Shown piece after piece: positions 1-32,131 of a stretch of DNA of 32,131 bases. This stretch comes from a virus: IMG/VR virus record IMGVR_UViG_3300027608_000094, positions 1 through 32,131 of that record. The stretch is one strand, 5' to 3'. Numbering within the stretch: position 1 is the stretch's first letter; each line of letters begins with the position of its first letter. The notes below the pieces were generated by a model. The model saw only the letters and a list, made by a program, of their open reading frames with translations. It was not told the origin of the DNA and did no database searches. The position numbers and the translations under genes are program-made.

Positions 1-1
1 C

Positions 2-409
2 AAGAAGGCTGCAGAAGCAAAAAGCCAAAGGGATGCTGTTGCTGCACGAAAAGCAGCAAATGCTAAAGTTGCGGCAACACAGAAAACTGCGGCTGCGGCT
101 AAAGTTGTTACAGCTAAAAAAGCAGCGTCAGCTCGTGTGTCTGCCTCATATAAGGCTTCTGATGACAAGATGATGACTATGGCCAAGCAAGGTCGTGCGG
201 CTTCTGCAAGTCGTAAGGCTGCTACTGCAAGTCGTAAGGCTGAAGCAAAGGCTGCACCTTCACCTAGTGATCGTCGTGGCTCAATGGCAAACATTAAGCG
301 TGCTGCACAAACTAATCGTGCAAACAAAGCTGCTTCGGCAAAAGCTAGTGCTTCCCGCACAAGCAAAAGCGTCACACGTGGCGCAGCCAACAAAATGAAG
401 GGTTACTAA
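2..409 (+). CDS. Lys/Ala-rich basic protein, 5' end outside the window
   Basis: The reading frame is open from the window edge to the TAA at 407-409, so this is the C-terminal part of a longer gene; the first in-frame GTG at 137 is probably not the true start because the sequence before it has the same character. The 135 visible residues are almost all Ala, Lys, Arg, Ser, Thr and Val, with the unit SRKA repeated (ATASRKAEAK) and Ala-Lys doublets throughout. Histone-H1-like tails look like this, as do low-complexity basic phage proteins. It could bind packaged DNA or be a disordered tail of a virion protein; neither can be shown here. It lies just upstream of head-tail genes on the same strand, which favours a virion role. 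The function is inference only. Confidence 0.7.
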   Translation, partial: KKAAEAKSQRDAVAARKAANAKVAATQKTAAAAKVVTAKKAASARVSASYKASDDKMMTMAKQGRAASASRKAATASRKAEAKAAPSPSDRRGSMANIKRAAQTNRANKAASAKASASRTSKSVTRGAANKMKGY

Positions 410-434
410 AACAAGTAACAAATTCGTATAGGGT

Positions 435-653
435 ATGACCTTTAAAACTGTTAATGCCCTATACGGAACCCTTGTTGGTGGTAGCCTGCCTGTAAACCAG
501 TCTGCTACCTCTAAACTACAAATTGGCGGATTGCCTTACGTTGGTCGTCAACGTTGCATAGCCAACGATGACACCTGTGAAGGCCCTAAAGCCAAAGGCA
601 CAGAATACTGCATCGGGCATTTACGTGCCAACACAAAGAAAGAAGCTGAATGA
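435..653 (+). CDS. Small Cys/His protein, possible zinc knuckle
   Basis: A 72-residue protein whose second half holds C41-x6-C48-x10-C59-x2-H62, a spacing able to bind one zinc ion. The motif is framed by basic residues (GRQRC and HLRANTKK). I do not recognise the family. Its stop overlaps the start of the next gene in an ATGA junction at 650-653, so it is probably translationally coupled to the adaptor-like gene. No good ribosome binding site precedes the ATG at 435; the only purine run is AGGGT directly before it. Position between a basic protein and the adaptor suggests a virion or assembly role, but this is inference. Confidence 0.7.
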   Translation: MTFKTVNALYGTLVGGSLPVNQSATSKLQIGGLPYVGRQRCIANDDTCEGPKAKGTEYCIGHLRANTKKEAE

Positions 654-1348
654 GCACAACTGCTGAACTTAAAGATTTTGTTTATGAAATTTTAGATCTT
701 GACGCTGCTGACCTGCCAACTGCTTTGGTGTATCAGTATCTTAAAGATGGGTTCCAGCGTGTAATCAATCTTGAACGCCGTTGGCCGTTTCTTGAAACAA
801 CCTATGCGCTCAGCACGATCGCCAGTCAGCGTGACTACGCCATTTCCGCCATTGGTAATGGCGACATGCGTGAAATAGTCTCAATTGTGGACACCACAAC
901 TAGTGGAAATAGACTATCTGTTATTTCTTTGGATGAAGCCGAGAACGTTTGGCATGGTTCTTTTGACACACCTAGTCGTCCTTTGTTTTTTGCTGAGTGG
1001 AGCGAAACAATCAAGCTGTATCCTAAACCCGACACTGCGTATGCTTTGACTGTTCGTGGATATCGTAAACCAAGTTATACACCTTTTGTCACAACAACCT
1101 TAGAGGTTGATTGTGATGAGCGTTTACATCTTGCTATTGCCTATTATGCTATATCTCAGGCTTACAAACGTCAGGAAGATAATGAGATGGCTAGCATATA
1201 CAAACAGTCCTTTGAGGAGGCTGTTTCTCTTGCTCGTAAGGATATGATGCGTGCTTCTGGTCATCGTCCTATGATTATGTCTAGGGGTACTGCACGTCCA
1301 TCTGAGCATTACTGGTTGCAGTCTCTTGGTAGAACGCTAGGTCAGTAA
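650..1348 (+). CDS. Head-tail adaptor-like protein
   Basis: A 232-residue protein that resembles the connector/adaptor proteins of short-tailed phages (P22 gp4 or T7 gp11 type), which dock under the portal and carry the tail nozzle. Supporting features are the N-terminal helical stretch, the ERRWPFLE motif near residues 42-49 (an aromatic patch of this kind recurs in phage adaptors), a central beta-rich part with SETIKLYPKPD, and a helical C-terminal part starting near DCDERLHLAIAYYAIS. The next gene is a nozzle-like protein, the expected order in podoviruses. Starts in an ATGA overlap with the previous gene and ends in a TAATG overlap with the next. The family call is by pattern and context, not by a search. 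Confidence 0.55.
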   Translation: MSTTAELKDFVYEILDLDAADLPTALVYQYLKDGFQRVINLERRWPFLETTYALSTIASQRDYAISAIGNGDMREIVSIVDTTTSGNRLSVISLDEAENVWHGSFDTPSRPLFFAEWSETIKLYPKPDTAYALTVRGYRKPSYTPFVTTTLEVDCDERLHLAIAYYAISQAYKRQEDNEMASIYKQSFEEAVSLARKDMMRASGHRPMIMSRGTARPSEHYWLQSLGRTLGQ

Positions 1349-2973
1349 TGGCTACTAATCTTAGAGTTCTTCGTCAGGACGATTTCACTGGTGGGTTGAA
1401 TCTTCGTGCCGACCAGTTTCAGTTGGCTCCTAATGAGTCACCTAAAATGCTGAATGTCGAGATTGATCCTCGTGGTGGTATTTTTAGCCGTGGAGCTATG
1501 CGTCGTACTAACACTACCGCTATTACCCCTACTAACTGGAACCCTGCTGGTTTGTATTCGTTTTTTGCTTCTACACATAGGTTGATGTTGTCTACTGCTT
1601 ATTCTTCTGCTGGTGGTGGAACTAATGGTGACGTGTTTTGGTCTAGTAACTGTTCCTCATACACTAGTCTTGCCATTCCTGTGACTACTTCTTTTGGTGC
1701 TTCTTTTGCTTCTTGGGGTGAGGATCTTTATATTTCTACTGGACCTGGTAGTGTGTCTTACAAGTGGGATGGAACCACCAAGACTGCTTTGACAGCTTCT
1801 GGTCCTACGTTTCAAAACTCATACACTTCTCCTACTTTGCCTGCTGTGTTCTTTCCTAAAGCTGAACACACAGTAACCCATGCTGGCAAGATCTTTGTTG
1901 CTTCTACAAACGAAAACGGTGTAGCATATCCTAACCGTATTAGATGGTCTCATCCCAACCTTCCTGGTAACTGGGCCGCTGATGACTACATCGATATTAA
2001 TACTGGATCTGTAGGAATTACAGCCCTTGCTGTTTTCTCTGGTCATATTGTTGTTTTCAAGGAGGACGCAGTGTTTGCTATCTTTGGTTACGATTCGGAC
2101 ACTTTTCAAGTTGTTGAAGTGTCTCGTTCTGTTGGTGCTGTAAATCCTGGTTCTGTTGCAACCACAGAATCTGGTGTTTATTTCTATTCACACCCTGATG
2201 GCTTAATGCTTTACAATGGTAATGGTATTGTTGACTTGTTTCAACCTTTGCGTCCCGCTTTGGTTAATGGTTATGTTAACTCTGCAGCAACAAACGCCAT
2301 TAACGTCAACTACGTTAATCGTCGTGTTTGGGTTTCGGTGCCATACAGTGAAACAACAAGCGCAACCACGCCGACCGTTTCTTTTGTATATGATAATACA
2401 GTAAACGAATCTGGTGCTTGGCTAATGTTTTCTTCTTACGATGGTTGTGGTATTTCTGCTGGTTTAACTTTCACACAGACAGACGGAACAACTAAGCATG
2501 TTGTTGCTCACCCTACACAGCCGTACACATTGACCGTAGACAACTACGGCAATGCTTTAGATAATGTTACTGGTACAGATAATCAGTTCACTAGTCGTTA
2601 CCGTACTCGCTGGTTTGATGCTGGTTCGTATGCTCAAAATAAAATGTTTAGACGCCCTAGTTTGGTTGTTAAACAAACACCTTCTGCTTCACAGTTGAAT
2701 GTTTTTGTTTATGGTAACTATGAAGAAGCTGAAGATGGCGAAATGAAACAGTACGTTATTGATATTCCAGCGTCTGGTGGTAGCATGTTGTGGGGTTACG
2801 CTCTTTGGGGTTCTGCTACTTGGGGTGCTGCAAACCCTGGATCCCAAGTTGTTAATGGTCGAAGTGTCGGACTTGCAAAGTCTGTACAGTTAGAATTTGT
2901 TGGTTCGCCAGCACAAACGTGGGGCGTAAATAGTTTCACATTAAAGTATAATCCTAGAAAGGTTAAAGCATAA
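1348..2973 (+). CDS. Tail nozzle/stabilisation-like beta-propeller protein
   Basis: A 541-residue protein that begins with the signature [11 protein letters not shown] followed by [15 protein letters not shown]. That opening is common in podoviral proteins forming the distal tail nozzle (P22 gp10 or T7 gp12 type). The rest is rich in Gly, Ser, Thr, aromatic and short beta-strand segments, with repeated blade-like units such as [13 protein letters not shown] and [19 protein letters not shown], consistent with a propeller. The C-terminal part has a [16 protein letters not shown] repeat and a final jelly-roll-like strand set. It is flanked by the adaptor-like gene upstream and fibre genes downstream, both by one-base TAATG junctions. 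Expected to form the tail tip channel that contacts the host surface. Exact orthology is not established. Confidence 0.6.
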
Positions 2974-3890
2974 TGGCTAGTTTAAGTATTCCAAACTCAT
3001 TTACAAACAACACGGTAGCCAGCGCTACCGAGGTTAACGCAAACTTTACATCTGTAAAAAGTTTTGCGGAAACTGCTCTTGTACAAGTTGATGGTTCTGT
3101 TCAGGCCCCTACTGCTGCTATTGCAAACTTGGCTGTCACTACAGCAAAGATTGCTGACTTGAATGTTACTACGGCCAAGATAGCTGATGCTTCTATTACT
3201 GTTGGTAAACTTGCTGCTGGTGTAGCAATATCTGGTCCTACGGGTCCTGCTGGTCCTACGGGTCCTACGGGTCCTACGGGTCCTACGGGTCCTACGGGTC
3301 CTACAGGTCCAGCAGGAACTAATGGAACTAATGGAACTAACGGCGACACAGGTCCTCAGGGTCCTGCAGGTCCTGGTGCTAACCAAGACTTAAACACATA
3401 CAACCGTGTTACTCATACAGGTATATATTTAAGTGGTGGCGACCCAATAAACTTCCCCACCGAGTTTTCATTGACCAGTTCAGCATCTGTTAAGGCAATG
3501 GTTATAAGGTCGGACGGTTATGTTTGTTCCAACGCATCTAGTTCTGTATCACGCAGAGAGTACAAGGAAAATATCCGCCCAATAGGTGACTCTCTAGAGA
3601 TAATCAATTCTTTAATTCCAAGAAATTACAAATGGAAAGATAGCCATGTAAATACTGATTATGCTGAAGATGTTTACAGTTTGAAAACACAAGACCAGTA
3701 CGGTTTTATTGTTGAAGAAGTTGCAGAAGTCTTACCAGATTTAGTGCATCACGAACTTAAAGAAGGTGTATACATTCCTTTAATGTGGAAAGAATCAGCA
3801 GTGCTTACATTGGCTGTAAAAGCCATACAAGAACTGTCTGCTAAAGTAGATTCTTTAGAGTCACGATTGGCTGCGTTAGAATCTAAATAA
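2973..3890 (+). CDS. Collagen-repeat tail fibre with S74 self-cleaving chaperone
   Basis: A 305-residue trimeric fibre. Residues 50-80 have the TTAKIAD repeat common in phage fibres; residues 88-134 are a collagen-like Gly-X-Y run, mostly GPT, with GTN units; the C-terminal 113 residues are an intramolecular chaperone of peptidase family S74. In that domain the Ser-Lys pair of the family is visible as S193-R-R-E-Y-K198 (five-residue spacing, as in endosialidase chaperones), followed by IIN-L-PRNYKWK, a [15 protein letters not shown] motif and a terminal coiled coil ([20 protein letters not shown]). Cleavage would fall just before S193, releasing the chaperone after trimer folding. The family assignment is strong; host receptor and cleavage in this protein are inferred. 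Confidence 0.85.
3234..3343 (+). repeat. 9-bp tandem repeats coding for GPT and GTN collagen units
   Basis: GGTCCTACG repeats almost without change from 3252 to about 3305 and then gives way to GGAACTAAT repeats. Both encode collagen-like triplets of the fibre protein at 2973-3890. Near-identical codons make this a likely site of repeat-number change by slippage or recombination. Confidence 0.9.
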
Positions 3891-4272
3891 TGGCTACAGA
3901 AACACCAAGGAACAATCCACCAATACAAGGATGGACCGCACCGCTGCTAGAACAGTTGCGTTCTGCAGACGCACGCACCTTACAGCATGTTTTCACATCA
4001 TTAAAAGATTACCTAGGTGGCGTACAACAAACCATCAGCTCAAACTATTACGATCTAAACATCGGGTCTGTATCTGCGGGAACAGCTGGCGCATCTATCA
4101 CAGGAACATTCCCAAGTCAAACATTAAACCTGACATTACCTACAGGCCCTACTGGACCAACAGGTCCTACAGGTCCTGCTGGTCCTAATGGTTTCTCTTC
4201 TTTAAACCTTGATGGTGGAGCACCAGATTCTATTTATGGTGGAACACCACTAGTTGATGCGGGGTATGCATA

Positions 4273-4273
<1 letters not shown>
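3890..4273 (+). CDS. Short collagen-repeat fibre protein
   Basis: A 127-residue protein. The N-terminal 60 residues contain [21 protein letters not shown], a likely helical attachment segment. A short Gly-Pro-Thr run (residues about 85-99) follows, then a tail with [21 protein letters not shown], a short Gly/Asp-rich ending. It sits between two other collagen-repeat fibres with one-base TAATG overlaps on both sides. It may be an adaptor fibre onto which the larger fibre assembles, or a decoration spike; the sequence does not decide. Confidence 0.7.
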
Positions 4274-5217
<944 letters not shown>

Positions 5218-5218
5218 T

Positions 5219-5566
5219 ATGGCAAGTGGTGACAGAGTAGAAACACGACTGGTTAACCCAACAACGTTGACAGCAACAGACACAGCCCTTGGTGCTGCTG
5301 TCGTTGCAGCCAGTCATGTGTGGGTTATTAAGCAAGTTATATTGTGCAATACTGCAGCTATTGATCGACTGGTGTATTTGGGTATTGGTAACACGGTGAC
5401 GGGTGGTACATCTAGTCGTTTTATTCATGGTTTGCCTATCGCTGGTAATGATGTTATTGTTTTGGATACTGCTATTGTTTTAAATGCTGGCGATAGACTT
5501 TGGGGTTATTCTGATTCTGGTAGCGCTGTTAACATTACTGTTGTTGGTTGGGATAAAACACTGTAA
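5219..5566 (+). CDS. Small beta-rich virion-like protein
   Basis: A 115-residue protein of unknown family starting one base after the preceding stop. It is made of alternating hydrophobic strands (VWVIKQVILCNTAAIDRLVYLGIG, then DVIVLDTAIVLNAGDRLWGYS) suggesting a compact beta-sandwich. The pattern of a central region with a dominant axis of strands ending in an acidic or polar loop resembles small proteins found among fibre genes of other phages. Fibre genes on either side argue for a decoration or fibre-accessory role. No catalytic motif seen. Confidence 0.65.
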   Translation: MASGDRVETRLVNPTTLTATDTALGAAVVAASHVWVIKQVILCNTAAIDRLVYLGIGNTVTGGTSSRFIHGLPIAGNDVIVLDTAIVLNAGDRLWGYSDSGSAVNITVVGWDKTL

Positions 5567-6294
5567 TGGGTATTTCTGCTGTTCTTAGTGCTGCTGGCGC
5601 TGTTCCTGTTGGGGTTGTAAACCCGTTTGCTGGTGCTAACGCACCTGCTGGTTGGTTGCTGTGCTACGGTCAGGCTGTGTCTCGTACTGAATATCCTGCG
5701 TTGTTCAACACCCTCAGTACTGTTTATGGTTCTGGCGATGGGTCTACTACTTTTAATGTTCCCGACCTGAGAGGTCGCACCATTGCTGGTGTAGACAACA
5801 TGGGCGGTACGGATGCTGGCCGTCTTGATATTGCTAACAGTTCGGGCACTGTTACTGGTTCACAGTATGTGACGTTAACTAGCGCACAGTCTGGTTTGCC
5901 TGCTCACTCACATGCTAACACTGCTTCATTTAGTGGTTCATTTAGTGGTACTGCTGCAAGCCATACACATACACAGAATGCTCACGAACACCTGCTTAGG
6001 TTCATGGGTTCTGTTGGTGGAAACAGATACATGATTGGTGACTACGGGAACTCAGGTTCAGGAACTTCTTACTTCATTCCTTCAATGACCACACTGCTTT
6101 CAACGGCAGTTGCTAACTATTCAATTGCCGAAGGTGTGACTGCTACAAACCAGAACACTTCTATTACTCCTGCTGGTTCTATTTCGGGTTCCGTAAGCAT
6201 GAGTAACGCAAACAACACTGCTGCCAACGCAGCGTCAGCACATGACAACATGCAACCAACTATTATTCTTAACTACATCATCAAGGCGCAATAA
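5566..6294 (+). CDS. Tail collar domain fibre protein
   Basis: A 242-residue protein with a phage tail-collar domain (PF07484 type) at residues about 17-71: PAGWLLCYGQAVSR, EYPALFNTLSTVYG, then TTFNVPDLRGR. The second half carries His pairs at 114/116, 133/135 and 140/142 inside SGxxSHTHT-like repeats. That is the metal-binding style of T4 short-tail-fibre gp12 tips, where paired His from three chains hold metal ions. It ends with HDNMQPTIILNYIIKAQ, the usual C-terminus of this family. Likely a receptor-binding fibre tip. The family call is strong; metal binding is inference. Confidence 0.85.
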   Translation: MGISAVLSAAGAVPVGVVNPFAGANAPAGWLLCYGQAVSRTEYPALFNTLSTVYGSGDGSTTFNVPDLRGRTIAGVDNMGGTDAGRLDIANSSGTVTGSQYVTLTSAQSGLPAHSHANTASFSGSFSGTAASHTHTQNAHEHLLRFMGSVGGNRYMIGDYGNSGSGTSYFIPSMTTLLSTAVANYSIAEGVTATNQNTSITPAGSISGSVSMSNANNTAANAASAHDNMQPTIILNYIIKAQ

Positions 6295-6296
6295 TC

Positions 6297-6899
6297 ATGG
6301 GTATTTCACAGCAAATAGGTGCTAGTTCGCTAATCAAACCAGGCGTATGCACATCAACCACTCGACCTGCATCGCCTTACGAGGGTCAACAAATATATGA
6401 GACTGACACGGACAAGGTGTTGGTGTGGGATGGTTCTACATGGACCCCATCTACAGGGATGCTGCCAAACATTGTTGAAGCAACTACCGCAACAAGCACC
6501 ACCACCAGTAGTACCTCATATGTTGCTACTACCTTGTCTGTGACCATCAACAAATCTCATACAAACAGTGCAATTTGGGTTGTAGCAAGTCCACAATTGG
6601 CTCTTTATACGGGCGGTGGTGGAGCCGTAGACACAACTTTAAGCGCAAGAATTATAGAAACTGTAAGCAGTCGTGAAAGAGATTTTCTTGTTGTCTTGCG
6701 TACTTACAACGGTGCTGGTGATGCACGGGTTAACTCAACTAAAGCGTGTCTACAGTGGATGGACCCCGTGGCTGGCACAGGTTCTAGAACTTACCGTGTA
6801 GATATTAAAGTTGATAACGCTGGTCGTACTGGAGAATTAAACATGTATGCCAACAACATGTGTTTGTCCGAAATCACAGCATTTGAAGTGGTTCAGTAA
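6297..6899 (+). CDS. Fibre tip protein, paralogue of the next gene
   Basis: A 200-residue protein. Residues 14-50 hold KPGVCTSTTRPASPYEGQ followed by ETDTDKVLVWDGSTW, an N-terminal module that recurs in the next gene (residues 11-46) and in many phage fibres as a short beta-hairpin attachment element. The remainder is a beta-rich domain unlike that of its neighbour, ending in a SEITAFEV strand typical of jelly-roll tips. The shared N-terminus with divergent C-terminus points to duplication followed by exchange of the receptor-binding part. The ATG lies two bases after the collar gene stop; host receptor unknown. Confidence 0.75.
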   Translation: MGISQQIGASSLIKPGVCTSTTRPASPYEGQQIYETDTDKVLVWDGSTWTPSTGMLPNIVEATTATSTTTSSTSYVATTLSVTINKSHTNSAIWVVASPQLALYTGGGGAVDTTLSARIIETVSSRERDFLVVLRTYNGAGDARVNSTKACLQWMDPVAGTGSRTYRVDIKVDNAGRTGELNMYANNMCLSEITAFEVVQ

Positions 6900-7555
6900 T
6901 GGCTATTAGTAATAATTCAACTGGGTTACGCCCTGGTGTTTGCACGTCATCTACACGCCCGACAGCTCCGTATGAGGGCCAGATGATATTTGAAACTGAC
7001 ACGGACAAAATGCTCGTATGGAATGGTACAGCGTGGATAATACCAAATAGTCTTACACAAAATCCACAAGCATTAGAACTAATTACTACAAATAGTTTTA
7101 GTACGTCAACCGCTTTTGACATAACTGGATTTAGTTCTACATACACAAATTATCAAGTGCAAATAACCACAAGACGAGTTGATGTTGTAGGAATGGGAAC
7201 TTTTACTGCAAACTTGAGAAATGGTGCATCAAACATTACTGCTGGTTATTACCAAGCAATGAACTATGCAAGTTATCTTGGCTCTGAAGGTGTTGCATGG
7301 ACGAGAAACAACTCAACTAACTGGATTTGGGGCAACTCTGATTCTGCTTCCCCAACTGCTATTTGGTCTTATGATATGTATGCATTGAGTGGTGGAAGTC
7401 TTACTTTTACTGGTGGTGGTTATTCTGTTGGCGAAGCAATTTCCTACGCAGGCGGTGGCTCATGCAACAATACAGGGGCATTTGATAGGATAAGAATTGC
7501 TTTTGACTATGGAACACATACTGGTTCTTGGTCCCTGTATGGGTATAGGAAATAA
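6899..7555 (+). CDS. Fibre tip protein, paralogue of the preceding gene
   Basis: A 218-residue protein overlapping the previous stop by one base (TAATG). It opens with the same module as its upstream neighbour: RPGVCTSSTRPTAPYEGQ, then ETDTDKMLVWNGTAW. From about residue 60 it carries a different beta-rich domain (LELITTNSFSTSTAFDITGF, SGGSLTFTGGGYS, then a final FDRIRIAFDYGTHTGSWSLYGYR) that resembles the lectin-like tips of phage receptor-binding proteins. Together the pair gives the phage two alternative or combined tips on one attachment module. Which is displayed cannot be told from sequence. Confidence 0.75.
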   Translation: MAISNNSTGLRPGVCTSSTRPTAPYEGQMIFETDTDKMLVWNGTAWIIPNSLTQNPQALELITTNSFSTSTAFDITGFSSTYTNYQVQITTRRVDVVGMGTFTANLRNGASNITAGYYQAMNYASYLGSEGVAWTRNNSTNWIWGNSDSASPTAIWSYDMYALSGGSLTFTGGGYSVGEAISYAGGGSCNNTGAFDRIRIAFDYGTHTGSWSLYGYRK

Positions 7556-7595
7556 CTAATGAACTGTAACAATAAACACTATATAGAGGATCTGT
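7556..7595 (+). promoter_or_regulatory. Gap before internal-protein genes with T7-promoter-like string
   Basis: This 40-base gap is one of the few breaks in the rightward arm. It contains ACACTATATAGAGGA, which shares the CACTATA core and following purine run with the T7-type promoter. Only one copy was noticed, and no single-subunit RNA polymerase is visible, so this may be chance. Confidence 0.2.
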
Positions 7596-8045
7596 ATGAG
7601 CGACACAAGTAATTTTAACTATCTAGAATATGGACAGCGCAAGCGTAAGGCGGCGAGCCAATACGGGGCTTCAGCTGCTAAGAGTGCTTATAGTCAGTTT
7701 TTGGCTCAGCAGCGTGGCAACCGTAAAACGTTTGATATTAACAAACAGTTTGAGGATGCCGCCCCTGGGGTTGTTGGCAGTTTTACTAAGCGTGGTTTGG
7801 CTGGTCCTGGTGTAAAGTCTGGTATCTATAGCAAGGGTTTAACTGATTTTGCTAATCAAAAAACAGATGCCATAAATACTAACGAAATGGGAACTGCTCA
7901 GGATATTCAGCAGATGAAGCTTGACGATGCTGGAAACTTGGATGCGTATAACGCAGAGTTTAATCAGTTAGAGTTTGAAAAGAATAGTAATATTGCAAAT
8001 ACAGCAGCGTCTTTGACTGCTTGGAAACCGTTTTTAGGAGCGTAA
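7596..8045 (+). CDS. Small probable internal virion protein
   Basis: A 149-residue protein with no recognised family. It is rich in Gln, Ala, Lys and Asn and mostly helical by pattern, with a basic N-terminal half (QRKRKAASQYGASAAKS) and an acidic helical C-terminal half (DIQQMKLDDAGNLDAYNAEFNQLEFEK). Together with the next two genes it precedes the giant internal protein, the position where podoviruses keep the small internal-core proteins that are ejected into the host. A purine-rich GAGGA precedes the ATG by six bases. The role is inferred from position. Confidence 0.65.
   Translation: MSDTSNFNYLEYGQRKRKAASQYGASAAKSAYSQFLAQQRGNRKTFDINKQFEDAAPGVVGSFTKRGLAGPGVKSGIYSKGLTDFANQKTDAINTNEMGTAQDIQQMKLDDAGNLDAYNAEFNQLEFEKNSNIANTAASLTAWKPFLGA
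8036..8040 (+). promoter_or_regulatory. Ribosome binding site fixing the start at 8048
   Basis: AGGAG seven bases before the ATG at 8048 decides that start over the in-frame TTG at 8021, which lies inside the upstream gene and has no such site. Confidence 0.8.
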
Positions 8046-8047
8046 TC

Positions 8048-9088
8048 ATGGCTAGTAAGAAAATGTCCCCCGAAGCTCAGCGTCGTGCTGCTGGCCGTAA
8101 ACCATTAGTTGTTGCTAAACCCAAGAATGACGACAATGCTCGTTATGGTGTTAATGTTTCCAAGCCTGTGTCTAGTGTTGATGCAAGCCGCATTAAGGAT
8201 GCAAGAAAACTTAAAAAAGACACTGAAGCTGCTGGCGGTACTTACTATAGTGCTTACGATACTTCTTTGGGCAACACTGAGCAGTCTGGTTATGATGCTG
8301 GTAAAACAGACTTAACAACCAAGACTGGTGGTGGCGGTAGTGGACGTAATGTTTTGAATGATTACACACGTCAGCTGCAGGCTTTGCTTACTGGTGGTTC
8401 TTATGCTGATCCTTATAATAGTTTGCTTGAAAAAATTAAAGGTCTTTATGGTACAGCACAAACTGATTTAACAACAAACCAAAATACTGCCGTAAGTGGT
8501 CTTGAGAGTTTGTATGGTGATCAAACGTCAAGTTTGGCTGGTATAAACACTCAGGCTGGTAATACTATTAATTCTTCTATGGATAGTTTAAAGACGATGC
8601 TTGAGGGGCAAGCTAATCCTTATGCTAATTTGAAGGCAGAATCTGTTACTCCTACTGCGCAGTTGTCATCGTTTCTGCAGGGTCAGAATGTTGGTGATCA
8701 GCAGACACAGGACTACGCTCAGGTGTTGAATGCACAGAACGCTGGTTCTGCTGGTGCGTTTAATAATCTTGCTAGTGTTATGCGTAGTATTGCTGGCGCT
8801 AATCAGCAGGGTGCTATTTCTGATGTTGCTGTTCAGCGTGATGCTTCTACTCGTCAACTTGCTAACCAAAACGCAGCGGCTGGTACCCAGTTGAAGCAAG
8901 GTTTGCTTGCTGATAAGCTGAAACTAAACCAAGGATACCAGCAGAATCAGTTTGATTTGTCTAAGGGTCTTTTGGGTGCTGAACAAAGTGTTCAACAGAA
9001 TAGTCAAAGTCAGCAAAGTGATTTAATTAAACAGTTGATGGCCGCCATTGCTAAGGGCGGAGTACCAAAGAAAGGTAAGTTGTTCTAA
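8048..9088 (+). CDS. Gln-rich probable internal virion protein
   Basis: A 346-residue protein starting at ATG 8048 (MASKKMSPEAQRRAAGRKP). The N-terminus is basic; the rest is long amphipathic helix with many Gln, Ala, Ser and Asn residues (AQVLNAQNAGSAGAFNNLAS, then VQQNSQSQQSDLIKQL), like internal-core or ejection proteins. A Gly-rich TKTGGGGSG linker sits near residue 100. No enzyme motif seen. The stop overlaps the next start by one base. Placed in a run of helical, Gln/Ala-rich proteins before the giant internal protein; function inferred from composition and place only. Confidence 0.7.
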   Translation: MASKKMSPEAQRRAAGRKPLVVAKPKNDDNARYGVNVSKPVSSVDASRIKDARKLKKDTEAAGGTYYSAYDTSLGNTEQSGYDAGKTDLTTKTGGGGSGRNVLNDYTRQLQALLTGGSYADPYNSLLEKIKGLYGTAQTDLTTNQNTAVSGLESLYGDQTSSLAGINTQAGNTINSSMDSLKTMLEGQANPYANLKAESVTPTAQLSSFLQGQNVGDQQTQDYAQVLNAQNAGSAGAFNNLASVMRSIAGANQQGAISDVAVQRDASTRQLANQNAAAGTQLKQGLLADKLKLNQGYQQNQFDLSKGLLGAEQSVQQNSQSQQSDLIKQLMAAIAKGGVPKKGKLF

Positions 9089-10167
9089 TGGATCCTGAAC
9101 TTATGAAACTTTTGGCTTCTGCCATAGGAAACAACAAAGGTCTTTCTGGTACTTTAAACAATCTAGACAATCCTTTGTATACGATGATTGCTGGCGTGTA
9201 TGACCCTCTTGCTGCGCAAGGTGGTCAAAGTGTTGGTGGCGGTGGACCGTTGTGGTCTCAATATGCGGGTGAAACTAACCCTATTATGCGTGACCTGATG
9301 ATGAAAATTCAGAATGGTACAAACAAGTTTTATCTTGGCTCATACATTGACAGTCTTAATGCTGGTGATGTTGCAGCAACTGGTTACAGTCCTAGCGACC
9401 TTAAAGGTCTTGCTAGTGGTTTGTTGAAAGAATACACAGAGGGTGCTTCAAGTAGCAGTGGTGCTTCCAAGGATCCTTTTGCTAAGGCTGGGTATCGTAG
9501 TCCTACGGATTTGTATTCTACTTCTGATATGCCTATAGGTAAAAAAGGTTCTGAGGGTTTAAATAAAATTGGTAAAGAGCAAGATGGCATTAACAAGGCT
9601 GTGCAAGCATCTAAGCTTGCTGCAGCTAAAGCTATGGCTAGTCTTGGTCCTTTGTTTAATGGTTTTGATGAGAAGGGTCGTGCGAAGTCTCCTTCTGTTG
9701 ATCAGATGATGAATTATATTTCATCTAATAAAGATTTAGAGAAACAGATTCCTGGCGGAATGGATAAAGTTGATCCTGAAACTGGAGATATGTATAGCTG
9801 GCTTGGAACACAGCAACAGAAAAGCTATAGAACTCTTGATCCTAGGAACTTAATGAACCTTATTGATATTCCATTGAAAGAAGTTTTTAGAACTGCTGAA
9901 CAGGTTGGCAATTCTGTGCGTGGTAAAAAACAGCCCAATATTGACAAAGTGTTGTATGATGCTGGAAAATTCCCTAGTCAGGAAAGTGTTGACAAGGTTA
10001 AGAAAGCAAAGCGTAAAGAAGGCCAGATGACTGGTCAGCAGAATGCTGCTGCAAATGAAGCAGAACTTTACAAGAAGGGCATGATGAGAGCATTGGCTGA
10101 AACAGGCAGAACTCCTTTGAAAGACCAGCTTAAAGCCATGCTTGAATTTCAAGCAACGTTTAAGTAA
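9088..10167 (+). CDS. Probable internal or minor structural protein
   Basis: A 359-residue protein of unknown family. Residues 1-60 are Gly/Ala/Leu-rich, the middle holds a low-complexity TEGASSSSGASKDPF linker, and the C-terminal third is strongly basic and helical (SVDKVKKAKRKEGQMTG). It ends 18 bases before the giant protein. The basic C-terminus would suit contact with packaged DNA. It could equally be a scaffold or a cofactor for the giant protein. No catalytic motif seen. Confidence 0.65.
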   Translation: MDPELMKLLASAIGNNKGLSGTLNNLDNPLYTMIAGVYDPLAAQGGQSVGGGGPLWSQYAGETNPIMRDLMMKIQNGTNKFYLGSYIDSLNAGDVAATGYSPSDLKGLASGLLKEYTEGASSSSGASKDPFAKAGYRSPTDLYSTSDMPIGKKGSEGLNKIGKEQDGINKAVQASKLAAAKAMASLGPLFNGFDEKGRAKSPSVDQMMNYISSNKDLEKQIPGGMDKVDPETGDMYSWLGTQQQKSYRTLDPRNLMNLIDIPLKEVFRTAEQVGNSVRGKKQPNIDKVLYDAGKFPSQESVDKVKKAKRKEGQMTGQQNAAANEAELYKKGMMRALAETGRTPLKDQLKAMLEFQATFK

Positions 10168-10185
10168 CGAAAAGGCTTACAGTAT

Positions 10186-13100
10186 ATGGCTAACCCTTAT
10201 TATGACCAGCGTTACGCAATGGCTAGAGCCATGCGTGAACAGAAACAAACACAGCAGGGGCAAGGACTTGCTCCTTTGGCTCCCGCACCTAGTGCGTCAG
10301 GTTTGGCATACAGTCGCCAGGCTGCCAGTATGGTGTCTAAGAACCCGTCTCTGAGAGACGCTATTGATGCTATTGGTCAGGGTAAGCCTCAGGAACCTAA
10401 AGGTTTGCTTGGCAGTGTATTGGGGAACCCTATAGCACAGGCTGGTCTTAAAGGTTTGCAGGCTATTACTATCCCAGCTAGAGTTGTAACCTCTACGGTC
10501 AGAGAAGCTGTTGATGCTATTGATGGTGACAAGAGCACTAAAGCTTCGTTTGGTGATTTTACTTCACAAATTAAAGACCCCAATTTCCGTGTTGGTACTG
10601 GGTTCAATATTGATACTGGTAATAAGTTTGCTGATGGTGCTCTTGGTTTTATTGGTGACGTTGCTTTGGACCCTATTACTTACATGACTTTTGGTGCTGG
10701 ACATATGGGTGGCTATGTTGGTCGTTTGGATCTTGCTACTAGAATTATGCGTACTGGCGATAGTGCGTTGGCTGGCGCTGTAGCCCGTGAGGGGCGTTCA
10801 GCGTTGATTGGTCAGGCTGCTAAACTTGAAGAAGTTGGTGCAAACAAGTTTGGTGTTTACATGTTTGGTAAGCGTATCAAGGTTGGTGTAAACCAAACTG
10901 GTATTCGTATTCCTATGACTGGACATATGGGTCAGATGGGTGAAAAGTTTTTGTCTAAAGTCCGTCTAGGTATTACAGATACAAAACTGGGTGAACGTCT
11001 GCAGAGAATGACTATGCCCAAGGATTTTCTAGAGGCTCGTCTTGCTGTTGCTCGTGGTACTGCTTCTCCTGCTGTTTCCGAGGGCTTGCTTAAAATGCTT
11101 CAGGTTGGTGCTGGTCAGAAAGCGTTCAGAGGCTCAGCCTTGAATGCAATTACAAACGAAGTTAATGGTATCTTGAAACAGGAAACCGATTTGGGTAATT
11201 TAGAATCATATAGAAAGACTGTGTATAGGTTTTTGCAGGATCCTTCTTTGATTGATACTGCGTCTGATGCCGAGGTTGCTGGGTTTAATGCATGGAAAAC
11301 TTGGCTTGCTACTCAAGCCGAAGTTGTTCAAAACGGTTGGCGTTCTATTGACCCTACCGCTGACATTGCTATGCGTACAAACTATTTCCCTCAAGTAATG
11401 ACTGAGGGCGCTATTTCTTACGCTAAAAGCGAAACACGCCATGGTCAGAAGTTGCGTGAAATTTTAATGGCTGATCCTTTTGCTAACCCTGATTCGTTTA
11501 CACCTAGATCCCTTGTTCCAGAGAAAGAATTTTTTGGTCATATTCTAAAAGTTGAAGATATGAATATTGATTCTTTAAACCGAATTGCAAACAATGGTGG
11601 CTTTACTGGTGAGTTTTTTGAAACTGATGTTGTTGTTGCAATGCAAAAATACAGTTCAGACCTTGCCGACGAGTTAGGTATCATTGAACGCAATAGGTTG
11701 TTGACTGAGGCTGGGTTCTTTAAGCAGATTGAAGAGCAGCGTATTGTGCAGACATCTGTAGATGCGGATGACGTTGCGTTGGCACGTGCTAGAGTTACTG
11801 AGATTAAAGCAACTATGGATGGCGCACAGGCTAGCATGGTTACGAAAAACGACGAACTTATTACTACGTTAAAAGAAGCTTATAACAATAACGTTATGAA
11901 TGTTCACACTATTGACGAGACTGGTGCTTTGATTGATGACGCTTTGCGTCAACATCAAACATGGGTGGCTGGTACTAAGCGTGCTATTGAGGAAGCCAAA
12001 ATAAAGCTTTCTACACTTCATGGTCCTGCGGGTGAGATTGGTGCAGCTAATGTTTCTGACGCTTTCCCTGCCACGTTGTTTCCTGTTCTTCGTGAGTACG
12101 ATAGTATACTTAATGAGATTTCTGTTTATGAATCAGCAATAGATGACTTGATTGCAAAAGGCGGTCAGGAAGTTAACAACGATTATCTGCTTGCGGAATC
12201 TATTGATTCGCTACAGCAGCGCATGAAAGAGTTGACTGACAATATAGAGTTAAGCAATGAGTCTATTAATAGCGCCATGTCTATATCTAATATTATTGAA
12301 AGCAACTGGGAATCTATTTCTTCTGGTAGGAACCCTCGTGTTACACAGGGTGATGGCATATACAAAACCATTCGTGAGATTCTTGGTTATGGGTCAGCAA
12401 AAAGACCTCAAGATCAGCTTAGAAAAATTACTGATCAAATAAAAGTTCCTGGTGTTGAAAAAGTTTCTGCCAAAACTGGCAAAACAACCATTGACAGAAG
12501 CTTCAAAGGGTTTATTGATTCTCCAGAGTTTAAAGGTTTGCTTGATGAACTTTCTGGTGAGACGTGGGCAAACGATGCCGCTATATCCGTAGACAGACTT
12601 AAACGTATTAGTTTGCCTGAACATGAAGAAACTTTAAATAAACTTTTGGCTAGTGATGTTTCTTTAACGGAGATGCGCACACAAGCTATTTATGCTATTG
12701 CTCGTGATGCCCATCTTTATGGTGGTAGGCTTCCTGAAACTTTGCAAACATTTTACTATCGTTTAGTTAGAGAAATTCAAGCCTCTGCAGAGGTTGATAG
12801 TATTGCTAAGCGTTTGGCTAGTAAAAAAACAAACTCTAACTTAAAGGCGTTTAAGGACATTTGGGATAAACCAATGCGTGCTGCCACTAGAATCAATGAA
12901 GAACACGGAATGATGACAGAACTTTTAAACTCTGTCAGGCGTGCGGCTGCTTCACACGACAAAGCGCTTGGTCTTAATTTTGTTCCTACAAAAACTAGTA
13001 TAATTCCATTCACCGAAGAACACATAGGCACAATGGCTTCAATTGCTGCATCTAATGGCAAAAATGAGGACGACATTGCTTTTCTTCTTGGTAGTTATCT

Positions 13101-16100
13101 TGATAACGCAGAAGAGTTGCTTGGAACATCTACTCCTACTGTTGGAGACCTATTTTCTGCAATAGAGAAAAGATTTTTAGAACTAGACACACAACTTAGA
13201 ACTCCTGCTTATGAATTTGGGGCTGGTAAACTTAAAAGAGGTACTATCCTTTCTGAGCGTAGACTTTTGAGTGCAAAAGATGTTTTGGAAGAACATGGAG
13301 AAGCATTAGCTAAAGCTAAAAAACTTGACAAATCAAACGCTGACGATTACATTTTTCAATCAACTACCGTTGATGAATCTAGAATTTCTTTGTCTGCTTC
13401 AGCAATGAAGTATGCAGCAATATCTGATGCTGTACGCAAGTTTGAAGCTGTATCTCTTGTATTAGCTCCTCATGGTTTGAACGTTTCTGAAGATATGTGG
13501 CGTGGTATTTTAAAGACTAGTCACAAAAAGTTTGGTCAAGGGGTTGGACAGAAAATGTCCAACCTTGTAACTACTGAAAATCTTCTTAGGGAAATGCAGT
13601 TTGACTATCACAGGATATTTGCTGCTGGTAATACACCAGAAGCAATAGCTGCGGGTCTTGGAAAGAGCCAGCATGATGCCTTTGTTGAGGCATATACAGT
13701 TGCGTTGTCTAAGGATGGTGGAGAGAATCTTCGAGAAGTAATTGGTAAGCATTTAAATACTGTGGATGCAGATGGTAATGCAATGCTTCTTGACCCAGTT
13801 GATATGGCTTTAAAGATCAAGTCTTTGACTTCTGTTGAAAGAGGGGCTGCTACTGGGCTTCGTGGTGGTACTGTTACTGCAGCGGAGAAAGCTTTGGCTA
13901 CTCAGAATCTTAAAGCTTATTTTAAGGATGTTGTTATTCCTTGGGCCAAACAGGTTAATCCTTCAGAGTCTGCTACTGTAGAGGGCGCAAAGAGGGTTAT
14001 AAAGCAGTTTGTTGAATCTACTAACAAAAGGGCTGTTGCTGCTAATGTTTCCCCTTTGAGTGTTCGTGCAGAATCTAGAAGTGTTGAGAAATGGTTTAGT
14101 CAGTTCTTTGATGTTATTAAACCAATTGATTACTACGATGATGCTGGGCGTTTGGTTCGTAAAGAGTCTAAAACACCAGGCCTTCTTAGCGAGATTCATG
14201 ATTCGTATTCTAAACACTTTCTTTTCTTTAACGATCTAAATGATGGTTATCTTGATGTTGGTGCTCTTTTAGATGGTGCTCGTAGGCAATATTTTACAAC
14301 TACTCCTTCCTCTTATGGTTTGCAAATGGCTAGACATGCTAAAGAACTTCAAGATGCTGTAGACCAGATTGTTAGCAGGAAGCTTGTAAAGGAAAACGCT
14401 AAACTTATAAAGGGTGCCGCTGCTGCTTCTGATGAAGCATACAGGGCTCAGGAGCTTCAGTCTGCGTTTAAGAACCCTGATCTTTCTGAGGCTGCACTTA
14501 AAGAACTTGGTTTTACTAAGGACATGAAAAAAACTAGGGATGCTGTTCTTGCACACCAGGCTTACACAAGCACTGGGGCATATGCTAAAGCTCTTAGTGA
14601 TAAGGAAACTGTGGAGTTTCTTGATAGTGCGGCTTTGTATGACTTTGGTTTGTTTGATGAGGGTTTTGTTGTTGGCAGTAAAGAAGTTCCTGTTTATCAG
14701 GATACGGTTAAGGATGTTCAACGTGTTGCTGTTGCAGCTAAGCGTGAAAGCGTGGCTAAGGCCATGCAGGCTGTTGATGATGAAGAAAACAGATTGCTTC
14801 TTGAGATAAGTAGGAAGTATGTTTTAAATCAAGACGATGCTGTACGGACTGCTAAACGTTTAAGAGACCCTAAAGAAGCCAATAAGACTTTAAAATTTAA
14901 ATCAGCTGAAGCAAGAACTGCTTATAGGCGTGAAATGCAGGCATACGAAACTCGTAGCAAACCTACGTTTGATGCACGTCGTGCTTCTATTCAAAGAGAC
15001 CTTGACGAGCTTCCAGTTACAGACAACACTACTGTAACACTTCCAGAGGGTGAAGTTCCTGCGTTTACTCCTAGAGCACGAACACAGATAGACACAAGAA
15101 ACGAACCTGTATTTGCTAAAATGCCTGATGGCCAGCGTATTATTTTTTCTAAGGCAGAGAGTGAGTCTTTGTTTGCTACTCCTTTGCTTCCTTTGGAAGT
15201 CAAAGCAGTTAAGGGTGAGATTCGGGTTATCAAGGCACGCATAGCAGAGATTGATAGACTGTCTGCTGTATATAAAAACAACAATGCAAGGCTTGTTGGT
15301 TTGGATCGAGAAGCAGAGTCGCTTGCTGCAAGTTTGGCTCCTTTGGAGTACAAACTTCTTGTTTCAGATATGGGTACTAGACAGATGGCTTTGTATAAGG
15401 TGTCTCAACTTGTTCATGGTAATCATTTCCCTGTTGCTGCTACTAGCACGGCGGAAGAAGCAGCTAAGGCTGCAGAGAATGCCGCAAGTGCACGTACTAA
15501 CTTCTTGCAGGGTTGGAGCAACATTGACGCTCCTTACAAGCGTAAGCGTGGAAAGCTAACCAAAGATCTTAAATCGTCGCAGAGGGTTGAAGCCCCAGCT
15601 GGGGACTTGAAGGCAAATACAACAGTGTCTTATTATATTAATCGTGACAATGTCCGCCATGGTGTAACCCCTCCTGTTGTTGGTAGTGCCCCAACAGAGT
15701 GGCAGAGAACTCAGACGATTATTGAATCGTTGAATCAAAACTCAGAAAAATCAAGTAAGGCTCTTCTTGATTTTGCTGCTTTGAAAGAGTCAGAACGTCT
15801 CGCTAATCAGGCTATTGTTGATGACGGCTTGCACTTTACACCATCTAGGTATACTTCTCAAATGGATGTTGGTGTGCGCAGAAACACACTTCAAACAAAC
15901 TGGAGTCGCACTACAGAGGCGACTATTATTCGTGAAGAAGAAGAACTGGCTAGTTTGGCTGCTCAAAACAGAACTATGCAGGCTGTCAATAGTGAATCCA
16001 AGCTTCTTCAAAAGGCTGCTACTGATGCACGTAAGATTGCTGATGAATCAACTACAGAGTTGGATGATCTTCAAATGGCGCTTAGAAGCAATGCAAGATC

Positions 16101-18372
16101 TATTTCTACTTTAGAAACTCAAGCACTTGAAGCTGCTGGTATTAAAAAAGCTGTTGACATTACAGAGGTTGGTCCTCGTGCTTCTTATACTGTTGGTAAC
16201 AAAACTTATTTAGTTCCTAGTTTTACAGAGATGCTTAGCAACCCATCTAAATGGGCTAGAGAGTATCTTGCTCCAGGTGTGCGTGGAGGCAAGCCTGGTG
16301 CTAAGTATAAACTGTTTGATGAACTTACTAAACCTATTATGAGACCAGCGTTTACTGAGGTGAAGAAACTGCAACTGCACGAGCAAGCTGCTTTTGCTAT
16401 GCAAATGGCTCACTCAGCATTTGATGATGGTGTTCTTCTGAATGTTAGACGGTTCCAATTGTCTGGTGCTGGTGAACGTATCTCGGAGATTCAGAATCTT
16501 TTAACTTCCCACATGTCTGATGCTGCTACTCTTAGTAGGTCTATTGAGTCCGCCAGGGATGCACTCAGAGTTGAACAGCAGTTAGCTCAGAAAGAGTTGA
16601 CCAAGGCAAGTCTTGAAAGCGTAATTGGTCCGCCAGGAATGGTTGTTACTACATCTGGTGGAAAGAATATAAATATTTCTCAACTTGAAACCGAACAAGA
16701 CTTCTTCCAGTTTGCTGAAGAAATTAAACAACTGTATAGTTCAACTTTAACACCTGAACAAATTCTTAGCAACCCAAACAACCTTGTTGCAACATTGAAA
16801 CATCGTCAATCGATGTTTGACCAGTTGGATGCTGCTGGTCTTTGGGATAACGATTTGGCTACGAGGATTAATCAGTGGAAGTTTGACAACAATACCGTCA
16901 TGCGTGCTATCGTTGATGGTGCTGACGACCCTGAAGGAATGGCAGTTGCTTCTGCTATTGCACAAGCACAGGTTGCTGAAGGTAGGTTCTTCACTGAACA
17001 ACTAAGAGCTGGTGAAGCACAGATAGCATTAAACAATGCATTGACTCCTAGAGAAACGTCAAAGATGGTTAAACAACTTGCTGATGGTTTTGTATCTGCT
17101 GGACCTAAGTTTAATCTTCCTGGTTTGCAAGCAAACGAAGAAGCAGTAAACATCATTACCAACATGGCACGTATCAGTGATGGGCGCACAGCACGTGAAC
17201 TAGGACAGTTCTTGAGCAAATACACAAGCTTCTTTAAGGCGTACTCTACTTTGAGTCCTGGTTTCCATGTCAGAAACGCAATGAGCAACACATTCCAAAT
17301 GTTTGCTGCAGGTGCAGAAGCCAAGAACATGATCGAAGGTTTGCGTTTGTACACTAGCTTTGGTGAAACGTTGCGTCGTGGTGGAAACATTGACGAGTGG
17401 CTATTGACCGTTCCTGAGGCTCTAAGGCCACAGGCCAAGATTGCTTCTGACGTACACATGGCTTTAGGTGGCGGTAGAGTTGAGGATGCTTTTAGTGACT
17501 TCGTTTCTACTAACAAGATTGCTTTGGCTGACAACAAGTTAACTCAATCATCTAGAAAGCTTGGTAACCGTGTTGAGGGTTCTGCTCGTTTCACTTTGGC
17601 TTTTGACTCTGCTCAAAAGGGAATGGATTTCTATTCTTCGTTTAACAAAACAAAACGATTCTTGTTTGACTACAGTGAGACAAGTGCGTTGGATGATTCA
17701 GTTAAAAACATTGTTCCTTTCTGGACGTGGATGAGTCGCAACTTACCTCTTCAAATTACTAACCAGTGGAATAACCCTAAGCCATATATGATTTATAATC
17801 ATTTTGCCGCTAACTTTGGTGTGGGCAAGGATGAAGTTGTTCCAGATTGGATGAGAGCACAGGGTGCTTTGAGTATTGGTGGGAGTAAGTATTTAACTCC
17901 AGACATGCCGCAACTTAAAGCGCAGGAAATGATTCAACAGTTGAACTCACCTAAGAAAATGCTTTCTTATGTGAACCCGTTGATGCGTGTTCCTTTGGAG
18001 TTGGCTGGTGGTACTAAGTTCTTTAATGATTCTAAGTTCTCTGGCAAATACACAGTGCTTGAGGGAAAGTGGGCTCCTCTTATTCCTCTGCTTGCAGCTA
18101 TTGGACAGGTTGAAACAAACGATAAGGGGCAGTACATCACTCCTGATAAAGCCATTTATGGTTTGACTTCTATGATCCCAACTTTGGGTCAGGCTGACCG
18201 TCTGTTTCCTAGTTCTGACTTGTCTGGTGGGGATGGTTATGCTTTCCAGAGGTATCTTGGTATGCCTGTTCGTGGTGTAGACGCTGAAGCTAAGGATAAT
18301 GTTTTGAAGCAAAAATTAAATCAACTGCTTGCTTTGCAGGCTAAACAAAACCAAATGAATAAGGCGGGTTAA
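10186..18372 (+). CDS. Giant internal virion (ejection) protein, 2728 residues
   Basis: By far the largest gene. The first 150 residues include helical, Gly-rich stretches (ALGFIGDVALDPITYMTFGAGHMGG). The bulk is alternating long helices and coiled-coil segments rich in Ala, Leu, Glu and Lys. The C-terminal 400 residues have the pattern SPGFHVRNAMSN near residue 2359, an RFLFDYSETSALDDSV segment, and VPFWTWMSRNLPLQ near 2510-2523. That last combination recurs in very large virion proteins of unrelated phages, where it marks the C-terminal region. In T7-like phages the large internal proteins leave the capsid and build a trans-envelope channel, and the same role is likely here. I see no RNA polymerase or lysozyme catalytic motif, but with this size one could be missed. 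AAAAGG 11 bases upstream is the only ribosome-binding candidate. Confidence 0.8.
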   Translation: MANPYYDQRYAMARAMREQKQTQQGQGLAPLAPAPSASGLAYSRQAASMVSKNPSLRDAIDAIGQGKPQEPKGLLGSVLGNPIAQAGLKGLQAITIPARVVTSTVREAVDAIDGDKSTKASFGDFTSQIKDPNFRVGTGFNIDTGNKFADGALGFIGDVALDPITYMTFGAGHMGGYVGRLDLATRIMRTGDSALAGAVAREGRSALIGQAAKLEEVGANKFGVYMFGKRIKVGVNQTGIRIPMTGHMGQMGEKFLSKVRLGITDTKLGERLQRMTMPKDFLEARLAVARGTASPAVSEGLLKMLQVGAGQKAFRGSALNAITNEVNGILKQETDLGNLESYRKTVYRFLQDPSLIDTASDAEVAGFNAWKTWLATQAEVVQNGWRSIDPTADIAMRTNYFPQVMTEGAISYAKSETRHGQKLREILMADPFANPDSFTPRSLVPEKEFFGHILKVEDMNIDSLNRIANNGGFTGEFFETDVVVAMQKYSSDLADELGIIERNRLLTEAGFFKQIEEQRIVQTSVDADDVALARARVTEIKATMDGAQASMVTKNDELITTLKEAYNNNVMNVHTIDETGALIDDALRQHQTWVAGTKRAIEEAKIKLSTLHGPAGEIGAANVSDAFPATLFPVLREYDSILNEISVYESAIDDLIAKGGQEVNNDYLLAESIDSLQQRMKELTDNIELSNESINSAMSISNIIESNWESISSGRNPRVTQGDGIYKTIREILGYGSAKRPQDQLRKITDQIKVPGVEKVSAKTGKTTIDRSFKGFIDSPEFKGLLDELSGETWANDAAISVDRLKRISLPEHEETLNKLLASDVSLTEMRTQAIYAIARDAHLYGGRLPETLQTFYYRLVREIQASAEVDSIAKRLASKKTNSNLKAFKDIWDKPMRAATRINEEHGMMTELLNSVRRAAASHDKALGLNFVPTKTSIIPFTEEHIGTMASIAASNGKNEDDIAFLLGSYLDNAEELLGTSTPTVGDLFSAIEKRFLELDTQLRTPAYEFGAGKLKRGTILSERRLLSAKDVLEEHGEALAKAKKLDKSNADDYIFQSTTVDESRISLSASAMKYAAISDAVRKFEAVSLVLAPHGLNVSEDMWRGILKTSHKKFGQGVGQKMSNLVTTENLLREMQFDYHRIFAAGNTPEAIAAGLGKSQHDAFVEAYTVALSKDGGENLREVIGKHLNTVDADGNAMLLDPVDMALKIKSLTSVERGAATGLRGGTVTAAEKALATQNLKAYFKDVVIPWAKQVNPSESATVEGAKRVIKQFVESTNKRAVAANVSPLSVRAESRSVEKWFSQFFDVIKPIDYYDDAGRLVRKESKTPGLLSEIHDSYSKHFLFFNDLNDGYLDVGALLDGARRQYFTTTPSSYGLQMARHAKELQDAVDQIVSRKLVKENAKLIKGAAAASDEAYRAQELQSAFKNPDLSEAALKELGFTKDMKKTRDAVLAHQAYTSTGAYAKALSDKETVEFLDSAALYDFGLFDEGFVVGSKEVPVYQDTVKDVQRVAVAAKRESVAKAMQAVDDEENRLLLEISRKYVLNQDDAVRTAKRLRDPKEANKTLKFKSAEARTAYRREMQAYETRSKPTFDARRASIQRDLDELPVTDNTTVTLPEGEVPAFTPRARTQIDTRNEPVFAKMPDGQRIIFSKAESESLFATPLLPLEVKAVKGEIRVIKARIAEIDRLSAVYKNNNARLVGLDREAESLAASLAPLEYKLLVSDMGTRQMALYKVSQLVHGNHFPVAATSTAEEAAKAAENAASARTNFLQGWSNIDAPYKRKRGKLTKDLKSSQRVEAPAGDLKANTTVSYYINRDNVRHGVTPPVVGSAPTEWQRTQTIIESLNQNSEKSSKALLDFAALKESERLANQAIVDDGLHFTPSRYTSQMDVGVRRNTLQTNWSRTTEATIIREEEELASLAAQNRTMQAVNSESKLLQKAATDARKIADESTTELDDLQMALRSNARSISTLETQALEAAGIKKAVDITEVGPRASYTVGNKTYLVPSFTEMLSNPSKWAREYLAPGVRGGKPGAKYKLFDELTKPIMRPAFTEVKKLQLHEQAAFAMQMAHSAFDDGVLLNVRRFQLSGAGERISEIQNLLTSHMSDAATLSRSIESARDALRVEQQLAQKELTKASLESVIGPPGMVVTTSGGKNINISQLETEQDFFQFAEEIKQLYSSTLTPEQILSNPNNLVATLKHRQSMFDQLDAAGLWDNDLATRINQWKFDNNTVMRAIVDGADDPEGMAVASAIAQAQVAEGRFFTEQLRAGEAQIALNNALTPRETSKMVKQLADGFVSAGPKFNLPGLQANEEAVNIITNMARISDGRTARELGQFLSKYTSFFKAYSTLSPGFHVRNAMSNTFQMFAAGAEAKNMIEGLRLYTSFGETLRRGGNIDEWLLTVPEALRPQAKIASDVHMALGGGRVEDAFSDFVSTNKIALADNKLTQSSRKLGNRVEGSARFTLAFDSAQKGMDFYSSFNKTKRFLFDYSETSALDDSVKNIVPFWTWMSRNLPLQITNQWNNPKPYMIYNHFAANFGVGKDEVVPDWMRAQGALSIGGSKYLTPDMPQLKAQEMIQQLNSPKKMLSYVNPLMRVPLELAGGTKFFNDSKFSGKYTVLEGKWAPLIPLLAAIGQVETNDKGQYITPDKAIYGLTSMIPTLGQADRLFPSSDLSGGDGYAFQRYLGMPVRGVDAEAKDNVLKQKLNQLLALQAKQNQMNKAG

Positions 18373-18373
18373 C

Positions 18374-18814
18374 ATGAAGTATTATAATTGGCAGAAACCA
18401 ACGAAACTTGACTACGTGAAGTTTCGTGTTGCGTCACCGAACCTTGAGGTGTTGAATCGCTATTTGGCGAAGCGTTGGGGTGGTACTAACCTGGGGATTT
18501 TTGTGAAGCGCCCTGTTCGTGGTGGCACTGTTCCTTCTACTCATTCGTTTGGAGCGGCTCTTGATTGGCGCTACGACACCCGTGAGGAGGGTAAAGAAGT
18601 CATGGATTGGATAGTACTCAATCATGAAGTACTGGGAATCCAAGTCGTACAAGACTATGTTGGTTGTTGTATTTGGATTGCTGGTCGTGGCTGGAAAGCA
18701 GCTACACCAGACTCTACAGGCTTTGGTCAGCCGTGGGCTAAGTGGATACATGTTGAAACCTCACGTGAGTCTTGGGGAGACAAACGCAAGGTTTCAGAAC
18801 GTATCAAGGGTTAA
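18374..18814 (+). CDS. M15-type peptidase, probable endolysin
   Basis: A 146-residue protein. The zinc site of the M15/VanY-like peptidases is visible: S55-T-H57-S-F-G60-A-A-L-D64 (SxHxxGxAxD) and W124-I-H126-V-E128 near the end, giving His57, Asp64 and His126 as ligands and Glu128 as the likely catalytic base. These enzymes cut peptide bonds in the peptidoglycan stem or cross-bridge, so this is the probable host-lysing enzyme. It starts two bases after the giant protein and closes the rightward arm. No signal peptide, so release needs a holin, which I do not identify. Its stop overlaps the convergent stop of the leftward arm. Confidence 0.8.
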   Translation: MKYYNWQKPTKLDYVKFRVASPNLEVLNRYLAKRWGGTNLGIFVKRPVRGGTVPSTHSFGAALDWRYDTREEGKEVMDWIVLNHEVLGIQVVQDYVGCCIWIAGRGWKAATPDSTGFGQPWAKWIHVETSRESWGDKRKVSERIKG

Positions 18815-19089
18815 TCTTCCCAGATATCTATATTGTCACGCTTTAATGCGTACTCCATAGTGCTTAGCAGAGACATCAGGACGCTTGTTCCTATCATCCA
18901 CGATGTGGGGTCTCCCATTCGCATGCCATAGCCTGCACGTACTGCGTCTAGCATGTCTGCTTGTGTCATCATAACACTCATCTCGTAATACTCTGAGTCT
19001 TGGCTGATGATGCGTTCAGCTTTTGCTGATATTTGGTTTATATCTTCTTCGGGAAGAAAGTTTTTAATCCAGTCGTTTTGATCTGTCAT
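18811..19089 (-). CDS. Unknown small protein, last gene of the leftward arm
   Basis: A 92-residue protein with acidic ends and a hydrophobic stretch (SWMIGTSVLMSLLSTMEYAL, residues about 63-82) that may be an amphipathic helix or a single membrane segment. No family recognised. It overlaps the start of the 59-residue gene upstream by 26 bases and shares its stop with the endolysin on the other strand (TTAA). If the hydrophobic stretch is membrane-inserted, a holin or antiholin role would fit the neighbouring endolysin, but the segment is short and the proof is absent. Confidence 0.6.
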   Translation of the reverse strand: MTDQNDWIKNFLPEEDINQISAKAERIISQDSEYYEMSVMMTQADMLDAVRAGYGMRMGDPTSWMIGTSVLMSLLSTMEYALKRDNIDIWED

Positions 19090-19243
19090 TTTTAATCACT
19101 ATCCAATCGTGTGGCAATCCATTTACAAACACTCCTAAGCCGAGTTCGGTATTTGAAACACCGTAATGCTTGGCTAGGATTGTCTGCAGTTCTTGGACGC
19201 TTACCGCAATGTGGAAGGCGACCGTGAACTGTGTGGATTTCAT
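19064..19243 (-). CDS. Unknown 59-residue protein
   Basis: A short gene found by following junctions. ATG at 19243 overlaps the stop of the upstream gene in an ATGA (19240-19243), and a purine run GAAGTAGA precedes it. The product begins MKSTQFTVAFHIAVSVQELQ and continues through HYGVSNTELGLGVFVNGLP to a basic end (KNDRSKRLD). Alternating hydrophobic residues suggest a small alpha/beta domain. It overlaps the next gene's start by 26 bases. The tight coupling on both sides makes it a likely real gene; function unknown. Confidence 0.65.
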   Translation of the reverse strand: MKSTQFTVAFHIAVSVQELQTILAKHYGVSNTELGLGVFVNGLPHDWIVIKNDRSKRLD

Positions 19244-19431
19244 TCTACTTCGGCTTGTTCCTTGCGCATTGAATCTTCAATCTTGGTTGCTGTTTCAACA
19301 ATTGATTCCACTGCTGGTGCCCCAAACCTGTCTTCAAGGTAGTGGATGATTGCAAAGATGTTTGCAACAATCCAGTACACATCTACTGGTTCTTTCTCCT
19401 CTGTATTAGCTATGTCCTGGTGTTCTGTCAT
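19240..19431 (-). CDS. Unknown acidic 63-residue protein
   Basis: A small acidic protein with a hydrophobic core helix (VDVYWIVANIFAIIHYLEDRFG) and a charged C-terminal helix (VETATKIEDSMRKEQAEVE). No family recognised. AGGAG lies seven bases before the ATG, inside the end of the sigma-like gene, with which it overlaps by 26 bases; its own stop forms an ATGA with the next gene. Chain of overlaps indicates one transcript and coupled translation. It may be a partner of the upstream regulator, but there is no direct sign. Confidence 0.65.
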   Translation of the reverse strand: MTEHQDIANTEEKEPVDVYWIVANIFAIIHYLEDRFGAPAVESIVETATKIEDSMRKEQAEVE

Positions 19432-20311
19432 AATCTTCTCCTAACTGAAGGTTGAATGTTTCGTCAATCAACATTAGGGCTACTACGCAATATCCTACGA
19501 TATCGAGAAGCGTGTCAAACACTGATTCGTTTTTTGCATATTTGTTTTTAAGGTTTGCATACCGTTCTACTTTGTCTGATAGGCGTACGATGATACCGTA
19601 CAGCCCGAACTTGTTTATATTTTCGTGACCGTAATCATATTGTTTACTGCACAGTGTTTGGAACACTGTTTCTAAATCCCATGACTCAATAATTTTTAGT
19701 TCGTTAAGAGCAGATACAGCCATGTATTCAAATAGTTTTTGTGCGCCATGCTCTGGGGATGTGGTTCTCTCTGCTACTATTAATGCTCTGATCCATGTCC
19801 TTAGTGATGGGATGTCTGCTCCTGCGAGGACGTACATGTCTGGTTCAATGTGTGATAGGTATGACAGCCACTGCATGGCTGACTGGTCCCATGTGGTTGC
19901 TACTCGTACTGATTTTCTGATTGTTGTGTCGTTGCTCATTGTTTCCTTGAGTTTCTTGAATGCTTGGTTTCGTAAACGCCAAACATGTGTTTTGGTTATT
20001 GATAGTTCGTCCGCTATGGACTGGAGTGAACGGCCCTCGTTCATGAGGGCGTTCACAATCCATTGTTCCCTGGGGGGTAGTTTGTCTACATGCATCATCA
20101 CTGCGTCACGTAGTTCCATTAAACCATCTTGTGGTTCGTATGGTTCTTCGTGAGGCATGGTTTCCATTAACGCTTGGTATTCGTTTTCTGGAAGCCTGTA
20201 ACTAGTAGACCTTATTTGACTACGGTAGTTTTCAGTGTCGTGATTATTGGGGCTGTCTGTGTACTGCATTGGCGGTGGCATCGTATTTCGTTGGTTCAGA
20301 TGGGAAGTCAT
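19406..20311 (-). CDS. Sigma region 4-like HTH fused to Nmad1/DUF1599-like domain
   Basis: A 301-residue protein of two parts. Residues 77-125 match sigma-70 region 4: LPPREQWIVNALMNEGRSL, then SIADELSITKTHVWRLR and QAFKKLK, the helix-turn-helix that reads a -35 box. Residues about 212-285 match the pattern of the nucleotide-modification-associated domain Nmad1 (DUF1599): YDYGHENINKFGLYG, VRLSDKVERYANL, then ESVFDTLLDIVGYCVVAL, with conserved Tyr, Gly, Asn, Arg, Asp and Lys. No sigma region 2 is present, so it is not a full sigma factor. The start used, 20311, overlaps the upstream gene by 68 bases and has no clear ribosome site; ATGs at 20281 and 20269 are alternatives. It could be a regulator responding to nucleotides, or a domain shuffle. 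Confidence 0.7.
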   Translation of the reverse strand: MTSHLNQRNTMPPPMQYTDSPNNHDTENYRSQIRSTSYRLPENEYQALMETMPHEEPYEPQDGLMELRDAVMMHVDKLPPREQWIVNALMNEGRSLQSIADELSITKTHVWRLRNQAFKKLKETMSNDTTIRKSVRVATTWDQSAMQWLSYLSHIEPDMYVLAGADIPSLRTWIRALIVAERTTSPEHGAQKLFEYMAVSALNELKIIESWDLETVFQTLCSKQYDYGHENINKFGLYGIIVRLSDKVERYANLKNKYAKNESVFDTLLDIVGYCVVALMLIDETFNLQLGEDYDRTPGHS

Positions 20312-20729
20312 CTACCAACAGTTTAACATACGCTTTTTTGTTGTCATCAAAATGATCGATTGTGCCCTTGGAGATGCAGGCTTCTTGCCATGCTTCTAGA
20401 GGTGATATCCACCATCGTTTTTTCGAGGAGTCGTAAACAAACAAATGTACGGGGGCCATTTGTTGCCAACGGGCAAGTGCGTTCATCTTTTCTATCTTAA
20501 ACTTGAGTGTCTTGTCACGACCTACACCCATGACTTCAATCATGCCGTCAACCGTCAGGAAGTCTGGCAGGAACCGCATGATGTACGGTAGTGATTGTGT
20601 GTGCAGGTTTGGTCGGTTAAGTCCGAGTCGGTGGTGTGCAGGGAATACATCTTCAAAGACTTTCTCTGCTACGTCCCCCATTGCGCCGAAGCGTACGTGG
20701 AATGGTGATTGGTGAAATGCGTTACTCAT
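20244..20729 (-). CDS. Possible PD-(D/E)XK-type nuclease
   Basis: A 161-residue protein of uncertain family. The segment PDFLTVDGMIEVMGVGRDK gives D56 and E65 on adjacent strands followed by Lys 73, 76 and 78, a spacing like the PD-(D/E)XK metal site, although the usual ExK is not exact. PVHLFVYDSSKKRWW would be the next strand and turn. The place directly after a RusA resolvase, with an eight-base overlap, supports a role in DNA processing. Alternative: a non-catalytic DNA-binding relative. I would not assign a substrate. Confidence 0.4.
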   Translation of the reverse strand: MSNAFHQSPFHVRFGAMGDVAEKVFEDVFPAHHRLGLNRPNLHTQSLPYIMRFLPDFLTVDGMIEVMGVGRDKTLKFKIEKMNALARWQQMAPVHLFVYDSSKKRWWISPLEAWQEACISKGTIDHFDDNKKAYVKLLVDDFPSEPTKYDATANAVHRQPQ

Positions 20730-21069
20730 GTTTTGTTACCAGTAGTCGTTGGACGAGTTTATCGTCGGTGTATGCAATGCCGTTCAATCCGTCCAGGATT
20801 GATTTGGCATAGTTGTCGATATCTCCTCGCAGTTTACTCGCTGGTCCATCTAGCGTTTTAACTGTAATAGTTACCTTGTCTTTGTATAAGCCTATCACCA
20901 TGCTGACTGGGGTGTCAGCGCATGGTCCATGCCAAGATGACCCAATGTATCTTTCAAATACAAGGGTCTGTTCAGGGGTGAATACTCTGCCTCTCCTGCC
21001 AAGCCGTGGGCGTTGTTTAACCTTTGGCTTGACGGGAATGGTTTGTTTGTGATTGATTGGTTCGGTCAT
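20722..21069 (-). CDS. rusA: RusA-type Holliday junction resolvase
   Basis: A 115-residue protein of the RusA family, dimeric nucleases that cut four-way junctions. The acid cluster is visible as GDIDNYAKSILDGLNG: D83 and D85 correspond to the two conserved aspartates, K89 to the conserved lysine, and the YTDDKLV element (D102, D103) to the third acid. The N-terminus has the basic KQRPRLGRRGRVFTP strand of the family. It overlaps the primase stop in an ATGA and the next gene by eight bases. It would resolve branched replication intermediates before packaging. The family call is strong. Confidence 0.85.
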   Translation of the reverse strand: MTEPINHKQTIPVKPKVKQRPRLGRRGRVFTPEQTLVFERYIGSSWHGPCADTPVSMVIGLYKDKVTITVKTLDGPASKLRGDIDNYAKSILDGLNGIAYTDDKLVQRLLVTKHE

Positions 21070-21989
21070 GGTGTTCCCATTGTAATTACGTATGCTCTTT
21101 CTATTAGTTTGATTAATTCTGATTCACCGTCTGCTCTGTCTTGGAACTTACCCCATCGTGCATCTGCTGAACGCACAACCACCAACGCTTCGTTGGGTGG
21201 TATGTTTGCGTCACGCATCTTGCATGCGAGCCTAAACAATGTGGAGGAACGATCGTTTCCTTCTATTGGTCCGTCTCTCCACATGATGTATGGTATGGCT
21301 CCAACTCTGCGCAGGATTTGTTTGATGTCTGCGTTGTCTTCGGTGTTGGTTATATGTACTCGCTGCGGAGGACGCCATAGGTTGGCTAGTGTGTCCAGCT
21401 GTGCTTCCGTGGTTAGGTTGGCGTTGGCTTCATTCAGGAAGTCTGTTAGTGACATAATGTTTTCATCGTTGTCGAGAATGTAGCGTTCTGCTGGTGTTTC
21501 CTTGCGGGCGTTAGGATAGGGTAGGCGTACATAGTTGCCGTAGCCTGTTCCTGCTGTCTCTTGCTTCGGGTTTACTTCCTTGGCTGGGTAGTTGATTGCT
21601 TGGTGGGCTGCAAGGAATGCTCTGCGCATTGTTGCGGCTGGCACTACCGAGTCTGCGAACACCCAGATGTGATATCCTTTGCGTGTTCGTTCCACCCATG
21701 ATGTTATTCCTTTAACGGCGAAAGACATCTGCAAGTTGCGTGCTGCATCTAGGTCTTCTACGTCAATGTCTGAACATCCCCACACACAATACCAGCTGGC
21801 TTTGTATGGTAGTAGTGGGTACACACCGATTAGTTCGTCACCTTGTAGGTGTTCCAGGAACTTGTCTTGTGTTAGTGGCTGCTTGACGCATCCACCACCC
21901 CATGAACCGTATACGTCGCCTCTGCCTCTGAATAGTTTTGTAAACGATTCTAGAATGGCTGGGCTGATGGTAGTTCCGCTTGACTCCAT
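21066..21989 (-). CDS. AEP-type DNA primase with C-terminal helical domain
   Basis: A 307-residue primase of the archaeo-eukaryotic superfamily, making primers for replication. Motif I is CSDIDVED (D74 and D76), motif II GYHIWVF (H107), followed by EVNPKQ and the GNYVRLPY strand. The C-terminal part (DRSSTLFRLACKMRDANI to SELIKLIERAY) resembles the helical domain often attached to these primases. An upstream in-frame ATG at 22040 would add 17 residues and a 91-base overlap with the helicase gene; the start at 21989 is preferred because AAGGAG lies six bases before it. It sits between helicase and RusA, a typical replication order. No polymerase gene is in the window, so it may also extend. 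Confidence 0.8.
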   Translation of the reverse strand: MESSGTTISPAILESFTKLFRGRGDVYGSWGGGCVKQPLTQDKFLEHLQGDELIGVYPLLPYKASWYCVWGCSDIDVEDLDAARNLQMSFAVKGITSWVERTRKGYHIWVFADSVVPAATMRRAFLAAHQAINYPAKEVNPKQETAGTGYGNYVRLPYPNARKETPAERYILDNDENIMSLTDFLNEANANLTTEAQLDTLANLWRPPQRVHITNTEDNADIKQILRRVGAIPYIMWRDGPIEGNDRSSTLFRLACKMRDANIPPNEALVVVRSADARWGKFQDRADGESELIKLIERAYVITMGTP

Positions 21990-23017
21990 TGTGCGCTCCT
22001 TAAATACTGGTCGGGTAGTTCTCCGTTCTTGAGTTCCCATAGTCGTCCTGTTTTAACATCTATCTCGAAATCCACATCGTCAACTAGCATTCCTGCTGGT
22101 CGTTTATTTTTTAGCAGAGACAGAGTGATTGTGTACTCGTGTACTTTCTGGTCGTACATGAGCATCTCTAGACGCTCTTGTGCTTTCTCTGTGTGGTTTC
22201 TATCTAGGCGTTCTCTTAGGTCGTTTATTTCTGCTCCGATTTCCATCTTCTTTCGGCGTACGCCAATGATCGATGTTGCTTGTTGTTCTCCACCGTAGGC
22301 ACCTGAGGAGATGGTTAGTTTGCGTCCATCTGCTCCTGAGGTTCGTGAGGTTTGGTGTAGTACTAGCATTGGGATGTCGTGTCGTCTGCCGAATCCTTTT
22401 AGGAATCCTGCTTTCTCGGGTACTTGTTCTCCTGCTTCTACAAGTTCAAGGTAGTCAACTACTGCTAGGTCGGGCTTGTCGCCCCACACATCACACACTT
22501 CGTTGTATGCTCGTTCCATGTCTGCTGGTATCAGTGGTTGGTCAAAGACTGCAAGGTTGGGGAAGTCCTCCTCTGCTGTTTGGCGCAGTAGGTCAATGGC
22601 TTCCTTGTCGTCGTTAGCGACACGCATCTCTAGTTGACGTGCATCAATGTTGTGATGCATGCATGTCAGTTTAGTTAACACGAGTGTCTTGGGTTCATCG
22701 GGGATGAACAACGCTATCTTCTTGTCTCTGTTGTTGCGCAACGCATGCAACAGCACCAGTGTCTTACCACCGTGGCTGTATCCGAGCATCATTGCTAGTT
22801 CTCCTGGGGCTATGCCACGCATCTCAGCATCTAATGGCTCTATGCCTAGATAAACTCTGTCTTGCGGTGATTGTGCCCAACGCACATACGAGTGTGCTGC
22901 TTCTGTGAGTGGTACGTAATGGCGGTACTCTTTAGGAATAGAAGAAGCAGGGGGCGTGGTACCCCCTGCCTCAACTTCGTTCCAACCCGCCTGTATTTGA
23001 TCAAGCGAGAGTCTCAA
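21950..23017 (-). CDS. DnaB-like replicative helicase (RecA-fold ATPase)
   Basis: A 355-residue protein with a RecA-type motor: Walker A GYSHGGKT (K85, T86), an acidic residue after strand 2 in IPDEPKT (E108), Walker B DLAVVDYLELV (D188) and a sensor strand MLVLHQTSRTSG (H221, Q222). This matches the C-terminal half of hexameric DnaB-like helicases; the usual N-terminal domain is reduced to about 60 residues. It starts at a TTG with AAGGGAG six bases upstream (MRLSLDQIQ); no ATG lies nearby in frame. It would unwind the fork with the AEP primase encoded next to it. RadA-like function is the alternative, less likely in this context. Confidence 0.8.
   Translation of the reverse strand: MRLSLDQIQAGWNEVEAGGTTPPASSIPKEYRHYVPLTEAAHSYVRWAQSPQDRVYLGIEPLDAEMRGIAPGELAMMLGYSHGGKTLVLLHALRNNRDKKIALFIPDEPKTLVLTKLTCMHHNIDARQLEMRVANDDKEAIDLLRQTAEEDFPNLAVFDQPLIPADMERAYNEVCDVWGDKPDLAVVDYLELVEAGEQVPEKAGFLKGFGRRHDIPMLVLHQTSRTSGADGRKLTISSGAYGGEQQATSIIGVRRKKMEIGAEINDLRERLDRNHTEKAQERLEMLMYDQKVHEYTITLSLLKNKRPAGMLVDDVDFEIDVKTGRLWELKNGELPDQYLRSAQWSQAELPSAQPF
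21996..22001 (-). promoter_or_regulatory. Ribosome binding site fixing the primase start at 21989
   Basis: AAGGAG six bases before the ATG at 21989, inside the end of the helicase gene. It decides the shorter primase start. Confidence 0.8.
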
Positions 23018-23404
23018 TTACGCTCCCTTTGGTGGCCAGTATGCTTTTTCCTTGTCGTTCACTGCTTTGAACCAAGGACGCTTTGGATTGGCTGCAAGGT
23101 CTGCACGATTGTCGTACACTTCTGTAACACCGTCACGCTGACATGAACTGATTAGCCACTCAGGGATTGGACCTTGCTGGTCGTTCTTAATGCTGACTGT
23201 GAAGCCTCCGCTGGTTGCCTGTGGGAATGCCTTGGCTACCATTGCTTCTGGTGTTGCTTGTGCGCCACCGTAGATTGCTTGCATGAGCAGTTCGGTGACC
23301 GCTTCAAAGTTGTCCGCATACAAACCAAGGTCTGCTTTGTTAATTGTAAGTTCTGACGCAATTTTTGCGGCTACTTGTGTGATGATTGCTTTTGAGTTGT
23401 CCAT
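23018..23404 (-). CDS. Unknown protein between nuclease and helicase
   Basis: A 128-residue protein. The first 65 residues are helical (QVAAKIASELTINKADLG); the last 60 hold GPIPEWLISSCQRDGVTEVY, then NPKRPWFKAV and KAYWPPKGA, a compact Trp/Pro-rich domain. I know no function for the pattern. It starts in a TAATG overlap with the nuclease stop and ends one base before the helicase start, so it is surely part of the replication operon. A single-strand binding or helicase-loading role would fit the position but is not visible in the sequence. Confidence 0.7.
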   Translation of the reverse strand: MDNSKAIITQVAAKIASELTINKADLGLYADNFEAVTELLMQAIYGGAQATPEAMVAKAFPQATSGGFTVSIKNDQQGPIPEWLISSCQRDGVTEVYDNRADLAANPKRPWFKAVNDKEKAYWPPKGA

Positions 23405-24276
23405 TATTGGGCTATCTCCTGTGTGTTGTTGTTTTCGAACTCGCTAATACGAGAACCTTTGCAAATTGACCAGTATGTGCACCACTTTTCAGAGCAGAGA
23501 AAATGCTGGTCGTTTGTCATCCACGGAGTTTCAAGTCCGAGTTTAACAAATGGTTGTACTATAGAGTCTACCTGATGTTTAAACCAGTCAACGTGGCTAG
23601 CAGTACGAATGATCGGTACTATCTGTCCTACGCTGGTGGTGGCTCGTGTCATCACTCCATAGTTAAATCTTACTGGGTACCCTGGTGCCCATCCCATCTC
23701 TACGCTGGCATACGAATATGCTGTCGCTTGAATGGACTGTAGTTGTTTCTCTCTTTGAGAGTATTTACGTCCTGCTGTTTTCCAGTCCCACACCAACCCA
23801 TTCGGGTCTACATAGTCCATGGTTCCACCAAGCCACACTTCCGTTTTCTTTTGTGCATCAAAAGGTATCGAGGTGTCGTCTGGAAAGTCAAACAGTTTAA
23901 CTCCGAACTTGGCTTCAACCTGACCACCTGGAACTACATGCTCCATGATGTCACGCTCAAAGGTGCTCATTAGTTTCTGTACATACTCACGCATGTGTGG
24001 AACGCCGTTTGTAGAATTAATCTTAAACGGTTCGTCACAGATTAATCTGTCTAGTTCTTCATTTGCTGCTTTGAAACTATCTCTAACTGTGCCTCCTGTC
24101 AGGTAGTGTTCAATGCCTTTGTGTACGGCGGTTCCGATGTGTGTGGCATCTGAACCTTGCCTCCACTCTGGAAGCTTTACGGCGAGTCGTGCACGCTCTG
24201 GGCATATAAGTACATCGTTAAGCCATGATTGGCGTACCCATACTTTTCTGTGTGTGTCTAGTTCTTCAATTCTCAT
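23404..24276 (-). CDS. Cas4/RecB-family nuclease with Fe-S-type cysteines
   Basis: A 290-residue PD-(D/E)XK nuclease. Visible motifs in order: C25 in LICPERAR, GTAVHKGIE (H52), VEAKF (E121), LGGTMDYVD (D154), WDWKTAGRK (D164, K166) and SIQATAYSYA (Q183), then C261-x4-C266-x5-C272 near the end. One early and three late cysteines match the iron-sulphur arrangement of Cas4 and AddB-type nucleases. Phages use such enzymes as exonucleases in recombination or end processing. No recombinase of the RecT or Beta kind is recognised beside it. It is joined by one-base overlaps to its neighbours. Family call firm; cluster presence inferred. Confidence 0.8.
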   Translation of the reverse strand: MRIEELDTHRKVWVRQSWLNDVLICPERARLAVKLPEWRQGSDATHIGTAVHKGIEHYLTGGTVRDSFKAANEELDRLICDEPFKINSTNGVPHMREYVQKLMSTFERDIMEHVVPGGQVEAKFGVKLFDFPDDTSIPFDAQKKTEVWLGGTMDYVDPNGLVWDWKTAGRKYSQREKQLQSIQATAYSYASVEMGWAPGYPVRFNYGVMTRATTSVGQIVPIIRTASHVDWFKHQVDSIVQPFVKLGLETPWMTNDQHFLCSEKWCTYWSICKGSRISEFENNNTQEIAQ

Positions 24277-24731
24277 TAAAGTTCTCCTTTGTGTTGTAGT
24301 CGTTTTCTTAGATGAGTTACATACGATTTGTTTATCGTGTATCCGAACTCGTCAATGATTGCTTGACGCAATGGTGTTGGCATCATGCCTTGCCTGATTC
24401 CTCTGACGAGATACGCATATACATCCGCTGGTAGGAAGCGTGATGGTGCTATGGTATGTTCGATCATTGGCGCAATGTCAATCTTGCCTCGCAGGTTCTC
24501 TGCTTCTTGATGTTTCCTAAACAATCTAATTGGTGGTGTCGCTTTGTTTACCAGTTCACACCAGTGTGGTATTGTGCCATCCCATTTGCCAAAGTAAGCG
24601 AGTGCTTCACCGTTTAACATTTCGTGTGGTATCGCTAGATACTTTGGGGATACTGGGGATGTGATGTTTACATCGCATAAGCATAAGGGGTCGTGCGATA
24701 TAACATCGCAACCCTCGGGTGATAAGGTCAT
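24276..24731 (-). CDS. Unknown protein with C-terminal HTH-like segment
   Basis: A 151-residue protein. The C-terminal 40 residues (PLRQAIIDEFGYTINKSYV, then THLRKRLQH) look like a helix-turn-helix. The part around residues 28-60 holds YLAIPHEMLNGEALAYFGKW. The first 25 residues, with several Cys and Asp, look less like a protein, and overlap inverted repeats at DNA level, so the start is unsure: ATG 24731 has AGGAG but only three bases away, and ATG at 24620 has no site. It heads the replication module, and a DNA-binding role would fit. Stop overlaps the nuclease start by one base. Confidence 0.6.
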   Translation of the reverse strand: MTLSPEGCDVISHDPLCLCDVNITSPVSPKYLAIPHEMLNGEALAYFGKWDGTIPHWCELVNKATPPIRLFRKHQEAENLRGKIDIAPMIEHTIAPSRFLPADVYAYLVRGIRQGMMPTPLRQAIIDEFGYTINKSYVTHLRKRLQHKGEL

Positions 24732-24767
24732 GTTCTCCTGTCATGTATTTGTTATTCATGTCTTGTG

Positions 24768-24792
24768 GTGCGCCACCCCTAAGGTGGCTCAC
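24768..24792 (-). promoter_or_regulatory. Imperfect hairpin in the gap before the replication genes
   Basis: Arms GTGCGCCACC and GGTGGCTCAC pair over ten positions with one mismatch around a five-base loop. It lies in the 105-base gap between the small zinc-type gene and the gene at 24276-24731. No T run follows on the transcribed strand, so it is not a standard terminator; attenuation, RNA processing or a protein site are options. Confidence 0.45.
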
Positions 24793-24836
24793 CTGCGTGG
24801 TCGGGTACTTCCCCCCTCCGTTGGTTCCCCCCAGGC

Positions 24837-24986
24837 TCACAGCCTAGCATTAGGCTTAGGCTTCTTGTCAACGGGCTCCATCTCAACGGCTTTCTTTCCT
24901 CGCTCATGCCAGTGGGTTGGGGGCTTAAATAAGGCTAGGTCTGTACCTATCCAATGGGTGCATTTAGGGCACTGCCAGTAGTTCAT
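24837..24986 (-). CDS. Small zinc-ribbon-like protein, 49 residues
   Basis: A short gene found by reading the gap after the Rpf gene. ATG at 24986 is preceded by AAAGGTGG eight bases upstream, and the frame runs to TGA at 24837. The product MNYWQCPKCTHWIGTDLALF continues with a Trp-His pair and a Lys/Pro-rich tail (EPVDKKPKPNARL). C6-x2-C9 with H11, H25 and H27 could hold one zinc ion. The strong ribosome site and the CxxC motif make it likely real. It starts 35 bases after the Rpf stop. Function unknown. Confidence 0.6.
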   Translation of the reverse strand: MNYWQCPKCTHWIGTDLALFKPPTHWHERGKKAVEMEPVDKKPKPNARL

Positions 24987-25021
24987 GGCTGGTTACCACC
25001 TTTCGTGGCTTAGGAGGCTTC

Positions 25022-25594
25022 TCAGCGTCTCTGACGGGACTTGGCGACCACCTTGTCCCACGCTGTCCAAGGCGCTGGGACGGGTGGTTTGAGGTAGTCG
25101 TTGTTCTTGATGCAGCCCCAGCCGTTAAATCCAACTGGCTGTTGAAAGTAACCGTTAGGAGCCAACCATCCATGCAACGCAATCCTGTTCGCAATAGTGA
25201 TTTGCTCTAGCCGTGTTGCGAGCCATTGCTTGGGTGCGAACTCTTGTCCACCCCAGCCCCGCCATGTCTGTATATAAATACCGAGCCCACCAGCGAATTT
25301 GCCACGGTCTTTCCAATTGCTCGCAGTTTCGCATTGAGCGACTTTGTCCCAGTATTTGTTGCTAGGTCGTTTGAGTGTAGCCAGCCACGATATATCCCAC
25401 TTACTACTGTTTCGTGCTTGTATCGCTTTGGTGTGGACTTGTGGTGCTTGTGTGGTAGATGTGACAAGAACATATTTAAATTCTTTCTTTATTGTTGATT
25501 GTGTTACTGCTTTGGCAGGTGTGTTGTCCGACAGCCAGAAGGCTAGCGTTAGTGTTAATACTAATAGTAATTTAAGTATTATAGATTTGTTCAT
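25022..25594 (-). CDS. Secreted Rpf-like muralytic protein
   Basis: A 190-residue protein with a signal peptide (residues 1-29, hydrophobic LLLVLTLTLAFWL, cleavage after A-K-A). Residues about 80-162 match the transglycosylase-like fold of resuscitation-promoting factors: YWDKVAQCETASNW with C88 and catalytic Glu89, then FAGGLGIYIQTWRGWGG, APKQWLATRLEQITIANRIA, and GWGCIK with C161, which would pair with C88. Rpf proteins are typical of Actinobacteria and cleave peptidoglycan. In a phage this could loosen the host wall, aid release beside the M15 enzyme, or wake dormant hosts. GGGAGA lies eight bases before the ATG. It is on the same strand and downstream of the amidoligase genes. Family call strong; role inferred. 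Confidence 0.85.
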   Translation of the reverse strand: MNKSIILKLLLVLTLTLAFWLSDNTPAKAVTQSTIKKEFKYVLVTSTTQAPQVHTKAIQARNSSKWDISWLATLKRPSNKYWDKVAQCETASNWKDRGKFAGGLGIYIQTWRGWGGQEFAPKQWLATRLEQITIANRIALHGWLAPNGYFQQPVGFNGWGCIKNNDYLKPPVPAPWTAWDKVVAKSRQRR

Positions 25595-25805
25595 AATTGG
25601 TCTCCCTCATAAACTGAATTAAGGCAAGTTCCAGTTTATGCTTTGATGTCATTAGTAGAGCGTACTCCTCTGATACGCCGTCTTGCCATTTGGTGGATGA
25701 TACTCTGCCAACTTTCTTGGCTACTTGGTCACAGCCGATACTCAGGGACTTGATGGTCGCTCGCAGTTCGTCAATGGTGAGTTGTGTGTTTATGGTTAGT
25801 TCCAT
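25572..25805 (-). CDS. Unknown helical 77-residue protein
   Basis: A small helical protein (MELTINTQLTIDELRATIKS, then ALLMTSKHKLELALIQFM). The start at ATG 25805, with AGGT seven or eight bases upstream, is chosen because the 11 residues before it in frame (from ATG 25838) look non-coding; 25838 has AGGA only two bases away. It overlaps the Rpf start by 23 bases, so translation is probably coupled. No family recognised; a small DNA-associated or accessory protein is possible. Confidence 0.6.
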   Translation of the reverse strand: MELTINTQLTIDELRATIKSLSIGCDQVAKKVGRVSSTKWQDGVSEEYALLMTSKHKLELALIQFMRETNYEQIYNT

Positions 25806-25844
25806 GTCGTTACCTATTGTGTTGTGTGTGTATGGCATTGTGTC

Positions 25845-26408
25845 CTAGAACGGTTCTGGCGTAAAGGTTTCAGGTAGCGAATACAGATTGTCATCCATAC
25901 GACCCGACAAGTGAGTACACACAGTAGAACGCATGCTTGACCACAGCAGTTTCCGTGAGCGTTCCTGGTACTCATCTCCTAGTTCCTGCCACATTCTCCT
26001 GAATGTTGTTTCATCCATAACAGGTAGAGACCATACAGAGTCACGGGTTTGTTGCATCAACTCTTTGTGTGTCTTGACAATTTCCCAGTCCTCATCAAAC
26101 ACATTGATGTCTCTAGCCATGTGGTTCCACATAGACATTGCGTTGTTCATTGTTAATGGATCAGTGTTTACATAACTGATACCACCAAGTCCCTCTGCTA
26201 CTGTTGTCTGTATGGTGCGCACACGACCGCTAGTAAACAAGTCCTCGTTCTCTGTGCTGAACTTCTCACCCTCCAATCGTACGCCGTTACGAACAATAGC
26301 CAATGCGTGTCGTTCTATTTCCCAATCTGTGATATCGTTGTAGCCGTCGTTTGAATTGTTGGCGTCAATAGTGAATTCTATTGTCATGCTGATTTGGTAT
26401 GATTTCAT
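25845..26408 (-). CDS. Unknown 187-residue protein
   Basis: No family recognised. The N-terminus is a strand-rich segment (MKSYQISMTIEFTIDANNSN), the middle carries EIERHALAIVRNGVRLEGEKF, and the C-terminal half is helical with many Trp and Met (TFRRMWQELGDEYQERSRKLL). AGGAG lies seven bases before the ATG, and the start forms an ATGA with the upstream stop. Such mixed acidic phage proteins often act as small inhibitors of host factors, but nothing in the sequence shows this. Confidence 0.7.
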   Translation of the reverse strand: MKSYQISMTIEFTIDANNSNDGYNDITDWEIERHALAIVRNGVRLEGEKFSTENEDLFTSGRVRTIQTTVAEGLGGISYVNTDPLTMNNAMSMWNHMARDINVFDEDWEIVKTHKELMQQTRDSVWSLPVMDETTFRRMWQELGDEYQERSRKLLWSSMRSTVCTHLSGRMDDNLYSLPETFTPEPF

Positions 26409-26707
26409 TTGTTTCTCCTAAGTAGGTTTGTTCTTTGTTTCGGGTACCACGAGCAGTAATACACGCAGTACATTTGGTCTGTGTCAATGACGAGGTTATT
26501 ACCGTCGTCATAAACAAGTGGGTATGCTGTGACGCTGATGCGGTTGTCATCTACATAAAGATTAACATCTTGCCTGTTAAGAGGATTGATGTCTTCCATG
26601 TTGTATGTATCCCACACATCATCGTAGTCGTTGTATTTGTTCTTGCTCATCCAATGCTCAGCCATTTGTTTGGCGTAAGCATAGATGTCTGTATGTTTGT
26701 TTCTCAT
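26405..26707 (-). CDS. Unknown acidic 100-residue protein
   Basis: A 100-residue acidic protein rich in Asp, Asn and Tyr (SKNKYNDYDDVWDTYNMEDI), with a strand pair LYVDDNRISVTAYPLVYDD and GNNLVIDTDQMYCVYYCSW. No family recognised. The ribosome site AGGAGG lies four to five bases before the ATG and overlaps the glutaminase stop, so the two genes are tightly linked. Ends in an ATGA with the next gene. It belongs to the amidoligase transcript by position. Confidence 0.7.
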   Translation of the reverse strand: MRNKHTDIYAYAKQMAEHWMSKNKYNDYDDVWDTYNMEDINPLNRQDVNLYVDDNRISVTAYPLVYDDGNNLVIDTDQMYCVYYCSWYPKQRTNLLRRNK

Positions 26708-26716
26708 TGTTCCCTC

Positions 26717-27691
26717 CTAGAAGAACCAATCGTTGGTAGAGTCGTAATTGCCTTTGGCGTGTGACGGCACATACAGTTGCGACTGCTTGAAGTCGTCAAC
26801 AACATCAGACTGTGCACCCATACACCTGCACAACATTCTGTCCTCTGAACAGAACCAACAGCAGTCACATTGTGAACACAGGTCAGCATAGTTTACGCTT
26901 TCCTCGCTGACATACTCAATGTGGTCACAGTTGGCGCAACGCCACAACTCGCCCCACACCTCGTTACCGTCCTTGTCAACATAAGTGCAATCCTCAACAA
27001 GTAAAGATTGGTTGTCCCATATGTCGTTGTCGTACTTGGCATACTTGGTTGTGTCAATACTGTACCGTGAATCAGGTGGTGTCTTACCAGTAGATGTCCA
27101 GCCAGTAGTGTACATACCATGTCCCGAGTAACTGAAACGGTCATACTTGTAACTATTGTTTGACCACCACACACCCTCAACCCAATGCCCGTCGTTCTCG
27201 TTGATGATGTAATAGTCATCTTGAACATCAGGATTGGCAGACAAGAACACAAGTTTAGAACCATCAGCGAACTTGGATAGTTTCTTGCGTGTCTTCTTGC
27301 TGTTGAGTGTTGACGCACCACCCCAACTAGGGAATAATTCCTTAGCAAAGATAGCGGTGTCACTCATACCGTTGCGAGCCGCAATCGGCAACATGCCGTT
27401 GTGTGCTACAACCGTGTTAGTGTCCCTGCCAACTTGGAATGGGTGACAGTTGTTGATGTTGGTACCGCCGTGTGTTGTGATGCGGGAGTGAAACAACGCA
27501 GGACCCGAATGAATTTCTCGTGTCTTGAGGAAGTTATCTAACACGGCATCAAAGTTGAGACCGCTACCTTTCACAATGTGTGTACCAGCATGAACAGCGT
27601 AACCAAACCCGTCAGGGTTGTTCTGTGAACCAATAGTTAATGAATCTACATCCGCTGTTGTGTACTCTTGCATGAATGTTAATAAACACAT
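26717..27691 (-). CDS. Class II glutamine amidotransferase with C-terminal Cys cluster
   Basis: A 324-residue protein. The N-terminal half is an Ntn-hydrolase glutaminase: Cys2 as nucleophile in MCLLTF, NPDGFGYA, then FHSRITTHGGTNINNCHPF (R70, N81), AHNGMLP (N98, G99) and SDTAIFAKEL (D111). These are the standard class II residues, which release ammonia from glutamine and pass it to a partner. The C-terminal third has Cys at 252, 255, 272, 275, 277, 278, 281, 288 and 290, enough for two zinc sites. It lacks a synthase domain, so the acceptor partner is probably the amidoligase encoded five bases upstream. No Asn synthetase, PurF or GlmS partner is visible. Function in the phage is inferred. 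Confidence 0.8.
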   Translation of the reverse strand: MCLLTFMQEYTTADVDSLTIGSQNNPDGFGYAVHAGTHIVKGSGLNFDAVLDNFLKTREIHSGPALFHSRITTHGGTNINNCHPFQVGRDTNTVVAHNGMLPIAARNGMSDTAIFAKELFPSWGGASTLNSKKTRKKLSKFADGSKLVFLSANPDVQDDYYIINENDGHWVEGVWWSNNSYKYDRFSYSGHGMYTTGWTSTGKTPPDSRYSIDTTKYAKYDNDIWDNQSLLVEDCTYVDKDGNEVWGELWRCANCDHIEYVSEESVNYADLCSQCDCCWFCSEDRMLCRCMGAQSDVVDDFKQSQLYVPSHAKGNYDSTNDWFF

Positions 27692-27696
27692 ATTTC

Positions 27697-28884
27697 TTAT
27701 ATGCCTTTCGTTGTGGCGTAAGCGTCAAACGCTTCGTAGCCGTTCTGTTTAGTGAATTGACGGAAACGATCCCAGTCATGACTCTCTCGAATCTTGATGT
27801 TGAACATTTGTGTGACGGCGTACTCCGCAACAGCGTGTACACCCTCTAGTCGTGCTTGGATTGTCTTAGGGTTAAGCGTACCCTTGAAGAAACGCAACTC
27901 TAATGTGTGGCGTGGCTGTAAGTTGAGCGCAACATAACGGTCGTTGTTGGCTTGTCGTTGATTGCCAGGGCGTAAGCCCTTGGCGTAACGCAACATCTGT
28001 GTCGCTTCGTGCTCATCCCATTGTGCGTATGTTGAACGACTACGACCAGCAAGAATCTTCCACTGCTCGGTGTTGTTGTAGAACATAGACATGAAACGAT
28101 ACAGCGATGACTCTCTGCCCTCAAAGAAACCCTTGTTGATGTGAACATGAAGCCCACAGGTTCTTGTAGTAGCAGAACGCATACCCATGTCAGACAACTC
28201 ACGCAATCGTGCGAGAGGCAACACGCTCTGTATGTACTCTTTCGTCATGGGGTGAGATACAACCTCAAACCCATTGCTAAGAGAACCGTCATGCTTGAGA
28301 TAACAAGAGTCACCAAAGATATCTGTCGCAAGTTCTGCACCATCGCTAATGTCGCAACCATCTGCTTCCATTTCCAACTCAAAGCCAGTCACACTAATGC
28401 GTCGTGGTTCTCGCATTGTTGTAAACATCTTGATTTCCTTGGTTAGAACATCAGGACGCATACCGTGAAAGACAGGGTCAGGACGGAAACTGTAGTCGTG
28501 AATGAGTCGTGAACTTTCTTCTCGTTCATCGTCACATGAACATTGAGGTCCGTCATCTATGTTGTAAACACCGTCACAGTATTCACAACTTCCGTACTGG
28601 TCGTAACACGATGGGCAACGCATCTCGTCCCAACCGATGTCCATCATCTCGTCACGCTCAACATACAACTGGCAGTCGTTGCAGTATTGGTATTCGTCAT
28701 CGCAATCCGAACAGAAATACTGTGCGTTACCTGACTCTCGTGCTTCGTTGATGTCCTGTCGTCGCCAGTATGAAGTGTTCTCGTCAAGACGAATAACTAA
28801 TGCTTCAATTAGATGTTCGTCAGCGCAGATACAGCATGTCGCTAGCAGGCTTGGTGGTTCTTGTTCTGTTTCTTGTGTTGTCAT
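27697..28884 (-). CDS. Amidoligase with N-terminal zinc-finger array
   Basis: A 395-residue protein. Residues 15-120 hold 13 Cys in CxxC-type pairs (17/20, 58/61, 68/71, 90/93, 100/103, 115/117), suggesting three or more zinc knuckles. Residues about 165-360 match the putative amidoligase family (PF12224) of the COOH-NH2 ligase superfamily: TGFELEMEADG (E169, E171), LKHDGSLSNGFEVVSHP (H198, D199, E207), TCGLHVHIN (C243, H246, H248), RYVALNL and LELRFFKGTLN. These enzymes join a carboxylate to an amine with ATP, as glutamine synthetase and gamma-glutamylcysteine ligase do. AGGAGG lies five bases before the ATG and the palindrome 28918-28935 is 34 bases upstream. Substrate unknown. Confidence 0.85.
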   Translation of the reverse strand: MTTQETEQEPPSLLATCCICADEHLIEALVIRLDENTSYWRRQDINEARESGNAQYFCSDCDDEYQYCNDCQLYVERDEMMDIGWDEMRCPSCYDQYGSCEYCDGVYNIDDGPQCSCDDEREESSRLIHDYSFRPDPVFHGMRPDVLTKEIKMFTTMREPRRISVTGFELEMEADGCDISDGAELATDIFGDSCYLKHDGSLSNGFEVVSHPMTKEYIQSVLPLARLRELSDMGMRSATTRTCGLHVHINKGFFEGRESSLYRFMSMFYNNTEQWKILAGRSRSTYAQWDEHEATQMLRYAKGLRPGNQRQANNDRYVALNLQPRHTLELRFFKGTLNPKTIQARLEGVHAVAEYAVTQMFNIKIRESHDWDRFRQFTKQNGYEAFDAYATTKGI

Positions 28885-28889
28885 TGTAC

Positions 28890-28895
28890 CCTCCT
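28890..28895 (-). promoter_or_regulatory. Strong ribosome binding site of the amidoligase
   Basis: AGGAGG five bases before the ATG at 28884, one of the best sites in the window, downstream of an operator-like palindrome. Confidence 0.8.
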
Positions 28896-28917
28896 GGGTG
28901 TTGTGTATTTATTTGTT

Positions 28918-28935
28918 GTGTTAGAGGTCTAACAC
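28918..28935. promoter_or_regulatory. Operator-like palindrome, copy 1 (amidoligase cluster)
   Basis: GTGTTAGAGGTCTAACAC pairs eight bases on each side of a central GG. It lies between the stop of the gene at 28969-29223 and the amidoligase start. The core GTTAGAGGTCTAAC is identical in copies 2 and 3. Confidence 0.8.
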
Positions 28936-28968
28936 GGTGGATATTTAAGGTAGTCAAATCGTCAATGA

Positions 28969-29223
28969 TTACTGGGATTTCGTGTACACATTTCCGTTTA
29001 TGTCACACAACCTCCTGTCAAAGATAGGTGAGATACGCCACGCCAAACCAACATTGTTATCACGCTCAAAGGAAAGCAAATCATCTTCCTCAACATAAGT
29101 TAGATGTTCAGTCTCTGTGTTGATTACTTGCCAACACTTAGGCTTGACACCTCCCTTGCGTGCACGCTCTACGCAACGAGCCAGGTCGTTGTCGTACTGT
29201 TTGCGGGATTGTTGTGGTTTCAT
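28969..29223 (-). CDS. Unknown basic 84-residue protein
   Basis: A small basic protein (YDNDLARCVERARKGGVKPK, then LLSFERDNNVGLAWRISPIF, DRRLCDINGNVYTKS). No family recognised. The start ATG directly follows the previous stop (TAA then ATG), and it is the last gene before operator copy 1, so it closes its cluster. The positive charge would suit nucleic-acid or acidic-protein binding; nothing more can be said. Confidence 0.65.
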   Translation of the reverse strand: MKPQQSRKQYDNDLARCVERARKGGVKPKCWQVINTETEHLTYVEEDDLLSFERDNNVGLAWRISPIFDRRLCDINGNVYTKSQ

Positions 29224-29598
29224 TTATTTCTCTGTTTCTGTTGAGATTGTTGTGGTTAGGTAAACATATTTGGATGCTCGTTCAAGAGCAGCCACAATAA
29301 TTTGTGCTTCTGGCGCATCTCGTTCAAGTAAATGATACTTAGTATCTGATGCTCGTGCGGATAGGTGTAATGGAATAGTAAGTTCGCAATCTCGTTGCGC
29401 ACTATCAAACCATTTGTTCAGGGGTACACATTCTATTGCTTGACCATGTGTGTTCTTGACATAATGAACTAAAGCAAGTTCTTTGATGCCGTTATCACAT
29501 TCTTCCACAATAGAAATCCAATAGTTAGAGATACCCAAACTAATAATGATTTGGTCTCTATGTACTGGTCGTGGTTCGTAATGCTTGCTGGTTTCCAT
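29224..29598 (-). CDS. Unknown 124-residue protein
   Basis: A 124-residue protein with a strand-rich N-terminal half (QIIISLGISNYWISIVEECD, ELALVHYVKNTHGQ) and a C-terminal helix (APEAQIIVAALERASKYVYL). No family recognised. AGGAG lies nine bases before the ATG, within the end of the upstream gene, whose stop is one base away. It is adjacent to its neighbours without gaps, so it belongs to the cluster behind operator copy 2. Confidence 0.7.
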   Translation of the reverse strand: METSKHYEPRPVHRDQIIISLGISNYWISIVEECDNGIKELALVHYVKNTHGQAIECVPLNKWFDSAQRDCELTIPLHLSARASDTKYHLLERDAPEAQIIVAALERASKYVYLTTTISTETEK

Positions 29599-29599
29599 G

Positions 29600-29869
29600 T
29601 TATTTATCTCCTGTATGTGTAGGTAGGTTGCTTATGCCGTCAGGCTTGTATCTGCGTAACAACCTGTCAAACAACACAGCATAAGCCATCTCGTCGTCTT
29701 GTTGTACATCTAATGGTGTGTCAAGTATCTTGTGCCAACTTCCCGTGTCGTCATTCCATAATGGTTTGTTGTACGGAACATTCACAGATGAATCCAATGC
29801 GAAAGACACAACACCATCGGTGATTGTGGCTCGCACCATAAAGTAATGCTCATAATTATTAGTAGTCAT
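29600..29869 (-). CDS. Unknown 89-residue protein
   Basis: A small protein, MTTNNYEHYFMVRATITDGV, then ALDSSVNVPYNKPLWNDD and a helical MAYAVLFDRLLRRYKPDG. No family recognised. The start at ATG 29869 is chosen because GGAGG lies six bases upstream; the ATG six bases before it abuts that site and would leave no spacer, and the first ATG of the open frame (29938) lies inside the upstream gene. It overlaps the upstream gene by 11 bases. It is tightly coupled to its neighbours, in the cluster behind copy 2. Confidence 0.65.
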   Translation of the reverse strand: MTTNNYEHYFMVRATITDGVVSFALDSSVNVPYNKPLWNDDTGSWHKILDTPLDVQQDDEMAYAVLFDRLLRRYKPDGISNLPTHTGDK

Positions 29870-30056
29870 AGTCATCCTCCTCAAAGGTAAACATTTCGTA
29901 GTCTGAAAGGAAGTCTCGCAGACGGATAGGTTGCTCATTTGAATAACGATCGATGTCTAGTTTGTGTAGACATTGTTCAAGGAACCACACGGTGTGATTA
30001 CGCAAACGCATCTTGATTGGAACGGTGAATAGGGCAAAGCGTAAACGCTTGTTCAT
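29859..30056 (-). CDS. Unknown basic 65-residue protein
   Basis: A small protein, basic at the start (MNKRLRFALFTVPIKMRLRN) and acidic at the end (SDYEMFTFEEDDYDY). The frame stays open further upstream to about 30488, but that part overlaps the gene at 30136-30399 and has no start with a ribosome site. The ATG at 30056 overlaps the stop of the 27-residue frame in an ATGA and relies on it for initiation. Sequence before the ATG (LYLLCIRTHNIPPNRKHG) also looks protein-like, so the true start could lie upstream at a rare codon. Function unknown. Confidence 0.5.
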   Translation of the reverse strand: MNKRLRFALFTVPIKMRLRNHTVWFLEQCLHKLDIDRYSNEQPIRLRDFLSDYEMFTFEEDDYDY

Positions 30057-30136
30057 GGCAATACCATGCTTTCTGTTAGGTGGAATATTATGTGTACGAA
30101 TACACAGAAGGTAAAGTGCTGGATAAAGTGTTTCAT
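30053..30136 (-). CDS. Possible 27-residue hydrophobic micro-protein
   Basis: A 27-residue frame starting MKHFIQHFTFCVFVHIIFHL and ending MVLP. AAAGGAGGT, the best ribosome binding site in the window, lies six bases before its ATG (30143-30151). Its start overlaps the upstream stop in TGATG and its stop overlaps the next ATG in ATGA. The hydrophobic stretch could cross a membrane once. It could be a real membrane peptide, a leader that couples translation of the next gene, or the front end of that gene joined by a frameshift. Needs proteomic or ribosome data. Confidence 0.4.
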   Translation of the reverse strand: MKHFIQHFTFCVFVHIIFHLTESMVLP

Positions 30137-30399
30137 CACTTGACCTCCTTTCTCTTAGTTGGGTATGGCTTCCATTGTGACTTGTGGTGACCGCTATCGC
30201 AACGATTGCGACAACAGAAGTCAATGTTCTTTGAGCGCACAGGCTCAGACCAAGTGTACTTGTCGTAAGACTCCCACAGGCTTGGTTGTTCCTGATACAT
30301 ATTGAGAACGCTGATGATGTGATTGTACTCACTATCAACATAGTCCGCAATGTCTGCGATACCTGTTTGCCATTCAGGTATTCCTTTGGTTGTTGACAT
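30136..30399 (-). CDS. Unknown 87-residue protein with Cys/His tail
   Basis: A small protein, MSTTKGIPEWQTGIADIADY, then helical YNHIISVLNMYQEQPSLW, and a basic tail with FCCRNRCDSGHHKSQW. The last part, C-C-x3-C-x3-H-H, could bind zinc. AAAGGA lies nine bases before the ATG. It is the first gene behind operator copy 2, with a hairpin-rich leader of about 90 bases. Ends in TGATG with the next frame. No family recognised. Confidence 0.65.
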   Translation of the reverse strand: MSTTKGIPEWQTGIADIADYVDSEYNHIISVLNMYQEQPSLWESYDKYTWSEPVRSKNIDFCCRNRCDSGHHKSQWKPYPTKRKEVK

Positions 30400-30422
30400 A
30401 TTGCTATGTCCTTTCTACTATC

Positions 30423-30468
30423 TGACCCCATCGTCAGCAACCACCTAAGGTTGTACGCCTCACGGCGT
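30423..30468 (-). promoter_or_regulatory. Three short hairpins in the leader behind operator copy 2
   Basis: In a 90-base leader three inverted repeats follow one another: TGAC/GTCA (30423-30436), CAACC/GGTTG (30438-30453) and ACGCC/GGCGT (30455-30468). Each is short, but three in a row in 46 bases are striking. A structured 5' leader controlling translation or RNA stability is possible. Confidence 0.4.
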
Positions 30469-30488
30469 TTCGGGGAATAGGACATCAA

Positions 30489-30502
30489 GTTAGAGGTCTA
30501 AC
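30489..30502. promoter_or_regulatory. Operator-like palindrome, copy 2
   Basis: GTTAGAGGTCTAAC, directly after the stop of the small gene at 30508-30639 and upstream of the cluster 30399 to 28969. Same core as copies 1 and 3. Confidence 0.8.
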
Positions 30503-30507
30503 ACGCA

Positions 30508-30639
30508 CTATTGTGCGTAGTCAGCATCTTCGTTGAATGATTCGGTGTCAGGCTCTGACTCTGTGATGGCTGGCATCAACAAGTTAATCATTGCTTCATA
30601 CTCTGCGAGTATGTTCTGTTCTGTTTCTGTTGGCAACAT
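30508..30639 (-). CDS. Unknown acidic 43-residue protein
   Basis: A short acidic protein (MLPTETEQNILAEYEAMINL, then ITESEPDTESFNEDADYAQ). AAAGGAG lies six bases before ATG 30639, which decides this start over a longer frame opening at 30783 that would run into the upstream gene. The many Glu and Asp with a single hydrophobic helix recall small DNA-mimic or inhibitor proteins, but this is speculation. It ends six bases before operator copy 2. Confidence 0.6.
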   Translation of the reverse strand: MLPTETEQNILAEYEAMINLLMPAITESEPDTESFNEDADYAQ

Positions 30640-30645
30640 GGCTTT

Positions 30646-30652
30646 CTCCTTT
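30646..30652 (-). promoter_or_regulatory. Ribosome binding site fixing the start at 30639
   Basis: AAAGGAG six bases before ATG 30639. It decides the 43-residue product over the longer frame. Confidence 0.75.
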
Positions 30653-30691
30653 CCTTGTAGATTTCCAATAAACCAAACACACAAGTGTGTG

Positions 30692-30925
30692 TTACATATC
30701 CCACGCTGAGGAGTTGATAAACGCCTTAATGGCATCACGCTGAGCAGGCATAGACAACGAATTACGAAAGCCAACCCAGTCACGGTTTGTGCTTCTGACT
30801 AACTCGTAGTCACCATCACATTCGTTAATCGCCTTAGCAACAGCACACGCATGAGCATCCGCAGTAACCATGTACCACTCAACCTCACCATTGACGATGG
30901 CAACGATATCTTTCTTAGTAATCAT
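30692..30925 (-). CDS. Unknown 77-residue protein
   Basis: A small protein, MITKKDIVAIVNGEVEWYMV, then ACAVAKAINECDGDYELVRS and AIKAFINSSAWDM. The alternating strand-helix pattern suggests a compact alpha/beta domain, with two Cys (residues 27 and 36) not in a metal pattern. No family recognised. It is first behind operator copy 3, with a 115-base leader holding three hairpins. A GAAAG run about ten bases before the ATG is a weak ribosome site. Confidence 0.65.
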   Translation of the reverse strand: MITKKDIVAIVNGEVEWYMVTADAHACAVAKAINECDGDYELVRSTNRDWVGFRNSLSMPAQRDAIKAFINSSAWDM

Positions 30926-30968
30926 TCCAATATTTCTTTCTGTTTATTTCTCCATTAGTAGAGAGTCA

Positions 30969-31030
30969 CACACACGAGCCGAAACCCGTGTGTGCTCACC
31001 GCACTAATGCGTGACACCAAGAACGCTTGG
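30969..31030 (-). promoter_or_regulatory. Three hairpins in the leader behind operator copy 3
   Basis: Inverted repeats at 30969-30994 (CACACACG/CGTGTGTG, loop 10), 31000-31011 (CGCA/TGCG, loop 4) and 31017-31030 (CCAAG/CTTGG, loop 4). The first is the strongest. The same three-hairpin layout occurs behind copy 2. No T run follows on the transcribed strand, so they are not plain terminators. Confidence 0.45.
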
Positions 31031-31039
31031 CATCTAGTC

Positions 31040-31057
31040 AAGTTAGAGGTCTAACTT
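31040..31057. promoter_or_regulatory. Operator-like palindrome, copy 3
   Basis: AAGTTAGAGGTCTAACTT, eight bases paired around GG; core 31042-31055 identical to copies 1 and 2. It abuts the stop of the gene at 31057 and lies upstream of the two genes ending at 30508. Confidence 0.8.
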
Positions 31058-31452
31058 TATTTGCGGAAGCCCAACTTCTTCGCAATGGCATCAGCCTGCT
31101 TACGGCTCACACCGTTCGCAACCAACTCCTTAACAAGAGTCTTGCCGTCAAGCGTGCGAGTCGTGTACTCGTACGCAGGTTCAGCAACCTTAGTTGTCTT
31201 GCCATTACTGATGGTCTTGACAATGTGCGCCATAGACGCACACGCCGAAGCGCCACCGAGAATGTTCTCCTCTGCCCACGCAATGTAACCAATGTTGATG
31301 CGCACCGTGTTCATAGGTCGCTCATCGCAATCCAATCCCTTAATGCTGGCACAATGTTCCATTGCCCATTCCTTAGCGGAAAGGTCAGTCGTAATCCATT
31401 CGTTGTAGCAATCAATGTAACCATTGACGACACCACGAGTGGCACTTGACAA
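31057..31452 (-). CDS. Unknown 131-residue protein, possibly longer from an ATT start
   Basis: No family recognised. The product has a Trp/Asp-rich first half (GYIDCYNEWITTDLSAKEWA), a middle with AEENILGGASACASMAHIV, and a basic helical end (LVKELVANGVSRKQADAIAK). A TTG at 31452 is the first common start codon, but its ribosome site would abut it. The frame stays open and protein-like upstream (KGTTPKATHIILAKGLSSAT) to an ATT at 31515, whose leader matches the AGGAGAAACAAATG of the gene at 26408 with two changes. So the real start may be the ATT at 31515, giving 152 residues. It is the gene behind operator copy 4. Confidence 0.65.
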   Translation of the reverse strand: MSSATRGVVNGYIDCYNEWITTDLSAKEWAMEHCASIKGLDCDERPMNTVRINIGYIAWAEENILGGASACASMAHIVKTISNGKTTKVAEPAYEYTTRTLDGKTLVKELVANGVSRKQADAIAKKLGFRK

Positions 31453-31538
31453 TCCTTTCGCAAGAATGATGTGTGTTGCCTTGGGTGTAGTACCCTTGCC
31501 TGATTTCGTTGTAATTTGTTTCTGCTTTCACTAGCCGA

Positions 31539-31552
31539 GTTAGATGTCTAAC
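31539..31552. promoter_or_regulatory. Operator-like palindrome, copy 4
   Basis: GTTAGATGTCTAAC, one base different at the centre from the other three copies; the arms are identical. Upstream of the gene at 31057-31452. Confidence 0.75.
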
Positions 31553-31892
31553 ACGGAGATGATGTGTTTATTCTGATAGACCCACTCAATATCTTGTATG
31601 AATAGGTGGCAGGCGTTGCGCCCTTCATATGTAGATTTGTACGGGGATTTCCGCCTTCGGGTATTTGCCTGTATGGGTTAGATGCACACATACACAGCCA
31701 CGCATGGCACTAGGGGACACCGCCCCCCCACGCCCACCGTTATAAATAGGGTTCCTCTAAGCTGTGGCGAGGGCTATGGTTTTTATAGGTTGGGGGTTTG
31801 GGGGTATGCAAATAGGGGGCGCACCTTCTTTGTAAGGGTCCCTTTTTGTATTTGCTATATGTGGTATGGTTTTTGTGGGGTTTGGATAGGCC
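31553..31892. other. 340-base region without a recognised gene
   Basis: No convincing coding frame on either strand. It contains C- and G-runs (for example CGCCCCCCCACGCC near 31722), an inverted repeat GGCG/CGCC at 31612-31622, and AT-rich elements such as TATAAATAGG. It is the longest non-coding stretch of the window and probably carries the promoter region of the leftward accessory arm. Confidence 0.6.
31782..31811 (-). promoter_or_regulatory. Candidate leftward promoter
   Basis: On the minus strand TTGCAT (31806-31811) and TATAAA (31782-31787) stand 18 bases apart, close to a sigma-70-type promoter. It would drive the accessory arm. Such matches arise by chance in AT-rich spots, so confidence is low. 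Confidence 0.3.
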
Positions 31893-32131
31893 CTAGCAGT
31901 CCCATTTACGCAGTGCTAGTGTCTTGCGTGTGGGTTTACCATTTGGTTTGGTTGCTGGTCCTGGCATTCCGCCCATGCGTGCGCAGAATGATTTTCTGCG
32001 TGCAGCTGATTTGGGGGATTTGGAGGCTTGTTTGGCTGAGACGGGTGGCTTTAGGGTGCCGCCTGTTTGGGCTTTGTAGGATGCTCGTCCTTTGGCGTTG
32101 AGTCCGCCTGCTGGGTTTTTGCCTTCGGATC
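31893..32131 (-). CDS. Basic GGLNAKGR-type phage protein, 5' end outside the window
   Basis: The minus-strand frame is open from the right edge to TAG at 31893 and gives 78 visible residues. It reads PAGGLNAKGRASYKAQTGG, LKPPVSAKQASKSPKSAARR, then KSFCARMGGMPGPATK and a basic LALRKWDC end. The combination GGLNAKGR, SYK, LKPP, (R)KSFCARM and RKW recurs in short basic proteins of marine phages (I believe the DUF6321 family; not checked). Their function is not known. It is truncated at the window edge, and a phage terminase or structural gene could lie beyond it. It was found by reading, since it lacks a start inside the window. Confidence 0.7.
   Translation of the reverse strand, partial: SEGKNPAGGLNAKGRASYKAQTGGTLKPPVSAKQASKSPKSAARRKSFCARMGGMPGPATKPNGKPTRKTLALRKWDC

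Follow-up and report, generated by a model that had tools for sequence, protein, structure and literature searches.

Amidoligases paired with glutaminases recur across unrelated phages, and the question of what substrate such pairs act on dates from comparative genomics in 2009. The same question is raised by two genes in the viral DNA analyzed here, a stretch of 32,131 nucleotides covering positions 1 to 32,131 of IMG/VR record IMGVR_UViG_3300027608_000094 (the window). The first gene (27697-28884, minus strand) encodes an amidoligase of 395 residues, a glutamine synthetase (GS)-type COOH-NH2 ligase with an N-terminal cysteine array. The second gene (26717-27691, minus strand) is located 3′ of the ligase and encodes a class II glutaminase (GAT) of 324 residues. 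Five bases separate the ligase stop from the GAT start, and the coordinates, strand and gap are all as described in the initial annotation of this DNA.

The combination of an amidoligase with a GAT is already known in phages, and the minimal two-gene form with putative zinc modules is a new variant of it. Our main reading, to which we give a probability of roughly 0.58, is that the two proteins form a two-subunit glutamine-dependent amidating enzyme with zinc docking modules, the target of which would be a host component or incoming DNA.

The amidoligase

The ligase matches the Amidoligase_2 family of Pfam (PF12224) with an E value of 2.6e-9 and a score of 37.7 bits, against a curated cut-off of 22. 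The catalytic core comprises about residues 160-360 (27805..28407, minus strand) and carries the motifs GFELEME, HDGSLSNGFE, CGLHVH, and ELRFF. As had been proposed from the sequence, this core follows an array of 13 cysteines (residues 17-117; 28534..28836, minus strand). In an alignment of 103 ligases, residues E169, E171, D199, S201, E207, H246, H248, R281, R316, N321, E329 and R331 are kept in every sequence. Loss of catalytic residues, raised early on as the observation that would speak against the amidoligase reading, is not seen in this alignment, and the reading stands. Of these, E169, E171, E207, H246, H248, E329 and R331 presumably belong to a GS-type active site, with roles assigned from knowledge of the superfamily.

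The AlphaFold model of the ligase has a mean pLDDT of 89. The top Foldseek matches of this model are YbdK, glutamine synthetase, gamma-glutamylmethylamide synthetase (GMAS), PafA and Dop. Its TM-scores against experimental structures of GS-type enzymes are low, at 0.3-0.4. Such values are expected when a relative is distant and carries an additional cysteine region, and the assignment of the fold is therefore based on the E values, the probabilities and the conserved motifs combined. By this combined evidence the ligase is of the glutamine-synthetase-type fold, with ATP-dependent ligation as its predicted activity. A match to AddA (E=0.013-0.023) is taken as chance.

The glutaminase

The GAT matches GATase_4 (PF13230) with an E value of 3.9e-7, which exceeds the curated Pfam cut-off. 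Its Ntn glutaminase domain corresponds to residues 1-180 (27152..27691, minus strand), and the residues Cys2, Arg70, Asn98, Gly99 and Asp111 are invariant in an alignment of 81 GATs (81/81). The intact Ntn site (Cys2, Arg70, Asn98, and Asp111) and the nine-cysteine tail noted in the initial annotation are thus both present, the former without exception among the relatives. The AlphaFold model has a mean pLDDT of 80, with residues 186-228 and 307-324 poorly modelled. Foldseek aligns this model with the glutaminase of GlmS (1xff) at an E value of 1.3e-8 and a TM-score to the target of 0.54, and in a profile alignment the GAT matches GlmS at the motifs HTRWATHG and HNG. Structure prediction of the pair was suggested earlier as a check; the models of the single proteins place the ligase with GS-type enzymes and the GAT with GlmS. 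The GAT is of the class II, GlmS-type glutaminase fold as modelled, and it is predicted to release ammonia to its partner.

The pairing of a ligase with an Ntn hydrolase, in the manner of EgtA and EgtC, is established in ergothioneine biosynthesis, and this precedent allows a different chemistry for the two proteins. The ligase would add a gamma-glutamyl group to an amine, which the Ntn hydrolase would later remove or transfer, and free ammonia would not be involved. For the ligase, the Foldseek matches include YbdK, which is related to gamma-glutamyl-cysteine ligases, and for the GAT they include EgtC, as this chemistry would have it. However, the GAT scores better with GlmS (E value of about 1e-8) than with EgtC (2e-4), and it has the RWATHG and HNG motifs of GlmS. 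We give the EgtA/EgtC-like chemistry a low probability. The glutamine-binding residues alone do not distinguish a GlmS-like from an EgtC-like GAT.

Cysteine modules on both proteins

The cysteines of the ligase array are located at positions 17, 18, 20, 58, 61, 68, 71, 90, 93, 100, 103, 115 and 117. The nine cysteines of the GAT tail (residues 252-290; 26822..26938, minus strand) are at positions 252, 255, 272, 275, 277, 278, 281, 288 and 290. The other genes of the window have a cysteine content of 0.58%, and relative to this value the binomial probability of the excess is about 3e-13 for the ligase array and about 2e-11 for the GAT tail. Chance enrichment is ruled out by these probabilities together with the conservation of the cysteines among relatives.

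The cysteines of both modules are conserved at protein identities of 30-40%. Ligases of different relatives vary in how many CxxC motifs they have, but the module formed by C68, C71, C90 and C93 is almost universal (98-103 of 103). In the GAT, C252, C255, C272 and C275 are found in 81/81 sequences and C278, C281, C288 and C290 in 78-80 of 81, following the pattern CxxC-x(mostly 12-16)-CxxC-xx-CxxC-x(mostly 4-8)-CxC. Two or more CxxC motifs occur in the ligase N-terminus in 116 of 133 pairs and in the GAT tail, which usually has four, in 123. Comparisons with close relatives give dN/dS values of 0.05-0.09 for the GAT tail and 0.15-0.19 for the ligase cysteine region (one of the three comparisons being saturated), showing at the sequence level that both modules are under purifying selection. 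A degenerate enzyme pair is excluded by the invariant catalytic residues and this purifying selection.

From the CxxC pattern we infer that both modules bind zinc. The ligase array has a weak profile match to LIM domains (E=0.005). Comparison of the ligase module with the GAT module by hhalign gives a probability of 54%, with the two in register and the cysteines in identical order; the control, an unrelated Zn-ribbon protein, gives 1-5%. This similarity is suggestive only of a common origin of the two modules. The initial annotation considered the zinc modules as docking sites for a large target; a role in joining ligase and GAT to each other is equally possible.

Distribution and co-evolution of the pair

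Relatives were collected by IMG/VR searches with an alignment of each protein, in which at least 548 stretches were found for the ligase and at least 217 for the GAT; the best 80 were kept in each case, and distant relatives are under-sampled because only the best matches were retained. The survey of gene order covers 133 non-redundant pairs from IMG/VR and known phages, among them phiEco32 and the copy in the window, and a few of the pairs are truncated.

In about 130 non-redundant viral loci, found with either gene as the seed, the ligase and the GAT are nearly always adjacent. Searches from the ligase lead to loci with the GAT and searches from the GAT to loci with the ligase, the exceptions being mostly at contig ends. 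The ligase precedes the GAT, and the gap between them has a median of 2 bp among the 133 pairs. This gene-neighbor survey of related phages had been proposed at the outset, and it bears out the functional pairing suggested then, as do the correlated distances of the two proteins. The distance matrices of ligase and GAT have a correlation of 0.92-0.97, compared to 0.31-0.92 between either gene and five control neighbors (an ATPase/helicase, WhiB, a metallophosphoesterase, an exonuclease and one gene of unassigned function). The partial correlations between ligase and GAT are 0.57-0.92, the lowest being with the exonuclease, whose history tracks the pair most closely. In a gut phage (L022), the GAT beside the ligase is from another class II subfamily and is without the cysteine tail, as read by eye, and the pairing therefore outlasts a swap of the partner. 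No third gene is constantly linked to the pair among the surveyed loci, which makes ammonia from the GAT the simplest nitrogen source. The pair is, judged from these sequences, a real and widespread module with a predicted function.

The pair is found in isolated phages, namely Marvin and its relatives and the Methylophilales phages MEP401/402, and in the assembled podovirus genome ctgrD200. It is also present on three mycobacterial plasmids (L203, L204, and L205) and in Labedaea, Nocardia and Mycolicibacterium (L175-L177), where it lies in a chromosome or contig; the cysteine tail is kept in these copies outside phages. The pair therefore serves non-lysing elements as well, which suggests that its function is not bound to virion production or lysis.

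Several loci depart from the two-gene arrangement. In Nocardia (L176), one GAT is flanked by two ligases. A second, shorter amidoligase, without the cysteine array and with the catalytic motifs kept, is located upstream of the pair in four loci (L113:5978-6610, L137:3062-3940, L147:5563-6423, and L148:3118-3957). The C. difficile phage AR1086-1 (L021:7665-9854) has a related ligase without an adjoining GAT, and the ligase may therefore use another amine there. Next after this ligase is a gene for an RlaP-type RNA-repair nucleotidyltransferase; upstream lies kptA. In an Atopobiaceae MAG (L191:5173-7218), ligase and GAT are in a single open frame of 681 residues. This fusion is set aside as evidence: the catalytic cysteine of the GAT would be internal and the junction resembles a shifted frame or an internal start, which is the probable explanation because the GAT needs a free N-terminal cysteine.

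Comparison with known systems

A close layout in an isolated phage is that of gp105/gp106 of Marvin (Marvinvirus), both of which are labeled 'glutamine amidotransferase domain protein' in GenBank. The gene order, the amidoligase core and the class II GAT are the same as in the window, and so are the cysteine-rich N-terminus of the ligase and a GAT tail, with eight cysteines in Marvin. The window pair shares the Marvin-type arrangement, in which CxxC modules precede the ligase core and follow the GAT domain. In comparison, the two pairs have about 30% identity, the gap in Marvin is about 80 bp instead of 5, and the ligase of Marvin is extended at the C-terminus, with a shorter cysteine array. 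The suggestion that cysteine arrays are a peculiarity of this genome was overstated, as they are constant in a large phage family that includes mycobacteriophage Marvin; the occurrence of the pair in about 130 loci rules it out.

The cassette of phiEco32 and LUZ24 also has an Amidoligase_2 gene beside that of a class II GAT, and primase/helicase genes are close by in the early region (for the LUZ24-type amidoligase cassette, see the UFV-P2 paper, PMC3890496). There are clear differences, however. That cassette includes an extra COOH-NH2 ligase (PF14395), an ATP-grasp enzyme and GGCT, and its GAT is far longer. Neither the second COOH-NH2 ligase nor GGCT (PF06094) was detected in 47 pair- or ligase-bearing records (0/47 for each), with LUZ24 and phiEco32 as positive controls for both; the window, an incomplete genome, is outside this set and its close relatives L001 and L006 are inside. 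An ATP-grasp (RimK-like) ligase was found in 0/33 records with LUZ24 gp21 as the query, which did find phiEco32 and was chosen because the Pfam RimK profile is too insensitive. With three cassette enzymes missing and the controls positive, the window type is ruled out as a member of the full phiEco32 cassette.

In MEP401 and MEP402 (PMC10580990), amidoligase and GAT are neighbors and precede primase and helicase genes, as in the window. In contrast, the host is not an actinobacterium, the GAT is without a cysteine tail, and the ligase has a long extra N-terminal region with two CxxC motifs only.

Outside phages, the division of labor proposed here resembles that of MurT/GatD and AsnB/LtsA, where a glutaminase part feeds ammonia to an ATP-dependent part that activates a carboxylate. 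MurT is related to the Mur ligases and its GAT is of class I type, and LtsA is related to asparagine synthetase. The window proteins, a GS-type ligase and a class II GAT, are not of the same kind as either. Peptidoglycan amidation by MurT/GatD, with a glutaminase subunit and an ATP-dependent partner, is described in PMC3267633.

Genomic context and possible targets

In the window, the pair is on the minus strand, opposite to the structural genes, and upstream of genes for an Rpf-like transglycosylase, a PD-(D/E)XK exonuclease, a DnaB-like helicase, an AEP-type primase and RusA. The transglycosylase (25022..25594, minus strand; PF06737, E=6e-13) is a neighbor outside the pair and supports the earlier assignment to an actinobacterial type of phage.

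Two narrower forms of the amidating enzyme differ in the target. In the first, the pair would modify a surface polymer or a peptidoglycan precursor, by amidation or by addition of an amino acid, and so guard the infected cell against early lysis or competing phages (superinfection exclusion). Among 98 loci, a lysozyme-like gene is found at most 3.5 kb downstream in 63, and a WhiB regulator is nearby in 63. The phage WhiB of TM4 is linked with superinfection exclusion (PMC8612146). The phage amidoligase and GAT go back to Iyer et al. 2009, and a cell-wall or superinfection role is proposed according to PMC10580990 and PMC11318856; the former cites such a role, which Iyer et al. 2009 proposed for phiEco32. 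However, the operons of related phages share their synteny, which makes these neighbors weak and non-independent evidence. Moreover, the MEP phages, ctgrD200 and the plasmids are without the lysozyme-like and WhiB neighbors, and lipid-linked precursors are no obvious fit for cytosolic enzymes with cysteine arrays. A cell-wall target is possible, and we propose it only tentatively.

In the second, the zinc modules would bind DNA or RNA, and the enzyme would amidate or conjugate a nucleobase or a nucleic-acid-bound protein and so shield phage or plasmid DNA against the defenses of the host. The pair is on the replication-gene strand, and in the MEP phages it is just upstream of the replication genes. 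The plasmid and actinobacterial chromosome copies point the same way: two of them (L177 and L203) adjoin a 1,580-residue methyltransferase and SNF2-helicase protein, and in Labedaea a TrwC relaxase is 2.3 kb from the pair. On the other hand, no known DNA-modification enzyme is constantly linked to the pair in the surveyed loci, and the zinc modules have weak similarity to LIM domains, which bind proteins, and no strong match to a nucleic-acid-binding fold. Five proteins of the pair family have no match among the PADLOC models, which also speaks against a known anti-phage defense system. We regard a nucleic-acid target as unlikely.

Other features of the window are recorded here. The primase (21066-22040, minus strand) matches the archaeo-eukaryotic primase domain of the TOTE conflict system (E=1.2e-18). 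A Sigma-70 region 4 protein (19406-20311, minus strand) has a weak C-terminal match, below the cut-off (E=0.0019), to DUF1599, which is named 'nucleotide modification associated domain 1'. On the plus strand, a single ORF of 2,728 residues (10186-18372) is unusually long for a phage of about 40 kb and is followed by a probable peptidase-type lysis gene (18374-18814). Three consecutive probable tail genes (2973-5217, plus strand) contain collagen-like GPTGPTG and GATGATG repeats.

Proposed function and implications

In the proposed mechanism, ligase and GAT would work as one functional unit. The GAT would hydrolyze glutamine through Cys2, as its intact residues indicate, and the ammonia would pass to the GS-type ligase. 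Based on its fold and residues, the ligase would activate a carboxylate of the target with ATP and convert it to a carboxamide. The cysteine modules may serve as structural zinc-binding docking elements that hold the subunits, recruit the macromolecular target, or both. Given its place on the replication-gene strand, the unit is probably expressed early in infection, and it would modify a host component or incoming DNA. We are moderately confident of this enzymology. A literature search, with Iyer 2009 and Mageeney 2012 outside its scope, found no functional experiments on a phage amidoligase.

A bolder extension, which we think rather doubtful, is that the pair represents a mobile and self-contained amidation system of actinobacterial phages and plasmids, in which related zinc modules gather both enzymes and their macromolecular target, a protein or DNA. 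Such a system would counter host defense or exclude competitors, through an amidation of protein or DNA that is undescribed in phages.

The survey defines the minimal two-gene form of the amidoligase-GAT pair, and it provides the invariant residues and the zinc modules as targets for mutation. Phage Marvin in M. smegmatis mc2 155 is a laboratory system in which the substrate can be addressed directly. If the mobile amidation system is true, it would represent protein or DNA amidation of a sort that is new to phages.

Follow-up and report, generated by a model that had tools for sequence, protein, structure and literature searches.

A conserved 27-codon frame among the small genes of an uncultivated phage probably encodes a hydrophobic microprotein

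A run of very small genes and the position of ORF27

The stretch of DNA analysed here (the window) is a virus record of 32,131 bases; the virus records to which it was compared may be fragments. Its rightward genes include one for an internal-virion-like protein, and its leftward genes displayed matches to RusA, primase, DnaB helicase and exonuclease, followed by an amidoligase-like gene. Very small genes then follow one another in a run that extends to about 31,450, and inside this run, on the minus strand, lies the 27-codon frame that we refer to as ORF27. A 395-aa protein (27697-28884) had amidoligase matches in PHROG, and an adjoining 324-aa protein (26717-27691) had a weak PHROG match to glutamine-fructose-6-phosphate aminotransferase (E 0.0036); the two (26717-28884) possibly form a functional pair. 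The features of ORF27 and its immediate surroundings are as follows.

30053..30136, minus strand: ORF27, putative 27-codon microprotein gene, MKHFIQHFTFCVFVHIIFHLTESMVLP, stop TGA; homologues of exact length and synonymous excess
30143..30153, minus strand: AGAAAGGAGGT, Shine-Dalgarno (SD) site of ORF27; only in the window, L002 and L003
30069..30077, minus strand: AACAGAAAG, ribosome-binding-site (RBS)-like element of the 65-aa gene, within ORF27; invariant
29859..30056, minus strand: 65-aa gene, MNKRLRFALFTVPIKMRLRN..., in ATGA overlap with ORF27; homologues and synonymous excess
30136..30399, minus strand: 87-aa gene, with the strong SD in its 3' end and a TGATG junction
30508..30639, minus strand: 43-aa acidic gene (MLPTETEQ...DYAQ), which adjoins ORF27 upstream in relatives without the 87-aa gene

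The arrangement described in the first-pass annotation, with six-base spacing, a TGATG overlap upstream and an ATGA junction with the next gene, was present in each particular on the minus strand. The SD site (30153-30143) is followed by the spacer CAAGTG and the ORF27 ATG (30136-30134), which overlaps the TGA (30138-30136) of the 87-aa gene (30399-30136). At the other end, the ORF27 stop (30055-30053) shares ATGA with the ATG (30056-30054) of the 65-aa gene, which ends at 29859. The site had also been singled out as the best ribosome site in the window, and this was borne out in a scan of 35 plausible gene starts: 11 contiguous bases matched the anti-SD, vs eight for the runner-up, the reference being a 3' end of 16S rRNA that may not be that of the host. 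AAAGGAGG occurred once in the window, counting both strands.

Two other elements were observed in the small-gene region. The near-palindrome GTTAGAGGTCTAAC lies between leftward small genes at 28920-28933, 30489-30502, 31042-31055 and 31539-31552, three of the four copies being exact and the fourth differing at one position; at up to two mismatches there were eight strand matches (four places) vs 0.12 expected, and the element is possibly an operator or promoter. The second, GACTCTCYACTAATGGRGA, stands before small genes at about 30930-31000 (minus strand) in the window and at 4740-4758 in L001, and was found once each in 25 of the 84 loci fetched, many of which are overlapping pieces of the same contigs. 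By eye, a hairpin-like CACGGGTTTCGGCTCGTG precedes it, and the stretch may represent a conserved RNA leader.

Known relatives of ORF27 form one lineage

Searching with the 65-aa protein identified seven IMG/VR records at 85-88 % identity (L001-L007), and the same seven contigs were recovered when either the amidoligase-like gene or the gene downstream of the 65-aa gene served as the query. A 27-codon frame of exactly the same length, ending in ATGA, was present in all seven records with a close 65-aa homologue. Over this stretch L002 equals L003, L004 equals L005 and L006 equals L007, so that there are five distinct sequences including the window. Five other records (L034-L038, of which L034 and L035 are the contigs of L010 and L011) make up a sister group whose relative of the 65-aa gene, aligned for three representatives, is 33 % identical. 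A search of 12 records for ORF27 gave matches in seven, and none of these was in the sister group. The sister-group homologue is instead preceded by another short gene (MDDLH...) in L010, L011 and L036 and by an intergenic stretch in L038.

The species-genome collection yielded no relatives, and the 50,697 named phage records gave neither a DNA match nor a match to ORF27, with chance-level rows only for the 65-aa protein (E 0.6-0.9). Neither ORF27 nor the 87-aa protein had a match in PHROG (E up to 0.01) or Pfam (E up to 0.1). The 65-aa protein displayed only a sub-threshold GP17 score in Pfam (14.6 bits vs a cut-off of 25), and its structure model was poor (mean pLDDT 57.6). One further candidate, L013, had short DNA pattern matches but was rejected as a relative, the encoded 66-residue frame being unrelated. 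On present sequences, then, ORF27 appears in one lineage of closely related sequences.

The strong SD is linked to the upstream gene

Despite its prominence in the first-pass annotation, the strength of the SD was conserved in just two of the seven relatives, together with the 87-aa gene. This gene lies directly upstream of ORF27 in the window, L002 and L003, with the strong SD in its 3' end. The records of L001 and L004-L007 contained no match to the 87-aa gene (0/5), and these same five of the seven relatives had no SD before ORF27 (an AGGAGG farther upstream in L006, unrelated to the ORF27 start, was left out of the SD values). Because gene and SD occur together in the window, L002 and L003 and are both absent from the other five, the strong SD, judged by this distribution, belongs to the 87-aa cassette and not to ORF27. 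A strong SD does not make the gene; here it arrived with a neighbour.

In the representatives read (L001, L004 and L006), 8-16 nt separate the end of the 43-aa acidic gene from ORF27; the window also has this gene, farther upstream. Translation of ORF27 would be expected in the window given its strong SD, and in relatives lacking one it would probably proceed by reinitiation after the 43-aa gene. It is less certain in those five of the seven relatives because they have no SD. According to PMC10666635, reinitiation is nearly abolished at a spacing of about 20 nt, so that at 8-16 nt ORF27 could be coupled to the 43-aa gene, though not assuredly.

Substitutions in ORF27 are predominantly synonymous

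Nucleotide changes among the five distinct sequences were assigned on an assumed topology (window with L002, L004 with L006, and L001 between) with parsimony ancestors, and compared with a null in which the same base changes were moved to sites drawn at random among those carrying that base and classed per frame. Across the whole of ORF27, 17 of 31 changes were synonymous vs a null mean of 8.7 (P 0.0006, one ancestral reconstruction); averaging over 20 reconstructions gave 16.45 of 31 vs 8.9 (P about 0.0025), values that derive from five closely related sequences and a single assumed topology. The signal was most evident in the first 60 nt, where 14 of 22 changes were synonymous vs 6.3 expected and 0 of 6000 simulations reached this value. 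No synonymous excess was seen there in the other two frames (3 vs 6.1 and 3 vs 5.7 expected), and the 65-aa gene, used as a positive control, gave 31 of 49 vs 15.6 expected. The lack of stops in ORF27 was by itself uninformative, as 53 % of simulations had none. Within this set of sequences, the comparisons showed the ORF27 peptide to be under purifying selection, with its reading frame, length and ATGA overlap conserved.

An embedded ribosome element and possible coupling to the 65-aa gene

AACAGAAAG spans the last base of codon 20 to the second base of codon 23 of ORF27, where it encodes an invariant T-E-S. It was identical in all five distinct sequences and constantly 12 nt before the 65-aa ATG, with spacer bases that vary. 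In L010, L036 and L038, which lack ORF27, this element recurs 7-10 nt before the 65-aa homologue. The pattern AGAAAGN8-13ATG was enriched in the window (10 vs 2.1 expected), at places including 2956, 9069, 30397 and 30923, not all of the ten being before genes. The phage group seems to use AGAAAG, the 5' part of the SD complement, as a ribosome site, often in the form of AACAGAAAG. The invariance of the element, its sister-group copies and the AGAAAG enrichment together indicate that ribosomes probably enter the 65-aa gene at a site of its own. Accordingly, the T-E-S of ORF27 may be kept constant by a role of the RNA and not of the protein; the codon signal of the first 57-60 nt stands without these residues.

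These observations bear on the earlier suggestion that ORF27 is a translational coupler. In its strict form, ORF27 would be a mere coupler or leader that feeds ribosomes to the 65-aa gene or opens the RNA over its start, and the peptide would be inert. The invariant ATGA overlap (5/5 distinct sequences) and the embedded RBS element are consistent with this, as is the partial pairing of the 65-aa ATG in all five sequences (unpaired probability 0.01-0.33 in thermodynamic folding). Coupling at ATGA and TGATG junctions is also well documented in PMC6728339 and PMC10666635, the former describing it in 13 of 14 pairs tested. However, the sequence of the peptide should not matter to a pure coupler, but of the 22 changes in the first 60 nt, 14 were synonymous vs 6.3 expected; the pairing partners of the ATG differed among sequences, with almost no covariation in the consensus fold; and the 65-aa homologue of L010, L036 and L038 has the same RBS element in the absence of ORF27. 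We therefore regard a purely coupling role as unlikely, whereas coupling as a secondary effect is plausible. A conserved RNA switch over the 65-aa start was rejected separately, as pairing partners differed and just two of 35 consensus pairs had a two-sided change. The helix TTCTG-CAGAA had a probability of 0.00 in thermodynamic folding, contrary to the consensus fold.

Peptide properties and a histidine/cysteine ladder

The proposal of a real membrane peptide held for its coding part (frame, length and amino acids kept in 7/7 relatives, with a synonymous excess), and the membrane location is a prediction from borderline hydropathy. Mean hydropathy was about +1, and the best KD 19-residue window scored 1.42-1.96 across the five sequences, borderline for a transmembrane helix; the four His residues of the peptide were counted against such a helix. 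ORF27 is not an amphipathic helix, because its helical moment was low (0.03-0.07).

H3, H7, C11, H15 and H19 were invariant in all five distinct sequences, in exact i, i+4 spacing, with third-base synonymous changes at H3, C11, H15 and H19. Of 20000 shuffles made for each sequence, only 6-15 placed all H/C in a single class modulo 4, a question posed post hoc. ORF27 might on this basis be a metal-, heme- or proton-binding membrane peptide whose ladder lines an oligomeric helix bundle and alters host membrane function, a proposal that we rate as a long shot; the i, i+4 ladder drifts 40 degrees at each step. When the pattern was used as a search key, 47 stretches of viral contigs matched, seven of them the known ORF27 family. 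No related peptide was recognized among the other 40 viral and six genome-contig matches (translations judged by eye), many of which were His-rich repeats. If functional, the ladder would make ORF27 an unusual minimal membrane peptide, worth synthesizing.

The long frame across ORF27

Two further explanations deny ORF27 an independent product. In the first, ORF27 is open by chance, and the one real gene is the 65-aa gene, extended upstream or begun at an alternative start. Frames as short as ORF27 are often passed over by gene callers, which fits this explanation, and in L004 and L005 the long frame that runs into the 65-aa gene has an in-frame ATG within the 43-aa gene. Translation of the stretch in the other four distinct sequences revealed no long-frame ATG before the 65-aa start, and the codon test and the exact 27-codon length in 7/7 relatives also run counter to a chance frame, making it very improbable.

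In the second, proposed in the first-pass annotation, a ribosomal shift (here of -1) would make ORF27 the N-terminal part of a longer protein that continues in the long frame. As had been reported, the long frame runs through this DNA without a stop (29859-30488), and it was open in all five distinct sequences. This openness is uninformative: the ORF27 peptide leaves little room for stops in that frame, and 82 % of random synonymous recodings left the long frame open; as a mark of a longer gene it was rejected. The long frame over ORF27 displayed no constraint (6 synonymous changes vs 8.3 expected; 3 vs 5.7 in the first 60 nt), and no slippery heptamer of the form X XXY YYZ was found in the ORF27 frame of any of the five sequences. 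With the 65-aa ATG and its RBS element also invariant, the frameshift proposal was not supported, and we consider it exceedingly improbable.

ORF27 as a probable microprotein gene

The synonymous excess in ORF27, alongside a long frame that is unconstrained and lacks a slippery site, argues for a real microprotein rather than a frameshifted N-terminus. With good confidence, we interpret ORF27 as a true gene of the phage, its product being a hydrophobic microprotein of 27 residues that probably sits in the membrane as a single helix, with coupling secondary; it is an ordinary kind of phage gene. The peptide would insert into the membrane, and by analogy with its class might modulate a membrane protein of the host or of the phage in the course of infection, a role that is a guess. 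Ribosomes finishing ORF27 could help to start the 65-aa gene, for which its own RBS would provide an alternative entry. Three kinds of signal thus share one stretch of 27 codons: it encodes a peptide, contains the ribosome site for the gene that follows, and ends in a stop/start overlap. More broadly, a handful of relatives can suffice to demonstrate that a very short frame from an uncultivated phage group is a gene.

Comparison with known systems

The junctions of ORF27 resemble the ATGA/TGATG termination-reinitiation pairs that PMC6728339 and PMC10666635 describe, with a 1-nt overlap upstream, a 4-nt overlap downstream and an intragenic SD-like element before the downstream start. Unlike those pairs, the middle cistron here has just 27 codons, the coupling is putative, and the downstream gene stands without the upstream one in the sister group. 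The peptide in turn resembles the small hydrophobic microproteins of phages and bacteria, a class reviewed in PMC11323111 that includes the ismORF families of PMC11188072, in being very short, hydrophobic, under purifying selection and tightly placed, operon-like, beside a small gene. PMC11188072 describes such microproteins as mainly hydrophobic and potentially transmembrane. In contrast to the microproteins covered there, ORF27 has no sequence relation to any family found, is phage-borne and, in the window, overlaps both of its neighbours.
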